Part shown: positions 1 to 64,000 of the stretch, one piece after another
How the letters are laid out: each line of letters opens with the position of its first letter
How positions within the stretch are numbered: the stretch's first letter is position 1
DNA from: a virus
IMG/VR virus record: IMGVR_UViG_3300044712_001034
Location: 30,080 to 94,079 of that record
DNA: 64,000 bases
Direction: 5' to 3' (one strand)
Notes under the pieces: generated by a model
Told to the model about the DNA's origin: nothing
The model's input: the letters and a program-made list of their open reading frames with translations, nothing else
The model's database searches: none
Translations under genes and position numbers: made by a program

Positions 1-587
1 CCAGACCACTTAGCAAGCTTGTTGATTGGAACGATTTCATTGTCTGCAATCTCAATTCGTGATTGTTCAATATTAATACCACCTGTTCCAAAGCGTCCTT
101 TGTTAGCAATATTTGTTTTTTCAGATATTGGTTTTCTCGCCATAATGATAGGCTCAAAAGCAGGTTTAAGGTTAGTACCCCAACCATCACCAAGATCGTG
201 AGACTTAGGAAATCCTTGTCCATATAACCATCCTATTGTATCTCTAATTTCAAATCCAGCATCTTCAATAGCTACTGTGATTCTGTGAAATGTTCTTGTT
301 CCACCAAAAGCTAATAGATAAGCTCCGGGCTTCATAACTCTAAATACTTCAGCCCAAAATATAGGGTCTTTTTCTATTCCAGTTCCATCCCATTCTTGCC
401 CCAAAAATCCTTTAGATAATCTCTGGTATCTACCATCTTTTCCTTCTTTTGCAGGAGCAGAATCTTTATCTCCAAATCGTTTAGTAATAGAAGTTAGTCC
501 ATAAGGAGGATCTGTTACACAAGAAGAAAAATAGTTATTTTCAAATGTTTTTAGAACTTCCCTACTATCTCCGTTTATTAGTCTCAT
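1..587 (-). CDS. DNA adenine/cytosine-N4 methyltransferase, partial (3' end off window)
   Basis: Start of a type II-like DNA methyltransferase of the N4/N6 (DNA_methylase, PF01555) family, which moves a methyl group from SAM to an exocyclic amino group in DNA. The catalytic DPPY motif is at residues 26-29 and a SAM-pocket-like AFGGTRT at 93-99. This order (catalytic motif first) fits the beta class. The reading frame is open to the left edge, so about 195 residues are seen and the C-terminus is missing. The start overlaps the upstream stop (TAATG). No partner restriction gene is visible, so an orphan protective methylase is the likely role. The family call is firm; the target sequence is unknown. 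Confidence 0.85.
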   Translation of the reverse strand, partial: MRLINGDSREVLKTFENNYFSSCVTDPPYGLTSITKRFGDKDSAPAKEGKDGRYQRLSKGFLGQEWDGTGIEKDPIFWAEVFRVMKPGAYLLAFGGTRTFHRITVAIEDAGFEIRDTIGWLYGQGFPKSHDLGDGWGTNLKPAFEPIIMARKPISEKTNIANKGRFGTGGINIEQSRIEIADNEIVPINKLAKWS

Positions 588-982
588 TAAAATTTTCCTT
601 TTTCTCCAACCTTAAATCTATCAGAATCTATAAGTTCTTTGCGAAGATCATATACAAGTTTTTCTGCTTCTTCTCTTGACTTGGCTATTACATGAGCACT
701 TAGAACTGCGGGTTGCATACTTCCGGGAACAACATTCCAAAAACTATAAAAACCTGGTTCTGGAAGATAAGTATAAAACAACGACAAAGAGTCAGTTTTA
801 CCTACTCCAAAATCAAAACCAATTCTACCTTCATCTACATAGTGCTTATTAACATCTATTTCAAATTCCTCTAAAATCATACCAAACATATTGGCATATT
901 TTTCAGCATACTCTTTTTCAGAAAACACTGAGTCAATCATGGATTCATAACCACCAGTAGAAACTATGTATATATTAGCCAT
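587..982 (-). CDS. Hypothetical protein, 131 aa
   Basis: Unrecognised acidic protein. It begins with a short beta-like stretch (ANIYIVSTGGYE) and ends in a charged helix. No signal peptide or membrane segment is seen. It overlaps both neighbours by a few bases, so it is translationally coupled in the leftward operon. Function is not assigned. Confidence 0.75.
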   Translation of the reverse strand: MANIYIVSTGGYESMIDSVFSEKEYAEKYANMFGMILEEFEIDVNKHYVDEGRIGFDFGVGKTDSLSLFYTYLPEPGFYSFWNVVPGSMQPAVLSAHVIAKSREEAEKLVYDLRKELIDSDRFKVGEKGKF

Positions 983-1151
983 TTGACATTCCTTTTCGTT
1001 TATTGTCCTGTTCTTCTATTTCTTCTTTAGTTTTATCTCTAGAAGTTTCACCTAAAACTTTGTGACATTTATCACATATTTCTCTATAATATATTTTGAA
1101 TGTTCCAAAATCTATTTCATGAGTTGTAGTTCTTTCGTGCTGACATTCCAT
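975..1151 (-). CDS. Small Cys/His-rich protein, 58 aa
   Basis: Short ORF filling the gap between two coupled genes. Its start codon overlaps the stop of the upstream membrane peptide gene (TAATG) and its end overlaps the next start by 8 bases. It carries C3/H5 and a C26-x2-C29-H30 cluster that could bind one zinc ion. The C-terminal third is a highly charged helix. Coupling on both sides is the main support for it being real. Confidence 0.65.
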   Translation of the reverse strand: MECQHERTTTHEIDFGTFKIYYREICDKCHKVLGETSRDKTKEEIEEQDNKRKGMSNG

Positions 1152-1375
1152 TACTGTGTTCCTTCGATAAATGGTTCCGAACCTCCGGGCGGAGATTGTT
1201 GGGGTAAATTTCCACTATCAAATACTCCGGGAGGAACACAACAATTCTGTCCCTGCGGATTTACTTTTGGTAATGGATTTGGTAATCCACCACTATTGCC
1301 TAGAAACAAAAAGGCAACAAAAGCAACTAACGCAATAAGTAAAACTACAATAATAACTGGTTTTGCCTGTTTCAT
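1151..1375 (-). CDS. Small membrane-anchored Pro-rich protein, 74 aa
   Basis: The start is placed at 1375 because AAGGAG lies just upstream; the longer frame would run into a tRNA. Residues about 6-27 form one hydrophobic membrane segment after a short basic N-terminus (MKQAK). The rest is Gly/Pro/Asn-rich and polar with a vicinal Cys pair, and is probably exposed. No lipobox is seen. It may be a cell-surface or superinfection-type membrane peptide, but that is inference only. Confidence 0.65.
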   Translation of the reverse strand: MKQAKPVIIVVLLIALVAFVAFLFLGNSGGLPNPLPKVNPQGQNCCVPPGVFDSGNLPQQSPPGGSEPFIEGTQ

Positions 1376-1399
1376 TAAAACTCCTTTTCTAAAGATTAG

Positions 1400-1472
1400 C
1401 GGAGGCGTACAGAATCGAACTGCAATTTCCTGATCCAGAGTCAAGCGTCTTTGTCCGTTAGACCACGCCCCT
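1400..1472 (-). tRNA. tRNA-Gln (CTG)
   Basis: Cloverleaf fits: D stem GTCT/AGAC, anticodon loop CTCTGGA with anticodon CTG, T stem TGCAG/CTGTA with loop TTCGATT, and discriminator G73. The first acceptor pair is an A-C mismatch; a weak 1-72 pair is a known identity feature of tRNA-Gln. No CCA is encoded. Confidence 0.88.
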
Positions 1473-1476
1473 ATAG

Positions 1477-1547
1477 CAGTAAGGTAGAGACTTGAACTCT
1501 AATCAACCATTTTGGAGACGGTTATTCTACCATTGAACTACCTCACT
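1477..1547 (-). tRNA. tRNA-Trp (CCA)
   Basis: Seven-pair acceptor AGTGAGG/CCTTACT with one G-T wobble, anticodon loop CTCCAAA (anticodon CCA), and G73 as expected for Trp. It lies 4 bases from the tRNA-Gln gene. CCA is not encoded. Confidence 0.93.
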
Positions 1548-1552
1548 ATTTA

Positions 1553-1624
1553 TGGACACATAGGGAGTCGAACCCTAAACTTCTGATTGCAAAACAGATG
1601 TGTTCCCGCTAGCACCATGCGCCC
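1553..1624 (-). tRNA. tRNA-Ala (TGC)
   Basis: Acceptor GGGCGCA/TGTGTCC contains the G3-U70 wobble that defines alanine identity, with A73. T arm is TAGGG-TTCGACT-CCCTA. The anticodon loop TTTGCAA gives TGC. Pair 31-39 of the anticodon stem is a T-T mismatch. Confidence 0.88.
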
Positions 1625-1629
1625 TTATT

Positions 1630-1713
1630 GCATACCCGGCACAGCGGAGTGTTTACGTTGCTTCGGTTTCTTTTAATTACGTTTTCCGTCAACAACCGTC
1701 CTTGATAGTACGC
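1630..1713 (-). ncRNA. Structured segment between tRNAs, identity unknown
   Basis: An 84-nt segment between tRNA-Ala and tRNA-Ile that has tRNA length but not a full cloverleaf. Its ends pair (GCGTACT with GGTATGC, two wobbles plus Watson-Crick pairs). A CGGTT/AACCG stem lies inside. No anticodon arm with U33 and no T arm could be built. It may be a decayed tRNA or a small RNA processed with the array. Confidence 0.25.
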
Positions 1714-1716
1714 CAG

Positions 1717-1788
1717 TGGAGAAAGAAAGAATTGCACTTTCATTACTCGCGTATCAGACGAGTTTCCTATCTGTTGAAAGATTTCTCC
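1717..1788 (-). tRNA. tRNA-Ile (GAT), divergent
   Basis: A 72-nt cloverleaf with perfect acceptor GGAGAAA/TTTCTCC, A73, D stem TTTC/GAAA, anticodon arm CTCGT-CTGATAC-GCGAG (anticodon GAT) and perfect T stem GAAAG/CTTTC. The T loop is TGCAATT instead of the usual TTCGANT, so standard tRNA finders may miss it. Confidence 0.65.
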
Positions 1789-1791
1789 AAG

Positions 1792-1864
1792 TGATCCTAA
1801 GTAGATTCGAACTACCAACCTCCGGTATGTAACGCCGATGCTCTGACCGTTGAGCTATAGGATC
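1792..1864 (-). tRNA. tRNA-Val (TAC)
   Basis: Perfect acceptor GATCCTA/TAGGATC, A73, a good T arm with TTCGAAT, and anticodon loop GTTACAT giving TAC. Pair 31-39 is a C-A mismatch. Only 3 bases separate it from the divergent tRNA-Ile. Confidence 0.88.
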
Positions 1865-1868
1865 TTAG

Positions 1869-1940
1869 TGTGATTGAATGATTTTGAAACATTGACCTTC
1901 TCATTTTCAGTGAGACGCTCTACCTCTGAGCTACAACCAC
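1869..1940 (-). tRNA. tRNA-Phe (GAA)
   Basis: Acceptor GTGGTTG/CAATCAC, A73, anticodon arm TCTCA-CTGAAAA-TGAGA (anticodon GAA). The T stem has one T-T mismatch (AATGT/TCATT). Confidence 0.9.
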
Positions 1941-1944
1941 TTAG

Positions 1945-2018
1945 CCGGGGAAGCAGGATTTGAACCTGTGATCACTCGCTCCCAAAGCGAGGGTGTTACC
2001 AAACTGCACTATTCCCCG
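1945..2018 (-). tRNA. tRNA-Pro (TGG)
   Basis: Perfect acceptor CGGGGAA/TTCCCCG with the C1-G72 pair typical of bacterial Pro, and anticodon arm CTCGC-TTTGGGA-GCGAG (TGG). The discriminator is G rather than the usual A. CCA is not encoded. Confidence 0.9.
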
Positions 2019-2021
2019 TAA

Positions 2022-2138
2022 CCGTCTGTAATCAGGCCGCTCTATTACGTAATGTTCATCCAATACAGGACAGGTCAAATGCAATCTGCTGAACCTTACG
2101 TTACGTCTTAGTGTCGATAGCCCTCATTGTACAGACGG
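2022..2138 (-). ncRNA. Candidate structured RNA inside the tRNA array
   Basis: The 117-nt gap between tRNA-Pro and tRNA-Asp is closed by a perfect 9-bp stem (CCGTCTGTA/TACAGACGG). Inside it, 12-nt arms at 2047-2058 and 2090-2101 pair with one mismatch. No convincing ORF or tRNA cloverleaf fits. Two nested long stems in a short spacer suggest a folded RNA co-transcribed with the tRNAs. Function is unknown. Confidence 0.5.
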
Positions 2139-2141
2139 AGG

Positions 2142-2214
2142 CGATCTTAAGGGGACTCGAACCCCTAACCTATTCATCGACAGTGAATTGCTCTAGCCAT
2201 TGAGCTATAAGACC
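2142..2214 (-). tRNA. tRNA-Asp (GTC)
   Basis: Acceptor GGTCTTA/TAAGATC, G73 as expected for Asp, anticodon arm ATTCA-CTGTCGA-TGAAT (GTC), and a canonical T loop TTCGAGT. Confidence 0.93.
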
Positions 2215-2218
2215 AAGG

Positions 2219-2290
2219 CTCCCCGACCAGGAATCGAACCTAGACCTAGTGGTTAACAGCCACTCGTCCTGCCAATTAGACCATCGGAAA
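2219..2290 (-). tRNA. tRNA-Asn (GTT)
   Basis: Acceptor TTTCCGA/TCGGGGA with two G-U wobbles, G73, anticodon arm AGTGG-CTGTTAA-CCACT (GTT), T loop TTCGATT. Confidence 0.92.
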
Positions 2291-2294
2291 ACAA

Positions 2295-2366
2295 GGTGAC
2301 AAATGAGATTTGAACTCATAACATTCTTATCCACAATAAGACGTTCTACCATTGAACTATTGCCAC
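2295..2366 (-). tRNA. tRNA-His (GTG), no encoded G-1
   Basis: Acceptor GTGGCAA/TTGTCAC followed by C73, and anticodon loop TTGTGGA (GTG). The base at -1 is T, whereas bacterial tRNA-His genes normally encode the G-1 that pairs with C73 and is needed by HisRS. Confidence 0.88.
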
Positions 2367-2368
2367 AG

Positions 2369-2435
2369 TTGCGGGGGTGGAAGTCGAATCCACGTTAATA
2401 GGTTATGAGCCTAGGGGTTTCCGAAACTCCCCGCA
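2369..2435 (-). tRNA. tRNA-Met (CAT), short D arm
   Basis: Perfect acceptor TGCGGGG/CCCCGCA, A73, T arm GTGGA-TTCGACT-TCCAC, and anticodon loop CTCATAA (CAT). The whole gene is only 67 nt because the D-arm region is about 13 nt. The T1-A72 pair argues against an initiator. CAT could also be an Ile2 (lysidine) tRNA. Confidence 0.75.
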
Positions 2436-2440
2436 GTATT

Positions 2441-2542
2441 TTAATGTAATTCATAATAAGTTAGTAAGATAATTCCAGCAATTAGTAATACTGCTATAAT
2501 AACGATTACTATTACTTTTAATAAACCTTTTAGAATATCCAT
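2441..2542 (-). CDS. Single-pass membrane micropeptide, 33 aa
   Basis: Tiny ORF between two tRNA genes with AAGGAG upstream of the ATG. After MDILKG nearly all residues are aliphatic (about 7-29), forming one transmembrane helix, with a short polar tail. The Shine-Dalgarno sequence and clean membrane profile support it. Function is unknown. Confidence 0.6.
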   Translation of the reverse strand: MDILKGLLKVIVIVIIAVLLIAGIILLTYYELH

Positions 2543-2556
2543 ATTATTCTCCTTAG

Positions 2557-2627
2557 TCCCCGATGATTGAATTGAACAATCTCTAGCGCCTTATAAGAGC
2601 GATTTGCTTCCGTTACAACAATCGGGG
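2557..2627 (-). tRNA. tRNA-Ile (TAT)
   Basis: Perfect acceptor CCCCGAT/ATCGGGG, A73, T arm GATTG-TTCAATT-CAATC. The anticodon loop CTTATAA gives TAT, which reads AUA. The anticodon stem has only four pairs including a T-G. An AUA reader suits this AT-rich genome. Confidence 0.82.
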
Positions 2628-2632
2628 TTAGG

Positions 2633-2705
2633 TGCTCCTAGTGGAATTCGAATCCACATCTTAGGATTGAGAGTCCTAAATACTAGTCCGTTATACGATA
2701 GGAGC
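2633..2705 (-). tRNA. tRNA-Glu (CTC)
   Basis: Perfect acceptor GCTCCTA/TAGGAGC, T arm GTGGA-TTCGAAT-TCCAC, anticodon arm TAGGA-CTCTCAA-TCCTA (CTC). The discriminator is A. Confidence 0.92.
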
Positions 2706-2720
2706 TTATTCAATTGTTAT

Positions 2721-2969
2721 TTACCCCCGTTTACAAAGTTCAAAATATTTATTCCAGAATAGAGTCCTTGTCTCTCTATCAAAAGGCTGAATAGCCCTAG
2801 TGAAAGCAAGTTTTCTACCTTCAGCTTTTACAAACTGATCCACCTTTGAACAAACTGACTGACCTAGCCACCCACCATTATCTGTATGAATGTAGCAATC
2901 TACAACCCTACGATGTTTACCATCTTCACTATACTTGAAACTTACTTCGTAATCATTTACCTTAAACAT
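2721..2969 (-). CDS. Hypothetical protein, 82 aa
   Basis: Unrecognised. The start at 2969 is chosen because AGGAG lies 8 bases upstream and the codon overlaps the end of the preceding small gene. It has two cysteines, many aromatic residues and a mixed alpha/beta look, with no membrane segment. It sits between tRNA genes in the array transcript. Confidence 0.7.
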   Translation of the reverse strand: MFKVNDYEVSFKYSEDGKHRRVVDCYIHTDNGGWLGQSVCSKVDQFVKAEGRKLAFTRAIQPFDRETRTLFWNKYFELCKRG

Positions 2970-3108
2970 TCTGCATCTCCTGTGATCTAGTTTCTCCGCA
3001 ATTTGCACACTTTTCTACTCGTAACCATCCTATTACTTTACCCTCATAATTCTGAACAGGCTCTACATGAGAGTAAACCCACAAATGAACACACTCTTTT
3101 TCATCCAT
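2962..3108 (-). CDS. Small CxxC protein, 48 aa
   Basis: Short ORF with AAGGAG upstream. It ends in a CANCGE knuckle (residues 34-39) that may bind zinc together with C6/H8 near the start. It overlaps the next gene by 8 bases, which implies coupling. Function is not assigned. Confidence 0.65.
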   Translation of the reverse strand: MDEKECVHLWVYSHVEPVQNYEGKVIGWLRVEKCANCGETRSQEMQNV

Positions 3109-3136
3109 ACCAACTCCTTTATAGTTTAGAATAAGG

Positions 3137-3210
3137 CGCACCGGATAGGACTTGAACCTACAACCGTTAGCTTAGAAGGCTACTGCTCTGTCCTGTTGAG
3201 CTACTGGTGC
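3137..3210 (-). tRNA. tRNA-Arg (TCT)
   Basis: First gene of the tRNA array behind its own promoter. Acceptor GCACCAG/CCGGTGC has one A-C mismatch. T arm is GTAGG-TTCAAGT-CCTAT. The anticodon loop CTTCTAA gives TCT, which reads AGA/AGG. G73; no CCA. Confidence 0.9.
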
Positions 3211-3245
3211 ATGTGAGAGCTTGTCTCTCTCACTTTCTTACATAT

Positions 3246-3273
3246 ATTATACTCATTATTTTGAGTTTGTCAA
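3246..3273 (-). promoter_or_regulatory. Leftward promoter of tRNA array
   Basis: Consensus -35 TTGACA and -10 TATAAT separated by 16 bp, preceded by TTGGTAC. Nearly the same as the promoter at 17016-17043. It should start transcription near 3239, just before tRNA-Arg. Confidence 0.88.
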
Positions 3274-3286
3274 GTACCAATTTTGA

Positions 3287-3499
3287 CTAAGTTGGGTCTT
3301 CGAATGTAAACTGACAGATAAGCCTTAGTAAAGCGTGTAAATTATCCCGCTTGAACGTTGGTAATGGTACTGAGTTATACAAGTCAGTAGGCCACGACTT
3401 GTGACAATAGTAAAACACGTACTCTCCATTTAGAAATGCAATATTAAAATCATAACCATGTGCCACAAACTCGTTTAAAACATCTTCTAGCTCTGTCAT
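3287..3499 (-). CDS. Hypothetical protein, 70 aa
   Basis: Unrecognised small soluble protein. Its start overlaps the stop of the gene above it (ATGA). It is the last gene before the tRNA-array promoter. No motif is seen. Confidence 0.7.
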   Translation of the reverse strand: MTELEDVLNEFVAHGYDFNIAFLNGEYVFYYCHKSWPTDLYNSVPLPTFKRDNLHALLRLICQFTFEDPT

Positions 3500-3663
3500 A
3501 TTTCTAAACTCGCTTCCTTCTCTTCCCTTCTACGCTTGATAGCTTCAGCACGCTTCTTCTTCTCTTCTTCAAGAAGGAATACTGAACGCCCATCCACCTG
3601 ATGCCCAGTTCTCCTGCGGTTGATCTTTCTATCTCTACGCAACGCTTTATAAATACTAGGCAT
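3496..3663 (-). CDS. Basic helical protein, 55 aa
   Basis: Small ORF coupled on both sides (TAATG upstream, ATGA downstream). The N-terminal half is Arg-rich and the C-terminal half is one long highly charged E/K/R helix, so nucleic-acid binding or a coiled coil is possible. Not recognised as a known family. Confidence 0.65.
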   Translation of the reverse strand: MPSIYKALRRDRKINRRRTGHQVDGRSVFLLEEEKKKRAEAIKRRREEKEASLEI

Positions 3664-4049
3664 TAAATTTTCTCCATATTCCAGTAAGGAGCTTCATTTG
3701 TAGTGTAATAAATTTTTTTTACACCGAACTTTTTTAGTTCAGCTAAACAATATTCACAAGGTCTGGACATCTTTATATTACCTTTTTTATCTTCTCTATA
3801 AATGTACATTGTAGTCTTATCTAAGTAGTCTTTACCAGAAGTAGCTAACGCACAAACTTCTGCATGAGTAGTATCAAATCTTGTTATGAATTTTTTGTTA
3901 GGAGCTTTAGTCTTATTAAACCCAACTGAAATGGGCTTATCTTTTCTAAGAAGAACTGCTCCTACTTTTATTCTGTGTTCCGAATATTTACTTGTATTTT
4001 TTGCTAATTTAAACCACCGCAAATGCGGGTCAGAATCTATATTCATCAT
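3663..4049 (-). CDS. dCMP/cytidine deaminase-family protein
   Basis: Zinc-dependent deaminase fold. The signature is H62-A-E64 followed by P97-C98-x2-C101, which hold the catalytic zinc and proton shuttle. At 128 aa it is close to a minimal dCMP or cytidine deaminase. In a phage this most likely makes dUMP from dCMP for dTTP synthesis, which fits the nearby dNMP kinase. It could instead act on another nucleobase. The alternative start one codon later (second Met) is equally possible. Confidence 0.8.
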   Translation of the reverse strand: MMNIDSDPHLRWFKLAKNTSKYSEHRIKVGAVLLRKDKPISVGFNKTKAPNKKFITRFDTTHAEVCALATSGKDYLDKTTMYIYREDKKGNIKMSRPCEYCLAELKKFGVKKIYYTTNEAPYWNMEKI

Positions 4050-4302
4050 AATAGGGAACTACCTTTGTATTATCCAGTGCGTTTTTTAAACTATTGTAAA
4101 GCTTTTTATACTTTTCATCGTTGTATAGTATATCATTATCAATTTGAAATTTAATACCTGATCTACCAGTATGATCTGCTATTATTATATTAACAGTCAT
4201 ATTTCCATTCAAATCCTGGTAAGTTTGCACTTCTTCAACGAGACTGGTATAGCTGTAAATAAGTTCAAATAATTGATTTAAACCTACAGACCTTGAGTTC
4301 AT
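4030..4302 (-). CDS. Hypothetical protein, 90 aa
   Basis: Unrecognised, mixed alpha/beta protein with a GAGGGTGA ribosome site. It overlaps the deaminase gene by 20 bases. No membrane segment or clear motif is seen. Confidence 0.7.
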   Translation of the reverse strand: MNSRSVGLNQLFELIYSYTSLVEEVQTYQDLNGNMTVNIIIADHTGRSGIKFQIDNDILYNDEKYKKLYNSLKNALDNTKVVPYYDEYRF

Positions 4303-4309
4303 TCACCCT

Positions 4310-4447
4310 CTATGGAAAAATACTTGGTACATTCATACCAGTTACAATAAAGAATAAGATATGAAGTATATCAAAACCTAGCACTACTAAAAAGATACCT
4401 AGTGCAAGCTTTAATACATTTTTTATTAGATATTTAGCAAAACCCAT
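4310..4447 (-). CDS. Small membrane protein, 45 aa
   Basis: ORF with GGAAG upstream, filling the gap before the 90-aa gene. Residues about 11-36 are strongly hydrophobic and form one or two short membrane helices. Function is unknown. Confidence 0.6.
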   Translation of the reverse strand: MGFAKYLIKNVLKLALGIFLVVLGFDILHILFFIVTGMNVPSIFP

Positions 4448-4448
4448 T

Positions 4449-4652
4449 TTACTTCCTTCCGAATTTAGTTAGTCCTGCTTTAATTAGTTCATTAAAGCTA
4501 TCTTTATCTAGAGATACAAAGAACTCTTTGCTAAGCTCCGAATTTTTTATAACTAACATTATATTCTTCGGAGCTTCTTCATCCTCTTTTACAATAAGAT
4601 TAGTATGACAAAGCTTTGAACCGCAATTGCAAGCTATGGTTGTTTGCTTCAT
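4449..4652 (-). CDS. Small Cys-rich N-terminal protein, 67 aa
   Basis: Begins with a CNCGSKLCH cluster (residues 8-16) that resembles a small metal knuckle, followed by an alpha/beta segment. The start overlaps the stop of the upstream zinc-ribbon gene (ATGA). Not otherwise recognised. Confidence 0.68.
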   Translation of the reverse strand: MKQTTIACNCGSKLCHTNLIVKEDEEAPKNIMLVIKNSELSKEFFVSLDKDSFNELIKAGLTKFGRK

Positions 4653-4825
4653 ATAACACTACCTACCATTCTAAATATCTCGTCTGTTATAGATTTATCT
4701 GTTTCTCTTTCTAATCCAGTAGGAGATATTTTATAAACCACTTTGCATAAACTACAATATCTATATGCTCTGCTATATAACCAAATGTACTTTAGACAAC
4801 CATTACAATGCTCACACTTATTCAT
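4649..4825 (-). CDS. Zinc-ribbon-like protein, 58 aa
   Basis: Four to five cysteines arranged as C4-x2-C7-x2-C10 and C24-x2-C27 suggest a one-zinc ribbon. The C-terminal 25 residues form a charged helix. Coupled to the next gene through ATGA. Possibly a nucleic-acid or protein adaptor; no family is identified. Confidence 0.65.
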   Translation of the reverse strand: MNKCEHCNGCLKYIWLYSRAYRYCSLCKVVYKISPTGLERETDKSITDEIFRMVGSVI

Positions 4826-4828
4826 AAA

Positions 4829-5152
4829 CTATCCGCGAGTTTTTCTATACTCGTTCATATTATTAGTGGTGTCATATGCCATCATAGAAACTACAGCACC
4901 TATTCCAACACGCACTACATAAAGTAATACTCCCTGCCAGTTCATCCCTAATACTGGATCTGCACTAGGAAAGCCAATTGCTACTAAAGCAAAAGGAGCT
5001 AAAGCATTTAATACTGGTAGCATAATTGCGTAAAAAGCAAAAGGAAAATCATAATTTGGGTTTTTTATTACCCACTTTCTCCAAACCATTTTCACAACTT
5101 GCAAAACTGCCGCAGATAAAGCACCAGAAGTCAACGTAATTGAATTATCCAT
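4829..5152 (-). CDS. Multi-pass membrane protein, 107 aa
   Basis: The start at 5152 is set by GGAGG just upstream; the longer frame overlaps the kinase gene and lacks a site. Three hydrophobic stretches (about 9-22, 36-62 and 74-97) suggest two to three membrane helices. The size and profile resemble a holin, but the gene sits in the early leftward arm, so the role stays open. Confidence 0.7.
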   Translation of the reverse strand: MDNSITLTSGALSAAVLQVVKMVWRKWVIKNPNYDFPFAFYAIMLPVLNALAPFALVAIGFPSADPVLGMNWQGVLLYVVRVGIGAVVSMMAYDTTNNMNEYRKTRG

Positions 5153-5153
5153 C

Positions 5154-5720
5154 CTATCCTCCAAATAAATTCTTTTTATAAGTCTCTTCAAAAAGCACAT
5201 CTAGCTGTTTGTACAGACTAGCATAAACATCTGTGTTATTAATCACATAGTCAAACTTGTAGTAATCTAACTCTGTTTCACTAACCTCTTCATATTCCTT
5301 TGTTCCTTTTAGAATTTCCCTATTTGGGGCTTCTATTCTAACTGTATAAACTTGATAAAGAGGATTATCTTTTATATATTCAACCTCGTTATTAAACCTA
5401 CAATCATCTACAAAAACAAAGTCAAATGGATATAGTGTTCTGCTAGGAAGATCTTTATCAATTAGATTACTAACCCAAATATAAGGATAATAATTTCTAG
5501 CAGTTTGACCTATACCTTGAAGAAGTGCTCTACCTTTTAGATCTTTATTCCCATCCCAATTGAAGCACTCCCTAGCTACCCTCTTTAATGAGCTAGCAAA
5601 TGAACCTATTACTACAGATCGCTCTAAGTCATAAGCCTTGTTATACAAATACCTAGCGGAGGTTGTCTTTCCTACTCCTGCGTGTCCAGACAATAATACA
5701 CATATACTCTTGTTCATCAT
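5154..5720 (-). CDS. Deoxynucleoside monophosphate kinase
   Basis: P-loop kinase with Walker A GHAGVGKT at residues 12-19 and a FVFVDDCRF segment around 100-109 fitting the nucleotide-binding core. The layout and length (188 aa) match phage dNMP kinases such as T4 gp1/T5 Dmp, which phosphorylate dNMPs to dNDPs. It works with the dCMP deaminase-like gene downstream to supply dNTPs. Two adjacent Met codons are possible starts; the first overlaps the upstream stop (ATGA). Confidence 0.82.
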   Translation of the reverse strand: MMNKSICVLLSGHAGVGKTTSARYLYNKAYDLERSVVIGSFASSLKRVARECFNWDGNKDLKGRALLQGIGQTARNYYPYIWVSNLIDKDLPSRTLYPFDFVFVDDCRFNNEVEYIKDNPLYQVYTVRIEAPNREILKGTKEYEEVSETELDYYKFDYVINNTDVYASLYKQLDVLFEETYKKNLFGG

Positions 5721-5929
5721 TCTGTTATCTCCGATAAAATCCCTTCTATAACTTTTTTAGAAATAAAATTATTCATAATCAAAAATTTAATCAAGAAAGA
5801 TAAAGTAGGAATTTCAATGACTATAACATTGTGCGATGATACAAAGAACTCAGGAGAACCTAATTGTTTTATGATTAGGGTATCTCTGTTGGGGAGTTTT
5901 GTAACTGTTAGCCTTGTCCTTTCTTCCAT
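5717..5929 (-). CDS. Hypothetical protein, 70 aa
   Basis: Unrecognised; beta-rich first half and helical hydrophobic second half. Coupled to the kinase gene by a 4-base overlap. Confidence 0.65.
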   Translation of the reverse strand: MEERTRLTVTKLPNRDTLIIKQLGSPEFFVSSHNVIVIEIPTLSFLIKFLIMNNFISKKVIEGILSEITE

Positions 5930-5940
5930 ATCTATATTCC

Positions 5941-6687
5941 TTATACAGATTTTCTTGTAAATCTAGCAAATGGTGATAGCTTATTATGAAGCTTTTCTAA
6001 AATCTCTACATCACCTACGTTATGTGCTAAAACTTCAGATAAAGCCTCTGAATCTCCATATTTAGCTCGATTCCAAGTTGATTTATCTAGTGGAGTTTTA
6101 CCCGGAATATTCAAGTAATAGCAAACATTCTCTAATCTCTTACTAGACAAACTAGCCAGTTTGGATTTACAAAGATAGTAAAGATCGAAGTGATACAAGT
6201 CTGGAAAAGACTTAGTATAAACTTCTCCATTAGATCTTTCTACCTGCTCACTAGTATATCCAGGAAACCATAAATCATAGTGTAACGCTTTAGCCCTTAG
6301 AAACGTTAGATCAAATATAGTTCCATAGTATGTAACGATTATAGCATACTTTTTCATTTCGTCAATGCAAGATTGAACAAGTCTTTTATCAGGGGAGGAT
6401 GAATTTTCAAACAACTCCTTTTTAGTAATTGTATCAAAGTATACTGGTCCATCTTTTTCTTTAATGCACCAAGATAACATTGTAGCAAAATCTGATTTTA
6501 GACCATCACTTTCTATGTCTAAATATCCGATACGCAAATCTTCAAATTGATACCAAGGCTTGCCATATTCTTCTTCAATCTTTCTTGCTTTATCCTCATT
6601 TACATTACCAGACGCAAAACAAGCTGGATGAGTTTCTATAGAATGACGATGACTACAAGTTAGATTTTCAATTAATTTTTTTAGCAT
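5941..6687 (-). CDS. DEDD-family 3'-5' exonuclease (RNase H fold)
   Basis: Contains the three exonuclease motifs in order: ExoI D57-x-E59, ExoII around D126 (YYGTIFD) and ExoIII HNVGD with D226. This matches the YprB/PolB-like RNase_H_2 exonucleases. It likely trims DNA 3' ends during replication or recombination. The N-terminal 50 residues, with C11/H13/H15 and C23, precede the catalytic core and are not assigned. It overlaps the upstream gene by 7 bases. Confidence 0.78.
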   Translation of the reverse strand: MLKKLIENLTCSHRHSIETHPACFASGNVNEDKARKIEEEYGKPWYQFEDLRIGYLDIESDGLKSDFATMLSWCIKEKDGPVYFDTITKKELFENSSSPDKRLVQSCIDEMKKYAIIVTYYGTIFDLTFLRAKALHYDLWFPGYTSEQVERSNGEVYTKSFPDLYHFDLYYLCKSKLASLSSKRLENVCYYLNIPGKTPLDKSTWNRAKYGDSEALSEVLAHNVGDVEILEKLHNKLSPFARFTRKSV

Positions 6688-7109
6688 TTATTTTCCTCAT
6701 AATATGGTTTTTTCATAAGCTTATGCCTAAACTTGGATAGCATGTATCTCTCTAATTTTCTAACCTGTTCGGGAGATAAGTTATGCTTTTGTTTCATATA
6801 ATTTAAATATCCAGCATCAGTAAATATCCCACCTAGACTTGCACCTAACTTAGAGCATAAGTTTATAAAAGCGTAATCAAAAAACTGATCTGTTTTATAT
6901 TTATTGTTTGGAACCGAAACTCCTAATAAATCCTCTAACGATAAATATTTATTAAGGACAATTAGATCTACAGATGTAAGTGAGTTTGCATTGTATAACC
7001 TTTTGATCGCTTGCTCTAAAGTAAGCAAATCAATATACTCATTTGAATCTATATTTCCCTGTTCCTTAATTTCATAACTATGTATTAGTAGATCACCTAC
7101 GTACCACAT
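6681..7109 (-). CDS. Hypothetical protein, 142 aa
   Basis: Unrecognised, mostly helical, with AAAGGAG upstream. The C-terminal third is a basic helix-rich segment that could contact DNA. It lies between two nuclease genes, so a recombination role is possible but not shown. Confidence 0.72.
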   Translation of the reverse strand: MWYVGDLLIHSYEIKEQGNIDSNEYIDLLTLEQAIKRLYNANSLTSVDLIVLNKYLSLEDLLGVSVPNNKYKTDQFFDYAFINLCSKLGASLGGIFTDAGYLNYMKQKHNLSPEQVRKLERYMLSKFRHKLMKKPYYEENKC

Positions 7110-7121
7110 ATAAATTCTCCT

Positions 7122-7823
7122 TTATAGATCCCTATTACAGATTCCTATGAAATTACATCTATAACATGAACCATTAAAGTAACCTTCTCTGTAATAGGTA
7201 TCTGCTTTGATATGTGCTACTAGTTTAGGAATAATACTGTTATATAAGGTATCTATGTATGTTTGATTTGGATAATAAGTATTTAGTTCTCCTTTTGCTA
7301 AGTTTACTTGATAAACTGCATTTGGATAATGTCCGAACACTTTTTTATACATTGTGTAATAAATAATGTATTGTATATCGTTACTGATATTCTTTTTTGT
7401 TTGTCCTGTTTTCCAATCAATAACAATACCATCATCCTTGAAAATATAATCTATCTTTCCAGCTAAAGAAACATCGTCACTCAACTTCTCATTGAACCAG
7501 TACTCTTTATAGTCATGCTCTTTGAATACTGGTGGCCTACCTCTTTCTTGCTCAAAAGCTGAAGGAAACCAATGTATAAAATTACTTAGACTGTTATCTA
7601 ATCTTTCAACTAGAAGATGGTCAAAGTCATGATCTCTAATCAAACCTGCTCTTGTTTCTTTGTAATCACTTCCATCGTAATGCAGTTCTATTATTTTATG
7701 AACTGCTGTACCTACTGCACCTTCGGGAGTGACAATACTTTCTTCTGGAAAGTTTTTGTAGTAATAAAACATCTTACTACATTTTATAAAATTATTAATT
7801 GATGTAGCTGATAGTCTAATCAT
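7122..7823 (-). CDS. Cas4/RecB-like PD-(D/E)XK nuclease with Fe-S cysteines
   Basis: Nuclease core motifs are visible: GTAVH at 38-42, GKID with D125, DWK with D136/K138, and Q151 with the YY motif. Cysteines 15, 220, 223 and 229 match the four ligands of the 4Fe-4S cluster in Cas4/AddB-type enzymes. Length (233 aa) is typical of stand-alone Cas4-like phage exonucleases. No CRISPR array or other Cas gene is present, so the role is DNA end processing for replication or recombination. Confidence 0.82.
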   Translation of the reverse strand: MIRLSATSINNFIKCSKMFYYYKNFPEESIVTPEGAVGTAVHKIIELHYDGSDYKETRAGLIRDHDFDHLLVERLDNSLSNFIHWFPSAFEQERGRPPVFKEHDYKEYWFNEKLSDDVSLAGKIDYIFKDDGIVIDWKTGQTKKNISNDIQYIIYYTMYKKVFGHYPNAVYQVNLAKGELNTYYPNQTYIDTLYNSIIPKLVAHIKADTYYREGYFNGSCYRCNFIGICNRDL

Positions 7824-8185
7824 TACAAACTTGTTGACCTTTGGTTAGCAGAATTTGTTCTATAAAGATCTACCTGCATTTTCATAATATCAAATAGATT
7901 TTGTTGAAAAGCAATCTCAGCTTTTGCGTTTTCAAAGGCTTTCCTCAAAGGAACTAGCTCACCTTCCAAACCTGTGTATTCATAAGCTGATTTCACAAAA
8001 GTAGCTGATGGTGGATTACCTTTAGTAAAGTATTTCTGATCTGTAGATGTTATCTGATAGATTTCACTTTCTCGTTGTTTAATTTGAGAATCAAGTTCGT
8101 TGCGTACAATCATCTGATCCCTGATAGCATTAGCTACCTTTACCATATCTTCAAAATCCGGAATCACAATGCTAACTTCGCTCAT
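7823..8185 (-). CDS. Coiled-coil protein, 120 aa
   Basis: Two long predicted helices flank a short loop (TKGNPPSATF). Charged heptads suggest a coiled coil. The stop overlaps the next gene's start (TAATG). Not recognised; possibly a partner of the nuclease next to it. Confidence 0.7.
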   Translation of the reverse strand: MSEVSIVIPDFEDMVKVANAIRDQMIVRNELDSQIKQRESEIYQITSTDQKYFTKGNPPSATFVKSAYEYTGLEGELVPLRKAFENAKAEIAFQQNLFDIMKMQVDLYRTNSANQRSTSL

Positions 8186-8600
8186 AATATTCTTCTATCC
8201 TTTCTTCTATTTTATCTAGTGCTTGGTTTAGGTTATACATAAGGTTATACACCTTTTCATCACTAACTTTATCTAACGTTTTTGCCATTGATACACAAGC
8301 GTATTTATTGTATCGGCTACGTTTATAAATATCTCTAAAGTTTACATCTAAGTCTACTACTAGTCCAGAGAATTGAAAGAACTCCATCAATGTACTTACT
8401 ATGTAATCTGTATCCAGTTCTAAAGCGTTTGCAATATAATCTATTGATCTACCTTGGCAACATAGATGTAGAATATCATAGGTCGCAATATAATCTAAAA
8501 CTATTGGATCAATATTTAATACGTGCTTATAGTACTGTTTTACTATCTCCCAATTACCCGTTTCGTTTTGACTCTTGTATTGCGATAAATAATTTATCAT
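8172..8600 (-). CDS. Helix-turn-helix-like protein, 142 aa
   Basis: A stretch at about residues 45-75 (CCQGRSIDYIANALELD) has the spacing of a helix-turn-helix of the LuxR/sigma-70 region 4 kind. The C-terminus is a long charged helix. It may be a DNA-binding regulator or replication accessory protein; target unknown. It overlaps both neighbours. Confidence 0.65.
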   Translation of the reverse strand: MINYLSQYKSQNETGNWEIVKQYYKHVLNIDPIVLDYIATYDILHLCCQGRSIDYIANALELDTDYIVSTLMEFFQFSGLVVDLDVNFRDIYKRSRYNKYACVSMAKTLDKVSDEKVYNLMYNLNQALDKIEERIEEYYERS

Positions 8601-9018
8601 AATCTGCCTTCAATTCAATATACTCATTAATGAGTTCTATAAAATAGTTTAGATCAAGAACTGCAAAATGCTTTACTCCACTTCTTGCTCCTGTAAACTT
8701 TCCAAATAAAATTGGAATATGATTTATAACTTCTGCTTCAGCTTTGATTTTATCTAGCCACTCTTTTTTAAGGGTAAATTGTTTTACTTCTTTATTTGAA
8801 GAACTATTGTATCCCGCCTTGCACTCGCCTTTAAACTTTTTATAAAAGCCTTCTATCTCTCCTTTTACATCTCCTGTAAGTAAAGGCTCATTCAAAGAAG
8901 TTCCTATAGCGCCACTTCCGGCAATCCTTTTCCAACTAGATTCTTCTATCTTTTTATTTAATATTTCTACTAGGTCGTGCTCCCAATTTGAGCCAACCTG
9001 CTTCGCTTTATTTACCAT
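8554..9018 (-). CDS. Hjc-like Holliday junction resolvase
   Basis: The start at 9018 is chosen because AGGAG sits 6 bases upstream. The 154-aa product has the order E13, GSGAIGTS loop at 34-41, D50 and E65-x-K67, the PD-(D/E)XK pattern of archaeal-type Hjc/phage resolvases. It would cut branched DNA before packaging. The core motifs are clear; assignment as resolvase rather than another small nuclease is inference. Confidence 0.68.
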   Translation of the reverse strand: MVNKAKQVGSNWEHDLVEILNKKIEESSWKRIAGSGAIGTSLNEPLLTGDVKGEIEGFYKKFKGECKAGYNSSSNKEVKQFTLKKEWLDKIKAEAEVINHIPILFGKFTGARSGVKHFAVLDLNYFIELINEYIELKADYDKLFIAIQESKRNG

Positions 9019-9025
9019 GTGTCTC

Positions 9026-10330
9026 CTATTTCGGTGAAATTGATAATGTCTCAGAATTAAACAAATTGAAGATACTTCCGGTTGGTCCATTTCGTTGCTT
9101 ACGTAAAATGAATTCTAACTCGCCTTTACTTGTAGTGTTCGGATTATAATAATCATCTCTATATAAAAAGATTACTGTATCTGCATCTTCTTCAATATTA
9201 CCTGATTGTCTTAAATCTGATAGTACTGGTCGTTTATCTTCTCTCAACTCTACTGAACGATTTAGCTGTGAGTAAACTACGCTTGTAATGCCCAAATCAT
9301 TAGCTAGTAGCTTAGCCATACGAGTAAACCTACCAATTTCTGCGGTCTGATCTGCGTTTCTTTCTGATGCTAACTGTACGTAATCAAAGAATGTTACTCT
9401 TACATTCCTTAGCTTGTGATACTTTCTAACAGTAGCACCGTAATAAACATCATTTGTATCAAAGTTAGTATCAATATAAATTGGTAAACCTTTGAGATAC
9501 TTGATTGTTTCTGTTACTTTATTTAACTGCACTTGTGATAAAGATCCCAACCTAATATCTGCTAGAGGAACTCCGGATTTCATAGCTACCATACGTTCCA
9601 CTAAAGATGTTCTGTTCATTTCCAACGAGAATATCTGTACAGATTGTCCTGTTTCATGAGATTTTATATATTCAGCTACACCTAAAGCAGAATTACACAT
9701 CTGTGCAGTTTTACCCATTGAGGGTCTACCAGCTACAATAAACAAATCCCCTTCGTTATATCCACCAGTAATAGAATCTAAAGAACTAAATCCAGTAGTT
9801 ATTCCCCGTAATCCGGGATTTTCAATCCTATAAACTAAGCTGTTCCACATATCTGTGGTAGCTGTAAGCATATCTACAATCTGTTCTCCACCAGAAGTAT
9901 CTTCTAATCTATCAATATTATTTTTCAGGTCGGAGATTAAACTATTTACATCTTGTCCGGAATTTAGTTGAGTACTAATTCCACTAGCTAATTGGAGAAT
10001 TGATTTAGTTTTGTAACTCTCTCTTAGCTGTCTAGCGTACTCTTTGATATTATCTTTTGATATGGCGAGTGATCTAATATAATTTAGATATTCTACTCCA
10101 CCAACTTCGTTTAGTTTGCTCTTATTAGAAAGAGTGGCTAAAACTAAGTTATACTCTGGAATCGAATTAGAGCTAATTATATCTGCAATAACAGAATAGA
10201 TTTGCTGATGTGAAGAGGTACTAAACATAAAAGGTTTAATATCTGGAACATTGTAAACCATATCTGGATTATTTAGAATTACATTTAGTACAGCGATCTC
10301 AGCATCTTGATTAGAAATACTATTCATCAA
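9026..10330 (-). CDS. dnaB: Replicative DNA helicase, DnaB-like
   Basis: Full-length DnaB family helicase (434 aa) that unwinds DNA at the fork. It has an N-terminal all-helical domain (about 5-110), Walker A GRPSMGKT at 201-208, Walker B FFDYVQL at 314-320, and the downstream DLRQSG-xIEEDAD segment typical of DnaB. No primase domain is fused and no separate primase is visible in the window. The start overlaps the preceding gene, a possible helicase partner. Confidence 0.94.
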   Translation of the reverse strand: MMNSISNQDAEIAVLNVILNNPDMVYNVPDIKPFMFSTSSHQQIYSVIADIISSNSIPEYNLVLATLSNKSKLNEVGGVEYLNYIRSLAISKDNIKEYARQLRESYKTKSILQLASGISTQLNSGQDVNSLISDLKNNIDRLEDTSGGEQIVDMLTATTDMWNSLVYRIENPGLRGITTGFSSLDSITGGYNEGDLFIVAGRPSMGKTAQMCNSALGVAEYIKSHETGQSVQIFSLEMNRTSLVERMVAMKSGVPLADIRLGSLSQVQLNKVTETIKYLKGLPIYIDTNFDTNDVYYGATVRKYHKLRNVRVTFFDYVQLASERNADQTAEIGRFTRMAKLLANDLGITSVVYSQLNRSVELREDKRPVLSDLRQSGNIEEDADTVIFLYRDDYYNPNTTSKGELEFILRKQRNGPTGSIFNLFNSETLSISPK

Positions 10331-10685
10331 AGGGACTCCTTATCCTTAGCTTGGTGTTCTTAGTTTTTTCTATCTTTTCTTCATGTTCTTTTATTAGATT
10401 GGATAAGTTTGTTATAGGAGTTACTTCCTTTTCCAAACTCTTTTTACACATATAATTCAAAAGACCATACGTATTTGTATGGTCTAAATCTCTATTACCG
10501 GCTAAATCTAATATTGCATTGAATACTCTAAGTCTCCCATACATTCTAATAAGCTTTGCCAACATTTTTACATAGTTCATTGTAAATTGTATTTCAAAAG
10601 CTTCACAATAAAACTTACCTAATAAATATGCTGGATTAGTTTCATCTTGTAAACGACCATAATAATGCTTTACAATCTCTTCCAT
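10320..10685 (-). CDS. Hypothetical protein next to helicase, 121 aa
   Basis: All-helical 121-aa protein with no recognised motif. Its stop overlaps the helicase start, so the two are translationally coupled. A helicase loader or replisome organiser is plausible from position and size only. Confidence 0.68.
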   Translation of the reverse strand: MEEIVKHYYGRLQDETNPAYLLGKFYCEAFEIQFTMNYVKMLAKLIRMYGRLRVFNAILDLAGNRDLDHTNTYGLLNYMCKKSLEKEVTPITNLSNLIKEHEEKIEKTKNTKLRIRSPFDE

Positions 10686-10697
10686 ATATTCTCCTAA

Positions 10698-10795
10698 TTG
10701 AACGTCTAGGATTCGAACCTAGTTTTCCGGAGGTCTTCCCGGTACGATATAGCCCTGACGCGCCTTTGTGAGTGTCCCCACCACACCGCCGTTCA
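10698..10795 (-). tRNA. tRNA-like gene, isotype not determined
   Basis: A perfect T arm (CTAGG-TTCGAAT-CCTAG) is followed by an acceptor strand ACGTTCA that pairs 6 of 7 with TGAACGG 98 nt away; A73. A D-like stem GTGT/ACAC and a variable-arm-like CCGG/CCGG stem can be drawn, but no clean 5-bp anticodon stem. It could be a type II tRNA (Ser/Leu/Tyr-like) with an odd fold, or a decayed gene. It stands apart from the main array, between the ssDNA-binding and helicase blocks. Confidence 0.5.
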
Positions 10796-10802
10796 TAACT
10801 TA

Positions 10803-11573
10803 CTATGCTTCAAACATATTTGTCATTTGATTTAGAACTTCTGGTGAAGCGTCTTGGGTCTTCATTTCCTTGCGTGATGCAAAGATGTCACGAATAGAAG
10901 TACCCCGAAGAACGTCACGAATTTCTTCAGCATTTAGAGTAATGATCGCTCGGTTTAGATCGTAAAGATCATCCTCATTTACGGTAATAGGATCGTTGCG
11001 ATCTGGTCTAGCACCTACAACTGGTTTGGCTTTTGGTGCGGTAATCAGAACAGAAAGATCGAAGTTATTAATCCCTAAAGGAGTTTCAGTATTTTCATCT
11101 ACGATTGTATTAGCGTAGAAGTTTACCTGATCGAAGAATTCTTTTCCTTTGGACATAACCTTTACTTTATTTAGTGGTGCTGACTGAACAGTTGTAATAA
11201 CTGCGTTACACTTGGCACAAGAAGGTGGAAACACACCGTTGTATTTCTTAACTTCATTACCGCAGTTTGGACATACCTTTACAGTTGTTCGATCAAGAAC
11301 ATTGACATAGGCTAGCTGTCTGCGTGGAATAAAACCAACAATCTGATTAGTCTGTGCTTTTGGATTTTCCATGCGAAGTTTTAGATTGTTCTGACAAACA
11401 GGACAATCATCACCCAAGCACTTGAAAGTAATCATATGAGTGAAATGGGTATTGAACATTACTGGTGTTTCGCTAATGATCCGGATAAAGTGCTCACCCT
11501 GAGAGAAGTTTACAAACTCAGTTTTCTTGAAATTAGTATTAAATTGTTTAGTGGTAAATTCAGCGAATGACAT
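10803..11573 (-). CDS. gp32-like single-stranded DNA-binding protein
   Basis: Matches the T4 gp32 type rather than bacterial SSB: a basic-aromatic N-terminus, then zinc-ribbon-like cysteines (C52, C57, C60, and C101, C104, C119, C122) inside an OB-like core. It coats ssDNA at the fork and recruits helicase and recombinase. Codon choice is less AT-rich than in its neighbours, as expected for an abundant protein. A promoter lies upstream at 11915-11943. The acidic tail typical of gp32 is weak here. Confidence 0.8.
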   Translation of the reverse strand: MSFAEFTTKQFNTNFKKTEFVNFSQGEHFIRIISETPVMFNTHFTHMITFKCLGDDCPVCQNNLKLRMENPKAQTNQIVGFIPRRQLAYVNVLDRTTVKVCPNCGNEVKKYNGVFPPSCAKCNAVITTVQSAPLNKVKVMSKGKEFFDQVNFYANTIVDENTETPLGINNFDLSVLITAPKAKPVVGARPDRNDPITVNEDDLYDLNRAIITLNAEEIRDVLRGTSIRDIFASRKEMKTQDASPEVLNQMTNMFEA

Positions 11574-11574
11574 A

Positions 11575-11868
11575 TTATTCTCCTTTGATTGAATTGATAA
11601 GCTGTTTTAATTCATCCATTGTGTTAGCATATTCTGTAGTAAGAAAAGACTCTCGTTCATGCTCTAACATTGGAGTGTGCTGTTTTAGTAGCATATTATA
11701 CTTTGTATAAGCAAGGTCAACACCTACCAGTTGTAAATAACGAATAAGACCAACTGCGTCCATATTCATAGCTATTTCTTCGGGAACTTCATTTATGAAA
11801 TCCAGAAAACGGATACTCTTGTAATCCCCTAAGCTATAAACACGCTCAATACCTAAATTTCTATTCAT
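11575..11868 (-). CDS. Hypothetical protein, 97 aa
   Basis: Unrecognised helical acidic protein, first gene after the internal promoter at 11915-11943 and overlapping the recombinase gene end by 8 bases. Probably co-expressed with the ssDNA-binding protein. Confidence 0.72.
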   Translation of the reverse strand: MNRNLGIERVYSLGDYKSIRFLDFINEVPEEIAMNMDAVGLIRYLQLVGVDLAYTKYNMLLKQHTPMLEHERESFLTTEYANTMDELKQLINSIKGE

Positions 11869-12874
11869 CTACATCTCCTTCCTCTATAATCTCTTTGTCG
11901 TACTTTACGTGTATATTATAAACCCGTTCTTTCAATTTGTCAAGTAGCAATTTATCGTTTTCTAATGTTTCCATAGTTTCAACCATGCCCTTACCTAACA
12001 CTTGATCGTCCAGTTTATAATATGGCCCACCCCTTCTAATGACACCCAAGAATTCTGCATAGCTAACTGTATCTCTAAGTGTATCAACACCAACACCAAA
12101 AATAATGGGGATCATAAATGATCTAAATGGTGGAGCTACTTTATTTTTCTTGATAGTAAACTTAGTCATAATACCTATAACAGATTCACCAGCTTTAATC
12201 TCTTGAGCCTTTGATAAAGAAATAATCACGCTAGCATAATGCTTTAAAGCATGTCCTCCCGGATTAGAAAATGATTTTACGTAGCTACCAATATTATCTC
12301 TAACCTGATTAATAAACACTACTGCGGTTTTATTTTCCCTAACTCGATAAGCATTACGTCTGAAGAATTTAGCTAAATCTCTAGGAATGATTGCCATGTT
12401 CGCATCTTCAAACTTTTTATCTTGCTCTTCTGTAGGAGATAGTGCGGCGATAGAATCTAAAATTATTAATCCCTCGCCAGATAAAATCCCCGCTTCAATG
12501 ATATTGAAAGCTTCATCAGAATTTCTAGGTTTGGCTAATTTTAATCTTCCTTCTTTTGTTACCTTCTCGCCAGCTAAATCCTCCATGTAATCTAAAGGAG
12601 CTTGGTTTTCTACATCAATATAAGTAACATTCAAACCTTTCAGAAGTGCTTGCTTACAGATAGACATAGCTATTGATGTTTTACCAGAAGATTCTGCACC
12701 ATCAATCAGGGTAAATCTACCTCTAGGAACTCCACCAACTCCAATACTAGCGTCTAAACTTAGTGATCCAGTAGAAATAGAATCTATCTTTTCTTCTTCG
12801 GATACGAAGATTTTATCATAATCATCTCCATACATATCCTGCATTCTATCTAAAAATGTTTTTACTTTTGCCAT
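11861..12874 (-). CDS. RecA-like recombinase (UvsX/RecA family)
   Basis: ATP-dependent strand-exchange protein. Walker A GAESSGKT at 59-66, Walker B LIILDS at 136-141, and the RecA L1/L2-region signatures (INQVRDNIG, then NPGGHALKHY) are all present. 337 aa is normal for phage RecA/UvsX. It should form filaments with the gp32-like protein for recombination-dependent replication or repair. The 3' end carries a promoter for the genes downstream. Confidence 0.92.
   Translation of the reverse strand: MAKVKTFLDRMQDMYGDDYDKIFVSEEEKIDSISTGSLSLDASIGVGGVPRGRFTLIDGAESSGKTSIAMSICKQALLKGLNVTYIDVENQAPLDYMEDLAGEKVTKEGRLKLAKPRNSDEAFNIIEAGILSGEGLIILDSIAALSPTEEQDKKFEDANMAIIPRDLAKFFRRNAYRVRENKTAVVFINQVRDNIGSYVKSFSNPGGHALKHYASVIISLSKAQEIKAGESVIGIMTKFTIKKNKVAPPFRSFMIPIIFGVGVDTLRDTVSYAEFLGVIRRGGPYYKLDDQVLGKGMVETMETLENDKLLLDKLKERVYNIHVKYDKEIIEEGDVDE
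11915..11943 (-). promoter_or_regulatory. Internal leftward promoter
   Basis: TTGACA and TATAAT with a 17-bp spacer, preceded by GCTAC. It matches the phage promoter family and lies inside the recA-like coding end, so it should boost the 97-aa gene and the ssDNA-binding protein. Confidence 0.8.
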
Positions 12875-13053
12875 TAGACTCCTTTTCTAAAGTCTTTGCT
12901 ATGTTCATAAAATATGTTTCCAAGGGAAACAATACAATTCAGTTCCGTATCTCTAGGGTCATCTGATAGTATGATAATTTCTCCATTCTTTTCTATACGG
13001 AATGGAACAGAGTGCTTAGCCCTTTTATTAATTACTGTAATATACTTTTCCAT
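12874..13053 (-). CDS. Hypothetical protein, 59 aa
   Basis: The start at 13053 is preferred over a longer frame because it sits just after the polymerase stop. Small beta-rich protein between polymerase and recombinase; not recognised. Confidence 0.65.
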   Translation of the reverse strand: MEKYITVINKRAKHSVPFRIEKNGEIIILSDDPRDTELNCIVSLGNIFYEHSKDFRKGV

Positions 13054-13054
13054 T

Positions 13055-14953
13055 TTAGTGTTCCCAAACCTTTCCCATCTTACCATCTACAACAGCAGGA
13101 ACTACTCCTTTCAAATATTTCTCTTCTGTTTCAATCATAATCTTTTCAATAAACGCTTTCGCTTGTTCAGCTACTTCATCAGAAACTTCACAAACAATTT
13201 CATCATATACCTGAATAAGAATTTTTAGATCTTCTCCGAATGGATTTTCATAATAAATCCGACAAAGAGATTCTTTGATAATGTCTCCACCAGAACCTTG
13301 AATCATATGATTGAAACCTTCACGCAATACTGATGCTCTATATTTTTCTTCTTCATACTTTCCACCGGGAAAGAAAGTTTTCATTTCAAAGAAACGCTTT
13401 CTACCACCCATTGTAGCGGAGAAGCCATATTTGAAAATCATACTTTCTGCCAGTTTCATACTGGCTTTAATCTCTGGATATGCGTCTTCAAAGAACGCTT
13501 TCAAAAGAACCTTACCTTCCTCCATTGGAATACCAAAGTTCTTATACAAACCATATTCGGTAGATCCATAACCAACTGCAAAGTTTAGAGTTTTACCTTT
13601 TGACCTTTGATCTTTAGTTACTTGATCTAAAGGTATCTTATACAAGTTGCTAGCAGTAGCTAAGTGTAAATCAATACTTTTGTTGAACGCTTCGATCATT
13701 CCCTTTACATTAGCGAGTACAGCAAGTAATCGAAGCTCTTCTTGACTAAAATCTACTGCAATTAGCTTGTGCCCCTCTCTAGCAATAAACGCACTTCTAT
13801 AGACAGACTCTCTTGGTATGTTACAGAGATTTGTTCCAGACGAACTGAATCTCCCGGATTGAGCTCCAAGTTGATTGAACTCCGTATGGATTCTCCCAGT
13901 AGCCGGATGAATAGCTGAGATAAAATTGTCACCAAAGGAAGATAGCTTCTTTTGATTCTCTCGATAATCAATAATCTTTTTAATGATTTCATATTTAGTT
14001 ATGTACTTGTTAATAATCTTTTCGTTAGTAGATTCTATGGGAATTCCATAAACATCTTTTAGAATGATTAGCATTTGGTCGGGAGAGTTTAGATTCAAAT
14101 GCTCTTTGATAAATGTCTTTATGTACTCTGCATCTGTGATTTCTTCTAAAGCTTTACGTTCTCCTTTTTTCTTTACGCCTAGTTTTAGAAAGTCTACAAC
14201 TTCTAGTGCGTTATTGAAGTCTTTTGTTCTCTCAATAATCTTTACTAGAAACTCATTAACTAGCTCTTCTCCGAGTTGTTTTACTTTTATACCAGATTCT
14301 CCACCAAGACTTGACCAAGCTTCTTTGTCTAAAAGAACACCAGTATGTTCCATGTCTGCTACAACTGGAAGTAACATCATTTCTAATGCACAAGTTTTTA
14401 CTTGCTTCTGCTCTTTCAGCTTTTCAAGTTGTTTATCTTTAATAGCTTTTAGATATTCTACATCTTGTGACGCATAAATTAGATGTTGTTCTGTAATAAC
14501 TAAATCCTCTTGCTTGAAGAAGTCTTCTCGAATTGATTTATCCAAAGTAACATTACAATACTTTTCTACCAGAGTAGCTAGAGAGAAGTATCTATCTTTT
14601 CCAGTTACTAATCCATTCGTAATAAGGATTTGGGCAAGCATGGTATCAAATACATTGGTGAATAACTCACCATAATTTGAGTACACCATACGCATATCAA
14701 ATTTGAGATTGAACCCAACGACTAGTTTATCGGAGTCTTTGATTACACTAACAATATATTTAGAGTACTTATCTCCTAGCTTTCTAGTATCAAAAACAAA
14801 AGTAGTATCCCCTACTTTTGCTTGCATCAAAATAATTTTATCAACAAAGAAATCCAATCCGGTAGCTTCTACATCAAAAAATACTTCGTCTGCTTTTTGT
14901 ATTGCAGATACGAAGTTTCCTAATTGATTGAATTCTGTGACATAATTGTACAT
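13055..14953 (-). CDS. DNA polymerase, family A, with 3'-5' exonuclease
   Basis: 632-aa Pol I-like replicase without a 5' nuclease domain. Exonuclease motifs: D27-x-E29, NLKFD with D86, YASQD with D164. Polymerase motif A VDFSQEE has D401. Motif B has R450, K454 and F458; an aromatic F at this site favours dNTP over ddNTP. Motif C reads Y583-D584-E585 where most family members have H-D-E. It should be the phage replicase, with the helicase and ssDNA-binding protein. Confidence 0.95.
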   Translation of the reverse strand: MYNYVTEFNQLGNFVSAIQKADEVFFDVEATGLDFFVDKIILMQAKVGDTTFVFDTRKLGDKYSKYIVSVIKDSDKLVVGFNLKFDMRMVYSNYGELFTNVFDTMLAQILITNGLVTGKDRYFSLATLVEKYCNVTLDKSIREDFFKQEDLVITEQHLIYASQDVEYLKAIKDKQLEKLKEQKQVKTCALEMMLLPVVADMEHTGVLLDKEAWSSLGGESGIKVKQLGEELVNEFLVKIIERTKDFNNALEVVDFLKLGVKKKGERKALEEITDAEYIKTFIKEHLNLNSPDQMLIILKDVYGIPIESTNEKIINKYITKYEIIKKIIDYRENQKKLSSFGDNFISAIHPATGRIHTEFNQLGAQSGRFSSSGTNLCNIPRESVYRSAFIAREGHKLIAVDFSQEELRLLAVLANVKGMIEAFNKSIDLHLATASNLYKIPLDQVTKDQRSKGKTLNFAVGYGSTEYGLYKNFGIPMEEGKVLLKAFFEDAYPEIKASMKLAESMIFKYGFSATMGGRKRFFEMKTFFPGGKYEEEKYRASVLREGFNHMIQGSGGDIIKESLCRIYYENPFGEDLKILIQVYDEIVCEVSDEVAEQAKAFIEKIMIETEEKYLKGVVPAVVDGKMGKVWEH

Positions 14954-15201
14954 TACTCTCCCTTTTCTGGTTCGAACTCTTCAGCGATATATACAAGATA
15001 AACTTTATTTTCAGAAACGTCTCTTACAAATCTCATTGAGCTTCTGATATTTTTTGTTCCACAAACGTTTTCTAGATCCTCAACATCAAAGAATAGTTTA
15101 CCTCCACCTCTCTTCTCGTACAAAGCTAGATAATTAATAAGATGTGGAAGGCTTTCTTTATACTGCTCTTCGCTTGCAAAACCAAGATCTTCTAGTTCCA
15201 T
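14953..15201 (-). CDS. Hypothetical protein, 82 aa
   Basis: Unrecognised acidic protein, coupled directly to the polymerase start and overlapping the next upstream gene by 10 bases. Confidence 0.7.
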   Translation of the reverse strand: MELEDLGFASEEQYKESLPHLINYLALYEKRGGGKLFFDVEDLENVCGTKNIRSSMRFVRDVSENKVYLVYIAEEFEPEKGE

Positions 15202-15443
15202 ATATCATTCTCCTGTTTATTTTCTCGTTCTAATAAATCACAAAACTTGGCGTAAGTGTATTTGTATCTACCTTCGCCATTTTCAACCCCATCACAATAA
15301 TCGTTCATAGCTTCTTCGTAAGCTTCTACCTGATCTACCATCCCAATAAATATACCAATCATGCTATCAATGAAACCCGTATAGTTTTCTTTTGATAATG
15401 CTAATTGCTGAATAAGAATATTTGTTGCTTCTTTACGATCCAT
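15192..15443 (-). CDS. Hypothetical protein, 83 aa
   Basis: Unrecognised acidic helical protein; AGGAG precedes the start. No motif is seen. Confidence 0.7.
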   Translation of the reverse strand: MDRKEATNILIQQLALSKENYTGFIDSMIGIFIGMVDQVEAYEEAMNDYCDGVENGEGRYKYTYAKFCDLLERENKQENDIWN

Positions 15444-15451
15444 ATTTTCTC

Positions 15452-15844
15452 CTAATGACCTAGAATTGCTACAATCTTAGCTCTTGGAACCCAAGTTAGT
15501 TTTACGTTACTTACGGCGTTTAATAGTTTTACTGCTCTGTGTCTTCGTTCTATAAGGTTGCTTGCCTCACATGCCCATCCACCATTCACTTGATTTACTA
15601 CTAATTTAGAATCTGCATAGATTTGTACAGGCTCTTCTCCCCTACCATCTTTGAAATAGATGCTGTTCAAGTACTCTAGGAGAGTTATCAAGGTTTCGTA
15701 TTCCGCTTCGTTACTAGTTTGGCAACCTTCAAAGTCATATGTCTCTAGTTTCTCCTGTTTACCGTTCTTGTAAATAGCAAAGCTTCCGTAAGCATCACTT
15801 CTTGTTTTGTTATTACAACCTCCATCGCTATAACAGACTAACAT
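15452..15844 (-). CDS. RNase H-like protein
   Basis: RNase HI fold: SDGG with D7 on strand 1, NEAE with E46/E48, and ADSKLV with D78, which are three of the four metal-binding acids. The fourth (usually D or E after WVPR) is not seen: the protein ends 13 residues after WVPR with no late acid. It may still act with two metals or be a degraded or altered enzyme. Likely role is removal of RNA primers during phage replication. Confidence 0.75.
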   Translation of the reverse strand: MLVCYSDGGCNNKTRSDAYGSFAIYKNGKQEKLETYDFEGCQTSNEAEYETLITLLEYLNSIYFKDGRGEEPVQIYADSKLVVNQVNGGWACEASNLIERRHRAVKLLNAVSNVKLTWVPRAKIVAILGH

Positions 15845-15847
15845 ATT

Positions 15848-16135
15848 CTACCACACTTCGTAAGTTGTGTAAAGGAGAATTGTTTCTTCTCCATCAATCA
15901 GGCCAATCTCATATTTGGTTACTTTATGAACACTTATATTTTTAATCTTATCGCTGTTAGATAATTCATCTAGAGTATTTATAAACTTCAAATCATAATC
16001 CATCAGCGGTAAATCATAAAGTAATGTAGCATAAATAGATTTCAATTTTGATACCATATGTCTGATACCAAAAATTGCTTCGATCTTGTGTAATTTATCT
16101 TCGTCAGATAACAATAATTTTACTTTTTCTATCAT
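15848..16135 (-). CDS. Hypothetical protein, 95 aa
   Basis: Unrecognised, helical N-terminus and beta C-terminus, in the leftward operon. No motif is seen. Confidence 0.68.
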   Translation of the reverse strand: MIEKVKLLLSDEDKLHKIEAIFGIRHMVSKLKSIYATLLYDLPLMDYDLKFINTLDELSNSDKIKNISVHKVTKYEIGLIDGEETILLYTTYEVW

Positions 16136-16153
16136 TTATGATATAATCCCTAA

Positions 16154-16984
16154 TTACATAACAGTTTCGAATTTAGGTTTTGAGCGTTCTTTTTCAATCT
16201 GGATTGGATCATCCATCTTATCTGAATAGATCATATAATCACCTTCCATGTATCTCGGATTACGCTCAATCCAATTATTTACAATACTGCTTAGATGATT
16301 TAGTCCTTTAGAAATCGCATTAATAAAATATGCGGCTTCTTTTCGTCTAGCTAGATTTTTATTTTCTGGATTTTGAATACTTGTTAGATACTTAAAACAC
16401 GTTTCTATTACTGTAAATGCTTCTGATAATTGCTTAGCTGTATCTGATTCTTTATTTGTAGATACTTGCCAAGAGTCTTCAGAACCATCTGCACTAACAG
16501 AACGTGTAAATGTTTCAAATTCATCATCTAGTTTTTTAGGGTTGCGATTGATTAAAGTAGTTTCGTAATTACTACGCTCAATCTCTTCATACTCACCTTC
16601 AAGAACTTCAATCTCTTCGTAGCCATTAGCTAACTGACGGGTGGGTACTGGGTTCTTTTCTGGCTTAGGCTCTTCAAGATATTTCAATACTTCTCGTAAA
16701 GAAGTTACACCTTCCAAATGCGCAACGCGTTGCGCATTTTCTGATAGCCTCATATAATTTTGAGCCATACGAATTCTAAAATCACAATTGTTTGCTACCC
16801 AAGGAAGAAACTCTCCGTGTCCCAAACTCTTCTTTACTTCAACAAGAATGTTACCAATTTCGATTGCGTACTGCACCATGTTCTGTGCACTTCGTACAAT
16901 CTCGCCCTGCAACTCGTTTACTCTCGTTGCCCTTGCTTTGTTCACCAACTCAATGTCATTCTGTTCAACTACTTCAATTTGCAT
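16154..16984 (-). CDS. DUF3102-like protein, first leftward gene
   Basis: The N-terminal domain (about residues 15-105) carries the DUF3102 pattern (G-x-L-x2-VK-x2-LGHGEF-x2-W, then RMAQNYM), seen in phage and plasmid proteins of unknown role. A Glu-rich linker and a second helical domain follow. The start at 16984 is chosen because AGGAG precedes it and the promoter at 17016-17043 would start RNA at or after the upstream Met codons. As the promoter-proximal early gene it may be a regulator or host-takeover factor. Confidence 0.75.
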   Translation of the reverse strand: MQIEVVEQNDIELVNKARATRVNELQGEIVRSAQNMVQYAIEIGNILVEVKKSLGHGEFLPWVANNCDFRIRMAQNYMRLSENAQRVAHLEGVTSLREVLKYLEEPKPEKNPVPTRQLANGYEEIEVLEGEYEEIERSNYETTLINRNPKKLDDEFETFTRSVSADGSEDSWQVSTNKESDTAKQLSEAFTVIETCFKYLTSIQNPENKNLARRKEAAYFINAISKGLNHLSSIVNNWIERNPRYMEGDYMIYSDKMDDPIQIEKERSKPKFETVM

Positions 16985-17015
16985 TTTGTTACTCCTGTTT
17001 GGTTTGTTAGACATT

Positions 17016-17043
17016 ATTATACTCACTTAGTTACGATTGTCAA
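17016..17043 (-). promoter_or_regulatory. Leftward early promoter, proximal
   Basis: TTGACA, 16 bp, TATAAT, preceded by TTGGTAC. Closest of three stacked leftward promoters to the DUF3102-like gene; sets that gene's start. Confidence 0.9.
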
Positions 17044-17156
17044 GTACCAATTTTTATGAGTTTTGCTCTTCTTCAAAGATCTTTACATGTTTATTTATCA
17101 ACAACCTTTTACTGATTATTTTTTATATGTTCCTCATCAAGACCAATTATCCTAAT

Positions 17157-17184
17157 ATTATACACGCTTTTTTAAATTTGTCAA
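17157..17184 (-). promoter_or_regulatory. Leftward early promoter, middle
   Basis: TTGACA, 16 bp, TATAAT, both hexamers perfect. Second of three stacked leftward promoters. Confidence 0.85.
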
Positions 17185-17216
17185 GGGGTATGTTCGTGTA
17201 CGTATTCATAAACAAC

Positions 17217-17244
17217 ATTATATACAAAACTTTTAAAAAGTCAA
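17217..17244 (-). promoter_or_regulatory. Leftward early promoter, distal
   Basis: TTGACT, 16 bp, TATAAT, preceded by GCTAC as in the rest of the family. Third of three stacked leftward promoters. Confidence 0.8.
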
Positions 17245-17278
17245 GTAGCACTCTAGTACACAACAGCAGACCCTACAC

Positions 17279-17291
17279 AGGTCAAAGACCT
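17279..17291. promoter_or_regulatory. Small palindrome, possible operator
   Basis: AGGTC-AAA-GACCT, a perfect 5-bp inverted repeat, 12 bp upstream of the rightward -35 box and between opposing promoters. A repressor site is plausible but only one copy is seen. Confidence 0.35.
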
Positions 17292-17303
17292 ACATATAGG
17301 TAC

Positions 17304-17331
17304 TTGACAAATGTGAAATATGGTGTATAAT
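17304..17331 (+). promoter_or_regulatory. Rightward promoter
   Basis: TTGACA, 16 bp, TATAAT, preceded by GGTAC. It faces the three leftward promoters and should start RNA near 17338, before the 87-aa gene. Confidence 0.9.
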
Positions 17332-17358
17332 GTATACATAACACTAAAGGAGATTGAA

Positions 17359-17622
17359 ATGAGGAGTAGAAAAGTTATAGACGAGGATTTTGAACAGATG
17401 TGTGATTGCTTTGAATCTTTAACTAAAACACCAAGAAAAGATAAAATAATGCGTAATATGGTAGACTACTTTGGGTATGATAGAGTAAGAGCAGTTATAG
17501 TGCACTTCATTGAAAATGATTTCTTTTCAGAGGAAAATACACGCAGAGCAAAAATTCTAGAAAGCTACAAACCTTATAACTTATTGTATTGGTGGTGTAA
17601 AAACTACAAGGAGGATAAATGA
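17359..17622 (+). CDS. Hypothetical protein, 87 aa, first rightward gene
   Basis: The start is set by AAAGGAG 8 bases upstream; the longer frame begins before the promoter's transcription start. Basic helical protein with a C-terminal aromatic patch. Not recognised; promoter-proximal, so probably early. Confidence 0.75.
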   Translation: MRSRKVIDEDFEQMCDCFESLTKTPRKDKIMRNMVDYFGYDRVRAVIVHFIENDFFSEENTRRAKILESYKPYNLLYWWCKNYKEDK

Positions 17623-17858
17623 ATTGGACACAGATTTTAGTAATATTTAATTGTGACAACGGATACAAGTGCTCGTGTTGTAACACAAGTTGGGAAGAAA
17701 GTGAAGTTTATAATACAGATCAATCTATTGATGAATTCATTAGTGAACTTAAGATAGACACTAGAAAAACTTATTATGATAATAGTAAATGGGGAAGATT
17801 TGAAATACTAAAAGCATATGTTATTGACTACGAGGTAAATTTAGATGAAATTGTATAA
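17619..17858 (+). CDS. Hypothetical protein with Cys cluster, 79 aa
   Basis: Overlaps the previous gene by 4 bases. C12 and CSCC at 18-21 could hold a metal. Acidic C-terminus. Not recognised. Confidence 0.7.
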   Translation: MNWTQILVIFNCDNGYKCSCCNTSWEESEVYNTDQSIDEFISELKIDTRKTYYDNSKWGRFEILKAYVIDYEVNLDEIV

Positions 17859-18090
17859 GTTCTATAAAGATGATTGCGTACCATGTAAGATGTTATCTAA
17901 GATGTTGTTAGATACTAGATTTCCAGCAGGAATAGATTACATAGAAGTAGATGTAAAGAATATAGATAACTTCGATTTATTACAAGAGTACTCTATTACT
18001 AGCGTACCAGTTTTAGCTTTTGAAAATGGAAATAAGTTAATTGGAATGAAATCTAAAAAGGAAATTGAGGAATTTTTAAACAATGCTTAA
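17845..18090 (+). CDS. Thioredoxin-like protein
   Basis: Small thioredoxin/glutaredoxin fold with redox motif C11-VP-C14 and cis-Pro at P55 (TSVPVL). 81 aa fits the NrdH/mini-thioredoxin class. It may reduce a ribonucleotide reductase encoded by host or phage, but no reductase is visible here. Coupled to both neighbours. Confidence 0.82.
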   Translation: MKLYKFYKDDCVPCKMLSKMLLDTRFPAGIDYIEVDVKNIDNFDLLQEYSITSVPVLAFENGNKLIGMKSKKEIEEFLNNA

Positions 18091-19075
18091 TGTTTTATCA
18101 TTATTTGATGGTATGTCTTGTGGACAACTTGCATTAGATAAAGCCGAGATAAAGTACAACAATTATTTTTCATCAGAAATAGATAAATACTCTATTAAAG
18201 TAGCACAAAAGAATTACCCTAATACGATACAATTAGGAGATATTAATAATTGGAAATCTTGGAAGCTTCCTAAGATAGATTTACTTATGGGAGGATCGCC
18301 TTGTCAAGGATTTTCTTTTGCTGGAAAGAAGTTAAACTTTGAAGATCCAAGAAGTAAGTTGTTCTTTACTTTTGTAGAAATTCTAAAAGAACTAAAGCCA
18401 AAATACTTTCTTTTAGAAAATGTAAAAATGAAAAAAGAATGGCAAGATATTATTACAGAATACTTAGGAGTTGAGCCTACTCTAATTAATTCAGCATTAG
18501 TTTCAGCACAAAATAGAGAACGTTTGTATTGGACAAACATTCCTAATATTACTCAACCAGAAGATAGAAAAGTACTACTAAAAGATATTGTAATGTTTAA
18601 TGATTACCCTGTAGTAATTCATAATATTTACGGAGGGTTCAAAGAAGATTTTGTAAGAGTTTTTGAAAATAAATCACCAACCATAAGAACATCAGCAGGT
18701 GGTGGTCATATACCCTCTTTTGTAAAACATACTCTTTCAAGCAAAGAAATTTCTTACATGAATAGAGAAGTAAAAGATGGTAGAACTCATTGGGATTTTT
18801 CACATCATTCATCAATAGATAAAGATAAATCTAGTGCTGTTGTAGCTAACTTCTTTAAAGGTGTGCCATACAATGTTCTAAAGGATTGGGATTGTATAAG
18901 AAAATTTCATCCGATAGAATGTGAAAGATTACAAACAGTTCCAGATAATTATACTGAAGGAGTAAGTGATACACAGCGTTATAAGATGTTAGGAAATGGT
19001 TGGACAGTTGATGTTATTGCACATATATTAAATTTTATGGAGATTGAAGATGGCATTATTACAGAAGAATGGTAA
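18083..19075 (+). CDS. DNA cytosine-5 methyltransferase
   Basis: C5-methyltransferase (PF00145) that methylates cytosine in DNA. SAM site LSLFDGMSCG near residues 5-14, catalytic C74 in GGSPCQGFS, ENV at 112-114, and QNRERLYW at 143-150. The variable target-recognition region follows before a C-terminal GNGW motif. 330 aa is normal for a lone enzyme. No matching nuclease is seen, so protection from host restriction is likely. Confidence 0.93.
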   Translation: MLNVLSLFDGMSCGQLALDKAEIKYNNYFSSEIDKYSIKVAQKNYPNTIQLGDINNWKSWKLPKIDLLMGGSPCQGFSFAGKKLNFEDPRSKLFFTFVEILKELKPKYFLLENVKMKKEWQDIITEYLGVEPTLINSALVSAQNRERLYWTNIPNITQPEDRKVLLKDIVMFNDYPVVIHNIYGGFKEDFVRVFENKSPTIRTSAGGGHIPSFVKHTLSSKEISYMNREVKDGRTHWDFSHHSSIDKDKSSAVVANFFKGVPYNVLKDWDCIRKFHPIECERLQTVPDNYTEGVSDTQRYKMLGNGWTVDVIAHILNFMEIEDGIITEEW

Positions 19076-19301
19076 ATTTCGTTGTCTGTTCTGTGATTTT
19101 ACTCACGGAAATAATACACACGTATACTCTCATATGAGTGAAGCTCATGATTATATGCTAGTACCTTTTACTAGAGAACAATTAGTAAAGTTACAGCAGT
19201 TTATTATGACAAAGAATGATAGTTTAATTACGCCAGATATTTATGAAATTATAAAATTATACGCTAAATATAAGATAAAATCTATTTCTGACATAGAATA
19301 A
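19050..19301 (+). CDS. C2H2 zinc-finger protein, 83 aa
   Basis: The start at 19050 follows GGAG by a normal gap and lies inside the methyltransferase end. C12-x2-C15-x12-H28-x4-H33 is a classical C2H2 finger, uncommon in bacteria. A helical C-terminal half follows. It may bind DNA or be a small regulator of late transcription; not shown. Confidence 0.72.
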   Translation: MALLQKNGKFRCLFCDFTHGNNTHVYSHMSEAHDYMLVPFTREQLVKLQQFIMTKNDSLITPDIYEIIKLYAKYKIKSISDIE

Positions 19302-19312
19302 TTGTTATTAAC

Positions 19313-19340
19313 TTGTCTTTATTAGATTTTATGTTATAAT
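19313..19340 (+). promoter_or_regulatory. Weak rightward promoter
   Basis: TTGTCT, 16 bp, TATAAT in an intergenic gap just before the 231-aa gene. The perfect -10 and standard spacing support it; the -35 is poor. Confidence 0.5.
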
Positions 19341-19363
19341 TAAATAATGAAAGGATATAATTT

Positions 19364-20059
19364 ATGGAACCAGAAAACAAAAGACATGCACCAAGCAGAA
19401 ATAAATTACGTTCTCTAAAACAATATAGAGAAATGCCAGAAGAAGAATTTAGTGAAGCATACTCTCAATTAGTTTTTGGAGCGAGTAGAGATAGTGTTAT
19501 TAGAGAAAAGTATGATCGTTTGATGAAACAATTTGAAGAAGAATATGATCTATCGGAGATGTTACCAAATGATAGAGTTATTCTAAAAAATCTAATCAAT
19601 GCTATGTTGCAACTAGAAGATTATGAAGCACAGCTAATGCTAGTTTCTAAAGAAGGGTTTAACAATAATAACATTGTTATTGTTAGAGAATTGAACAATG
19701 TTTGTAAAGCTCTTCGTAATGATATTTCTGAAATGCAAGATGATCTAGGTATTACTAGGAAAAGTAGAAAGAACGATAAAGAAGCTTCTGTACTAAATAC
19801 TATCGAGGATCTAAAAAAGAAAGCACAACAGTTTTATCAACAGAAGATGCAGTACATTATTTGTGAAAATTGCGGAACTCTTTTAGCAACTGTTTGGTGG
19901 ATGAAACCAGAAGATGTAAAATCTAAAATAGTAGTTCATTGTACTAGAATTCTAGACGATGATAAACAATGTAATTTCACTAAAGCTTATACAGCTAAGG
20001 AAATTTTAGAAATGGGCGGTAGTAATAGAAAAGAATTATTACCAGAAAGCGTGAGGTAA
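19364..20059 (+). CDS. Probable terminase small subunit
   Basis: 231-aa protein at the head of the late operon. Residues about 70-135 are helical and end in LGITRKSRK, a pattern common in small terminase subunits of the P27 kind. The C-terminus has C167-x2-C170, H192-C193 and C203, a likely zinc site. It would select phage DNA for packaging with the large subunit at 29716, unusually far away because the glycan cassette lies between them. Function is inferred, not proven by motif. Confidence 0.55.
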   Translation: MEPENKRHAPSRNKLRSLKQYREMPEEEFSEAYSQLVFGASRDSVIREKYDRLMKQFEEEYDLSEMLPNDRVILKNLINAMLQLEDYEAQLMLVSKEGFNNNNIVIVRELNNVCKALRNDISEMQDDLGITRKSRKNDKEASVLNTIEDLKKKAQQFYQQKMQYIICENCGTLLATVWWMKPEDVKSKIVVHCTRILDDDKQCNFTKAYTAKEILEMGGSNRKELLPESVR

Positions 20060-20061
20060 AC

Positions 20062-20259
20062 ATGAAACTATGGGTAGTAGGTAGAGTATTAGATATGGAT
20101 TATTGGGAATTCATCGGAGTTTTTGATGATGAACAGCTTGCTGTAAACGCATGTTTTGACACCCTATGCTTTGTTGGGCCTTGTATTTTAAACGAAAATG
20201 TAGGAAGGGAAACTATCGAATGGCCTGATAGCTATTACCCAAGAAAGGATAACTTATGA
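20062..20259 (+). CDS. Hypothetical protein, 65 aa
   Basis: Small protein opening MKLWVVGRVLD, a beta-alpha-like pattern often seen in phage orphan proteins. Coupled to the next gene. No function assigned. Confidence 0.7.
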   Translation: MKLWVVGRVLDMDYWEFIGVFDDEQLAVNACFDTLCFVGPCILNENVGRETIEWPDSYYPRKDNL

Positions 20260-20987
20260 TTACGTTTAGTCAGTTAGGAAAATTTGGCAGATTCGGAAAT
20301 CAACTTTGGCAAATAGCTAGCACTATAGGTATAGCTATTAAAAATAATCAAGACTTTGGATTCTCGGAGTGGGAATATCAAAAATACTTTGAACATTCTT
20401 TACCCTTATATAATCAAAAGAAACCAACTAGAAGAGTACCAGAGTTATCTTCTGGATATGTTGATACCACCCTAAAAGATTTTGTAGATCATGATTTACA
20501 AGGTTATTTTCAAAGCTATAAATACTTTGAACATTGTAAAGATTTAATAGAATATTTTTTTGAACCAATAATCGAAACAAATGATCACGGTCTAGATCAA
20601 ATAGCAATTCATGTTAGAAGAACTGATTATTTGTCTCTTGGTCATATTCATCCTAATCTTACAATGGATTATTATAATAAGGCTATGAAATTATTTCCCG
20701 GAAAAGAATTCAAGATATTCTCTGATGACATTGAGTGGTGTAAACAAAACTTTGATAATGATACTTGTACATTCGTTATTGAAAATCCACAGAATGATCC
20801 AGTATTAGATTTCTTTTATATGTCAAAACACGCAGGATTTATTATTGCTAATAGTTCGTTCTCTTGGTGGGCCGCTTGGTTAGCTAAAGATAAACCAGTG
20901 GTGTCTCCTAACGTTTGGGCCTATAATGAACCTAGAGAAACGATAGAAGATCGTATTCCTCCTGGGTGGGAAAGGATTTCAATATGA
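20256..20987 (+). CDS. GT11-like alpha-1,2-fucosyltransferase
   Basis: First gene of the glycan cassette. The HVRRTDYL motif at 119-126 is the GDP-fucose-binding signature of family GT11, and the FGRFGNQLWQ N-terminus also fits. The enzyme moves L-fucose from GDP-fucose to a galactose-type acceptor. No GDP-fucose synthesis gene is visible, so the donor would come from the host. Soluble, no signal peptide. Confidence 0.85.
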   Translation: MITFSQLGKFGRFGNQLWQIASTIGIAIKNNQDFGFSEWEYQKYFEHSLPLYNQKKPTRRVPELSSGYVDTTLKDFVDHDLQGYFQSYKYFEHCKDLIEYFFEPIIETNDHGLDQIAIHVRRTDYLSLGHIHPNLTMDYYNKAMKLFPGKEFKIFSDDIEWCKQNFDNDTCTFVIENPQNDPVLDFFYMSKHAGFIIANSSFSWWAAWLAKDKPVVSPNVWAYNEPRETIEDRIPPGWERISI

Positions 20988-21568
20988 GAATAAATGAACG
21001 GGGCTATTGGGAAGGTAAAGAAGGTTTACCTCACGGGGTAGATCTTGGGTTAGCAAAAGAGTTAGCTAGATTTTTTTCAAAGAATAACGCAGATTTAGTA
21101 TTTGATTTAGGATGCGGAAATGGATTTTATACGCATTATCTAAATAATTACGGTGGTATGTTGTGTGAAGGTTATGACGGTAATCCGTTTACCAAAGAAT
21201 TAGCTGGTGATAATTGTTATGTAGCTGATTTATCTGTTCCGCAAGAGTTTGGAAAAGCTAATTGGGTTATGTCATTAGAAGTAGCAGAACATATTCCAGA
21301 AGAATTTGAAGATGTTTTCATTGATAATCTTCATAGACATAATACAGAGGGTATTGTTATCAGTTGGTCTATTCCTACTTTCGGTGGGGATGGGCATGTA
21401 AATCCAAAAGAAAATTCTTATGTGATTGATAAGTTTACCAAGCTAGGTTATAAGTATGATGAAGATTCTACAATAACACTTAGATACAGTTGTGCTGGTT
21501 ATCCTAATCCCTGCTGGTGGTTTGGCTTTACTATCTTTGTTTTTAGAAAGGATAAAAATGCCATTTAG
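20984..21568 (+). CDS. SAM-dependent methyltransferase, class I
   Basis: The start at 20984 is within ATATGAG that overlaps the fucosyltransferase stop; AAGGA precedes it. Rossmann SAM site DLGCGNG at 41-47 and an AEHIP segment near 103. In this setting it probably methylates a sugar or a tail or capsid side chain rather than DNA. Confidence 0.78.
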   Translation: MRINERGYWEGKEGLPHGVDLGLAKELARFFSKNNADLVFDLGCGNGFYTHYLNNYGGMLCEGYDGNPFTKELAGDNCYVADLSVPQEFGKANWVMSLEVAEHIPEEFEDVFIDNLHRHNTEGIVISWSIPTFGGDGHVNPKENSYVIDKFTKLGYKYDEDSTITLRYSCAGYPNPCWWFGFTIFVFRKDKNAI

Positions 21569-22067
21569 CAAATTTGATTTATATAAAAATAATTACTTTG
21601 TAGAAACTGGTAGTTATTATGGTAATGGAATTCAGTCAGCTATAGATGCTGGATTTAGAAATGTAATCTCTATAGAGATTACAGATAAGTATTTTAGACA
21701 TTGTGTAAATAGATTTAGAAATAATAAAAATGTAACCTTAGTCTTCGGAGACTCAGCAGAGAAGCTTTCTGAAGTTATAAGCAATATAAAAGAGCAAATA
21801 ACATTTTATCTAGACGGTCATTGGGATTTAGACGAGGACGAGACTAGAGGTATTTTTGATTTCCCAATCTATAAAGAACTAGAAATTATAGCAACCCATC
21901 CAGTAAAAACACATACTATAATAATAGATGATGTTAGATTATTTAAAGCTTTGTGGAATGTTTCAGAAGATATTATTGTTAATAAATTGTTAGAAATAAA
22001 TCCACAATATGTAATAGAATATGCAGATGGTTACACAGACAAAGATGTACTTATAGCACACATATGA
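21558..22067 (+). CDS. SAM-dependent methyltransferase-like protein
   Basis: The start at 21558 follows AGGA. VETGSYYGNGI near residues 15-25 and ISIE around 37-40 look like SAM-binding motifs I and II, and FYLDGHW resembles the FkbM-like group. Likely a sugar O-methyltransferase of the cassette; the call is moderate. Confidence 0.65.
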   Translation: MPFSKFDLYKNNYFVETGSYYGNGIQSAIDAGFRNVISIEITDKYFRHCVNRFRNNKNVTLVFGDSAEKLSEVISNIKEQITFYLDGHWDLDEDETRGIFDFPIYKELEIIATHPVKTHTIIIDDVRLFKALWNVSEDIIVNKLLEINPQYVIEYADGYTDKDVLIAHI

Positions 22068-22720
22068 AAACATACTTTACTTGTTATGCTGATGAAAACT
22101 ACGAGAACCAGCAAGAAGAAATACTAAAAGAGTGTAACGAGTTTGATTATAAAGTTCCATATAAAAAGCAATTTCTAATTGATAGTGGTTTTTACGAATA
22201 TCAAAAACACTCTCTAACTTCTTTAAAGAATGGTGGGTGCGTTTGGAAACCATACATAATTTTAGATTTATTTCTTAAAATAGATCCGGGAGATTTGCTA
22301 GTTTATTTTGATTGTGGAGATAAGATATTACCAGGCTACCTATCTTTTATAAAAAGTAGAATTAGACAGGATACTTTTTTTATTACAAGCAATTTTGTAA
22401 ATAGATACTGGACAAAAACTTTCTGTTTCAAGTATATGGAGTGCAACGAAGACAAGTATAAAGATACGCTACAATTAGATGCTGGACAGATTGGATTTAT
22501 AAAATCTCCCTTTACTGAAAGCTTATTACAGGAGTGGAATAACTACTGCTCGAACTATCTAGTGCTGTTAGATGATCCGTTAGGAGAACGAGACGATCAT
22601 GTTATAAGGCACAGCAGAGATCAGAGTATTCTTACGAACCTGCAAGTAAAGTATAATATACCAGCATCTTCTATCAACGAAGTAGAGCGTAAGTATACCA
22701 TTCATAATTACAGAGGATAG
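22064..22720 (+). CDS. Probable glycosyltransferase
   Basis: GT-A-like features: an alpha/beta N-terminus, VYFDCGD at 80-86 that could serve as the metal-binding DxD, and QLDAGQIGF further on. Position within a run of sugar enzymes supports it. The family is not certain and no donor can be inferred. Confidence 0.6.
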   Translation: MKTYFTCYADENYENQQEEILKECNEFDYKVPYKKQFLIDSGFYEYQKHSLTSLKNGGCVWKPYIILDLFLKIDPGDLLVYFDCGDKILPGYLSFIKSRIRQDTFFITSNFVNRYWTKTFCFKYMECNEDKYKDTLQLDAGQIGFIKSPFTESLLQEWNNYCSNYLVLLDDPLGERDDHVIRHSRDQSILTNLQVKYNIPASSINEVERKYTIHNYRG

Positions 22721-22721
22721 G

Positions 22722-23471
22722 ATGATCTATTTAATTACAGGAACAGATGAAAAGTACTACCCAAAAATTTATCCATATCTAGAAACTATTAATAAGTATT
22801 CTGCTTTTAAAAATATTCTATTATGTGTTGGATTTAGCAAAGATTCGGAATTTGATAATATAACTTATAAATCAATTCCTAAAGATTCTCTTACTGATAT
22901 TACAACTAATCCGTGCGTCCAAGCAGGAGAGTTCCTACCTTACGTCTCCTTTAATGATGACGATATAATTATATTTACAGACGGAGACATTAGATTACAG
23001 CGAGCTTTTACAAACGAAGAACTAAATAAAGTTTCTAATGTAAAGCATGATGAAGTTTTGATAGGACCAAATGCTACCCATTCAAACAACACTTTACTGA
23101 ATGAAGCTAATGGTCTAAATAGATATTGTAGCGACGAGTATTTAAATTCTCTATTTAGTGAGTACGGGATAAACAAAAACTCAGCTACGCTTAATGTTGG
23201 TGTAATAATTTGTACTACAAAAACTTATAAAAGAATTTATGAGCTTACCTATGAGATATATAATAAATATCCAAAAGTAACAGATCATATGGCGAGGCAA
23301 CAATGGTATATAAACTGTGCTATATATTCTTTTTGTAATGTTAGTTTATTACCATTTAGTTTTCACTCTCACCCACACAACGGATCACAACCTGATATGT
23401 CATTTGAAGCTGACCACACAATGTATGTAAATGGCGAAAGAGTATTATTTAGGCACAAGTACTATGTTTAA
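22722..23471 (+). CDS. Glycosyltransferase, GT8-like
   Basis: DxD motif D87-G-D89 within TDGDIR after a hydrophobic strand is the nucleotide-sugar and metal site of GT-A retaining enzymes. The later N-V-G-V-I-I-C-T-T block and HSH motif fit the same fold. Donor unknown. Confidence 0.68.
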   Translation: MIYLITGTDEKYYPKIYPYLETINKYSAFKNILLCVGFSKDSEFDNITYKSIPKDSLTDITTNPCVQAGEFLPYVSFNDDDIIIFTDGDIRLQRAFTNEELNKVSNVKHDEVLIGPNATHSNNTLLNEANGLNRYCSDEYLNSLFSEYGINKNSATLNVGVIICTTKTYKRIYELTYEIYNKYPKVTDHMARQQWYINCAIYSFCNVSLLPFSFHSHPHNGSQPDMSFEADHTMYVNGERVLFRHKYYV

Positions 23472-24063
23472 TATTAATGATACAAACGGAGATAGTAAGC
23501 TTTTAGCTCATATTCAATACACATTACTAGATAAGTTTCCAAATGAGCAATTATATGGGGTGGAGTTCGGAGTTGCTTTTGGTGGTGGTATAGAACAAAT
23601 ATGTTCTATATGGAAAGATAAAGGATTTGTATTAGGTTATGATACCTTTACTAATCATCCCGGATTTTTAGCAAAGGATGAAAACTCTCCTGAAGCTACA
23701 GCTATGGATGGGTGGTATCAGAAGCTAGGAAAAGATAAGTTATCAAAAAAATATATACAAAGTGAGTTGGAAAAATCATTTAGCAATTTTGAACTAATCG
23801 AAGGACTAGTAAACAATAAAACTAAAAAGAGAGATTACAAGTATCACTATGTTTTATTGGACTTTGATTTAGCAGAGTCAATGCAGTACGCTTATGATCT
23901 TATTAAAGATAATTTGCATCCCGGTGGTTTTATTTGTGTTCACGATATTATTCCAGATACGCATATGCCAATGCTAAACTCCTGGTGGTTTAACGCTATA
24001 TTACCAAAAGAAAACTATAAGCTATATAGATATGGAAAACACTTGGGGGTTTATCATGTATGA
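23464..24063 (+). CDS. TylF-like sugar O-methyltransferase
   Basis: SAM methyltransferase of the macrocin O-methyltransferase (TylF) type: GVEFGVAFGGG as motif I, then GYDTF, a catalytic-type LLDFDL and HPGGFICVHD. These enzymes methylate hydroxyls on sugars. The start at 23464 overlaps the previous stop; a longer start at 23431 is possible. Third methyltransferase of the cassette. Confidence 0.75.
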   Translation: MFNINDTNGDSKLLAHIQYTLLDKFPNEQLYGVEFGVAFGGGIEQICSIWKDKGFVLGYDTFTNHPGFLAKDENSPEATAMDGWYQKLGKDKLSKKYIQSELEKSFSNFELIEGLVNNKTKKRDYKYHYVLLDFDLAESMQYAYDLIKDNLHPGGFICVHDIIPDTHMPMLNSWWFNAILPKENYKLYRYGKHLGVYHV

Positions 24064-25099
24064 TTATTTAATAGTAGGTGCTGGAATAACCGGATCTGTG
24101 ATAGCCCATGAAATGCACAAGCTAGGTAAAAAAGTACTAGTTATAGATTCTAGAGATCATGTTGGCGGTAATTGCTTTTCTAAAGATATAAATGGTGTTC
24201 ATGTAAATCTGTATGGTGGTCATTTCTTTCATACGAATAGCAAAAGTATCTACGATTATGTAAATAATATCTGCCCTTTTACTCCTTATTATCATAGAGT
24301 TAAAGTAAATTACAAAGATAACATATACTCTTTCCCTATAAATATGCTGACATTTTTTCAGCTTTGGGGAACCATTACACCGGAACAAGCTAAAGCAAAA
24401 ATAGAAAGTGTAAAGCTAAATATAGTTCCAACTAACTTCGAAGAAAAGGTTTTATCTATGGTTGGAGAAGAAGTATATTATAAGTTTTTCTATGGATATA
24501 CAAAGAAGCATTGGGGAGTAGAACCTAAAGAGTTATCCGCAAAATTGATTAGTAGAATTCCTATTAGATTTACTTATGATGATAGATACTCTAGCGACCT
24601 TTATCAAGGAATGCCTGAGCAAGGATATGATTACTTTTTTAATAAGCTATTAGATGGGATAGAAGTTAAACTTGATACACAGTATAACTATGAAACTATA
24701 GCTAGTAAAACTATTTATACCGGATCTATAGATCAGTATTATAAATATATTTATGGTACGCTTCCATACAGAAGTGTGTATCACACATACTCCGATGAAG
24801 ATACGGGAGCAGCTACTATAAACTACACTAGTGAAGATATTAAGTACACAAGGCAAATAACTTATAACTATTTTTATCCGCAAAATAGAGCAGAAAAAGT
24901 AACTGCTACAGAGTTTGCATCAGATTACGGACCTCCCTACTATCCAATAGATACAGAAAAAAGTAAAAGTCTTTATAATAAATATAAAGAAATAAAAAAT
25001 GATTCTGTAATTTTTGCTGGAAGATTGGGAACTTACGCTTACCTAGATATGGATAAAGCATTAGCTAGTGCATTAAAGATTGTAAAGGATGAATTATGA
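24056..25099 (+). CDS. glf: UDP-galactopyranose mutase
   Basis: FAD enzyme that converts UDP-galactopyranose to UDP-galactofuranose. The N-terminal GAGITGS (8-14) FAD motif, an HVGGNC loop, NLYGGHFFHT, GYTKKHWG, and the C-terminal FAGRLGTYAYLDMD segment are hallmarks of Glf. 347 aa is near full length. The start at 24056 follows GGGGG and lies in the previous gene's end. It implies a galactofuranose-containing glycan made with phage help. Confidence 0.93.
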   Translation: MYDYLIVGAGITGSVIAHEMHKLGKKVLVIDSRDHVGGNCFSKDINGVHVNLYGGHFFHTNSKSIYDYVNNICPFTPYYHRVKVNYKDNIYSFPINMLTFFQLWGTITPEQAKAKIESVKLNIVPTNFEEKVLSMVGEEVYYKFFYGYTKKHWGVEPKELSAKLISRIPIRFTYDDRYSSDLYQGMPEQGYDYFFNKLLDGIEVKLDTQYNYETIASKTIYTGSIDQYYKYIYGTLPYRSVYHTYSDEDTGAATINYTSEDIKYTRQITYNYFYPQNRAEKVTATEFASDYGPPYYPIDTEKSKSLYNKYKEIKNDSVIFAGRLGTYAYLDMDKALASALKIVKDEL

Positions 25100-26025
25100 T
25101 TATTTCGCAAACCCCATTAAGGGTGTCTATTATAGGTGGGGGAACTGATTTACCAGAATGGTTTGAGCATAATGAAGGTTGTGTTGTTGGATCATCAATA
25201 GATAAATATATTTATGTAATAGTAAATAATAGATTTGATGATAAGATTTCTGTTGGTTATTCTAAGCAAGAAACTGTAGATTCTGTAGAAGAAATTCAAC
25301 ACGATTTAGTTAGAGAAGCTGCGAAAGCTACAGGAATGACCAAAGGATTTGAAGTAAAAACTATGGCTGATGTTCCTTCACAAGGCTCTGGTTTAGGATC
25401 TTCTAGTGCTGTTTTAGTTGGGTTACTAAATGCTTTTTATCATTATCAGAATAATCCGAAAGAACACTCTCACTTAGCTTATCAAGCATTTTATATAGAG
25501 AGGTATGTTTTAGGTAGAAATGCTGGAATGCAGGATCATATGTTCTCTTCTTTTGGTGGACAGCTTAGACTATCGTTTTCTAACGATCTTCCTTATCACG
25601 AACCTGTAAAACTTTCAGACGATAACTTGTTTTTGCATTACACAGGTATAACTAGAAATGCTAATGATATTCTAAAAGAGCAAGCTTCTAGTATAGAAGG
25701 AAAAGAAGAGTTATATAAAAAGCTAACCAAATTAGCTAAAGAGTTTAATCAAGAACATATTTGTGATGTTCTTGGAAATGGTTGGGCAATAAAGAAACAA
25801 CTAGCTGATGGTATTTCAAATACAGAAATAGAAAATATGATAAGCATCGCTGAATCAAGTGGAGCTATGGCATATAAAATTTTAGGTGCTGGTGGGGGAG
25901 GATTTCTTTTATCTTATGTTCCAAAGGATCTACAAGACCTATTCTTAGATAAGATGAAAGATTATAAACAACTCCCGTTTAGGTTTACAAATTATGGGAC
26001 AAGGATTATTTACAATGGGATATAA
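25096..26025 (+). CDS. hddA: D-glycero-D-manno-heptose 7-phosphate kinase (GHMP family)
   Basis: GHMP kinase with ATP loop GSGLGSSSA at 97-105 and C-terminal GAGGGGF near 265. The N-terminal PLRVSIIGGGTDLP is typical of HddA/FKP-like sugar kinases. HddA phosphorylates C1 of heptose 7-phosphate on the way to GDP-heptose. The gene directly before a GmhA-like isomerase supports heptose rather than fucose or galactose as substrate. Confidence 0.82.
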   Translation: MIISQTPLRVSIIGGGTDLPEWFEHNEGCVVGSSIDKYIYVIVNNRFDDKISVGYSKQETVDSVEEIQHDLVREAAKATGMTKGFEVKTMADVPSQGSGLGSSSAVLVGLLNAFYHYQNNPKEHSHLAYQAFYIERYVLGRNAGMQDHMFSSFGGQLRLSFSNDLPYHEPVKLSDDNLFLHYTGITRNANDILKEQASSIEGKEELYKKLTKLAKEFNQEHICDVLGNGWAIKKQLADGISNTEIENMISIAESSGAMAYKILGAGGGGFLLSYVPKDLQDLFLDKMKDYKQLPFRFTNYGTRIIYNGI

Positions 26026-26503
26026 TATTGCGTTTGATATTGACAATGTAGCTACTATGATAGCTAATTGCAGAGGTATAGTTTATACCTGTGGAAATGG
26101 TGGAAGCTCTTCAGCAGCATCACATTTTACGCAGGATTTAATAAAAGCTTGTGGAATAAAATCTATCTGTATTACAGATAACGTTCCTTTTATTACTGCT
26201 ACTGCAAATGATGATAGTTATGATAATATCTTCAGAAATTTTATGGAGTTGTTTTGGACAGCGCAAGATCTACTAGTTCTTATTAGTGGTAGTGGTAATA
26301 GTGTAAATTTACTAAAAGTTACTGAAGCTATGCGAGGTAAAGTAAAGACTATAGCTATTGTTGGTTTTGATGGGGGAGAATTAAAAAACATGGTTGATTA
26401 TGTTATTCATGTTCCAATCTCAGATATGAGGAAAGCAGAAGACAAACATATTCAGGTTTTACATGAGATTATTGATAGGATTGGAGATGAACCCATTCGA
26501 TAA
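26015..26503 (+). CDS. gmhA: Sedoheptulose-7-phosphate isomerase, SIS domain
   Basis: Makes heptose 7-phosphate from sedoheptulose 7-phosphate. SIS-domain signatures CGNGGSSS at 26-33 and LISGSGNS further on match GmhA, slightly shorter (162 aa) than usual. The start at 26015 follows AAGGA inside the kinase end. No GmhB phosphatase or nucleotidyltransferase is seen, so later steps must be host-supplied. Confidence 0.83.
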   Translation: MGYNIAFDIDNVATMIANCRGIVYTCGNGGSSSAASHFTQDLIKACGIKSICITDNVPFITATANDDSYDNIFRNFMELFWTAQDLLVLISGSGNSVNLLKVTEAMRGKVKTIAIVGFDGGELKNMVDYVIHVPISDMRKAEDKHIQVLHEIIDRIGDEPIR

Positions 26504-27689
26504 ATTTTCAAAGATATTTTGCATCAATTTAGATAGGCGTGTAGATCGTTGGGAACAAGCTCAAAAAGAATTTGAAAAAGCTGGAATACTAGATAAAGTC
26601 GAAAGATTTTCAGCATACAACCTTCCTTATGCTACAGCTAGAGGGAACCACCTAAGTCACGCCGCTTGTATAAAAAAAGCCAAAGAAAATAATTGCGAAA
26701 ATGTTTTGATATTTGAAGATGATGTTGAGTGGCTAAATGATCCGCTAATTTTGAAAAGGGTGGATTTACCTACTGATTGGGATCTTTTTTACCTTGGAAT
26801 AAATATGGATAGATATAGTGCAACGCAAGTTAATTACCATCTAGCCAAGATAAATGGTGGGTATTCTACACACGCTTATGCAATCAATAAAACATTATTT
26901 GATACTCTTATAGAACTAAATGAGGATACGAAGACCGTTCATAATGATGTTAGAATGGCTTATGAAATAATTCCAAATTATAATTGCTATGTATCTGTAC
27001 CATTACTGGCGGGACAAAGAGATTCTTACTCGGATATTCAAGGAAGAAGAATGGATTCTAATCAAGTGTTTTTAGAGAGGTTCGATCAACACCTTACAAG
27101 AAAGAAATTTAAAGTTGCTGAGCCTACATTTTGTACATTTGTAACCCCGACAATAGGTCGTAAAACATTACCAAGAACTGTGCAATCTTTTATAAATCAA
27201 ACAGATTGGAGTTGGAAAGCTATTGTTATGTTTGATGGTAGAGATATAAACTATGAGTGTGATAATGACCACGTTCTAATAACTAAATGTGAGCAACAAA
27301 ACTCTGCTGGACTAACAAGAAATGAAGCTATGAAGTTAGTAACTACTGATTGGATAGCATTTTGTGATGATGATGATTGGCTAGCTGAAGATTATTTAGT
27401 AACACTAAGACAATATGTAGAAAATAATGATGTAGTTATCTTTACTTATCGTGATGTCAAGACAGGTAATACTCAACCTCCTGTTTATATAAATGACATA
27501 ATTAGTTGTAATGTTGGAATTAGCTTTGCTGTAAGAACGGATTTTGTTATAAAGAATAATATACAATTTCCAAAGGGCGCAATTGAGGATTTTGCATTTC
27601 TCGATGCTTGTAGAAATGCAGGAGCAAGATATGTTCTCACTCACCAAATTAAATATTTAGTGGGTGGGATCGGAGGTAATCAATTATGA
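26487..27689 (+). CDS. Two-domain glycosyltransferase, GT25 + GT2
   Basis: The N-terminal domain (1-200) is GT25-like (FCINLDRRVDRW, then HLSHAACI and FEDDVEW at 76-82), as in LPS or collagen-type glycosyltransferases. The C-terminal domain (about 212-400) is GT2-like with FVTPTIGR and the CDDDDW metal site at 293-298. The fusion could add two sugars in sequence. The start at 26487 follows GGAG. Confidence 0.82.
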   Translation: MNPFDKFSKIFCINLDRRVDRWEQAQKEFEKAGILDKVERFSAYNLPYATARGNHLSHAACIKKAKENNCENVLIFEDDVEWLNDPLILKRVDLPTDWDLFYLGINMDRYSATQVNYHLAKINGGYSTHAYAINKTLFDTLIELNEDTKTVHNDVRMAYEIIPNYNCYVSVPLLAGQRDSYSDIQGRRMDSNQVFLERFDQHLTRKKFKVAEPTFCTFVTPTIGRKTLPRTVQSFINQTDWSWKAIVMFDGRDINYECDNDHVLITKCEQQNSAGLTRNEAMKLVTTDWIAFCDDDDWLAEDYLVTLRQYVENNDVVIFTYRDVKTGNTQPPVYINDIISCNVGISFAVRTDFVIKNNIQFPKGAIEDFAFLDACRNAGARYVLTHQIKYLVGGIGGNQL

Positions 27690-28336
27690 CAATAACACTC
27701 TGCATCCCCACGCTTTCTCGATACGATCTTTTGAAGAGATGCTTAGAGTCTGCTGAAGCCGGTATTATAAAACCAGACAGATATTTAGTAATAGACAATG
27801 GTGGAAGTTTAGATTTAAAATTACCAAAATTAGAAGTTGTAAAATTTGGTTATAACTTAGGTGTGGCTAAAAGCTGGAATTACTTTATTAATTATACGGA
27901 AGAAGTAAGAGTTATTTGTAATGATGATATTTTCTTTCATCCAGAAACACTAAGAAATCTTTTAGCAGAGTATGAAGGAAATCAAATAACTTGTACTAGG
28001 GATTTAGAAGCTAGCTCCTTTTCTTTATTTACTATTGGAGATGAGTTAGTAAATACTGTTGGATTATTTGATGAATCCATTTCTCCTGGTTATGCTTACT
28101 TTGAAGATAATGACTATGCTTATAGAATGGAGCTTCTAGGTTATCAAATCCACAGAGTACATAACTGCTCTTGTGGTCATTTTGGAAGCGCTACCCTAAA
28201 GAACTATTCTTCTAGAGAAATGGAAGATCATCATAATAAATTTAGAATTGCACAAAATAATTATCAAAAAAAGTGGGGTGGATTACCTGGAAAGGAAGAA
28301 TATAAAACACCTTACAACGGAGTAAATAATGAGTAA
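27686..28336 (+). CDS. Glycosyltransferase family 2
   Basis: GT-A inverting fold with CIPTLSRYDLL at the start, VIDNGG, and the DxD-type CNDDIFF near residues 77-83. Last enzyme of the cassette; overlaps both neighbours. Donor unknown. Confidence 0.8.
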   Translation: MTITLCIPTLSRYDLLKRCLESAEAGIIKPDRYLVIDNGGSLDLKLPKLEVVKFGYNLGVAKSWNYFINYTEEVRVICNDDIFFHPETLRNLLAEYEGNQITCTRDLEASSFSLFTIGDELVNTVGLFDESISPGYAYFEDNDYAYRMELLGYQIHRVHNCSCGHFGSATLKNYSSREMEDHHNKFRIAQNNYQKKWGGLPGKEEYKTPYNGVNNE

Positions 28337-28613
28337 ACAATTAAGTGGACAGACTACAGTAACTACTGCTGGAACTGCTGTAGTTTTAGGTACTGGCGTT
28401 ATTAATGACGCACTAATCGTAAAAGCTTTTGCAACTAATAGTGGACTAATCTATGTTGGAAACGATGGAGTTAACGATGTAACTAGTACAAACGGATTCG
28501 TATTATCAGCAGGTAATGAAGTTAGATTTGAATTAGTTGGCAGACTCGAAGACATTTATGTTGATTCTTCAGTCAATGGACAAAAAGTAAGCTGGATAGT
28601 TCTTAACGTATAA
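28329..28613 (+). CDS. Small beta-rich virion-like protein, 94 aa
   Basis: Thr/Val/Gly-rich with alternating strands and no enzyme motif; resembles small structural or decoration proteins of tailed phages. Lies between the glycan cassette and the lysozyme. A Thr-rich N-terminus could accept O-glycans; speculative. Confidence 0.6.
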   Translation: MSKQLSGQTTVTTAGTAVVLGTGVINDALIVKAFATNSGLIYVGNDGVNDVTSTNGFVLSAGNEVRFELVGRLEDIYVDSSVNGQKVSWIVLNV

Positions 28614-28622
28614 AGGAGACTT

Positions 28623-29675
28623 ATGACTAAATATCTTGATACCTGGACCAGAGATGCTAAGGTTGGTAAGCTAAACCTAATTGATCGCTATAATCTATGG
28701 CGAATGAAAGAAGAGCCTACCCTAATTGGTACTCTTGATCCAACGACTTTAGCCAGACAAATTGATATTTCACATTGGCAAGGTGATGTTGATATTGCCA
28801 AGATGAAAGCAGAAGGAGACATTTCAATGGTGTTTCCAAAAGCTTCGGATGGCAAACAAGTACAAGCTGGTGATCCAACTTATGCTAATAACTATGTTGA
28901 TGATTGGCTTTATCGTAATGTGCAGAAATGCTACGATGCTAAAATAGCTTGTGGACCCTACCATTATGTACAACCATTTTTTCCAGATTACACTCTAGAA
29001 GGTATTGTAGCTTGGAACATGAAAACTCTTCACGCAGCTTTAGACCCACTAACTCCAAAGAAAAGCTATCATGCAATTGTTCTTGATGTTGAAGAAGCTA
29101 CTGGTACAGAACCAAATCGAAGTGATGTTGTACTAAAGATGATGGAAGCTATTGCGGCTGATCCAAAGATGTCGCAAGTTCCTGTAATTGTTTATTCCTC
29201 AATGAGTATGTACAACTCTTATTATCCAAAACTTAGGGACCAGTTGTCTTTCCCCGGAGCTAATAAAAACTTATGGATGGCTCAATGGGTTTACAATACT
29301 GTAACTAATACAACTTGGGCTAATGTTGTTTCTACTATTATGCCTTCTATTAGTATGAAAGTTCTTACTCCCGGTTTTGCAACTTGGAAGTTTCTACAAT
29401 GGAGTTCTTCACTAATTCTTCCCGGTGGAAGTGGGAGAACTGATGTTAATTTCTACAATGGAACTAAAGCAGCCTTATATTCTTGGCTAGGATTTGATCC
29501 CGGTACTGTAGTTCCACCTCCCCCACCCCCACCAGCTACAGATCTAACAGCTAGAGTAGTAGCACTAGAAACTAAAGTAGCGGAACAGGAAACAAAACTC
29601 ACCGCACTAACAACTAAGGTAGACGCAGGACATACACACTCTGTTACTATCCCAGTTGTAACTACATCTAAGTAA
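28623..29675 (+). CDS. Endolysin / GH25 lysozyme with C-terminal tail module
   Basis: Glycoside hydrolase 25 (muramidase) that cuts peptidoglycan: DISHWQG at 48-54, D155-x-E157 as catalytic acids, and a late FLQWSS then GRTDVNFY. A Pro-rich linker near 295-302 leads to a short coiled coil and a HTHSV end, which is more typical of virion-attached parts. It may be a free lysin or a virion-linked one. No signal peptide, so release would need a holin. Confidence 0.88.
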   Translation: MTKYLDTWTRDAKVGKLNLIDRYNLWRMKEEPTLIGTLDPTTLARQIDISHWQGDVDIAKMKAEGDISMVFPKASDGKQVQAGDPTYANNYVDDWLYRNVQKCYDAKIACGPYHYVQPFFPDYTLEGIVAWNMKTLHAALDPLTPKKSYHAIVLDVEEATGTEPNRSDVVLKMMEAIAADPKMSQVPVIVYSSMSMYNSYYPKLRDQLSFPGANKNLWMAQWVYNTVTNTTWANVVSTIMPSISMKVLTPGFATWKFLQWSSSLILPGGSGRTDVNFYNGTKAALYSWLGFDPGTVVPPPPPPPATDLTARVVALETKVAEQETKLTALTTKVDAGHTHSVTIPVVTTSK

Positions 29676-29682
29676 TAAATAT

Positions 29683-29704
29683 GGGAGGGATTAAAATCCC
29701 TCCC
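29683..29704. terminator. Intergenic hairpin, 9-bp stem
   Basis: GGGAGGGAT/ATCCCTCCC with loop TAAA between the lysozyme and terminase genes. No T-tract follows on the plus strand, so it may slow polymerase or guard the 3' end more than terminate. Confidence 0.5.
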
Positions 29705-29715
29705 AAAGGATACTC

Positions 29716-31272
29716 ATGGCAATCATAGAAAAAATATATGGACCAGAGGATTTAGCATTATACGAAATACTAAGAAATCCCTGTCTTTGCACAGAGTTTA
29801 TAGAAAACTTTGATAAACAAAAATACGAAGAAGAGTTCGAACTTACTTGGTATCAGAAAGAATTGATGGGAGATTTTAATTCTTATGTGTCAGTTGTAGC
29901 TGGTCGTAGTGCTGGTAAAACTGTATCTTTAGTTTCTATAATTCGCTGGATTTTAGTATATAATGTTTTCCCCTCCGATTATATTATTTATTTAGTACCA
30001 TCTAAAGTACATCTTGAACCTGTGTGGTCCGGATTAATAAGAACATTTAGATCTAATACTTTTCTAAAACATTTTATACAACCTAATGCAGGTATCAATA
30101 GTAGTGATTTTAAGATTACATTATTGAACCAAGCAGTATTAATGTGCCGTATCGCAGGTCAAACTGGTACTGGTGTTTCTGTTATTGGTTTGCACACACC
30201 ATTCTTTATTGTTGATGAAAGCGGTTATCAACCTTGGGGATCTTGGATAGAACTACAACCTACAGTAAATACATTTACTTCCGGGTTTAGACTTATGGTT
30301 TCTGGCGTTCCAGATGGTAGACGAGAGAACTCAGTTTGTTATCATTGTGATAGAGAGAACTCTAACTATTCTAAACATAGAATTAGTTCTGATATGAACC
30401 CCAGGTTAGCAGAAGCAGATAAGCAGAGAGCTATAGAACAGTATGGGGGAGAAGATAGTGATGACTTTACCCACTTGTGGAAAGCTCAACATGGTAAGCC
30501 TGTATTTGCTTTGTTTGATAGAACTTCGTTTAGTATTGGATCGGACCCAGTTTATAAACTAATTCTAAATGGTTTACAACTAGAAGACAATCTAAATGAA
30601 ATTGTTTCTAGAATTACAGTCTTCCCGCCAATCCCAAATAAGAGTGATAAAGTAATACTTGGAGTGGACTTAGGTTATACAGAACCAACAGCTATTATAA
30701 TTCTATATTTAGAAAATTCTGGAAGGCTTAGATTTCACGGAAGAATTAGATTAGATAAAGTTTCTTATCCAGTTCAGAAAAGCTTCATAGATGCTTTGGA
30801 TACCAAATACAATCCTATTATTATTGGAGTTGATGCTGGTGGAGTAGGCAAACCAGTAGTTATGGACCTTTTGGAGCATCAAGACTTCATGCACAAAAAC
30901 TATTCAAAAAGAGTAGTTCCAATAGATTTCTCTACTTCACTTGTTATAGGTATAGATGGTAATGGCGAAGAAATTAAATCTAAGACAAAACCATTTGCTA
31001 CTTCAGTTTTACAGGATTATGCTAATAATCATAAGCTAGTATTCTCCCATACAGACTTAGAATTAGTTACAGAACTAGAAAGAATGACTTATACTAAAAC
31101 TCCTACGGGAGATATTGTGTATAGAACTGTTACTAATAAGGGTGGAAAAAGAGGTGAAGACCACTTTACTTCTGCTTTACTTTGTGCTGTATTAGCTTAT
31201 TATTTGAAAAATGATTTTATGACTTATAAATCTCAAAAGAAAACGCTGGCTAGTCCAGGTTGGTTTGGATAA
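29716..31272 (+). CDS. terL: Terminase large subunit
   Basis: DNA-packaging motor. ATPase: Walker A AGRSAGKT at 62-69 and Walker B FFIVDES at 163-169. RNase H-like nuclease: GVDLGYTEPTA with D318, IIGVDAG with D373, and a late GEDHFTS acid. Length 518 is typical. It cuts and drives DNA into the prohead through the portal encoded next. Confidence 0.94.
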   Translation: MAIIEKIYGPEDLALYEILRNPCLCTEFIENFDKQKYEEEFELTWYQKELMGDFNSYVSVVAGRSAGKTVSLVSIIRWILVYNVFPSDYIIYLVPSKVHLEPVWSGLIRTFRSNTFLKHFIQPNAGINSSDFKITLLNQAVLMCRIAGQTGTGVSVIGLHTPFFIVDESGYQPWGSWIELQPTVNTFTSGFRLMVSGVPDGRRENSVCYHCDRENSNYSKHRISSDMNPRLAEADKQRAIEQYGGEDSDDFTHLWKAQHGKPVFALFDRTSFSIGSDPVYKLILNGLQLEDNLNEIVSRITVFPPIPNKSDKVILGVDLGYTEPTAIIILYLENSGRLRFHGRIRLDKVSYPVQKSFIDALDTKYNPIIIGVDAGGVGKPVVMDLLEHQDFMHKNYSKRVVPIDFSTSLVIGIDGNGEEIKSKTKPFATSVLQDYANNHKLVFSHTDLELVTELERMTYTKTPTGDIVYRTVTNKGGKRGEDHFTSALLCAVLAYYLKNDFMTYKSQKKTLASPGWFG

Positions 31273-31277
31273 AAAAT

Positions 31278-32843
31278 ATGGAAATTACCGTACAAGACGC
31301 AACAAAAGAAGATCTAATAGCTTCGGAACAATTTAATAAACTAGCTTCCGCATCTATTAATACGTTAGGAGGTTCTACGAGTTCTAATCCCTGGACAGCT
31401 TCAGATGTTGATAAATTAGAACTCAATACGGACGACTATCATAAGATAGTTAAAGCGTGCAGATTCTTCTACAAAAAAGACCCTCTGGTTTCCTCTACAA
31501 TAAATAAACTTGTAGAGGTAGGTATTAATAGACTTATGTTTAGTAAGAATGGTCTTACTGAAAATGAATATAAAATCTTTTTAGGTCTTAGGGAAAAGTT
31601 AGAAGAGTTTGCGGAGAGCATGGCTTTAGAGTATTTAATTTCTGGATTAGTAGTTCCAGAAATCCAATTCGGGAGATTAAATAAAGAACAAATTAAAAAT
31701 CTAGGTATCTATGGGCTAAAGAAATATGATAGTCTAATGTTACCTGCTACTATGTATATCAGAGATCCAGCTACTATAGAAATAAAAGTAAATCCATTTT
31801 CTGATAGTCCTAGTTACTTTTTACTTGTTCCTCCTGAAGTTGTTGACTTCATTCTAAATGAGGGAAGATATGGTGATGGTACTTATGATAGAGTTGCTTA
31901 TCAAAAGCTACTAGCATTATATCCTGAGTTTGTTTTAGCGATAAAGCAAGGGGTCAGAAAATTCCTCATTGAGAAAGATACCGATCTTATTATAAGACGC
32001 AAAGTTCAAACAGATGGTCCTACGCCAACTCCTTATCTATCCGCAGCTTTGGAATCTTTAAAGCATAAACGTAACTTACGTAGAATGGATTATGCTATTG
32101 CCTCTAGAGTAATTGGAGCTATTCAATTATTCAAGCTAGGTGATAAAGATTTCCCAGTAACAGAAGATGATAAGGATGCTCAGTTTGGAGCGATCAAGGA
32201 TCAGATGCTTTGGCGAGATTATTCTGGAAAAGATATAGAAAGAATTTTCCAATTGTTTGCTAACCATACTTTACAAATCGAATGGGTTGTTCCAGATACA
32301 CAAGCCATGCTAGATGAACAGAAGTATATTAGCGTAAACCAAGATATTATTTATGCTTTAGGATTTCCAAGAATTCTAATTACAGGCGAGTCCGAAAAGA
32401 CAGGAACATCAGATCCACAGTACGCTATGATGTCGCCAGCTAAAACAATGGAAAACTTTAGACGAAAGATTATTAAAGTTATTCAATCCATAGTTAGAAG
32501 AGTTGCTGAAGAAAATAGCATAAAAAGTGTTCCAGAAGTAAAGTTTAAACCACTCACACTATTCGATCATGCTACACTTCTAAAGAGCTTAGCCGATCTT
32601 TATGGTGGTGCTAATATTTCTAGATCTACTTATGCTGAAGAATTAGGATACGATTGGAATGATGAAACTGAACAAAGAAAGATTGAAAAAGATAAGCTCG
32701 AATCTCTTGGGTTGGATGAGTTTGCTCCTAAACCCTTTAGTAATCAGCCCGGTCAGGGTCCAGCAGGAAGTGGTAAAACAACCACGGAAAAGAAGCCATC
32801 TGATGTAAATAACACCAGTAACAATAAAAATGGGTCTAATTAG
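31278..32843 (+). CDS. Portal protein
   Basis: Follows TerL and has the usual portal length (521 aa), mixed alpha/beta N-terminus, and a Gln/Gly/Thr/Asn-rich disordered C-terminus. The ATG at 31278 is used rather than an upstream TTG within TerL. Forms the ring through which DNA enters and the tail binds. Assigned mostly by position and overall pattern. Confidence 0.8.
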   Translation: MEITVQDATKEDLIASEQFNKLASASINTLGGSTSSNPWTASDVDKLELNTDDYHKIVKACRFFYKKDPLVSSTINKLVEVGINRLMFSKNGLTENEYKIFLGLREKLEEFAESMALEYLISGLVVPEIQFGRLNKEQIKNLGIYGLKKYDSLMLPATMYIRDPATIEIKVNPFSDSPSYFLLVPPEVVDFILNEGRYGDGTYDRVAYQKLLALYPEFVLAIKQGVRKFLIEKDTDLIIRRKVQTDGPTPTPYLSAALESLKHKRNLRRMDYAIASRVIGAIQLFKLGDKDFPVTEDDKDAQFGAIKDQMLWRDYSGKDIERIFQLFANHTLQIEWVVPDTQAMLDEQKYISVNQDIIYALGFPRILITGESEKTGTSDPQYAMMSPAKTMENFRRKIIKVIQSIVRRVAEENSIKSVPEVKFKPLTLFDHATLLKSLADLYGGANISRSTYAEELGYDWNDETEQRKIEKDKLESLGLDEFAPKPFSNQPGQGPAGSGKTTTEKKPSDVNNTSNNKNGSN

Positions 32844-32854
32844 TGGTTATATCA

Positions 32855-32898
32855 ATGTCAAAATATAAAAATATGTTATACTATAAGTATAGTATAAT
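32855..32898 (+). promoter_or_regulatory. Possible capsid-operon promoter with palindrome
   Basis: ATGTCA, 16 bp, TATACT at 32877-32882, overlapping a perfect 9-bp palindrome TTATACTAT-AAGT-ATAGTATAA (32876-32897); a second TATAAT lies at 32893. It could be a regulated promoter for the protease and capsid genes or an AT-rich hairpin. Confidence 0.4.
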
Positions 32899-32918
32899 AA
32901 ATATATTAATGAGGAATT

Positions 32919-33866
32919 ATGGAACAAAACTTTGAAATAAAGGAATTTCAATTTATTGATGGCGAGGAAGATGAAGCTTTTGCTTCTATAACTCTAAATC
33001 CTACATTTCGTTGGTGCAAATTTATTTTAACAGACGACCAACCAAATGTAAATAAAGAAAGAATTCCACTAGAAGAATTTGATAACCTAATCAAAAGCGG
33101 AGTTAATGCTCCGATTAAAATGGCTGCCAAAGAAATAAAACCCGGTCATGCTGAATCTTTTCCACTAGGAGTTATTACTGCTCTAACGAAAGAAAACAAC
33201 TATATAAAAGGTTTAGCTGCACTATGGTCTAGAGAGCGTCCCGAAGATGTTCAGATGATTAAAGAACTTTATGATAAAGGAACCCCACTTAATTTATCAT
33301 GGGAAGTGCTTTACGCATCCAAAGATGAAGAACCAGATGGTGTAATTGCTTTACGTGATACTGCTCTGCGTGCAACTACATTCGTTGGTATGCCAGCGTA
33401 TGCTGGTAGGACTCCTATTCTAGCCGTAGCTTCTGCCGAAAATGATATGGAGGAAAATAAGTTGGATGAACTTGAAACCCTAAAAGCAAAGGTAGCTGAG
33501 CTAGAACTTGCACTCTCCGCTAAAGATACTGAGATTGAACAGCTAAAATCAGAAAATCAGTCTCTTGCTTCTTTCAAAGAAGAGGTTGAATTAGCAAAAG
33601 AAAAGGAAAGCAAATTCGCAGCTATCAAAGCAAAATTCGTTGATTCTGGTTTAGTCAGAAGTGATGAATATTTTGATACTAATAAAGAAAGACTTCTAGC
33701 ACTTGATGATGGATCACTAGATTTTATGATCCAAGATCTAATTAGTTTTTCTGCTGAATTAGCAACTGCATCAGAAAAGAAATCTGATGCTCTACCTATT
33801 ATAAACAAAACTAGTACTTCCGTTGATCCTAAAGAACTCGGAAGACGACTTCGCAATAGTAAATAA
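32919..33866 (+). CDS. Prohead protease-scaffold fusion
   Basis: The N-terminal 175 residues look like a Ser-type prohead protease (GHAESFPLG with H77, then LSWEVLY with S127, then TTFVGMPAY). An acidic coiled coil at about 183-235 looks like scaffold. A fusion of both is common upstream of capsid genes. It would guide capsid assembly, then remove scaffold. The active-site residues are likely but not certain. Confidence 0.72.
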   Translation: MEQNFEIKEFQFIDGEEDEAFASITLNPTFRWCKFILTDDQPNVNKERIPLEEFDNLIKSGVNAPIKMAAKEIKPGHAESFPLGVITALTKENNYIKGLAALWSRERPEDVQMIKELYDKGTPLNLSWEVLYASKDEEPDGVIALRDTALRATTFVGMPAYAGRTPILAVASAENDMEENKLDELETLKAKVAELELALSAKDTEIEQLKSENQSLASFKEEVELAKEKESKFAAIKAKFVDSGLVRSDEYFDTNKERLLALDDGSLDFMIQDLISFSAELATASEKKSDALPIINKTSTSVDPKELGRRLRNSK

Positions 33867-33883
33867 TTGAGGATAAAATAACA

Positions 33884-34459
33884 ATGGAAATTAATAAAGT
33901 TATTGGTGATATTTTAGGTGTTGTGGTAAATGAAGATATGGCTGAAGGCCGAATGGTCTGCCTAACTTCTCACACCTTTAATCACGACTTTGGTTCACAA
34001 ACCGACCTTCCAGCAGTAAAGCTACCTACCACAGCAGATGAAGCTAAGCGTGCTCGCTTTATCGTTACTTGGGCAGTAGATAATCGCCAACCCCCATACT
34101 ATGTTCCAATGCCAGCTTACTCTTGGTCGCTAAGACGGGGTGGATTTGGTACAGCAGCTAATGTTCCATTTTCTGCTACAGTATGGCTAACCTATCCTGG
34201 TTATCAGAGTGGTGTTACAATCCCATCCGGTACTTCAGCTTTAGCTTTTGGTGCTGGAACTTATACAGTACAGTCTGGTCAGTATTTATACAATGCAGCT
34301 ATGCAGACCCCAGGTTGTGCACTTTCAGTTAGCATTTCTGGAACTGATAAAGGCAAATTACAATATCAGGCTACTTGGGATTCAGATGTAGTTGTTGGTA
34401 CTGTTGTTGAATTCAACACCTCTACCTATGATATGACTTTCACTACTCGTGAGTTCTAA
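33884..34459 (+). CDS. Probable capsid decoration protein
   Basis: 191-aa Gly/Thr/Ala-rich beta protein between the protease and major capsid genes, with codon use of a highly expressed gene. Size and place fit a capsid stabiliser or decoration protein; no motif proves it. Confidence 0.6.
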   Translation: MEINKVIGDILGVVVNEDMAEGRMVCLTSHTFNHDFGSQTDLPAVKLPTTADEAKRARFIVTWAVDNRQPPYYVPMPAYSWSLRRGGFGTAANVPFSATVWLTYPGYQSGVTIPSGTSALAFGAGTYTVQSGQYLYNAAMQTPGCALSVSISGTDKGKLQYQATWDSDVVVGTVVEFNTSTYDMTFTTREF

Positions 34460-34487
34460 TATTAAATAACGGAGAATTACAAATTCA

Positions 34488-34660
34488 ATGGACAATGAAT
34501 TAAAGCAATATTTAGAATCAGCAGCTTCTCTAATGAAAGAACAAAAGGAACGAGAAGCCTTTGCTGAAATGATGGTAGAGTATATTGATCCCGGTCATCT
34601 TACTACAGATTTTATTGGGCTATTACTCAATACTAGAAGTATGAAACCCGGTGACGCCCT
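34488..34660 (+). CDS. Major capsid protein, exon 1
   Basis: First 57 codons plus two bases (CT) of the major capsid protein. The exon ends in U directly before a group I intron at 34661. Reading into the intron gives only a few codons before a stop. Joining to 35497 restores CTA and an open frame of 303 residues in total. The helical N-terminus is the usual capsid arm. Confidence 0.85.
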
Positions 34661-35496
34661 AAACTAAAACTGGGGCTTAGACAAAAAATTGTCTAAGAAA
34701 ATTCTACTAAAAACGGGGAAACTCCTGAAAAGGACAATCCCGTGCCAACTCGTTATGAGAGGTGTAGAGACTATGGATAAAAAAGAAGAAGTAAAATATA
34801 TAGTTGCTTTTACTTATGGAGATGGGTATATAGGTTATCATGGAACCGAGTGCAGGTTCGAAGCTAATAACATAATAGATAACCTAGATTATATAAATTG
34901 GCGTAAATCAATATTAGAAAACTTTACAAAAGTTACTACTTATGAAATAAATGATAAACGCCAAAATAGAAAAACAATAGTAAAAACTGTAACTAGAACA
35001 AATCCAATATATACTAAAGTACATTCTAGAATGTACTTATTAGGAAAAAAAGTAATAGATCCGCATTATCTAACGCTTTTAGATTGGGAAACGTTAGCTA
35101 TTTGGTATATGGATGATGGAAATCTTAGATTAGTAAAACAAGACTACAAAGACAGCCATTATGAATACGCAGTACCAAATATAGCTACAAACTGTTTTAG
35201 TTATGGAGATAATCTCCTAATAAAAGAAGCTATAAAAGAAAAACTTGGAATAGAGTTCAATATAAATAAACATTCTATAAACTCTAATGGGGAGCAAACT
35301 TATATTTTGTCTCTTCAAAGAAAAAGTTTTCCAAAGTTCTTGGATGGTATATATAATTATATATTTCCAAGTTTCCAATATAAAATAAATCCGTATGTAG
35401 AACTCGTAACAGGTAATGCTGACGATGATGAGATAGTCCGAACTTCTGCGAAATCAGAAGAAGCCACACAGAAATGATGTGGATACAACAAATTTG
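34661..35496 (+). mobile_element. Group I intron in the major capsid gene
   Basis: An 836-nt intron. Exon GCCCU (34656-34660) pairs with internal guide GGGGC (34672-34676), with the required U-G pair at the 5' splice site. ACU (34669-34671) can form P10 with the first exon 2 bases AGU. P2 is a perfect 9-bp hairpin (34676-34697). P7 is GACTAT (34769-34774) with ATAGTC (35433-35438). P9 hairpins follow, and the last intron base is G. It carries an endonuclease gene. Confidence 0.9.
34773..35477 (+). CDS. LAGLIDADG homing endonuclease (intron-encoded)
   Basis: 234-aa homing enzyme with two LAGLIDADG-type helices: FTYGDGYIG near residues 13-21 and LAIWYMDDG near 110-118. It cuts intronless capsid alleles so the intron can spread. 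The start codon lies in the P7 strand of the intron core, and the C-terminus overlaps the core's 3' part, so translation and folding compete. The longer frame from 34689 lacks a site. Confidence 0.85.
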   Translation: MDKKEEVKYIVAFTYGDGYIGYHGTECRFEANNIIDNLDYINWRKSILENFTKVTTYEINDKRQNRKTIVKTVTRTNPIYTKVHSRMYLLGKKVIDPHYLTLLDWETLAIWYMDDGNLRLVKQDYKDSHYEYAVPNIATNCFSYGDNLLIKEAIKEKLGIEFNINKHSINSNGEQTYILSLQRKSFPKFLDGIYNYIFPSFQYKINPYVELVTGNADDDEIVRTSAKSEEATQK

Positions 35497-36235
35497 AGTC
35501 AAGAAAGTTCGAAAGGGCATTCGTGCTCATACTTTTGTTCCTGGCGCTATCCCTCTAACTAGCGAGATTACAGTATCGGAAAGAATGAACTACATTCTTG
35601 ACGGTGCTATCGTATCTGTTACCGCTAATGATTGGGAACTTCAGGCAGGTGAGATTGGTACTGTTCAGAGCATTAAGAGTGAGATGCAAGCTGTTCTTCG
35701 TGATTATTTCATGAACAAAGTTTTCACCGCCCTAACTACAATCTGGACCGCTACAAATACTCCCGATAATTTTACCAACGTTGGTACTTCAGTAACTAAA
35801 ACCGCTCTAGACGATATGATTGAAACTATCAATCAGACCACACCAGGAGCCAAGGCTATTGTTGGTACTCGTGCGGCTTTACAGCCAATCATGGCTTTCA
35901 TCGGTTGGGATACCTATTCTTCAACTGACGGTATGCTTCAGAATATTTCTGACGAACTACGCCGAACTGGTTGGGTTGGTCAATATCTAGGCGTTCCACT
36001 AGTTGTAGTAAGACAGGATTATGATAGCCCCGATACTTATAACAAGCTAGTTCCAGAAGATAAAATTCTCGTTATTGGCGAAAATGTTGGTGAGTTTGTT
36101 ACTTTCGGTAATGCCATTCCTAGCGAATGGACCGATCAACGCCCCGTTCCTCCACAATGGACATTCAGATTATATCAGCAATTTGGTATGATTATTGATA
36201 ATGCCCAGGGAATCGGCGTTCTCAAAGTTGCATAA
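35497..36235 (+). CDS. Major capsid protein, exon 2
   Basis: Remaining 246 codons (A + 245 aa + stop) after splicing, giving a HK97-like shell protein of about 303 aa. Typical features: early GIRAHTFVPGA, middle GTRAALQPIM and late FRLYQQFGM. Followed by a strong terminator at 36250. High codon quality fits abundant expression. Confidence 0.87.
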
Positions 36236-36249
36236 TTTGTTTTAGTAAT

Positions 36250-36290
36250 AAAGGAGATGGAAGTTAAAATCTCCATCTCCTTTTATTTTT
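36250..36290 (+). terminator. Rho-independent terminator after capsid gene
   Basis: 12-bp stem AAAGGAGATGGA/TCCATCTCCTTT, 10-nt loop, followed by TATTTTT. It should cap capsid mRNA and lower downstream gene expression. Confidence 0.9.
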
Positions 36291-36316
36291 AATTTGAAAG
36301 GATAATAAATTAAGGT

Positions 36317-36814
36317 ATGAATAAGCAATTTGATCCGGGTGTTTTCTCTGCTATGCAAACTGGTAATCCTATCGGTACATATCAGAAAACCGTAATCTCT
36401 AAGGTAAACGTTCAGATTTTAAATCCATTTACAGGCGAACCTAATGGATCTCTTCTTACTGGAAAACCTGGGGAAGATGAATCTATCTATAGATCTTGGT
36501 CTGACGCTGAAGATGTTTTCTTCACTAGACAGAACAGACGTTTATTTAAAGAAGGTCTAATCATTAGAATTGAATCAAAGAAAGATGAACCAGAGGCAGA
36601 TGTTCCACTAGAACAGTCGTCCGATGAAGAAGTTCTAAAAATTATTAATAGCAGATTTAATGCTGTACAAAATATTCTTCAGAAAACAGATTCAGAGGCT
36701 TTTGTAAATAGACTTCTAGAGGCTGCTAGACGAGAAGAAAAATCTGAGCGATTTGTAAAAGCTATTGAAACTAGACTAGCTGAGCTACAATTCACTCAAC
36801 TAAAACAGGAATAA
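36317..36814 (+). CDS. Hypothetical head-region protein, 165 aa
   Basis: Unrecognised; an N-terminal Gly/Asn-rich stretch and a C-terminal coiled helix (about 100-160). Lies between capsid and connector genes; likely a head or minor assembly protein. Confidence 0.68.
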   Translation: MNKQFDPGVFSAMQTGNPIGTYQKTVISKVNVQILNPFTGEPNGSLLTGKPGEDESIYRSWSDAEDVFFTRQNRRLFKEGLIIRIESKKDEPEADVPLEQSSDEEVLKIINSRFNAVQNILQKTDSEAFVNRLLEAARREEKSERFVKAIETRLAELQFTQLKQE

Positions 36815-36817
36815 TAA

Positions 36818-37327
36818 ATGGCAACAATAGCACTAGATTATTTAATACAAGAAGTAAGAGTAAATATCGGAGACTTTATTGCTCCTTACAGATATATTGA
36901 TGCTTGGATTTTAGCTGCCTTAAATCTAGCTGCTAAAAAGTTTCAAAGATACAATAAGTCTAAATACCTAATAAATGCAGATGGAGAGCTATACAGGAAT
37001 ACAGATAGTTATTTACAATTTTCAACAGAAGAATCTGTAGAAGGTATTATAGAGAAAAAAGACGAAGCTGTTATTATACTAATGGCATCAATAATAATGT
37101 TGGAAGGCAGCTTAGAAAATTCAGCTTATTCTACTTCTAGCTGGAAAGATAATGAAATATCTTTTAGTAATATAGAAGGTGGAAGAATGAAAGACAGTAA
37201 TCTAAAACGTCTCATTGACGAACTAGATAAACTAGTCTTATCCCCCACAAGAAGATTAGCTGTAACAGATAAACAATCTCTACCAGGATACAAGAATAAC
37301 GAATACGAGTCTAAAGGCGAGTTATAA
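36818..37327 (+). CDS. Probable head-tail connector protein, 169 aa
   Basis: Helical N-terminal half resembling gp6/gp15-type adaptors that dock under the portal. Order in the head-tail module supports it. No strict motif. Confidence 0.55.
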   Translation: MATIALDYLIQEVRVNIGDFIAPYRYIDAWILAALNLAAKKFQRYNKSKYLINADGELYRNTDSYLQFSTEESVEGIIEKKDEAVIILMASIIMLEGSLENSAYSTSSWKDNEISFSNIEGGRMKDSNLKRLIDELDKLVLSPTRRLAVTDKQSLPGYKNNEYESKGEL

Positions 37328-37344
37328 AGAAAGGATAAAGGAAT

Positions 37345-38514
37345 ATGAAAAGGATAAAATTATTAGTTTGGGCTGACCAAGTTGTTGAAACTGGGTTTGC
37401 TAGAGTAGCACACTCTATTGTAAAGTACTTACCTAGAAATTATGATGTAGTTGCAATAGGTGTAAATTACTATGGTGATCCACATAACTATCCATATAAG
37501 ATCTATCCCGCTTCAACAAACGGGGATATATATGGAATAAAAAGAGTGGAAGACATTGTAAAGCACGAGCAACCAGATGTTATATTTATTATAAACGATG
37601 CTTGGATACAACAGCCTATGCTAGATAAGCTAAAGGAGATTTATAAAGATAAAGAGCTTCCTAGAATAGTTACTTATACTCCCGTTGATGCTGCTGAACA
37701 TGACAGCGATTGGTACAAACCTTTTGATGTTGTATCAGTTCCAGTAGCTTATACAGAATTTGGTAAGCGGGAAATGATAAAGGCAAGCCCACAATTAGAG
37801 GATAGAATAAAAATTGTTCCTCATGGTATAGATCAAAAAGTTTTCTTTAAAGTTTCTAGACCTAAAGAAGATCTAAAAAGAATGATCTATCCAGATAAAG
37901 ATGAATTTATTAATAGCTTTATAGTCCTTTCTGCTAGTCGTAATCAACCTCGTAAACGATTAGATATTGCTATGGAAGGTTTTAAAATGTTTGCAGAAAA
38001 TAAACCTGCAAATGTTAAAATTTATATGCATTGTGGAGTAGTTGATTCTGCAATTAATATTCCAAAGATGGCACAAAGATTAGCTATTGGTGGAAGATTG
38101 TTACTCACAAGTTTAACTACTGGCGTTCAAAGAATTCCAGCAGAAAGATTAAATCTAATTTATAATGCTACAGATGTAGGAATTAATACTGGTGTAGGAG
38201 AGGGTTTTAGCCTAACAAATATTGAGCACGCTATTACTGGTGCTCCACAGGTTGTTGCAGATCATAGTGCTTTACAAGAGCTTTACTATGATTGTGGCTT
38301 GCTTATCCCAACAAAGATGAACTACACCCTAGATAATATTATGACTGTGGGGAAATTAGTAAGACCAGAAGACGTAGCAGAAAAACTAGAATTACTCTAC
38401 AACAACAAAGATTTATATAATACTTTAGCTGAACAAGGTCTAAAGAAGTTCTCTTCACCAGAATATTCTTGGCAAGAGATTTCTAAAACTTGGGCAGAAA
38501 TTTTTGAGGGATAA
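37345..38514 (+). CDS. GT4-family glycosyltransferase in the head-tail module
   Basis: GT-B enzyme: N-terminal VVETGFARVAHS glycine loop, IVPHGID linker strand, and the C-terminal donor-site GEGFSLTNIEHA with its E-x7-E type spacing. It is not in the main glycan cassette but between connector genes, with AAGGATAAAGGA upstream. It may glycosylate capsid or tail parts during assembly, or be a moron gene. 389 aa is full length. Confidence 0.85.
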   Translation: MKRIKLLVWADQVVETGFARVAHSIVKYLPRNYDVVAIGVNYYGDPHNYPYKIYPASTNGDIYGIKRVEDIVKHEQPDVIFIINDAWIQQPMLDKLKEIYKDKELPRIVTYTPVDAAEHDSDWYKPFDVVSVPVAYTEFGKREMIKASPQLEDRIKIVPHGIDQKVFFKVSRPKEDLKRMIYPDKDEFINSFIVLSASRNQPRKRLDIAMEGFKMFAENKPANVKIYMHCGVVDSAINIPKMAQRLAIGGRLLLTSLTTGVQRIPAERLNLIYNATDVGINTGVGEGFSLTNIEHAITGAPQVVADHSALQELYYDCGLLIPTKMNYTLDNIMTVGKLVRPEDVAEKLELLYNNKDLYNTLAEQGLKKFSSPEYSWQEISKTWAEIFEG

Positions 38515-38517
38515 TAA

Positions 38518-38946
38518 ATGATTATTACATTCCCTGAAACTCGTGAAGTTATAGATGCTATTAGATCAGGTATTGGCAGGGAAGTAATTTTCTACGAACA
38601 GCATAAAACTACTTGTTCTGCTTGTAGCATAGATCCTATAACTGATACATCTACAAACTCCTTCTGTATCGTTTGTAGTGGAGAAGGGTATATTTATACT
38701 ATGTCAGGTACTACAATGCTAGCACATATTACCCACGCACAAGATGAAGTTCTAAATTGGCAAACTGGTGGTAAGCTAGTAGATGGAGATTGTAGAATAC
38801 AAATCAACTATACTTTAGCCAATCTAAACTTAGTAAAGAATACTAACTATGTTTGGGTTGATAATGAAAATTATGACGTAAGGAAAATAATTTTACGAGG
38901 GGTTAAGGAGCTAAATCGAATACTCGTAGACCTAATCCGTAAGTAA
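38518..38946 (+). CDS. Head-closure-like protein with zinc motif, 142 aa
   Basis: Beta-rich with C33-x2-C36 and C50-x2-C53, likely one zinc ribbon inserted near the N-terminus, then a barrel-like C-terminal half, as in some head-closure or stopper proteins. Assigned by position and shape. Confidence 0.55.
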   Translation: MIITFPETREVIDAIRSGIGREVIFYEQHKTTCSACSIDPITDTSTNSFCIVCSGEGYIYTMSGTTMLAHITHAQDEVLNWQTGGKLVDGDCRIQINYTLANLNLVKNTNYVWVDNENYDVRKIILRGVKELNRILVDLIRK

Positions 38947-38960
38947 GGAAAGGATATAAA

Positions 38961-39191
38961 ATGGAAGAATTCAAAATAATTCAAAGGGTCGAAACAATTG
39001 ACCTTATTGATTTTATTAATAGAAAAAAGAAACTACACCAAAGACTTTTACTAAGTGAGTTAGAAAACATTCTTGATACTGGTTCTGATGATTATAAACT
39101 AATTAGAAAAATTGTATTGGACCATACCAATGAGTTTTCTCGTTCTGTAGTAAGAACAATTTTTGGAGATGATTTCGAGGGTTCTAAGTAA
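38961..39191 (+). CDS. Hypothetical protein, 76 aa
   Basis: Unrecognised helical protein; AAGGAAAGGA upstream; its stop overlaps the next start (TAATG). Probably head-tail module. Confidence 0.68.
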   Translation: MEEFKIIQRVETIDLIDFINRKKKLHQRLLLSELENILDTGSDDYKLIRKIVLDHTNEFSRSVVRTIFGDDFEGSK

Positions 39192-40312
39192 TGAATCGTC
39201 AAGAGTATATAGAAGAAATTAATAGGCAAATACGCTATTTGAAAAATAAAGAAAAAGCTCTTCTATATATTCAAGAAAAGAAAGAAGAGCTAGTTAGGGC
39301 GGTAGAAAAAGCAGAGGCAGCACTAGATACAGTAAACCAACCAAAAGAAGTTGCTATGAATTCTGTTATGCAACAGGCACAACAAATTCTTATTCGTAAT
39401 GGAATGAATGCCATAAAAGGAACAGAATTTGATTTTGGTGGTAAAGAAGGAATATACTTTGATAGAGATTTCATGGATGCTCTAAGAGATCCTAGAGCTA
39501 TTATTATTGAGTATAAACCTGATAGTAATACAGTAAATGTTAAAATAGATATGGATGAAGTCGCTGGAAACTTAGCGTTATATGCTGTTGCTGTATCGGA
39601 CGCAAGAGAATCTAATAACGTAAAAGGAACAGCAGATCCAGCACTACTATCTCTGTTTTGGCGAGAAAAATATTACAGAGTAGCCAGAGAGTTTACAGCA
39701 ATTCCACCCCCGAAAAGACACGGGCATCTTACAGATAAAACTAAAAAGAAAAAGAAACCAAGAGAATATGACTTAGAAAAGTATAGAGCTAAGTATTGGA
39801 AAACAATTAGAGATAGACAAAGTTCTTTTACTGGCGCTAAAGCTCCTTGGTGGTCGATTCTAAATTATGGTGTAGCCTCTCCTAAAGTTAGGGGAGTTAT
39901 GAAGGGTGAAGGAACTCCTTACCCTATGACCAGAGCTACTTATTTTGTTGAGCACTCGATAAGAGAAATAAAAGCTCTTTTTAATGAAACTTATACAAGC
40001 TCTGCTACGCAATTGAATGAGCTACGTGCCCAAAGGAAAGATGCACTAAAAGGTTTAGAATATTTAGCTTCCGTAGAACAAAGACTAAGAGTAATGCCTA
40101 AAGATATTTCTGATAGGCCGAATGAAGAACTAGTGGTAGATATGATAAAAGCACAGCTTGGCAGCCGCTTACAGAACGCTTCACTAGAAAGAATTCAATT
40201 ACTGGCAAGTCAACTTCTTGCGAATACAGCTCCTACAAGAGCCAGGGTAGGGCAGCCCGGTAAAAATGTGGAGATCAGAATTAAAGATATACAAAGACGT
40301 TTAAATAGATAA
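39191..40312 (+). CDS. Minor structural protein with coiled coils, 373 aa
   Basis: Long coiled coil at about 5-60, basic central part (KKKKKPRE), and helical C-terminus. No enzyme motif. In this order a minor head or tail-completion protein is likely. Confidence 0.6.
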   Translation: MNRQEYIEEINRQIRYLKNKEKALLYIQEKKEELVRAVEKAEAALDTVNQPKEVAMNSVMQQAQQILIRNGMNAIKGTEFDFGGKEGIYFDRDFMDALRDPRAIIIEYKPDSNTVNVKIDMDEVAGNLALYAVAVSDARESNNVKGTADPALLSLFWREKYYRVAREFTAIPPPKRHGHLTDKTKKKKKPREYDLEKYRAKYWKTIRDRQSSFTGAKAPWWSILNYGVASPKVRGVMKGEGTPYPMTRATYFVEHSIREIKALFNETYTSSATQLNELRAQRKDALKGLEYLASVEQRLRVMPKDISDRPNEELVVDMIKAQLGSRLQNASLERIQLLASQLLANTAPTRARVGQPGKNVEIRIKDIQRRLNR

Positions 40313-40326
40313 AGGAGGGTATCAAC

Positions 40327-40779
40327 ATATATCCAGAAAGATTAGAAGACTTATCAGTCGTTTATTGGCTGAAAGATAAATTTAGTTCATACAATTTCGT
40401 CACGATAGTTGATGCTTTTCCAGAAGATGATCTAGTCTTACCAACTATTTCGGTGGAGTGGGACACCATCACGGGTCTTCAAGGAGAACTTGGAAACAGA
40501 AAAACCGTAAAAGAAAGAGTTTGGTATATTGATGTCTTTGCGAAAAACAAAGCACAAAGAGACGAATTTGCATATAAAATCTATAATGATTTAGATGATG
40601 GCATCGTAATTTACAATTATAACGAAGGATTTCCAGAGCAGGGAGCCTCGCCAAGTAAATTAGGTAGCCTAATAGCGATAGAAAGAAAAATTCAAAACGT
40701 AAAGATTCTACCAGAATTGGTAGACGAGCTTTATTATCGAGCAGTTATTATTTTCACAACTGTAACCGATAAATTTTAG
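40327..40779 (+). CDS. Tail completion/terminator-like protein, probable AUA start
   Basis: The open frame has no ATG, GTG or TTG until 40453, which would cut off 42 residues of normal-looking protein. A perfect AGGAGG (40313-40318) lies 8 bases before an in-frame ATA at 40327. Translation from there gives 150 aa beginning with Tyr-Pro-Glu-Arg-Leu-Glu, a pattern and size of tail-terminator proteins. AUA initiation is inferred; GTG 40453 is the conservative choice. Confidence 0.62.
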   Translation: MYPERLEDLSVVYWLKDKFSSYNFVTIVDAFPEDDLVLPTISVEWDTITGLQGELGNRKTVKERVWYIDVFAKNKAQRDEFAYKIYNDLDDGIVIYNYNEGFPEQGASPSKLGSLIAIERKIQNVKILPELVDELYYRAVIIFTTVTDKF

Positions 40780-40798
40780 GAGATAATAAAGATACAAA

Positions 40799-41998
40799 AT
40801 GGCAAAGCGATTAAGCATTCCCTCGAAAGAGTTACAATTAGTCATTGTTGGTCCTAAAGATTATTTCAAAGCTTCAAGAGTTCAGAGATTATCTATTAAC
40901 ACAGATGTTCCTAGCACAACCATTGATGAGATTGGTTCAGCCTCTCACGCTGGTGAAGCGAAAGACCAAGCTAGTGTTACACTTACTTTCTCAGCTTTTG
41001 ATGTTAGTACAAAGATCTTTTCGGTACTAACTGGGACAAGCCTAACAGACGCTTATCCTGCCGCTGGTGTTGACATTGGCGAGTTTGGCGAAATTGATGC
41101 TATTATTTATACAAAGAGTGATAGTGTATCTGACTATTCAAAATCTATTCATGGTAAACGTCTTGCAGTTAGAGACTTCTCCTACAGCTATTCAGTTGAT
41201 GGTGAAGCTACTGAAGATTATACCTGCGTAGGTAGCGAAAAGCGTTTATTTGCATACGATGTTGTTGTAGACAAGTTTACTACAGGTACTACATCATTTA
41301 CTCTTACCCAAACCCCCATTCAGCTAAAGAACGGTAATAACGCTTTATCCGTTATTCTTGATGGTGGGTATCTAACCGAAGTTACTGGTGTTCCTGCTAC
41401 TGGTCAATATAGACTAGTTGGTACTACACTTACTACTGGTGATTCCAGAACTTCACAAGTTTTAGTTGTTTATCACGCTAATCCAGCAGGAACTAACTGG
41501 TCAGATGTTAGTGATCCAGTTCTTCCAGCAGCTATTCGTGGTAGAGACGTAAAAATCCAGCTAGCAGCCAACTCTATTTCCAGAGTCCAGAATGTTACTA
41601 TCAATGGTAGCATGAACTCCACAGCAGTTAGAGAACTTGGTAGCAGAGGTGTTGTAGGTTATCAAACTCAGGTTCCAACAATTGAAGGAACTATTACAGT
41701 ACTAGATACTGATACTGAGCTAGTAAACTTATTCACTAATGGTACTACATCTACTTCTGGTGTTGTTGAATGGGCGCCTGGTGAAGGTTGTACCACAAGC
41801 GGTATTTCTCTCTCCATTCAGCTATTAGATCCCTGTGACGAATCTTCCCCCTACACCGTTCTAAAAGAGATTTATCTTGATGACATCGTTGTAGTTGGTG
41901 ATGCAACTTCTGTTAATGTTAACGGCGACGTTCAACTTAGCATGAACTGGAAATCACAAACAGCACACTTAGTTGTTTACAGCGGAGCTAAACCATAG
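40799..41998 (+). CDS. Major tail tube protein
   Basis: 399-aa Thr/Ser/Val-rich beta protein before the tail chaperones, codon use of an abundant product, followed by coiled coil gene and terminator. The central KDQASVTLTFSAFDVSTK fits tube-domain beta strands. No sheath gene precedes it, which supports siphovirus. The C-terminal part may be an Ig-like addition. Confidence 0.78.
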   Translation: MAKRLSIPSKELQLVIVGPKDYFKASRVQRLSINTDVPSTTIDEIGSASHAGEAKDQASVTLTFSAFDVSTKIFSVLTGTSLTDAYPAAGVDIGEFGEIDAIIYTKSDSVSDYSKSIHGKRLAVRDFSYSYSVDGEATEDYTCVGSEKRLFAYDVVVDKFTTGTTSFTLTQTPIQLKNGNNALSVILDGGYLTEVTGVPATGQYRLVGTTLTTGDSRTSQVLVVYHANPAGTNWSDVSDPVLPAAIRGRDVKIQLAANSISRVQNVTINGSMNSTAVRELGSRGVVGYQTQVPTIEGTITVLDTDTELVNLFTNGTTSTSGVVEWAPGEGCTTSGISLSIQLLDPCDESSPYTVLKEIYLDDIVVVGDATSVNVNGDVQLSMNWKSQTAHLVVYSGAKP

Positions 41999-42018
41999 TT
42001 TATTTATAGGGTGTAAGC

Positions 42019-42345
42019 GTGCACAATAGTGATGCGGAAATGTTCATAAGAAGTAATTACGCAGAGTTTCTTACTCTGCAAGCGGTAGAAAGAATAGAAG
42101 CTATAGTTACTCAGATACAGGAGAAACAAAATCAAATGGCAATTCAATTTGATAATTTAGTAAGAGAAGTTTCAGAAATGGCTACTGTCGTAGACTCAGC
42201 CATAGTTCTTATCCAAAATCTAAGAGACGAGTTAATTCAAATCCAGCAACAAATGGTTGATCCAGAACTTCTTCAACCCCTAGTAGATTCATTAGACGCA
42301 AAAGGAACAGAATTAGCTGCCGCAGTTGCTAGCACTCCCGAATAA
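42019..42345 (+). CDS. Coiled-coil tail-region protein, 108 aa
   Basis: Almost wholly heptad-like (MAIQFDNLVREVSEMATVVD). GTG start with GGGTG upstream; an ATG at 42040 is an alternative. Sits between tail tube and terminator. Role unknown. Confidence 0.62.
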   Translation: MHNSDAEMFIRSNYAEFLTLQAVERIEAIVTQIQEKQNQMAIQFDNLVREVSEMATVVDSAIVLIQNLRDELIQIQQQMVDPELLQPLVDSLDAKGTELAAAVASTPE

Positions 42346-42393
42346 TAAAACTTAATAGTATTGGGCTTTGAATAAAGGATTGTTGTAAAATGG

Positions 42394-42436
42394 TACGCCG
42401 AGAATCATAAAACAATTCTCGGCGTATTTAATTTAA
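42394..42436 (+). terminator. Rho-independent terminator after tail tube block
   Basis: 12-bp stem TACGCCGAGAAT/ATTCTCGGCGTA, 9-nt loop, followed by TTTAATTT. Separates highly expressed tube from chaperones. Confidence 0.88.
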
Positions 42437-42455
42437 ATTGAAAGGAAAAAAGGAT

Positions 42456-43187
42456 ATGCTTCCAGAGAAAAATGACGTTGATGTTTCCCGCTTATTTCAT
42501 TGGGGAAGTAAGTTTGCTATCTTTGATAGCTACGGAAAAGAAATAGAAAATATTTATATTAGATTAGTTGGTGACGCAGAGATTAATCGTTCAAGAGTTT
42601 TCGCAATTAGAAAAAGCGCAGATTTACGAAAGCTATTAAAGACTGAAGATACAGACGAGAGGATCGCTTTCGTTTCTTCTATCTATGATTTGGACGATAA
42701 AAGTGACGTTATAAACTACATTCTTCTTTTATCAACCAAGAAGTTTACACAAGATGTTATGCGAGATGTAGATCTTCCTATGCCAAAGGAACCTAAATCA
42801 ACAGCAGACTTGGAGGATTTTGAAGAGTATCAGAAAGCGGTAGATAACTATTCCGAAAGAAGAATGCAGAGGATTAATGATGAAGTTCTAAAACTAATAG
42901 AGAGCTATAGATTAGAACTACTAGAAAAACCAATAGAACAACTAAAGAAACTATACGAAAGAAATATGATTGATGAACTTTGTGAAAAAGAAATGGTTAC
43001 AAAGTTTAGAGATATGTGTGTTTACTTTGGTTGTTATAAAGATGATAAATTTAAAGAAAGGTATTTCACGAACTTTGATGAGTTTGATAATCTTCCTAGC
43101 GAGATTAAAGAACAACTTATCAATTATTACGGTTCGTTAGAAATTAATGTGGAAGAACTAAAAAAATTGCTAGAAGCAACGCAGTAG
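42456..43187 (+). CDS. Tail assembly chaperone (gpG-like)
   Basis: 243-aa acidic helical protein just before the tape measure, as in lambda gpG. The start at 42456 follows AAGGA; an upstream TTG start is unlikely. Near its end the A-AAA-AAA heptamer at 43160-43166 allows a -1 shift into the next frame. Binds the tape measure during tail assembly. Confidence 0.82.
   Translation: MLPEKNDVDVSRLFHWGSKFAIFDSYGKEIENIYIRLVGDAEINRSRVFAIRKSADLRKLLKTEDTDERIAFVSSIYDLDDKSDVINYILLLSTKKFTQDVMRDVDLPMPKEPKSTADLEDFEEYQKAVDNYSERRMQRINDEVLKLIESYRLELLEKPIEQLKKLYERNMIDELCEKEMVTKFRDMCVYFGCYKDDKFKERYFTNFDEFDNLPSEIKEQLINYYGSLEINVEELKKLLEATQ
43160..43166 (+). promoter_or_regulatory. -1 ribosomal frameshift slippery site
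   Basis: A-AAA-AAA in frame (codons CTA AAA AAA). After a -1 slip the frame stays open through 43193 and joins the 88-aa downstream frame; that frame has no ribosome site of its own. A pseudoknot or hairpin downstream was not modelled. Confidence 0.8.
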
Positions 43188-43192
43188 TATCA

Positions 43193-43459
43193 ATGTGGGA
43201 AATGGCAAAGGCGTTGCGAGAACCTCTTGACACTAATATCAAACAGTTGCCAGATATTCCCTACACAATTTCCTTTGTAATAAGAAAAAGATCCCAAGTA
43301 GATAATTTTAATGAGCTTCCTAAAGAAAAGCGTCCACCAGATAAAATGATTTGGGATAGTCCACCGGAAGATATTGAAAGCTGGTTGGATAGAATATTCA
43401 AAGGAAAAGAACAGTTAAACTCAGAGATTGTATTCTCCGACTCAGAGATAGAAGGATGA
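43193..43459 (+). CDS. Tail assembly chaperone, frameshift extension (gpGT-like)
   Basis: Read only after a -1 slip at 43166, giving a 334-aa fusion (237 zero-frame residues + 97). Like lambda gpGT, it would bind both tape measure and tail tube. Lack of a Shine-Dalgarno before the internal ATG supports frameshifting. Confidence 0.8.
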   Translation: MWEMAKALREPLDTNIKQLPDIPYTISFVIRKRSQVDNFNELPKEKRPPDKMIWDSPPEDIESWLDRIFKGKEQLNSEIVFSDSEIEG

Positions 43460-46400
43460 ACAATAACGAACAATTAATCGAACAAATTAAAATAATTATT
43501 GAGGGATTGACTAAAGAGCAAGCTAAGCTAAATCAAAGCTCTGATGCCTATAAAGACATTAGTAATGCTGTGCTTGCTTTTAGCAATTCTTTAACGATAC
43601 TCAATGGTCAGATAGCTTTATCTGATAAGCAGTTATCTAACTTTGCTTCTAAAATGCAAGCCGTTCTATCCGGGCAAAAGACAAGATTTACAGCCCTTGG
43701 GGTCGAGGCAAGAACAAGTAAATTAGCCCCAATTATAAAGGGGTCTGCTTTAGAGTATGCTTCTAGACTTACTGCGAAGGATTTACAATTACAAACTGCT
43801 ACAGTAAAGTCTTCTCCAACTCAGGATGACAAGCTAGCCGAAAAAGCGGAGAAATCTGCCGCTAGATTAGACATAGCTACAAATAGAATGCAGACAGCGT
43901 TGAACAAATTCAATACTGTCCAAAAAAGATATTTAGAAGCTTTAGATAAACTAAAAGGATTAGAAGGTAGAGCAGGTGTATTAGGAACACCTGAACAAAA
44001 ATCTCCCGATGTTATCAAGGGGATTACCTTTGATATTGATAGTGTAAAAGATAATCCAACTAAACTAACAGTATTAACTTCTGAAATTAGAAAAGAAACT
44101 GCTAGTTTAAATGATGCTACTCTTGAAGCAGAAAGAGCTATTAGAGATTTTGAAAAGCGTATCTCTAATGCCGATAAAAGCAGACCTAAGATAGATTCTG
44201 CTGAAAAAGCTAATGCAGATACAATTAGTAAAATATCTGCTCTTAAAAAGGAGATGGAGGATTTAGGAGATGCCAGGTCTGCTCAATGGATGGAGCAGAA
44301 TATGGGAAACAGACCAGTAAGAACTCCCGGAATGGGAGATTCTGATTGGCTAAGGTTAATTCAAGAAGACACTAAAAGGTTAGAAGCTTTCTATCAAGCT
44401 CAACTAAAGATAGTAGAAGAATATAAAGCTAAGATAAAAGCTGCTGCAAGTCAAGCTAGTCAAGGAGCTACAGGTACTTTTAGTGGAACTGGAACTACCG
44501 TTAAAGAGGGAGATGTTCCACAAGGTAAAACAACAGTAGATAAGAAAGCAGAAAAATTAAAGAAAGCTACAGAATCTTTAAACGAAGCGATTGATAAAAA
44601 CTTAGAAGTACAGAAAAAGTACCAAAAAGTTATTCAAATGCTTTATGATTTGGATATGAAATATGGGCCAAGATCAGAGGGAAAGCCTTCACCCTATCCT
44701 GCTCCAACTCCTATAGAAACGCCGGAAATGCTAAAAGCTGGCGTAAACTTTAGCGACGCAGAAAGCATTAAACAAAGAGCCGAGCAAGTAAAAAAAGGTG
44801 GTGCAGCTTATAAAACTGCTACTAATGATGCTATTAGAAACATTAGAGAGTTTCAGCAAAAACTACAAGAACTTGATAAACTCAAGGCTATGCAGAACAT
44901 CGGGAGTTACATTCCCGGAGGTGCTGGCGCTGCAAGAATATTAGATGAAAAAGCTGCCAAACTAGATCCTAACTTTACAAGAGATAAGATCAAGAGTGTT
45001 AGCACAGAACCATCTTCTAATATTACAAAAGTTAGATATGAGTATCAAGCCGCTGAAGGCGTAATAAAATCTACTACCTTTACAGTAGATAAGTTTGGTA
45101 GAGTTCTTGTAGATACTCAAAGAAGATTTAGAGGGTTCTTTGAGAATGTTGGTAGAGATATATTAGAAGCTCTAAAGTGGTCTATTGCTATCGCCGCTGT
45201 TTATGGCCCTCTAAACGCACTAAATCAATTAGTAGACATAGCGATAAAGAACCAATCAGCATTAGCAGACGTAGCTATCGCATTAGGTAATGCTACGCAA
45301 TCAACGGGAGAAATCTTCCAAGCTACTGCTGATATTGCTGCTCAAACTGGTGAGGAACTATCTGGCGTTGTTGAAGCATACAACCTAGCTTATAAGGCTA
45401 CTGGTAGTATGGAAGATGCAACTACTAGATTTGCTGTAGCAAACAAGCTACTAACTGATGCAATTGTATTATCTAAGTTATCCACTCTAGACCAAGCAGA
45501 ATCAATTGATGTACTTACTGCTGCTCTCAGACAAACAAATACGCCATTAGATCAAGGAACTACTTTACTTGATAAGTGGGTAGCTGTTACTAAGGTAGCT
45601 GGTGTTGATCTTACTACACTAGCTTTAGGCTTCTCCGTCTTAGGTGAGGCCGCTGATGCAGTTGGTTTATCAATGGAAGAACTTAATGCAGTAATCGCTA
45701 TTATTGCAGAAGGTTCAGCACAGTCGGGTAAAGAAATTGCAAATAGAGCTAGAGCTTTAGTGGCGGGTTTCCAATCAGACGGTGCAAGACAAGAAATGGC
45801 TAAGCTAGGTATTTCCTTTATTGATGGTGAAGGAAAAGCTAGAAGTTTCTTAGATATTATGAAAGAGATTTCAGCCCTAAGCAAGACAGGGGTTATTAAT
45901 CCAGATCAGCTTAGTAAGCTAACTTTAGCTATTGGTGGTGGATCTAGAGGATCAGCTACAGCCATTAGCTTTATTGAGAACTTAGGTAAAATAGACAAGC
46001 TCGTAGCTGCTCAAAATAACTCACAAGGAGCTGCTGCTCAGGCTTTAGGAAAGAAACTAAATACAGTAGAAACTGCTACAACTCGTTTAGGTAATGCTTT
46101 TCAAGAGCTAGCCCAAGCTTTAGGAGATAAAGGTGGGATTCTTGATGCCTTTAAAGTTGGTGTTGATTTAGTAACATTACTTACTAAATCTATTGCAGAC
46201 TTAGCAGATGTAGCAGGTAGAGCAGGTCCAGCATTAATAGGAACATTAGGTGCTGCTACTCTATTCTCTAGGCGACCGGATTTATTAAATGGTGGGGCGG
46301 GTTATCAGGTAGGCCAGATGGGAGGCATAAACGCTTCCGTAAACGCTTTCGGACAACGCACCGGAGCTTCTTTATATAACACATTTAATAAAAACAAGGC

Positions 46401-48780
46401 TAATCCTGCTGGAACACTTGCCGCTATGGAATTTGGTGGCAAGTTTGCACAAAACGCTGCCGCAGGTGGTTTAGCCATTCTTGGTTCGGCCGCTCCAAAC
46501 TTCCTTGCTGGAAGAAATAGTCAGGGCATTGGTAACATTGTCGGCGGGATTATGGGTGGTTTACTTGGTTCCGCTGGTGGTCCAATGGGTACTGCAATTG
46601 GAGCATCTATCGGCTCAGCTATCCTAGAGGGTATGGTAAACTCTGCTGAAGATTATAAGATTAGATTATCAGATGCTTTAGCTCCTAGCCCAATTCCAGA
46701 ACCTCCAAAACCAGGTAAAGATAACGCTCCTGATGTAACAAAAGATGAAAAATTAAAAGCTCTTCTAGAAGATTTAGTAGGGTCTAAAACTGGACTAAAA
46801 GGTTTAGACGAATTCTTCAACTCACAGAATAAAAACTTTGAAAACTTTATCGGCAAACTAAAATACGGTAGTGGTTTTGCTCCTTCGGGCTTTTCTGATA
46901 CACAGGCTCTATTAGAGCAAGTCAAGCGTATAGAAGAGGCTGGTGGAAGATTTCAAGGCCAGAGGTTTGTACCTCTAACAGAAGAAGAAAAGAAAAAGCT
47001 AGAAGAACTTAGAAAGATGTTAGCTGCGGAAACAAAGCTAATAGAAGATAGAAATAAGAAATATACTAAGACAACTCCTATTGAAGATCAGCAAATTAGC
47101 GATGCTATTGATGCTAGATCAAAAGAATTAGAATCTAAATTTGGTAAAGGTCTAATAGGGGCTGCTGCTTATAATAGAGGTAAAGAAGCTTTAGGTGGAT
47201 TTAGTGCTACTGCTCCACAATTTATGAATGTTTTAAGTGGCGTAGAAGGTTTTGATAAACAAACTTTCTTAAAGCAGTATAGCAATATTACTGCACAAGG
47301 TAACACAGCAGATTTAGAAAACCTAAATCAAATGAAGCAGATTATTATTGATGCTAATACTGCTATGGATTCTGGATCATTATCTACAGAAGATTATGCA
47401 GAAAAGCAAAAGTTAGCTACACAAACTTCGCTTGATTTATACGAAGCTGTAACAAAACTCTATAATCAATATGCTGCACAAGCTACTTTACTTCCAACAT
47501 TAGAATTCCCAACAGCTAAGCTAACCTCTGGAACAACTGAGGAAGACTTTAAAAAGATAGCCGTAGGATTTTCAGACCAGGCACTAAAAGATCAAGTAGA
47601 TGCGAAAGCTATTACAGATGAAACTGCACAAGCAATCAAAGATAGTTATCAAGATGTTATTGTAACTATTGGAGATACTGTATACACTTTTGAAGGTACT
47701 ACTACAGATGCAATTAATAAGGCCTTCGAAAGGCTGGTCGCAGAAGGAAAAGCTTTACAAGAGTCTGCTAAAGGCATAGATTTTCAAACTTTTGATATGT
47801 CGCAAGAACAACTACTATCTGTTGCTAATGGTCCACAATATGATGCCCTTCTAAAGAAGTTACAATCATTTGGATACCAACCTCAACTAGAAGATAACAT
47901 TGCTATCACTACAAAAGATCAAAAGATAACGCCCCTTTACCAAAAGGATTTTAAAGTACTACAGTATCTATTACAACAGATTCTAAAGACTGAAGAAAAG
48001 CAGTTAGATGGTATGTTCAACTTACCTGAAGGATCTTCGTTTTGGGTTCCTGCTCAAGCAGCACAAATGTCTAGAGACACAGCTAATGCACAAGGAGCTT
48101 TAGATGCTACACAGTTTAATGGTGGAGTTAGTAACTTCGACCAAGCTGTTGTAAAGTTTGGTAATTGGGTAGAGCAAATGAAAGGATTTAGACAAGGCGA
48201 ACAACAAAGCTTTTGGCCTACTAAATTTGAGGATCAAATGAAGTTATTTAGACAAGGAGAGCAACAGTCTAACATTAATTTACCAAAGACTCTCGCTCAA
48301 ATAGGTAAATTAAATCTACCTATTTACGGTCCTTTTGAAAATAAACTAAATAAAGAACCAGTACCGTTTGGTGGGCAAATTCCTCAACAGTATTTAGCTG
48401 CTTATAACGCACAATACGCTGCAAAGCCTACTACTCAGTCACAGCAACCTACAGGACTAGAGGCACTAACTCAAAGCATCCTAACGTTTTTTAAGAGTTT
48501 AGGATTGTCTTCTATGACTCCAAAACCAACAGGTTTAGGTGTTACAGATGTTCCAACATTACCTAGCGCCCAACCTTCACAAACAAATCTACAAGATATT
48601 GGAGCAATAATAGCTAATGGTGTTTCTAATCTAACTACTAGACTAAATCTAACCATAGATAGCAGAACAGTAGTACAAGTAGATGGTAGACAATTAGCCG
48701 CTGTTGTAAAACAATATCTAAAGAGCGATCTATTAAACTTTGCTGGTGGAACTGGAAATAGATCAGTTTCAGTAATCTAG
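43456..48780 (+). CDS. Tape measure protein
   Basis: 1774-aa protein that sets tail length and exits with DNA. Long coiled coils (about 1-520), then a hydrophobic/tail-min core with TGEELSGVVEAYNLA and KEIANRARALVAG (PhageMin_Tail type, roughly 580-850), Gly/Ala-rich membrane-like stretches (about 990-1060), and a helical tail. By length (about 1.5 angstrom per residue as a rule of thumb) it predicts a very long tail. Starts with overlap of the chaperone end. Confidence 0.93.
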   Translation: MNNNEQLIEQIKIIIEGLTKEQAKLNQSSDAYKDISNAVLAFSNSLTILNGQIALSDKQLSNFASKMQAVLSGQKTRFTALGVEARTSKLAPIIKGSALEYASRLTAKDLQLQTATVKSSPTQDDKLAEKAEKSAARLDIATNRMQTALNKFNTVQKRYLEALDKLKGLEGRAGVLGTPEQKSPDVIKGITFDIDSVKDNPTKLTVLTSEIRKETASLNDATLEAERAIRDFEKRISNADKSRPKIDSAEKANADTISKISALKKEMEDLGDARSAQWMEQNMGNRPVRTPGMGDSDWLRLIQEDTKRLEAFYQAQLKIVEEYKAKIKAAASQASQGATGTFSGTGTTVKEGDVPQGKTTVDKKAEKLKKATESLNEAIDKNLEVQKKYQKVIQMLYDLDMKYGPRSEGKPSPYPAPTPIETPEMLKAGVNFSDAESIKQRAEQVKKGGAAYKTATNDAIRNIREFQQKLQELDKLKAMQNIGSYIPGGAGAARILDEKAAKLDPNFTRDKIKSVSTEPSSNITKVRYEYQAAEGVIKSTTFTVDKFGRVLVDTQRRFRGFFENVGRDILEALKWSIAIAAVYGPLNALNQLVDIAIKNQSALADVAIALGNATQSTGEIFQATADIAAQTGEELSGVVEAYNLAYKATGSMEDATTRFAVANKLLTDAIVLSKLSTLDQAESIDVLTAALRQTNTPLDQGTTLLDKWVAVTKVAGVDLTTLALGFSVLGEAADAVGLSMEELNAVIAIIAEGSAQSGKEIANRARALVAGFQSDGARQEMAKLGISFIDGEGKARSFLDIMKEISALSKTGVINPDQLSKLTLAIGGGSRGSATAISFIENLGKIDKLVAAQNNSQGAAAQALGKKLNTVETATTRLGNAFQELAQALGDKGGILDAFKVGVDLVTLLTKSIADLADVAGRAGPALIGTLGAATLFSRRPDLLNGGAGYQVGQMGGINASVNAFGQRTGASLYNTFNKNKANPAGTLAAMEFGGKFAQNAAAGGLAILGSAAPNFLAGRNSQGIGNIVGGIMGGLLGSAGGPMGTAIGASIGSAILEGMVNSAEDYKIRLSDALAPSPIPEPPKPGKDNAPDVTKDEKLKALLEDLVGSKTGLKGLDEFFNSQNKNFENFIGKLKYGSGFAPSGFSDTQALLEQVKRIEEAGGRFQGQRFVPLTEEEKKKLEELRKMLAAETKLIEDRNKKYTKTTPIEDQQISDAIDARSKELESKFGKGLIGAAAYNRGKEALGGFSATAPQFMNVLSGVEGFDKQTFLKQYSNITAQGNTADLENLNQMKQIIIDANTAMDSGSLSTEDYAEKQKLATQTSLDLYEAVTKLYNQYAAQATLLPTLEFPTAKLTSGTTEEDFKKIAVGFSDQALKDQVDAKAITDETAQAIKDSYQDVIVTIGDTVYTFEGTTTDAINKAFERLVAEGKALQESAKGIDFQTFDMSQEQLLSVANGPQYDALLKKLQSFGYQPQLEDNIAITTKDQKITPLYQKDFKVLQYLLQQILKTEEKQLDGMFNLPEGSSFWVPAQAAQMSRDTANAQGALDATQFNGGVSNFDQAVVKFGNWVEQMKGFRQGEQQSFWPTKFEDQMKLFRQGEQQSNINLPKTLAQIGKLNLPIYGPFENKLNKEPVPFGGQIPQQYLAAYNAQYAAKPTTQSQQPTGLEALTQSILTFFKSLGLSSMTPKPTGLGVTDVPTLPSAQPSQTNLQDIGAIIANGVSNLTTRLNLTIDSRTVVQVDGRQLAAVVKQYLKSDLLNFAGGTGNRSVSVI

Positions 48781-48792
48781 GAGAAAACAAAC

Positions 48793-49167
48793 ATGGCATG
48801 GACGTTTAATGGCACAAGAATATATGTGCAATCTTTAGAAGCTTCCACCAAACAAATAATTGCAAGACTTAATCCTTTATATTCTGGCCCCCTAGCTGGA
48901 ACGGCTATTCAAATTTTTGGTTGGGACGAGGAAATTATTAAAGTTCAAGCTAAAGTTGTTGGTTGGACAAATCTAAATGCTATATTAGGATTAATAGACA
49001 ATAAAACTAAGTACACGCTAGTGGGGCCAAGCTATTCAAAAGCTTGTTACCCCTCTAGTATGTCTTATAAAATGGACGAAACTTATTACCAGACTTTAGA
49101 TACAAGCCAAGACTGTGAAACTCCCGTATTCACTTTATCAATGGAGCTTTATTATGATAGTGTATAA
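48793..49167 (+). CDS. Distal-tail-like protein, 124 aa
   Basis: Beta-rich protein following the tape measure and overlapping the next gene. Place and size fit a small distal tail or tail-tip adaptor. Not proven by motif. Confidence 0.6.
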   Translation: MAWTFNGTRIYVQSLEASTKQIIARLNPLYSGPLAGTAIQIFGWDEEIIKVQAKVVGWTNLNAILGLIDNKTKYTLVGPSYSKACYPSSMSYKMDETYYQTLDTSQDCETPVFTLSMELYYDSV

Positions 49168-50209
49168 CGGCTACTGTGTGGTTACGGGAGTTCCAAACGT
49201 CGTCTCAGTAAGCATATCTGCTAATCACGGATCTGCTTGTGCTACAGCTACTATTACTGGAACTTCTACTACTCTTATTTTGGGTGATTTAATCACGATA
49301 GATTTAGGATATGAGAATGACCACGGAATAGCTTTTACAGGTTATGTAAAACAAATAGAAAGATCAGTAGGTGCTGGTACTTATACTATTACTGCTTACG
49401 ATTATATGATTAGGGCACAAGATTATTTTATTGCTTCTGCAAATCCTAAGACACCAATGACCTACAAAAATATTTCTGCTGAGGAATTGGTTAGGCAAGT
49501 TATGGCTACCGCCGGATTAAATTCTTTTGAGTACACAGCCTCTCACTTTACTTTCGGTATAAATAATTCCTTTGAAGTTAATCTAGTATCTGCTTATGAT
49601 TACAGTAGAATGATCGGAGATTTAATTACTTGGTCAATTTGGGCAGATCCAGATGACGGAACAATAAATTTTAAAAATAGAAAGCCTTATGTTATGGATG
49701 GAAACTCAGGACAAGTCGGAGATGTAGCAGATGTAGTATCTTATATACTAGATTATGAACAAATCTTAGATTGGTCAGTAGAGATTAATGAAAGGGATCT
49801 AAGAAATAGAGTTGTTGTTTATGGTAGAGATGGTGTTTACGCCGCTAGAAGAGCGTCTGGATTTGCTTTTGGTATGGCTTACTACAAAACCTCGGTTTTA
49901 TCATCTCCTGGATTAGTTGATGATGCTCAGATGGCAGATGATATTGCTGTTTATAATCTTAGATTATTAAACAGATTATATTATAATATCAGCATGACTA
50001 TAGTTGGAGCACATTATATACAATGTAGAAGAGTTATGGAGTTTCCAACAGCAGACGCACCAGCCGATATATCTAATTTTATAGGTAATTGGTACGTTTA
50101 TGGCGTGGATCATAATTTTGACGTTGTGGGAGGATACACTACGAATCTAAATTTAAGAGCTACTGCGGTAGAAATGCCTAACGGTGATAATGGTTATGAT
50201 GAAACATAG
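49154..50209 (+). CDS. Tail hub/baseplate protein, 351 aa
   Basis: The start at 49154 follows GGAG inside the previous gene. Gp27/gp44-like beta domains: LGDLITIDLGY near 40-52, and a long strand-rich region. Likely the central hub below the tail tube to which fibres bind. The fold is inferred from order and pattern. Confidence 0.65.
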   Translation: MIVYNGYCVVTGVPNVVSVSISANHGSACATATITGTSTTLILGDLITIDLGYENDHGIAFTGYVKQIERSVGAGTYTITAYDYMIRAQDYFIASANPKTPMTYKNISAEELVRQVMATAGLNSFEYTASHFTFGINNSFEVNLVSAYDYSRMIGDLITWSIWADPDDGTINFKNRKPYVMDGNSGQVGDVADVVSYILDYEQILDWSVEINERDLRNRVVVYGRDGVYAARRASGFAFGMAYYKTSVLSSPGLVDDAQMADDIAVYNLRLLNRLYYNISMTIVGAHYIQCRRVMEFPTADAPADISNFIGNWYVYGVDHNFDVVGGYTTNLNLRATAVEMPNGDNGYDET

Positions 50210-50219
50210 GAGATAAGAA

Positions 50220-53200
50220 GTGGGTCTAAATGTTAGTACTTATGTAAAACTTTATAAAAAGAAAGTCATTTCAGATTTATATTGGGACGATCTTGATGGT
50301 ATTGTATCAATGGATTGGAGTAAATCTTTATGCACCAGCACAGGAGTAATGAGATTCACTTTAGGGGGTAATTATTTAGGAGCAGGATATTCGTATCTAT
50401 ATAATTTAATTAAATTAGAAGGTGCGGGAATATTTTATGTTCACTCCTACGTAACAGAGCCTACTAAAAATACTATTACATTTTATTGTCAAGACGCTTC
50501 AATTTTCTTACAGAATTATTTTATCTCCGAAAGTTATATTACAGAGGCTCCCACATATTCAGGTTATTGGATTAAAAAGTTTTTAACCGAAGCTGGTGTT
50601 GCTTATGTTATGGAAACTAATGATAATGGTTCATTAGTTTCCAACAACACCTCTTTAGGTATGTGTTCTGCTATGGATGCTATTATGCCTCTTTTACAGC
50701 AGAACGGTTGGTATATGTACTTTGACGAGACTAACGTAGCCCATGTGGGAGTATTAAAAAATCCCTCTATTGCTCCTAGCTCAGAGTGGGGCGGTAACAC
50801 CATAGTAGAGCTTAATTATCTTACTCATGATCGAATGTTTAGAAACAGAGCAGTAGTATGGGGAACAGGAGATACAAAAACCGGCGGTTACGTTTTTGCT
50901 AATGTAGACAGAACTGGAAACTATCCTAATGAAACTTGGAAACAAGACCAAAGAACAGTAGTAATATCTAACTCTAATATTAAGTCTGCTTCTGAAGCGA
51001 GTAAAATTGCAAACAGAGCTTTGGATGAGTTTGAGAAATTAAACTATGAAGCCACCGTAGAAACAGTAGATGGCATTACAGATAACTTGGGTCAGATGGT
51101 TTTAGTAAGTATACCAGAAAAAGGTATATCTATTAAACAAATGGTTACTACTGTTGGTCAGTCTATGTCCAACACTGGATATGTGGGACAAATGGTTCTA
51201 GGAGAGAGGTGTCCAAGACTGTTCGCATATTATAACTTTAATGGTTATGTATATGTAGGAACTGCTGGTTCTGGTATTTGGAGAAAGCCTTTACAGTACT
51301 GGCACACTTGGGAAAACTTTTCTACAGGGCTTACCGATCTAAATATTGTTGACCTAGCTATACAAGATGATACCTTTGCTGCTGTTAGTCAAGATGGTAC
51401 TTTATTTACTCGCTTTCCTGGCGATTCTGCGTGGCAACCTTTTTACCCTTATTTATCTGATGACTACGCTGTCCCAGGTGCGGGTGACTTATATCCAGTA
51501 ACATCGGGTAGAGCCGTAGCTTGTGATACCGATAAAATAAACGGTCATGTTATTGCTGCTTACACTTTAGCTGGAACTTCTCCTGCAAGAAGCTGGATAT
51601 ATGATATTGCAAGAAGCGGTGTTTACACTAAAACACAATTTGTAGATACAGATGGATCAGCAGATTACACAGTAGTAGACGTTGGATCTACTGGGTCTAC
51701 TCTAGTAGTTTCAGCAGTAGAAAATGTTTCTGGTATGGTAGTTTTGTGGAATGGACATTCTTTAGATACCTCTCCTAACTATTACACTTATAATAACACT
51801 TTGTCTGGATTGGCTACTGGATTTTCAGGGCTTTGGCAGTACGATGATCCTGGGATTACAAATGACGGCTACCCTGCATTTTATCGTAGAGCAGTTTATG
51901 GGGATGGTAAATACATTTATCCAGGGATAGAAAGCGACACATCAAACTCTTCTGTTATTGGTATTTATACAGGATCAGGAGAAAAAATTACTGGTGGGTT
52001 AGCTAAGAACTCAGAAATACAAAGCATGGTCCCAGTAGGAAATAAAACAATTGCTACTGTTTATTGGGATGATGCTGCAAATAAAAATATATTCTATTCT
52101 TACAATGCGGATCTAAATAAAGAAACTACAGTAGAACTTGGTACACAAGAATCCTTTATTGGAGCTATAGCAGTTTCTATTAGTGGTCTTCCAGATTTCT
52201 ACGCTCTGGCTATGTCAGAGCTTGGAGAGCATTTATCAATGTATAAGTGGAGCGTAGAGACTGATAATGTTCATAGCATAGATTCAGCTTATCCTCCATC
52301 GACAATTCTAAACGGAACCTTTGATTCACTATCTTGGAATCCAGCAGCAGCTTTAGCATTTACAGAAGGATATATTGTTGGTTATGTAGATGTGTGGTAC
52401 ATGAACGCTTATATCGGTGGAGAATATGTTGGGATGATTTCTATTCCCGGAATTGTATTCTACAACACCGACACAGGATCACTAGTGATTAGAGTTATAG
52501 AATCCTGCATTGACGCTTCTAATACGCACGCATCTCTAATAGCTTTGGGGGCATCAGGAGGTAATGCTTATGTTACAGTTTATGGAGCTAACTATGAGCA
52601 GAGGGTATATAAAGTAAGTCCTGGTGGTTCATTTAGCTTAACGTACTGGGGCGGCGATATGGATATTGGCTTTATAGCTAATAACGACTCCATCTTTACT
52701 GTAGAGGATGCTAACGGGATACTTAATATTGTAAACTGCGAAACTGGGGGAGTATCAAAGAGATTATTTAGAGATTACCAAGATGTGCTATTTGCTAGAC
52801 AAATAAGCGCAGAAGGTAACGCTCTAATGTATGACAAGACGGATGGAAATGTTTATTCGTTCGCTGTTACTTCTGGTGTTTCTGTATCTGGTACTACAGC
52901 TTCGGGATTAGGGGAGTTTACACTTGACACTAACCTTCACCCATATGAAGATTTAGGATACCAGTTCTCTAACGATGATAGTATTTGTGCTTTAGTCTTT
53001 GATGCTCTGTACTTGAACTTAGTTTCTTACAAAGACTACCCAGTTATAGGCAGAAAGCAAAAATCTAAAGAAGCCATCTATATTCCAGCTAGCGGTAGAG
53101 ATATGCCAGTTGATTACACAAGATATGTGCATGATGAAGCTGCTGTCTTTCAAATGGCTATGAGTGGTGTGTTTATTCAAGCGTTTGATACGATACACCC

Positions 53201-53792
53201 ATATAATATAGAAGTATCTTTACGATCCCCAGTAACCGTTTATAACACTATTACTTATAGTGGTATTGTATTCTCTGGTACACAAACAGGTGTAAATCAA
53301 GGAGAGCTTTATGTTTCTCCTGCGGGATCGCCTAGAACATATTCGGAGATTTTATTGAACTCCTTACACAGTAGTATTACTGATGTAAGAACCTACAAAA
53401 CTTTATATAGTGGTGAGGATGGGGAGTATTATGGTAGGTTTGTTTTACTGCCTCAGATAAGCACACAATTTGTAGGACCAGACACTTATACAGAGCTTGT
53501 TCAAGTAGATGTTACTGAACTTACTGGGGGAACTGGAATAGTGTTTGCTAGCGGAACATTAGTAGGCGGGGGAACTTCAGTTATTGCTACTTTCCCCGGA
53601 TATGCTAATCATATAGAAACAACTAACAATTTGGACTATCCTTATATGTTTGTAAATGTTATTACAGATTCAGGAAGGTTCTATCAGAAAGATGGTTACA
53701 GTTCTGGTGAATCTGAAACCATATTCGAAGATAGAACAAATAATTTACCTAACGCGCCCATTACCATCATCCGTTGTGATGATGCCTTATAA
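50220..53792 (+). CDS. Tail tip / second hub protein with propeller-like region, 1190 aa
   Basis: GTG start with AGGAG and good spacing. Residues 1-330 look like a hub domain (gp44-like). Residues about 335-900 are long beta repeats with many Gly-x-W and D-x-G turns, like a beta-propeller or sialidase fold without clear catalytic residues. A C-terminal beta part follows. Likely tail-tip and receptor-binding scaffold. Confidence 0.68.
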   Translation: MGLNVSTYVKLYKKKVISDLYWDDLDGIVSMDWSKSLCTSTGVMRFTLGGNYLGAGYSYLYNLIKLEGAGIFYVHSYVTEPTKNTITFYCQDASIFLQNYFISESYITEAPTYSGYWIKKFLTEAGVAYVMETNDNGSLVSNNTSLGMCSAMDAIMPLLQQNGWYMYFDETNVAHVGVLKNPSIAPSSEWGGNTIVELNYLTHDRMFRNRAVVWGTGDTKTGGYVFANVDRTGNYPNETWKQDQRTVVISNSNIKSASEASKIANRALDEFEKLNYEATVETVDGITDNLGQMVLVSIPEKGISIKQMVTTVGQSMSNTGYVGQMVLGERCPRLFAYYNFNGYVYVGTAGSGIWRKPLQYWHTWENFSTGLTDLNIVDLAIQDDTFAAVSQDGTLFTRFPGDSAWQPFYPYLSDDYAVPGAGDLYPVTSGRAVACDTDKINGHVIAAYTLAGTSPARSWIYDIARSGVYTKTQFVDTDGSADYTVVDVGSTGSTLVVSAVENVSGMVVLWNGHSLDTSPNYYTYNNTLSGLATGFSGLWQYDDPGITNDGYPAFYRRAVYGDGKYIYPGIESDTSNSSVIGIYTGSGEKITGGLAKNSEIQSMVPVGNKTIATVYWDDAANKNIFYSYNADLNKETTVELGTQESFIGAIAVSISGLPDFYALAMSELGEHLSMYKWSVETDNVHSIDSAYPPSTILNGTFDSLSWNPAAALAFTEGYIVGYVDVWYMNAYIGGEYVGMISIPGIVFYNTDTGSLVIRVIESCIDASNTHASLIALGASGGNAYVTVYGANYEQRVYKVSPGGSFSLTYWGGDMDIGFIANNDSIFTVEDANGILNIVNCETGGVSKRLFRDYQDVLFARQISAEGNALMYDKTDGNVYSFAVTSGVSVSGTTASGLGEFTLDTNLHPYEDLGYQFSNDDSICALVFDALYLNLVSYKDYPVIGRKQKSKEAIYIPASGRDMPVDYTRYVHDEAAVFQMAMSGVFIQAFDTIHPYNIEVSLRSPVTVYNTITYSGIVFSGTQTGVNQGELYVSPAGSPRTYSEILLNSLHSSITDVRTYKTLYSGEDGEYYGRFVLLPQISTQFVGPDTYTELVQVDVTELTGGTGIVFASGTLVGGGTSVIATFPGYANHIETTNNLDYPYMFVNVITDSGRFYQKDGYSSGESETIFEDRTNNLPNAPITIIRCDDAL

Positions 53793-53803
53793 GGAGAAAT
53801 TCA

Positions 53804-54937
53804 ATGGCTTATTACGATTACGAGAGAACTTGGCTAGCTTACTTTGAAAACTTTAAATCACAGATGTTGGCTAGACCTTTATACTTGGGTGGTGTATCTG
53901 GTTCGGGAGGTGGTGGAGGTGGCCCAATAGGGGGTTTTATTGGGCAACTTCCCCAAACAAAAGTATCTTATGATACCGATGAGTTTGCACTAATAACCAC
54001 ACCAGAATCTTCTAGCATCCTAGATAACCTAAATCATATTCGTTATAGACTAAGCGGATTAGAAAATGCTACAGCAGATACAGCATCTAATACAGTAGGA
54101 AAGATTGTACGATGGGATGCTGGAACTTCAACAGAGGTTATCTATTCCGGAACTAATGCAGGATTGGTTACTGCTGTAGCTGATTTAGGGATAATGGATA
54201 TTCTTTATCTTCCACCACTAAAGTTTACAGCTAACATTACCTTACCAGATAGCACTACACTAATCGGTACTACAACTTATGGTGCATCTGAAGATGGTTG
54301 GGGAGGCAGTACAGAAATAAACAACAGTACCGCAGATCCAACGATTACTTTAGGTTATTGGTGTACGTTAGACAACCTTACTGTATTTGCTACAACAGAT
54401 AGTGCTGTAAGTGGTGCGGTTTGTATTGATACTGTAGGAAACGATGTATTTATTAAAAACACTAGAGCAAGTGCTTATAACTATAATGAAACTGGTGATG
54501 CAGTAGCAGTTACTAATATATATGGTGGGGGAGAAGTAATGATAGAAGGTGGGCAGTTTGTAGCTAATGCTGCTTACATTCCTAAAGCCCCCTTTGATTA
54601 TACTCCTTGGGGATACTGGACATCTAAAAATGAATATGGTGAGTATGGAATACAATCTCCTAGTGCTAAGCTAGGCATGGGAGATAACTACGTAGAAGTA
54701 AACGCTAACGGTGTTCTAAAACTATATGGTGATGCACAAACTTCTATACAGTATAAAACAAACAATGTTTCCAATCCACCCACAGATGCAGAACTGGATA
54801 CAGTTTATGGAGTACCTTCTACGCATCCTGCGGGATTTACTTCTTTACTAAATGATAATGGCGGGGGTACTGACGTGTACCTAGTAACAACAGATAGCGT
54901 TAATTGGTACTACACCACTCTAACAAAAGCAACATAG
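53804..54937 (+). CDS. Tail fibre protein, 377 aa, beta-helix-like
   Basis: N-terminal YYDYERTWLAYFENFKSQM adaptor helix, then a Gly-rich hinge (about 33-44), then a pectate-lyase-like right-handed beta region (about 130-270) and a C-terminal tip. Probably a receptor-binding or depolymerase-like fibre; active site not visible. Confidence 0.7.
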   Translation: MAYYDYERTWLAYFENFKSQMLARPLYLGGVSGSGGGGGGPIGGFIGQLPQTKVSYDTDEFALITTPESSSILDNLNHIRYRLSGLENATADTASNTVGKIVRWDAGTSTEVIYSGTNAGLVTAVADLGIMDILYLPPLKFTANITLPDSTTLIGTTTYGASEDGWGGSTEINNSTADPTITLGYWCTLDNLTVFATTDSAVSGAVCIDTVGNDVFIKNTRASAYNYNETGDAVAVTNIYGGGEVMIEGGQFVANAAYIPKAPFDYTPWGYWTSKNEYGEYGIQSPSAKLGMGDNYVEVNANGVLKLYGDAQTSIQYKTNNVSNPPTDAELDTVYGVPSTHPAGFTSLLNDNGGGTDVYLVTTDSVNWYYTTLTKAT

Positions 54938-54949
54938 GAATAGATAATT

Positions 54950-55297
54950 ATGGCGTATAACTTACCAACACACATTAAAGGAGATACCTTTGACGGAGTA
55001 GAGTTTACTCTAGTTCTGAATAGCGCTCCTGTTGATTTAACTAATGCTGTTATAGATATGGACGTTAGAAAAAAGGTAAATCCAAAATCTAGCAGCTTGC
55101 TAAGAATATCTTCCACTACGGGAGGTATAGAAATAGGTACACCTGCTACTAGCGGTATCTTTAGCATAGTGCCTCAAATAGTAGATATTGCCGCTGGCGA
55201 ATATGTTTATGATATTCAGATAGCTTTTCCAGATGGAGAAGTAAAAACATACATAGCTGGTGATTGGACAATAACACAGGATATTACTCATGGATAA
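54950..55297 (+). CDS. BppU-like N-terminal fibre adaptor, 115 aa
   Basis: Ends with YVYDIQIAFPDGEVKTYIAG, the fold of BppU-type baseplate domains (immunoglobulin-like). Directly before the collagen fibre it probably anchors that fibre. Overlaps it by 8 bases. Confidence 0.65.
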   Translation: MAYNLPTHIKGDTFDGVEFTLVLNSAPVDLTNAVIDMDVRKKVNPKSSSLLRISSTTGGIEIGTPATSGIFSIVPQIVDIAAGEYVYDIQIAFPDGEVKTYIAGDWTITQDITHG

Positions 55298-58200
55298 TAT
55301 TACAATCAATATAACTGAAACTCCAACTGAAGTTACTATTACCTCTACTGGTTCCAGGGGGCCACAAGGCCTTCCTGGTACTGATGGGCGAGAAGTAGAG
55401 CTTCAATTAGGAGCTACTTATGTCCAATGGAGATATGCAGGAGAATCTACTTGGAACGATCTAATCGCAGTAGCAGACTTAGTTGGTCCCCAAGGACCAG
55501 TAGGCGTAAGCGGTTTACAGGGTATTCAAGGTATCCAAGGTCTTCCCGGTGATGATGGTAGAGAAATAGTATTAGATGCTAACGCTACTCATATTGTCTG
55601 GCAATATTCAGGTGATGTATCTTGGACTAATCTAGTTGCTTTAGCTGATCTAAAAGGAGAGCAAGGCGATATAGGTCTAACTGGCCCCCAAGGACCAATA
55701 GGGCCTAGTGGCGTAGCTGGAACTCCTGGAACAAATGGAGTAGCAGGAGCAGATGGTAGAGAAGTAGAATTACAAAAATCTGCTACACATGTTCAATGGA
55801 AATATGATACAGACGTTGTTTGGACAGATTTAGTAGCTTTAGCTGATCTACAGGGCGCACAAGGTCTAACAGGTCCAGAGGGTCCACAAGGACCAGCAGG
55901 ACCAAGCGGAATTGGTATTCAAGGTCCAATGGGACCAGAAGGTCCAGTAGGTGCTAGTGGTTTACAAGGGCTACCAGGAACTAATGGTGCTGACGGTAGA
56001 GAAGTTGAACTACAGAATAATGGAACAGTAATCCAATGGAAGTATGATACTGATGTATCTTGGACAGACTTAGTTGCTATTAGTGGTCTAAAAGGCGACA
56101 AGGGTGATACTGGTTCTGCCGGAGCTACTGGCGCTACGGGTCCACAAGGTCCAGTTGGGGCGAGTGGTTTACAAGGAGTTGCCGGACTAGACGGAAGCTC
56201 AGTCTTAAATGGAACTGATGTTCCTCACTTAGCTGATGGTGATGCTGGCGACTTTTACATAAACACCACAACGCATGTTATTTATGGCCCTAAAGTAACA
56301 AGTAGTGGATCTGCTTCGGTTATTACTATACAACCTGACGAGGCTTCTGGATACGATACATATATCAACTCTAATGGTGGTAATTTAAACTTTGGAACAA
56401 ATGTCGCTTTGCTTGTTGGCGGTGATGCAACTTTAGCCAATAGGCCAAAAAGAGCATTAATAAAAGTTAGTTTATCCGGCGTTCCAACAAATATAGATGT
56501 GCTTAGCGCACAACTTTCGGTATATTGTACAGCAGAAAACGACACTAGTGACCAAACCTTAAACATAAATAAAGCTTTAATAGAGTGGTTTGAGGGAGAT
56601 CAGTCACAAGGTCTTAGCTTAGGTGGAAGCTCTTTCTATTATAGAGTGTATAATACTATTGGTTGGACAGACGGGGTAGATGGAGGAAAGCCAGGAACAG
56701 ATTATACTGCGGCTGCTACATCTTCTGTAGTAGTTAGTGGAATTAATACTTGGTATACCTTTGATGTAACTACCGATGTTCAATCTATTCTAGATGGGTC
56801 AAGCCCTAATTATGGTTGGTTTGTAATTGGTGAAAACGAAAACACAGTCGGAACTGTAAAAACATTTGCTAGCTCTAACTACGCTACAGCTACTTATAGA
56901 CCAAAGCTAGTAATAACCTATAATGCTGCTGCCTCTTGGGGAGATGGTGTGTCTCTTGTAGGGCCAACTGGCGCTACAGGTCCGGCAGGAACAAATGGTT
57001 TACCTGGATCAGGTATTGCTACTGGTGGAACAGCGGGACAGTTCTTAGTAAAGAAAAGCACTACTAACTATGATACAGAGTGGATTACTACTAATGAAGA
57101 TGGTTATGGTTTCGTATCTAGATCAGAGACTACAATCGCTTTTGATGGAACTAATACCTTTACATTAGCTGATGCTGGCTCTGGTTGGAGTTATTACAGA
57201 GCAGGAAGAAAGTATTCTATCTCTGGCAATAAAACAGCGGTATTATCTGCTACTCCACCCGCAGCTAAGGGTATGTACTATATTTACATAGATTCTACAG
57301 ATGGTACTTTATCTGTAGGTACAAGTCCCTGGACACTTGATTTAGGCGACACGAAAGTTCCTGTAGCTACTATAGCTTGGGATAATGCACTAACTCCTAA
57401 ATATTGGTTACACGATGAAAGACACTCTTCAGCGTATCCAAGACGAGTTCATTGGCACGAGCATATTCTAGAGGGCACTCAGCTAAAAAGCGGTGGTGTA
57501 GTCGCTGGTTATACTGTAGCCGGTTCTACTGACGCAGAAAACACCTTTGGAGTTACAGAGACAAAAATCGTAGACGAAGATATTGAAATAACTATCTCAG
57601 GTCTTTCTGATCCAAACGGAACTGATTCTGTGTACAACCTTATGTACCGCACAGCAACTACTACTTGGGTATGGGAAACTTCTCCAATGCCTTATCGTTA
57701 TACTGCGGCAGGTTATATTCAGTATGACAATAATGGTACGATGACTGAAGGGCAAACTGGTAGGTATTATAACTCTTACCTTTGCTATACCAACAATGCC
57801 GGAGGTAATGGTTTTACTATTATTCATGGTAGAGGTTCGTTTACTTCTTTGGCTTTAGCCCAAGCAGAAACTCCAACGTTCTCTATGGTAGGGGTTCCTT
57901 TAGACGAATACATTATTGCTTATCAGTTTACTTGGTTTACTAACGCTTCTTACACTACAAAAGGTAAATGTAGATTAGCGGCTACTCCTGTTGAAGTTAA
58001 TACTTCTAGAGTTTCTAGCACAATTGCTACTCCTTTACTATCGCATAATACACTAGCGGGTATACAAGGTGGTACAGCTAATGAGTACTTCCACCTTACA
58101 GCTACTCAGCTATCCGGGATTGTTCCCTCTGGCGGTTATCAAGGCCAAAGATTAGCTAAGTTATCTGATGCTGATTATGACTTTGTTTGGCTACCCCAAG

Positions 58201-59072
58201 ACGCTTTCCCAATTATTTACTTTAGAAACTTACCTGATGTAGATGTTGCAGGTAGAGCAGATGGAGATACCATCATTTACAGCACAGCGGATCAAAGATG
58301 GCACGCACAAGCTCCCGCTACTACAACAACATCTTCTGGTACTAATGCAGGTACAGTTTATACTTATGATATATCTTCACAGATAGCAACTTCGGTTAGT
58401 GGTCACTATACAACTACTTCACAAATAGTAGCAGATCATAACCAAGTATTCTGGAATGGTTTACTACAAGAGCCAACAGCAATTACTGTTGATGGTAATG
58501 GTTATGGGTTTACTTGTGTAGGCTTTGTTCCAGCATCGGGAGACAAATTAGTAGTAGTAACTGCTCTTAGTGGTACTACACATACCCATAACTACGTAGC
58601 TAATCCTATGACTGTTACTGGGGATATGATTATAGCCACTACAAGTGGAGCAGCTACTAGATTACCAGTAGGTGTTTCAGGTCAAGTTCTAAAAACTATT
58701 GATGGTGTTCCCACTTGGTCTAATAACTATTCACAAGCTATCTTTACTGTAGTCGGTACTTTAGTAGTTGCCTCTGGTGCAATTCGCTTATACAACGCTA
58801 CTGGTTCAGCTAAGACAATTTCAAAAGTGTTTCTTAGTGTTTCAACTGCTCCTACTGGGGCTACTATTATTGCTGATATAAACAAGAACGGTACTACAAT
58901 CTTCACTTCACAAGCTAATCGACCAACTATTGCAGTTTCCGGGTTTACTGGAAGTACTACTACAATAAATGTTCCTACTTGGGATGCAGATGAATACCTT
59001 ACTTTAGACGTAGATCAAATTGGCTCCACAATAGCTGGTGCTAATCTCACAGCCCACGTTGTGTATTCATAG
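55290..59072 (+). CDS. Collagen-like tail fibre, 1260 aa
   Basis: Long fibre with Gly-x-y collagen blocks alternating with four copies of a 33-residue beta module (residues 32-64, 89-121, 155-187, 235-267; core DGREVELQ ... W-x-DL). A DNRLRE/carbohydrate-binding-like domain (about 330-535), a second short collagen stretch near 550-572, and a beta-rich C-terminal region follow. Collagen repeats give trimeric rods. Ser/Thr-rich collagen is a classical glycosylation target. Receptor-binding end likely C-terminal. Confidence 0.85.
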   Translation: MDNITINITETPTEVTITSTGSRGPQGLPGTDGREVELQLGATYVQWRYAGESTWNDLIAVADLVGPQGPVGVSGLQGIQGIQGLPGDDGREIVLDANATHIVWQYSGDVSWTNLVALADLKGEQGDIGLTGPQGPIGPSGVAGTPGTNGVAGADGREVELQKSATHVQWKYDTDVVWTDLVALADLQGAQGLTGPEGPQGPAGPSGIGIQGPMGPEGPVGASGLQGLPGTNGADGREVELQNNGTVIQWKYDTDVSWTDLVAISGLKGDKGDTGSAGATGATGPQGPVGASGLQGVAGLDGSSVLNGTDVPHLADGDAGDFYINTTTHVIYGPKVTSSGSASVITIQPDEASGYDTYINSNGGNLNFGTNVALLVGGDATLANRPKRALIKVSLSGVPTNIDVLSAQLSVYCTAENDTSDQTLNINKALIEWFEGDQSQGLSLGGSSFYYRVYNTIGWTDGVDGGKPGTDYTAAATSSVVVSGINTWYTFDVTTDVQSILDGSSPNYGWFVIGENENTVGTVKTFASSNYATATYRPKLVITYNAAASWGDGVSLVGPTGATGPAGTNGLPGSGIATGGTAGQFLVKKSTTNYDTEWITTNEDGYGFVSRSETTIAFDGTNTFTLADAGSGWSYYRAGRKYSISGNKTAVLSATPPAAKGMYYIYIDSTDGTLSVGTSPWTLDLGDTKVPVATIAWDNALTPKYWLHDERHSSAYPRRVHWHEHILEGTQLKSGGVVAGYTVAGSTDAENTFGVTETKIVDEDIEITISGLSDPNGTDSVYNLMYRTATTTWVWETSPMPYRYTAAGYIQYDNNGTMTEGQTGRYYNSYLCYTNNAGGNGFTIIHGRGSFTSLALAQAETPTFSMVGVPLDEYIIAYQFTWFTNASYTTKGKCRLAATPVEVNTSRVSSTIATPLLSHNTLAGIQGGTANEYFHLTATQLSGIVPSGGYQGQRLAKLSDADYDFVWLPQDAFPIIYFRNLPDVDVAGRADGDTIIYSTADQRWHAQAPATTTTSSGTNAGTVYTYDISSQIATSVSGHYTTTSQIVADHNQVFWNGLLQEPTAITVDGNGYGFTCVGFVPASGDKLVVVTALSGTTHTHNYVANPMTVTGDMIIATTSGAATRLPVGVSGQVLKTIDGVPTWSNNYSQAIFTVVGTLVVASGAIRLYNATGSAKTISKVFLSVSTAPTGATIIADINKNGTTIFTSQANRPTIAVSGFTGSTTTINVPTWDADEYLTLDVDQIGSTIAGANLTAHVVYS

Positions 59073-59083
59073 GAGGAACTAAC

Positions 59084-60067
59084 ATGGCAAGAGTATTTAC
59101 AGAAGGTTTTGAGATTGGAGATACTTTGTTTTGGAACGCTTCAGCCGATGGGGGAGGTATAATCTCTACAAACCCTAGGTCGGGGACTTATGCGACAGAA
59201 ACAAACTCTGCAACCGGAGCCACAAAAACATTTACTGGCCTGTCTGAGCTTTACTTAAGGTTTGGATGGAGAGCCACATCTACAGATAATACGTCATATA
59301 GATTTCGTTTTCGTAACTCTACTACTTCGCTGGTTCAAATCAGAGTTACTGGTGGAGGGCTTGCGGCTTACGTAGGAACTACATTAGTAGCCACAGGAGG
59401 TATTACCACACTTCAAGCAAATACTTGGTATCTCTTTGAGTTTCATATTAAGATAGCAGATAGTGGTGGGCGCATTGAAGCTAAAATAGATGGAATACTG
59501 GACATTGACTACACCGGAGATACCAAACCGGGAACAGCAACTACAGTAGATAATATTTACTTAGTAGATTCTTCAACTGGTGCTGTAGATGATCTGGCTA
59601 TGAATGATACTACCGGAGCAACAGATAACTCCTGGTGTGGGGATGGTCGTGTAATTGCACTAACTCCAAATGCAAATGGAGATTCTTCTCAGTTTGTAGG
59701 TTCTGACGGAAATAGCACAGATAACTATTTACTGGTAGACGAAACTCCATCAGACGGGGATACAACATATGTAGCCACTTCAGGAGTAGGTTATGTAGAT
59801 ATGTATAACCTATCTGATACTGGGCTGACTTCAAAGACCATTCTCAGAGTTTGGCCCGAAGCTAGGGCAAGAGAAGCGGTTGCGGCAAGTGGTACATTCC
59901 AACTTGGGGTTAAAACTGGTGGAACAGAATATTGGTCTAGCACACAAACTTTACTAACTTCCTACGCTAGATTCTTAGGAACTGTTCATACTACCAATCC
60001 TCAAACAGGAGTAGCTTGGACAATAGCAGATTTAGATGCAATACAGGCGGGTGTAAAGGTGGTGTAG
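59084..60067 (+). CDS. Lectin-like (LamG/concanavalin) fibre protein, 327 aa
   Basis: AGGAGG precedes the start. FTEGFEIGDTLFWN and later LYLRFGWR, NTWYLFEFHIKIADSGGRIEAKIDG and D-D-L-A fit a jelly-roll LamG-type lectin. Second half is a further beta domain. Probably binds surface glycans. Confidence 0.75.
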   Translation: MARVFTEGFEIGDTLFWNASADGGGIISTNPRSGTYATETNSATGATKTFTGLSELYLRFGWRATSTDNTSYRFRFRNSTTSLVQIRVTGGGLAAYVGTTLVATGGITTLQANTWYLFEFHIKIADSGGRIEAKIDGILDIDYTGDTKPGTATTVDNIYLVDSSTGAVDDLAMNDTTGATDNSWCGDGRVIALTPNANGDSSQFVGSDGNSTDNYLLVDETPSDGDTTYVATSGVGYVDMYNLSDTGLTSKTILRVWPEARAREAVAASGTFQLGVKTGGTEYWSSTQTLLTSYARFLGTVHTTNPQTGVAWTIADLDAIQAGVKVV

Positions 60068-60068
60068 T

Positions 60069-60230
60069 ATGGCTACTAATATTAGAGTCTCTGCTGAAAA
60101 GCTAATAGTAGAGTATGTAGCTACTTACAATGATAGGTTTGTTTCTGCGGTTAAACTGATGGTGGAATACAATGACGTAGTTCCACCAATAACGGTAGAA
60201 TATGGACCACCTTTACAGGTTATGAACTAA
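60069..60230 (+). CDS. Small VEY-repeat protein, 53 aa
   Basis: Contains three VEY repeats (VEYVATYND, VEYNDVV, VEYGPP), likely beta strands. Stop overlaps the following start (TAATG). Could be a fibre tip or a small lysis factor; unknown. Confidence 0.65.
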   Translation: MATNIRVSAEKLIVEYVATYNDRFVSAVKLMVEYNDVVPPITVEYGPPLQVMN

Positions 60231-60493
60231 TGAAGCCCATAACATTTTACTTTTTAGTAGCCCAACTTCTAGATTTATGCACGACAGGAGTTGGGCTACT
60301 CCTAGGGCTTTGGGAAACAAATCCAGTAGGAATAAACCTCAATACTATTATAAGCAAGCTGTTAGTTATTTTACTAGGCGTAATAATATTCTCTAGATTA
60401 AAAATGCCCAAGCTAGCCTGGATAATAGTAATAATATCAGCCATTCCCGTATTATGGAATTTATTAGTAATTACTTGTGAATTACTAGTCTAA
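60230..60493 (+). CDS. Membrane protein, 87 aa, holin candidate
   Basis: About three membrane helices (4-25, 38-57, 62-84). LLDLCTTGVGLLLG and WETNPVG fit the DUF5658 group. Small size and site at the end of the late operon would suit a holin, but DUF5658 proteins are not known holins. Confidence 0.6.
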   Translation: MKPITFYFLVAQLLDLCTTGVGLLLGLWETNPVGINLNTIISKLLVILLGVIIFSRLKMPKLAWIIVIISAIPVLWNLLVITCELLV

Positions 60494-60501
60494 GGAGAAC
60501 T

Positions 60502-61236
60502 ATGGCAACAAAAATATCATTAGCAACAAATACAAAACCAGACGGTAGCGAGGGACAAGCGTTATTAGTTTACAATGGTGCTCCTGCTTGGAGTTCTTCT
60601 CTAATTACCGGATGGACTACACTCGCTGGAACATACGCTTATGTTAGTGCAAGTACATTTACTATAGTAGGTGATTACACTACTGTATTTACTACTGGTG
60701 TTAAACTAATGCTCAATAATACAACTACTAAGTACTTCTATGTACTTAGTTCTACTTATTCTGCACCTAACACTACAGTAACCGTAACTGGGGGTAGTGA
60801 TTATTCTCTCGCTAATCTAGCGGTTACAGCAGTAAATATAAGTCATCTAACTGCCCCCTCTGGTTTTCCAGATTGGTTCAACTATGCTCCCGCTTTAGCT
60901 GGCTGGTCTTCTGCCCCTGCTACTGCGGTATACAAGTTTAGAATAGATGGTAGAAAGGTAATGGTAGTTGTAAAACAAGCTGGTGCAGCTACTAGCGATC
61001 AGTTGTATCTAATTATTCCCGCCCCAGTAACAGCAGCTACAGTTACTAGCGCTACTTGGGGAGCTTGTTGTTGGGCTGCTACAGATAGTGGAACAGCAGT
61101 AACAGCACCAGCTAGGGCATACATAGGATCAGCAGGTACAAATATAACCTGCACAAAAGATCTTACCGGAGTAACAAATAGCTGGACAGCTTCGGGAACA
61201 AAATTAGTAAACTTCCAATTAGAGTATGAAATATAA
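60502..61236 (+). CDS. Tail fibre or receptor-binding-like protein, 244 aa
   Basis: Starts with a short MATKISLATNT segment as seen at fibre N-termini, then Thr/Ala/Ser-rich beta strands. Two domains with a linker near 110-130. Probably virion-attached. Confidence 0.65.
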   Translation: MATKISLATNTKPDGSEGQALLVYNGAPAWSSSLITGWTTLAGTYAYVSASTFTIVGDYTTVFTTGVKLMLNNTTTKYFYVLSSTYSAPNTTVTVTGGSDYSLANLAVTAVNISHLTAPSGFPDWFNYAPALAGWSSAPATAVYKFRIDGRKVMVVVKQAGAATSDQLYLIIPAPVTAATVTSATWGACCWAATDSGTAVTAPARAYIGSAGTNITCTKDLTGVTNSWTASGTKLVNFQLEYEI

Positions 61237-61829
61237 TGAAACTAACCGGATTGGAAGTACCTATATTAATCTTCGCAGTATTCTCTTTTATCCTGCTTAC
61301 TTATAAGAGTATAAAGAAAAGAGACATTAGTATTTTTGGTGCAGCTATACCAAGATTGTTTGTCGCCCTTATGATGGGACTAGAAATATATTCCGGATTA
61401 ACACAACCTTTCTTAGTAAGAACTGCACTAATCCTATTACTTCTAAGTGATACTATAACTGGTATGTTACATTATATAGTAGAGAAGCAGATGAACAAAA
61501 CCTACGGAACTGTTATTAGTTCGCTAAGACAAAAACTAAGTGCAGCTTTAGATGGTTCTTTCTCACCTTTCTTCACTATAGATACTACTGGGAGAATAGA
61601 ATACTTGAATGACAGTCTTGCTAATTTAGTAGGACTAGATAAAGAGTATCTAATCGGAAACAATCTTCTAAAGCTATTAGAAATAACTAATACAGTAGAA
61701 GAACTAAAAAAGAATGGAATAGTAGAGTGTAACATCAAAACAAAAGATGGTTATAGAAAAGCTAAGATTATCGGCAAGGAGACACAGAACGGACACATAA
61801 CTATAACTGGTAGTATCTACTTTCTATAG
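61236..61829 (+). CDS. Membrane-anchored PAS-domain protein, 197 aa
   Basis: N-terminal three hydrophobic helices (about 7-24, 33-52, 60-80), a short coiled linker, and a PAS-like domain from about 98 to the end (FFTIDTTGRIEYLNDSLANLVG, then G-x2-L-x-LLE). No kinase, GGDEF or other output domain follows. PAS domains sense small molecules or redox. In the lysis region it may tune holin or host membrane state. The start overlaps the previous stop. Confidence 0.75.
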   Translation: MKLTGLEVPILIFAVFSFILLTYKSIKKRDISIFGAAIPRLFVALMMGLEIYSGLTQPFLVRTALILLLLSDTITGMLHYIVEKQMNKTYGTVISSLRQKLSAALDGSFSPFFTIDTTGRIEYLNDSLANLVGLDKEYLIGNNLLKLLEITNTVEELKKNGIVECNIKTKDGYRKAKIIGKETQNGHITITGSIYFL

Positions 61830-61841
61830 TAGGGGGAATAC

Positions 61842-62288
61842 ATGAATTTACAAGACATTGAGCCTAGCATAATAATAGCACTATTCTCCCTGTTAGGTAC
61901 TATAGTTATGGCTTTACTACAACTACGAAAAGACAAGGCAGAAATAAAACGCGCTGCTCAACAACTAGAAATAGAAAATAGTAAAGCAGGAATAGATGCC
62001 GTAGAAAGTATCGCAGATATAGTATTGAAAATGCACAAGCAAGAAATAGATACTTTGAGAGCAATCGCAGAAGATCTAAAATCTAGAAATAAGTATCTAG
62101 AGGAAGAACTAACTAATTGCCAAGTGCAACTAAAAGAAAGAAATAAGATGATAGATGAAATAGAACAAGACTTGCGATCTTGCGCCAAAGATAAATCTAT
62201 AGCATACAATAAGATAGAAGAGTTAATGAGAATCGTTAATTGTGAAATAGATGTAAATGGTAACATAATACCAAAAGAAGGAGGATAA
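61842..62288 (+). CDS. Membrane-anchored coiled-coil protein (holin- or spanin-like)
   Basis: One hydrophobic helix near the N-terminus (about 9-27), then more than 100 residues of charged coiled coil, as in i-spanins or some holins. GGGGG precedes the start. If the host is Gram-positive a spanin is unlikely and another lysis role must apply. Confidence 0.62.
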   Translation: MNLQDIEPSIIIALFSLLGTIVMALLQLRKDKAEIKRAAQQLEIENSKAGIDAVESIADIVLKMHKQEIDTLRAIAEDLKSRNKYLEEELTNCQVQLKERNKMIDEIEQDLRSCAKDKSIAYNKIEELMRIVNCEIDVNGNIIPKEGG

Positions 62289-62292
62289 CAAT

Positions 62293-62796
62293 ATGCCATA
62301 TAACATGGATAAAGATTTAGGGGGAGATAGTAAAGAGAATGATACCTGGATGGAGTTGTCAAGGGGTTATAAAACATTAATAGATCCGGAATACTATGAG
62401 CAATTATCTAAATACAAATGGCATGTGCAATCATGTAAAAGTCAATTATATGCCGCTACAATTATTAATAGAAAAACAGTTTATTTACATAGACTATTAT
62501 TTAATAATCCCACAGAGCATATAGTAGATCATATAAACCACGACACTTTAGATAACAGAAAACACAATCTTAGGTTAGTTAGCAAACAACAAAATTCTTT
62601 TAATTCCAGACCTAAAAACAAGTTATATCCTAAAGGAGTTTGTTTTGATAAACAAACTGGTAAATATATAGCGCAAATAATGATAAACAGTAAAAACTAT
62701 AAATTGGGTCGCTACACTACACCAGAAGAAGCGGCTAATGTTTATGGTGCAAAAGCCCAAGAATTATTTGGTAATTATAATTATAAAGGAGATTAG
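62293..62796 (+). CDS. HNH-AP2 homing endonuclease fused to phage small-gene start
   Basis: The first 19 residues (MPYNMDKDLGGDSKENDTW) resemble the opening of the next gene. From Met20 it is an HNH endonuclease (VDHINHDTLDNRKHNLRLV near 78-97) with a C-terminal AP2 DNA-binding domain (KGVCFDKQTGKY, LGRYTT). The only strong ribosome site (AAGGAGG) precedes the first Met. It looks as if the mobile gene landed in a small gene and uses its start. Confidence 0.85.
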   Translation: MPYNMDKDLGGDSKENDTWMELSRGYKTLIDPEYYEQLSKYKWHVQSCKSQLYAATIINRKTVYLHRLLFNNPTEHIVDHINHDTLDNRKHNLRLVSKQQNSFNSRPKNKLYPKGVCFDKQTGKYIAQIMINSKNYKLGRYTTPEEAANVYGAKAQELFGNYNYKGD

Positions 62797-62798
62797 AT

Positions 62799-63029
62799 AT
62801 GCCATACAATATTGAAGGTGGTGATACACCGGAAAGCACACAATTTATGGAAGATTGTATCCAGAAAGTAATGAAAAAAGGCGCAGATAAAAGCAAAGCA
62901 GTAGCAATCTGTAAAGTAAGCTTTAGAAATATGAAGCGCAATGAAAAGAACATGAAAAAGAATCATGAGTCAAATCATAAAGAAGATCCTAAACATGAAA
63001 AGGGTAAGGAGGATAAAGAAAATGCCTAA
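62799..63029 (+). CDS. Small charged protein, 76 aa
   Basis: Begins MPYN like the upstream fused gene. The conserved part reads DCIQKVMKKGADKSKAVAICK, a pattern seen in phage proteins that also occur as fusions. The C-terminus is Lys/Glu/His-rich and disordered. Likely the intact paralog of the gene hit by the HNH element. Confidence 0.75.
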   Translation: MPYNIEGGDTPESTQFMEDCIQKVMKKGADKSKAVAICKVSFRNMKRNEKNMKKNHESNHKEDPKHEKGKEDKENA

Positions 63030-63066
63030 GAAAGGTAAGAAATCAACAAGAAAAGGTAAATGCTAA
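63022..63066 (+). CDS. Basic micropeptide, 14 aa
   Basis: ATG after a perfect AAGGAGG, frame stops at 63066. 14 residues, seven of them Lys or Arg. Overlaps the previous stop. It may be a real tiny late peptide or translation-coupling ORF. Confidence 0.5.
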   Translation: MPKKGKKSTRKGKC

Positions 63067-63079
63067 TAATATCTAATAA

Positions 63080-63112
63080 TAGCCAGTATATAACAATACT
63101 GGCTAATTTTTT
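63080..63112 (+). terminator. Late-operon terminator
   Basis: 10-bp stem TAGCCAGTAT/ATACTGGCTA, 6-nt loop, then TTTTTT. Ends the rightward transcript. Confidence 0.92.
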
Positions 63113-63301
63113 ACCTATTTATATTATATACTAATTTAGTATACGTTTCTAAATTGAAAAATTTTTTACATTTAAATTTTTTGGGGTCGTTTTATTGTAA
63201 ATTATGTGAGTTACATCAAATAGGAAATATATAAGTAGCGTCTTTAGGTTATAAATAAAAACGTGTATTACACGTCTGTGAGTGACACACGGGGGCCTGG
63301 T
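63113..63301. other. Non-coding AT-rich spacer with palindromes
   Basis: No convincing ORF. It has a TATACTAA/TTAGTATA palindrome near 63129-63145, a run of A/T, and a perfect ACGTGT-ATT-ACACGT hairpin at 63261-63275. Lies between convergent operons. Confidence 0.5.
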
Positions 63302-63343
63302 GTAAAATAAATCCCCCCGGTTTTATTTTACTACCGGGGGGAT
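63302..63343 (-). terminator. Leftward terminator with alternative hairpin
   Basis: 11-bp GC-rich stem at 63311-63321/63333-63343; in the leftward RNA it is followed by ATTTATTTTAC. A second stem (63302-63311 with 63322-63331) excludes it. It should stop leftward RNA from the genes at 63362-64000. Confidence 0.75.
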
Positions 63344-63361
63344 AGAAAGTATTAATATTCG

Positions 63362-63559
63362 CTATTCAATTTTATACTTGACTAGATATGATGTGATTAT
63401 ATCCAATATGTAGGAAAGTTTACTTCCCACAACCCTAAAGAAAACTTTATCACTTAGGGTATACACAAAATCCACTTGATAATAATTATCCTCCCTTTCA
63501 ATAATGTAAATAACCGCAAGATCATAAACCAAGCGCGCTATTATCCTCTTATAACCCAT
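63362..63559 (-). CDS. Hypothetical protein, 65 aa
   Basis: Unrecognised; beta-alpha mixture, overlaps the upstream gene by 11 bases. Last gene before the leftward terminator. Confidence 0.68.
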   Translation of the reverse strand: MGYKRIIARLVYDLAVIYIIEREDNYYQVDFVYTLSDKVFFRVVGSKLSYILDIITSYLVKYKIE

Positions 63560-63743
63560 AGATAAATGACCTTATCGTTACAATCCCAAAACTTATAACT
63601 TGACTCGCTAAATATACTGCAGCTACAATCAGGATAAATTGTAGCACGTGCTTTACTGCAAACGCTACAATTCGATACAGAAAAGGAAAACACACCCAAC
63701 AAATTACCACAATTCCCAAAAGTACTAGAATGTTTGTTATCAT
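63549..63743 (-). CDS. Small membrane protein, 64 aa
   Basis: Two hydrophobic helices (about 4-26 and 34-57). AGGAG upstream. May belong to a set of small phage membrane peptides seen also in the tRNA area. Confidence 0.7.
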   Translation of the reverse strand: MITNILVLLGIVVICWVCFPFLYRIVAFAVKHVLQFILIVAAVYLASQVISFGIVTIRSFIYGL

Positions 63744-63789
63744 TTCTTTTCTCCTATTTTCTGAAAAAATTCTTTCCTCTATTAAAAAG

Positions 63790-63821
63790 AAAATGGGAGA
63801 ATATTTCTATTCTCCCATTTT
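63790..63821 (-). terminator. Leftward terminator, 14-bp stem
   Basis: AAAATGGGAGAATA/TATTCTCCCATTTT with 4-nt loop; on the minus strand the stem is followed by CTTTTT. It separates the partial gene at the right edge from the two small genes. Confidence 0.88.
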
Positions 63822-63827
63822 AGGTTA

Positions 63828-64000
63828 TTACTCTAAGGAGAGTAGATCAATACTCTCCTCTTTTTCAACGGTATTGTTAGACCTATCTCCATTATTGGAT
63901 TTTCGGCCACGTTCTGGTTTAAGAACCCATGACAATGGAGATCCCTCAAAACTTGCAAGCATAGAAATAAAGTCAAACTGCACTACCTTTATTGAAATGT
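63828..64000 (-). CDS. Unknown protein, partial (C-terminus only)
   Basis: Open leftward frame of 56 complete codons plus TAA, entering from the right edge. The last residues are charged (KEEESIDLLSLE type) and there are Arg/Lys/Asn-rich disordered parts before. No family can be named from this piece. Codon use is like that of an expressed gene. Confidence 0.6.
   Translation of the reverse strand, partial: ISIKVVQFDFISMLASFEGSPLSWVLKPERGRKSNNGDRSNNTVEKEESIDLLSLE

Follow-up and report, generated by a model that had tools for sequence, protein, structure and literature searches.

A probable mobile group I intron with a LAGLIDADG gene in the major capsid gene of an uncultured tailed phage

The gene for the major capsid protein of an uncultured tailed phage is very probably split by a mobile group I intron. 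The intron lies in the stretch of DNA analysed here, the window, which covers 64,000 nt (positions 30,080-94,079 of IMGVR_UViG_3300044712_001034); coordinates refer to the window unless a contig label is given. The reading as a group I intron, made earlier in an initial annotation, is substantiated by uninterrupted homologues, covarying helices, an HK97-fold host protein and a LAGLIDADG_2 ORF with both motifs.

In the mechanism we propose, the pre-mRNA would fold into P1, P2, P3-P9 and P10, and a guanosine bound in P7 would cut after U34660. Joining of CT to A would then give a 303-residue HK97-fold capsid protein, as the anatomy and the homologues suggest. By analogy with characterised homing endonucleases, the LAGLIDADG_2 enzyme would cut intronless capsid alleles, and repair would copy the intron in. 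Ribosomes that begin translating the ORF before splicing would pull the core apart, and the start would in turn be masked whenever the core is folded. Mutual exclusion of splicing and endonuclease synthesis would follow from the Shine-Dalgarno-like sequence in P6 and the AUG overlapping P7, an arrangement conserved in the family.

Capsid gene and ribozyme anatomy

The 5' ORF of the capsid gene runs from 34488 to a stop at 34664, and the first ATG of the second ORF is found at 35585. When 34661-35496 is taken out, CT is joined to A, which restores the capsid frame as the initial annotation had stated, and a single frame of 303 aa is recovered. ORF calling was previously thought to cost the protein its 57 N-terminal residues, but the loss amounts to 87 (57 from exon 1 and 30 from exon 2); the caller returns 216 instead of 303 aa because exon 2 offers no ATG before codon 88. 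The 67 capsid relatives that were fetched (58 distinct proteins) are uninterrupted at the intron site, which falls within the conserved capsid stretch PGD-x-LVKK-x-RKGI. Most of them are 48-62% identical to the window's protein, the nearest (L003/L004) 82%. The same sequence, intron included, recurs over 12,925 bp without a difference in a second assembly record, IMGVR 3300042876_000075.

Matches of the host protein in PHROGs were to families of unknown function only. The structure predicted for the uninterrupted homologue L004 (mean pLDDT 69) matched HK97-type capsids (cyanophage A4, Z 14.9; HK97 Head II, Z 14.5), and nearly all structural matches listed were capsid or encapsulin shell proteins. 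Upstream, the gene order is terminase, portal, protease and a 191-aa gene, followed by the capsid gene. The modelled fold of L004 and this position in a head gene cluster support the host protein as an HK97-fold major capsid protein, in agreement with the initial annotation. In a scan of GTDB genomes, a single relative of the capsid protein could be confirmed, on L210, a 23.5-kb contig of a Bathyarchaeota MAG; its placement may reflect either a true host or a binning error, and is too little to name a host. Elsewhere in the window, a cluster of 13 tRNA genes was seen at 1400-3210 on the minus strand.

The splice sites, P1 with its U.G pair, P2, P7, P9 and the terminal G were all found where they had first been placed (Table 1). 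As in group I introns, the last base of exon 1 (U34660) forms a U.G pair with the guide and the intron ends in G (G35496). P3 had been missed in the initial annotation; its 3' strand lies past the ORF. A free fold of the ORF-deleted intron RNA recovered most of the readable helices.

Table 1. Features of the interrupted capsid gene and intron sites in the capsid genes of the phage clade. A caret marks the insertion point.
Feature	Position	Strand	Detail
Exon 1, major capsid gene	34488..34660	+	57 codons + 2 nt
Group I intron	34661..35496	+	836 nt; basis: anatomy, homologues, Rfam halves, family alignment
P1 exon side	34656..34660	+	GCCCU
P10 guide	34669..34671	+	ACU; 3 bp with AGU 35497-35499
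P1 internal guide sequence	34672..34676	+	GGGGC
P2 hairpin	34677-34682 with 34691-34696	+	
P3 5' strand	34702..34707	+	UUCUAC; covariation
P4 and P5	34714-34717/34739-34742 and 34723-34726/34731-34734	+	
P6 and P6a	34744-34746/34761-34763 and 34749-34751/34757-34759	+	
P7 5' strand	34769..34774	+	GACUAU; last two bases are AU of the ORF's AUG
LAGLIDADG_2 homing endonuclease ORF	34773..35477	+	234 aa, intact; between P7 5' and P3 3'
P3 3' strand	35397..35402	+	GUAGAA; past most of the ORF
P8	35404-35407 with 35422-35425	+	UCGU with ACGA
P7 3' strand	35433..35438	+	AUAGUC
P9 hairpin	35443-35448/35455-35460	+	CUUCUG/CAGAAG
P9.1 hairpin	35464..35482	+	CCACA/UGUGG
Exon 2, major capsid gene	35497..36235	+	through stop
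Site in L198	capsid frame base 105		GACCCU^AAG
Site in L078 with L069	capsid frame base 165		GUCGGU^GAU
Site in window and L170/L207	capsid frame base 173		GCCCU^AGU
Site in L096/L098	capsid frame base 215		CUGGU^ACC

The Rfam model Intron_gpI (RF00028) matched the 5' half of the intron with 35.3 bits (E 5e-7) and the other half with 21.8 bits, against a gathering score of 50 bits, which is a detection threshold and not a defining feature of the RNA. The half-matches stay below it because the 0.6-kb ORF splits the core in a way that the model does not allow for, and a scan of the window at this default score reported no intron.

To collect relatives we built a pattern on the first family members and ran it on viral contigs. 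P3, P5, P6a, P8 and P9 were left free; P4 and J3/4 were fixed, hence their conservation is uninformative. About half of the matches, with a P3 ending in GGGT or similar and no GACTA, were set aside; they resemble another intron type. In an alignment of 22 distinct members with the ORF removed, the structure given in Table 1 pairs in 93.4% of the cells, and covariation reached 0.412, compared with 0.141 in shuffles, none of which equalled it in 500 trials, and with a maximum of 0.127 for slid versions of the structure. The core helices P3, P4, P6, P7 and P8, with the P3/P7 pseudoknot, were found in the 22 sequences, although 12 of them cannot form the third pair of P6. P7 is nearly invariant, and its support comes from conservation and not from covariation.

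The sequence of P3 varies while its pairing is kept: UUCUAC/GUAGAA of the window is replaced in relatives by CUUUCC/GGAAAG, CUAACC/GGUUAG, CAACAC/GUGUUG and others, and RNAalifold, supplied with no structure, paired the 5' half with the strand past the ORF to give P3. The Rfam alignment places the 3' strand of P3 next to P7. We rejected this placement, since the strand beyond the ORF covaries and the AUUC/GGAU pairings are not kept in relatives; our first guess of an ORF in P8 was rejected on the same ground. The 5' half also admits another helix, between UCUAC and a GUAGA immediately 5' of P7, but relatives do not preserve it. As P3 pairs across the ORF, the ORF slot lies between the 5' strand of P7 and the 3' strand of P3. 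In subgroup IA introns this slot holds P7.1/P7.2; in the window intron it is occupied by the ORF.

The endonuclease gene and its overlap with the core

That the intron carries a LAGLIDADG gene was confirmed by the LAGLIDADG_2 profile (PF03161; 81 bits against a cut-off of 25) and by both motifs with their acidic residues, ending GDG and MDDG. No second endonuclease of the LAGLIDADG kind was found across the 94-kb record. Within the ORF we also noted a perfect 22-bp palindrome, AAGTACATTCTAGAATGTACTT, at 35017-35038, which is imperfect in L078.

The initial annotation had placed the start codon in the P7 strand. This is the case for two bases of the AUG, but the overlap is not confined to the start: the ORF continues through the 3' strand of P3, P8, the 3' strand of P7 and P9 to 35477, so both of its ends overlap the core. 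The Shine-Dalgarno-like sequence of the ORF, GAGAGGUG (34757-34764), forms the 3' side of P6a and P6. GACT-ATG is found at one offset in 25 of the 26 family matches with an ATG near P7, a set that includes a few near-duplicates and two members (L179 and L196) with short or broken ORFs; in L096 the ATG is one base later. One further family match has no ATG near P7. Being conserved in 25 of 26 matches, the overlap is more than an accident of the window copy, and since L196 keeps the intron with a broken ORF start, the intron itself does not need it. Judged from these sequences, the proposed interference between translation and folding looks like a family trait. A review describes the expression of ORFs that reach into the core as tightly controlled (PMC3984707).

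The chances are about even, however, that the overlap has no regulatory meaning. GACUAU would then have offered the ancestral endonuclease a start codon that was later inherited, with splicing completed first or the ORF carried on another transcript. The GACUA of P7 is conserved for the ribozyme regardless, all family members may stem from one insertion event, and the later ATG of L096 also fits such a history. The G of the AUG, on the other hand, is not part of P7 and persists among proteins sharing only 24-40% identity, although this is equally expected of a plain start codon.

Intron sites within the capsid gene

Most family members sit in apparent ribonucleotide reductase genes, as judged by eye from the translated flanks. 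In the phage clade of the window, four capsid-gene sites are occupied within 110 nt, each with a P1 fitted through U.G. L170/L207 carry a homologous intron at the window's site with the guide GGGGC shared, their endonuclease being 52% and their capsid gene 46-48% identical to those of the window. The contigs L078 and L069 come from the same metagenome; each has half of a shifted site, and we infer that they belong together. Their intron is 8 nt upstream of the window site, its guide GCCGC faces exon CGGU, and P10 is AUU/GAU. In L198 the guide GGGG is the same, paired to a different CCCU.

A tree of the endonucleases pairs the window with L078 as sisters (98/96) and adds L170 at the next node (95/97), while L096 and L198 have no settled place among capsid-hosted, reductase-hosted and other copies. 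Because L170 and the window are both at site 173, the simplest history would be that the intron of the L078 line moved from 173 to 165, its guide and P10 being refitted. A competing explanation, to which we give somewhat less than an even chance, is that the four sites represent separate arrivals from ribonucleotide reductase introns instead of local shifts. The loose placement of L096 and L198 in the tree is compatible with such arrivals, but the clade of window, L078 and L170 (95/97) already covers two sites 8 nt apart, for which at least one local shift is simplest.

Further, we speculate, tentatively and with more doubt than confidence, that two behaviours are joined in this family: a family-wide switch by which each transcript would serve either endonuclease or capsid, and short-range relocation within one gene (bases 105, 165, 173 and 215) through refitting of the guide. 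Such relocation could proceed by reverse splicing, for example, and is unexplained by DNA homing alone.

It is highly improbable that the intron is dead, with a shortened 216-aa capsid protein made from its own ATG at 35585 in exon 2 and the 5' fragment left as debris, as nothing is broken in the core helices, the pairing of the guide, the terminal G or the frame of exon 1, exon 1 retains homology to the capsid relatives, the 87 missing residues include positions strongly conserved in all relatives, and the endonuclease ORF is also open.

Other inserts were observed in relatives. In three contigs (L035:4781-5610, L043:4816-5625 and L105:4790-5640) a complete capsid gene with its stop is followed by a different group I intron with a LAGLIDADG-like gene, and 3' of that intron the last 29-31 capsid codons occur a second time. 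The tail copies are 87-94% identical in protein, and 46-69% of the codons for the same residue differ (synonymous recoding). Just past the first stop lies a guide that matches a 5' splice site located before the first tail copy (UGACAU/GUGUCA in L035), hence this copy is predicted to lie in the P1 loop. The duplicated tail would provide a spare exon, and the full capsid protein would be encoded whether or not the RNA is spliced. Near capsid codon 105, L072:3320-4000 holds a group I intron of yet another type (GAGT^GGGAA, P1 AUGAGU/GCUCAU), whose LAGLIDADG-like gene is also a different one, and a further endonuclease-like ORF lies 3' of the capsid gene (4665-5138). In L096:6642-7563 a second intron-like insert with a LAGLIDADG gene splits a glycosyltransferase gene that is intact in the window (37345-38514).

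Known systems and significance

A group I intron with a LAGLIDADG-type gene in a capsid gene is of a kind already known from the mycobacteriophage LittleE. The major capsid gene of that phage holds an intron, probably of group I, and its splicing was established both by RT-PCR and by sequencing the N terminus of the protein (Pope et al. 2013, PMC3706429). As in the window, U ends exon 1, G ends the intron and the endonuclease gene is of LAGLIDADG type (I-CreI-related); unlike in the window, this gene is on the opposite strand and the phage belongs to another lineage, and the portion of the report available describes no series of neighbouring sites such as that in the window's clade (PMC3706429). 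The same paper cites a capsid-gene intron in the lactococcal phage Tuc2009 (PMC3706429).

The DNA polymerase intron of cyanophage Pf-WMP3 (subgroup IA2, I-PfoP3I) resembles that of the window in having an ORF that overlaps the core (P6a, P6, P7, P7.1 and P7.2), but it encodes an HNH endonuclease starting in P6a and sits in a DNA polymerase gene (PMC3428280). LAGLIDADG intron proteins of phrog_11023 belong to the same endonuclease family as that of the window, the host gene there being DNA polymerase. The window's intron family itself is present in the Pseudomonas phages SPA01 and FBPa8, beside LAGLIDADG genes annotated as hypothetical proteins. These share the P3-P9 core, the ORF slot and the AUG/P7 overlap with the window, but their exons look like ribonucleotide reductase subunits and not capsid. 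The limited open-access literature covered describes no family with an ORF in the slot between P7 5' and P3 3', a conserved AUG/P7 overlap and several adjacent capsid-gene sites.

Default Rfam thresholds miss this family, and ORF callers truncate the capsid protein. The AUG/P7 overlap permits a clean mutational test of translation against splicing, and with four sites within 110 nt and matching guides, the change of intron site becomes a testable question. Phage group I introns were encountered in a recent survey solely in genes for nucleotide and DNA metabolism, a restriction whose cause the authors raise as a question (PMC11878797); one phage clade here carries introns repeatedly in a structural gene that needs very high expression.

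Follow-up and report, generated by a model that had tools for sequence, protein, structure and literature searches.

A short membrane-anchored PAS protein of a tailed phage and its possible link to lysis timing

What sets the lysis clock of a phage, and whether phages read the state of their host before lysing, are old questions. Known cases of lysis sensing, for example T4 lysis inhibition, act on the periplasmic side. Class I holins of the lambda S type have three TM helices in an N-out, C-in arrangement. The protein analyzed here, a 197-aa PAS protein encoded by a tailed phage, has the same three helices and the same orientation, in its case by prediction only. It differs from these holins in an extra PAS domain of ~90 residues and in being about twice the size, and no sequence relationship with them was shown. 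A second point of comparison is LysF1b of F1 mycobacteriophages, a lysis-cassette membrane protein with a single TMD, N-out-C-in topology and a cytoplasmic domain. LysF1b has a measured role in lysis, which is impaired by its deletion, and works with a second multi-TM protein, indicating that normal lysis may depend on N-out-C-in proteins of the cassette (PMC13056207). The abstract mentions no PAS domain, and the layout of LysF1b is closer to that of the neighbouring gene product 61842 (genes are named here by their first base in the window) than to that of the PAS protein. The sensor histidine kinases WalK and CitA, both among the matches of our protein, have in common with it the PAS fold and a membrane helix running into the PAS domain. 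In contrast to these kinases, the phage protein carries neither a kinase nor another output domain.

The phage and the operon of the PAS gene

The virus record has 94,079 bases; the window, i.e. the whole stretch of 64,000 nucleotides that was analyzed, extends from base 30080 to its last base (94079). A 189-base repeat (99.5% identity) is shared by the two ends of the record. Another assembly of this phage, IMGVR_UViG_3300042876_000075, which is 99.98% identical across the overlap, spans the end of the window into the start of the record; the genome is thus essentially complete. It belongs to a tailed phage of ~94 kb with a tape-measure gene, 14 tRNA genes and a GC content of 34%. The portal shows only distant likeness to those of Bacillus phages Slash and Stills and of Microcystis phage MaeS, and a terminase scan of genome_contigs for a host gave no match. 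A search with terminase and portal yielded a single informative relative, the 70-kb contig G001 (mostly 40-80% amino acid identity), which ends within the tape-measure gene and therefore covers no PAS region. As side observations, a gene at window positions 55290-59072 encodes a fibre of 1260 aa in which collagen-like GPQG stretches recur, a gene run upstream of the lysin (20256-28336) includes sugar-metabolism-like genes as well as one for a GT11 glycosyltransferase (20256), and a further glycosyltransferase-like gene lies among the structural genes at 37345.

The PAS gene is part of a tightly packed operon, which is probably expressed late (Table 1). It begins at an ATG overlapping the stop codon of the gene upstream, and 12 bases separate its end from 61842. 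Neither 60502 nor 60230 had a family match. The protein encoded by 61842 was considered as a spanin and rejected, since it is predicted to be N-out, C-in, as opposed to the N-in, C-out topology or lipoprotein partner of a spanin; its matches to Rz-like PHROGs reached only E values of 0.04-0.7. Downstream of 61842 comes an HNH/AP2 homing-endonuclease-like gene (62293-62796), after which a final small gene ends the operon.

Table 1 Coordinates of the features discussed, given as positions in the window
Feature	Position	Strand	Evidence or remark
GH25 endolysin, sole lytic enzyme found in this phage	28623..29675	+	upstream of terminase
87-aa protein, about three hydrophobic segments	60230..60493	+	holin candidate on account of size and position alone
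244-aa protein, resembling a fibre in composition only	60502..61236	+	overlaps PAS start codon
Membrane-anchored PAS protein gene, 197 aa	61236..61829	+	ORF list, Pfam, AF2, Foldseek
Three-helix membrane anchor, residues 7-82, predicted N-out C-in	61254..61481	+	KD peaks, AF2 helices, charges
Helical linker, residues 83-106, continuous with TM3, into PAS domain	61482..61553	+	AF2 helix 58-106
Compact PAS domain, residues 107-197, predicted cytoplasmic	61554..61826	+	Pfam, AF2, Foldseek
Partner candidate, 148 aa, one TM helix and cytoplasmic coiled coil, no PAS	61842..62288	+	predicted N-out C-in
Terminator-like hairpin (strong stem) closing the operon	63080..63105	+	

Fold and topology of the PAS protein

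The membrane part of the protein is apparent from three Kyte-Doolittle hydrophobic peaks (residues 1-27, 30-52 and 59-82) and from three AF2 helices (7-28, 32-53 and 58-106, the membrane part of the third being 58-82). The loop between TM1 and TM2 is rich in K/R (KSIKKRD), the loop between TM2 and TM3 is uncharged, and four K/R residues follow TM3. According to the positive-inside rule, this charge placement puts the PAS domain in the cytoplasm and the N terminus outside, and we infer an N-out, PAS-in topology. TM2 and TM3 contain charged residues themselves (R40, E49, R62, D72 and H79).

The C-terminal part scored 28.8 bits for Pfam PAS (PF00989) over residues 100-169 (E=1.3e-6), the curated cut-off being 22.6. 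AF2 modelling with alignment A7, which consists of 26 homologous PAS segments from viral contigs, most of them general PAS, gave a mean pLDDT of 80 and values of 85-95 over residues 111-180, with 90-95 for the greater part of the domain; the model obtained without an alignment (pLDDT 59) had a PAS-like topology in agreement with it. The elements follow the order strand-strand-four helices-three strands and form a five-stranded sheet. Foldseek returned 245 PDB matches at E<=0.001, the top ones being PAS domains and the best having an E value of 2.9e-6 and a target TM-score of 0.72. WalK is among the best sequence matches of the domain. Its compactness is due to several residues near the third and fourth helices of other PAS domains that are missing here (A7). 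Since the PAS region has just one cysteine (Cys165) and one histidine (His187), and neither a LOV-type cysteine nor a FixL-type haem histidine site is evident, these two cofactor sites were rejected. No output domain was matched in Pfam or PHROG, HisKA and HATPase included, and the ORF stops after the PAS domain. The protein thus combines a complete PAS fold with a three-helix anchor and has no output domain.

These results bear on a preliminary description of the locus made from the letters alone. Its membrane-anchored PAS ORF is exact in position, and its three-helix anchor, its PAS fold and the absence of an output domain were all borne out. Regarding the neighbours it named, a coiled-coil membrane gene does follow, while the fibre gene before the PAS gene is fibre-like by composition only. 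The sensing of redox or energy, which it had also proposed, found no support in the residues of the PAS domain.

Tethered PAS proteins in other phages and their neighbouring genes

In a search of 50,697 phage records, nothing clearly matched the whole protein, its PAS part or its anchor, genome_contigs contained no relative, and plasmid matches were to general PAS only. The membrane part has no recognized relative except in the 99.98% identical phage, whose PAS protein is identical, and a match of the protein to phrog_5308 ('holin') was weak (E=0.017). A scan of viral contigs with the classical S-box motif gave at least 124 motif placements, most of those listed lying within long multi-domain proteins; among the matches listed, the window protein is the only complete ORF of <300 aa with membrane segments.

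Short tethered PAS proteins did turn up in other phages. Foldseek against viral models found a 172-aa protein of Cellulophaga phage phi18:3, assigned to gp090 by protein length only. This protein forms phrog_10199 together with gp36 of Ingeline_1 and gp11 of phiSM, all from Cellulophaga phages; like the window protein, its members are TM-anchored and PAS-like. Their genes come after those for fibre/pectate lyase or tail proteins, with an endolysin adjoining or close by. A weak match led to gp193 of Chryseobacterium phage MA9V-1, which has a PAS_4 domain above the cut-off, one TM helix and a coiled coil and, like gp249 of MA9V-2, is annotated as 'regulatory protein'. From there we came to g078 of Cellulophaga phage phi14:2 (Crassvirales), annotated as 'PAS fold protein'. 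A scan with alignment A5 found phi14:2 itself and nothing else. Searching viral contigs with a degenerate pattern for PAS_4-type PAS gave 36 stretches, of which ~16 were TM-coil-PAS proteins (some truncated or near-duplicates) and two were soluble PAS proteins. The former constitute a previously undescribed phage family (alignment A6) of 189-217 aa with one TM helix, a cytoplasmic coiled coil and a PAS domain. The preliminary description had called phage-encoded membrane PAS proteins rare. This applies to the exact layout of three helices and PAS, yet not to membrane-tethered PAS proteins of phages overall, as about a dozen distinct TM-coil-PAS proteins came from one degenerate scan.

The family members (phi14:2 g078, MA9V-1 gp193 and MA9V-2 gp249 among them) resemble the window protein in being short and phage-encoded, with a predicted outside N terminus, a cytoplasmic PAS domain and no output domain, and their genes often follow fibre genes as well. 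They differ in having one TM helix, a long coiled coil and PAS_4 instead of three helices and PF00989. Having three helices and lacking a coil in its own chain, the window protein stands outside the family; at its locus the same parts are split, a 3TM-PAS gene being followed by 61842, which has the layout of the N-terminal half of the family. Comparison of the A6 and window PAS profiles by hhalign gave a probability of 93% and an E value of 3.3e-7, a superfamily-level match in that most A7 rows are general PAS. The coiled coils of 61842 and A6 matched with an E value of 8e-5 over 34 coiled-coil columns only, for which we claim no shared descent. Nine of the 15 A6 members match phrog_10199, which ties the two groups together; phrog_10199 is very divergent and gave no sequence match with the window protein in direct comparison, so that the link runs through A6. 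Among the PHROGs matched by the TM-coil halves of A6 are 'hol-like chemotaxis' and 'hemolysin'.

Several TM-coil-PAS genes adjoin an endolysin gene, unlike the window gene. In phi14:2, g078 lies directly before the endolysin g077 and fills the slot between the fibre genes and the endolysin, with no other membrane gene between. phiSM gp11 is located directly before an L-Ala-D-Glu peptidase, phi18:3 gp090 two genes before an annotated endolysin, and MA9V-1 gp193 and MA9V-2 gp249 two genes after a GH108 lysozyme. On two contigs (L179, L182) the PAS gene comes after a small TM protein gene and directly before an M15 peptidase, which in L179 is itself followed by a lipoprotein; on a third (L176) the order is phage lysozyme, 3TM protein, Rz-like protein and PAS gene. 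The PAS gene is flanked by DUF5675 in L184, by a lipoprotein in L160 and by a 3TM protein in L155 and L158. It follows fibre-like genes with no lysis gene in view in L170/L187/L188 and in L156, and no lysis gene was seen near it in L175 and L161. Overall, a recognizable endolysin lies within three genes in 7 of ~17 lineages (A6 members and the related Cellulophaga family), whereas about half of the family loci have no lysis gene nearby. The binomial P value of 3e-5 to 8e-4 is a guide only, as we assumed the chance rate of 6-10% and the lineages are not fully independent of one another. The patterns and searches behind this set were built on PAS features, not on lysis genes. The literature searched contained no account of PAS proteins from lysis cassettes.

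Some of these loci offered further observations. DUF5675, a candidate lysis enzyme, is encoded at L027:4689-5120 and L184:216-632, beside or near the tethered PAS genes of two unrelated phages, and in Ingeline_1 a DUF5675 gene lies two genes downstream of gp36, which is preceded by fibre genes. At L155:7299-7616 and L158:4851-5138, a three-TM protein of ~100 aa with a conserved CGxGH motif in TM2 is encoded directly after the TM-coil-PAS gene. By eye it resembles the N-terminal domain of ethylene receptors (PF25487, E=0.025, below the cut-off), and it might act as a metal-binding membrane sensor alongside the PAS protein. In Brevundimonas giant phages (L031:4953-5868, L032:4845-5775) a soluble PAS protein precedes a coiled-coil protein with a C-terminal TM helix, PAS and coil-TM being neighbours once more; these soluble PAS proteins lie away from recognized lysis genes.

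The window gene had also been placed in a lysis region. For this phage the placement was not borne out: the only endolysin found lies 32 kb upstream, and none was found within a few genes. G001 likewise has a GH25-like ORF immediately before its terminase (by eye), which indicates that the endolysin of this lineage is encoded away from the end of the operon. Comparison nevertheless supports a lysis link, in that distant membrane-PAS relatives repeatedly adjoin endolysins, which makes a lysis role plausible.

Possible functions of the PAS protein

These sequence comparisons suggest a lysis link of the window protein, and the function we favor, at slightly less than an even chance, is that of a sensory lysis-timing regulator acting through the membrane. 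The three-helix anchor would sit in the inner membrane in the arrangement of class I holins, and the cytoplasmic PAS domain would bind a small molecule or a partner, or would dimerize. A change in the PAS domain might travel along the joining helix (58-106, TM3) and alter oligomerization in the membrane, whereby the protein would delay or trigger lesion formation, either itself or via the products of 61842 and/or 60230; the distant GH25 endolysin would then get to the wall. In favor of such a regulator are the PAS fold with its anchor, the tethered PAS proteins beside lysis genes in unrelated phages and the match of the A6 and window PAS profiles. Against it, the element in common with the lysis-linked family is the PAS domain and the layout, not the whole protein, the endolysin is distant, the phrog_5308 match is weak, the soluble PAS proteins of Brevundimonas phages lie away from recognized lysis genes, and about half of the family loci are without a lysis gene nearby.

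The last point is also consistent with interference in host signalling, which we regard as unlikely. The membrane PAS protein would pair with host sensor kinases as PAS-PAS heterodimers and redirect envelope or stress signalling, its proximity to lysis genes reflecting a variable accessory site at the end of a late operon. The likeness to the PAS domains of host sensor kinases, WalK in particular, the common ability of PAS domains to dimerize and the missing output domain are consistent with this, while the repeated endolysin adjacency in unrelated phages argues against it.

In the strongest form of the lysis-timing reading, whose probability includes it, the protein is the holin proper and the PAS domain its cytoplasmic control domain. 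The class I-like topology, the charged residues in TM2 and TM3, the weak phrog_5308 match and the position of the phi14:2 gene point in this direction. However, 60230 and 61842 compete as holin candidates in the same operon and holins are usually smaller, so that we rate this form as improbable.

Small multi-TM phage proteins can act in superinfection exclusion or envelope protection, and such a role, with the PAS domain serving for dimerization only, would agree with a PAS domain that has no recognizable cofactor site; as the complete PAS fold is kept and no known exclusion family was matched, we consider it quite improbable. A functionless remnant of a captured host sensor kinase is very improbable: TM helices and PAS are the usual N-terminal part of kinases and close relatives are missing, but the ORF is intact and tightly packed in its operon, with a start overlapping the upstream stop, the protein is identical in the second assembly, and independent phage lineages retain short tethered PAS proteins without kinase parts.

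Returning to lysis timing, a ligand-gated lysis switch is possible, if doubtful. In this reading the protein, as a holin or a regulator of one, would use its cytoplasmic PAS domain to sense a metabolite or the state of the host and thereby time lysis, and several phage groups would have independently fitted PAS domains to membrane proteins of the lysis cassette. Some phages with tethered PAS proteins (phi14:2, phiSM, phi18:3 and MA9V-1) have cultured hosts. A cytoplasmic sensor in lysis-linked membrane proteins of several phages makes it directly testable whether phages read the state of their host before lysing.
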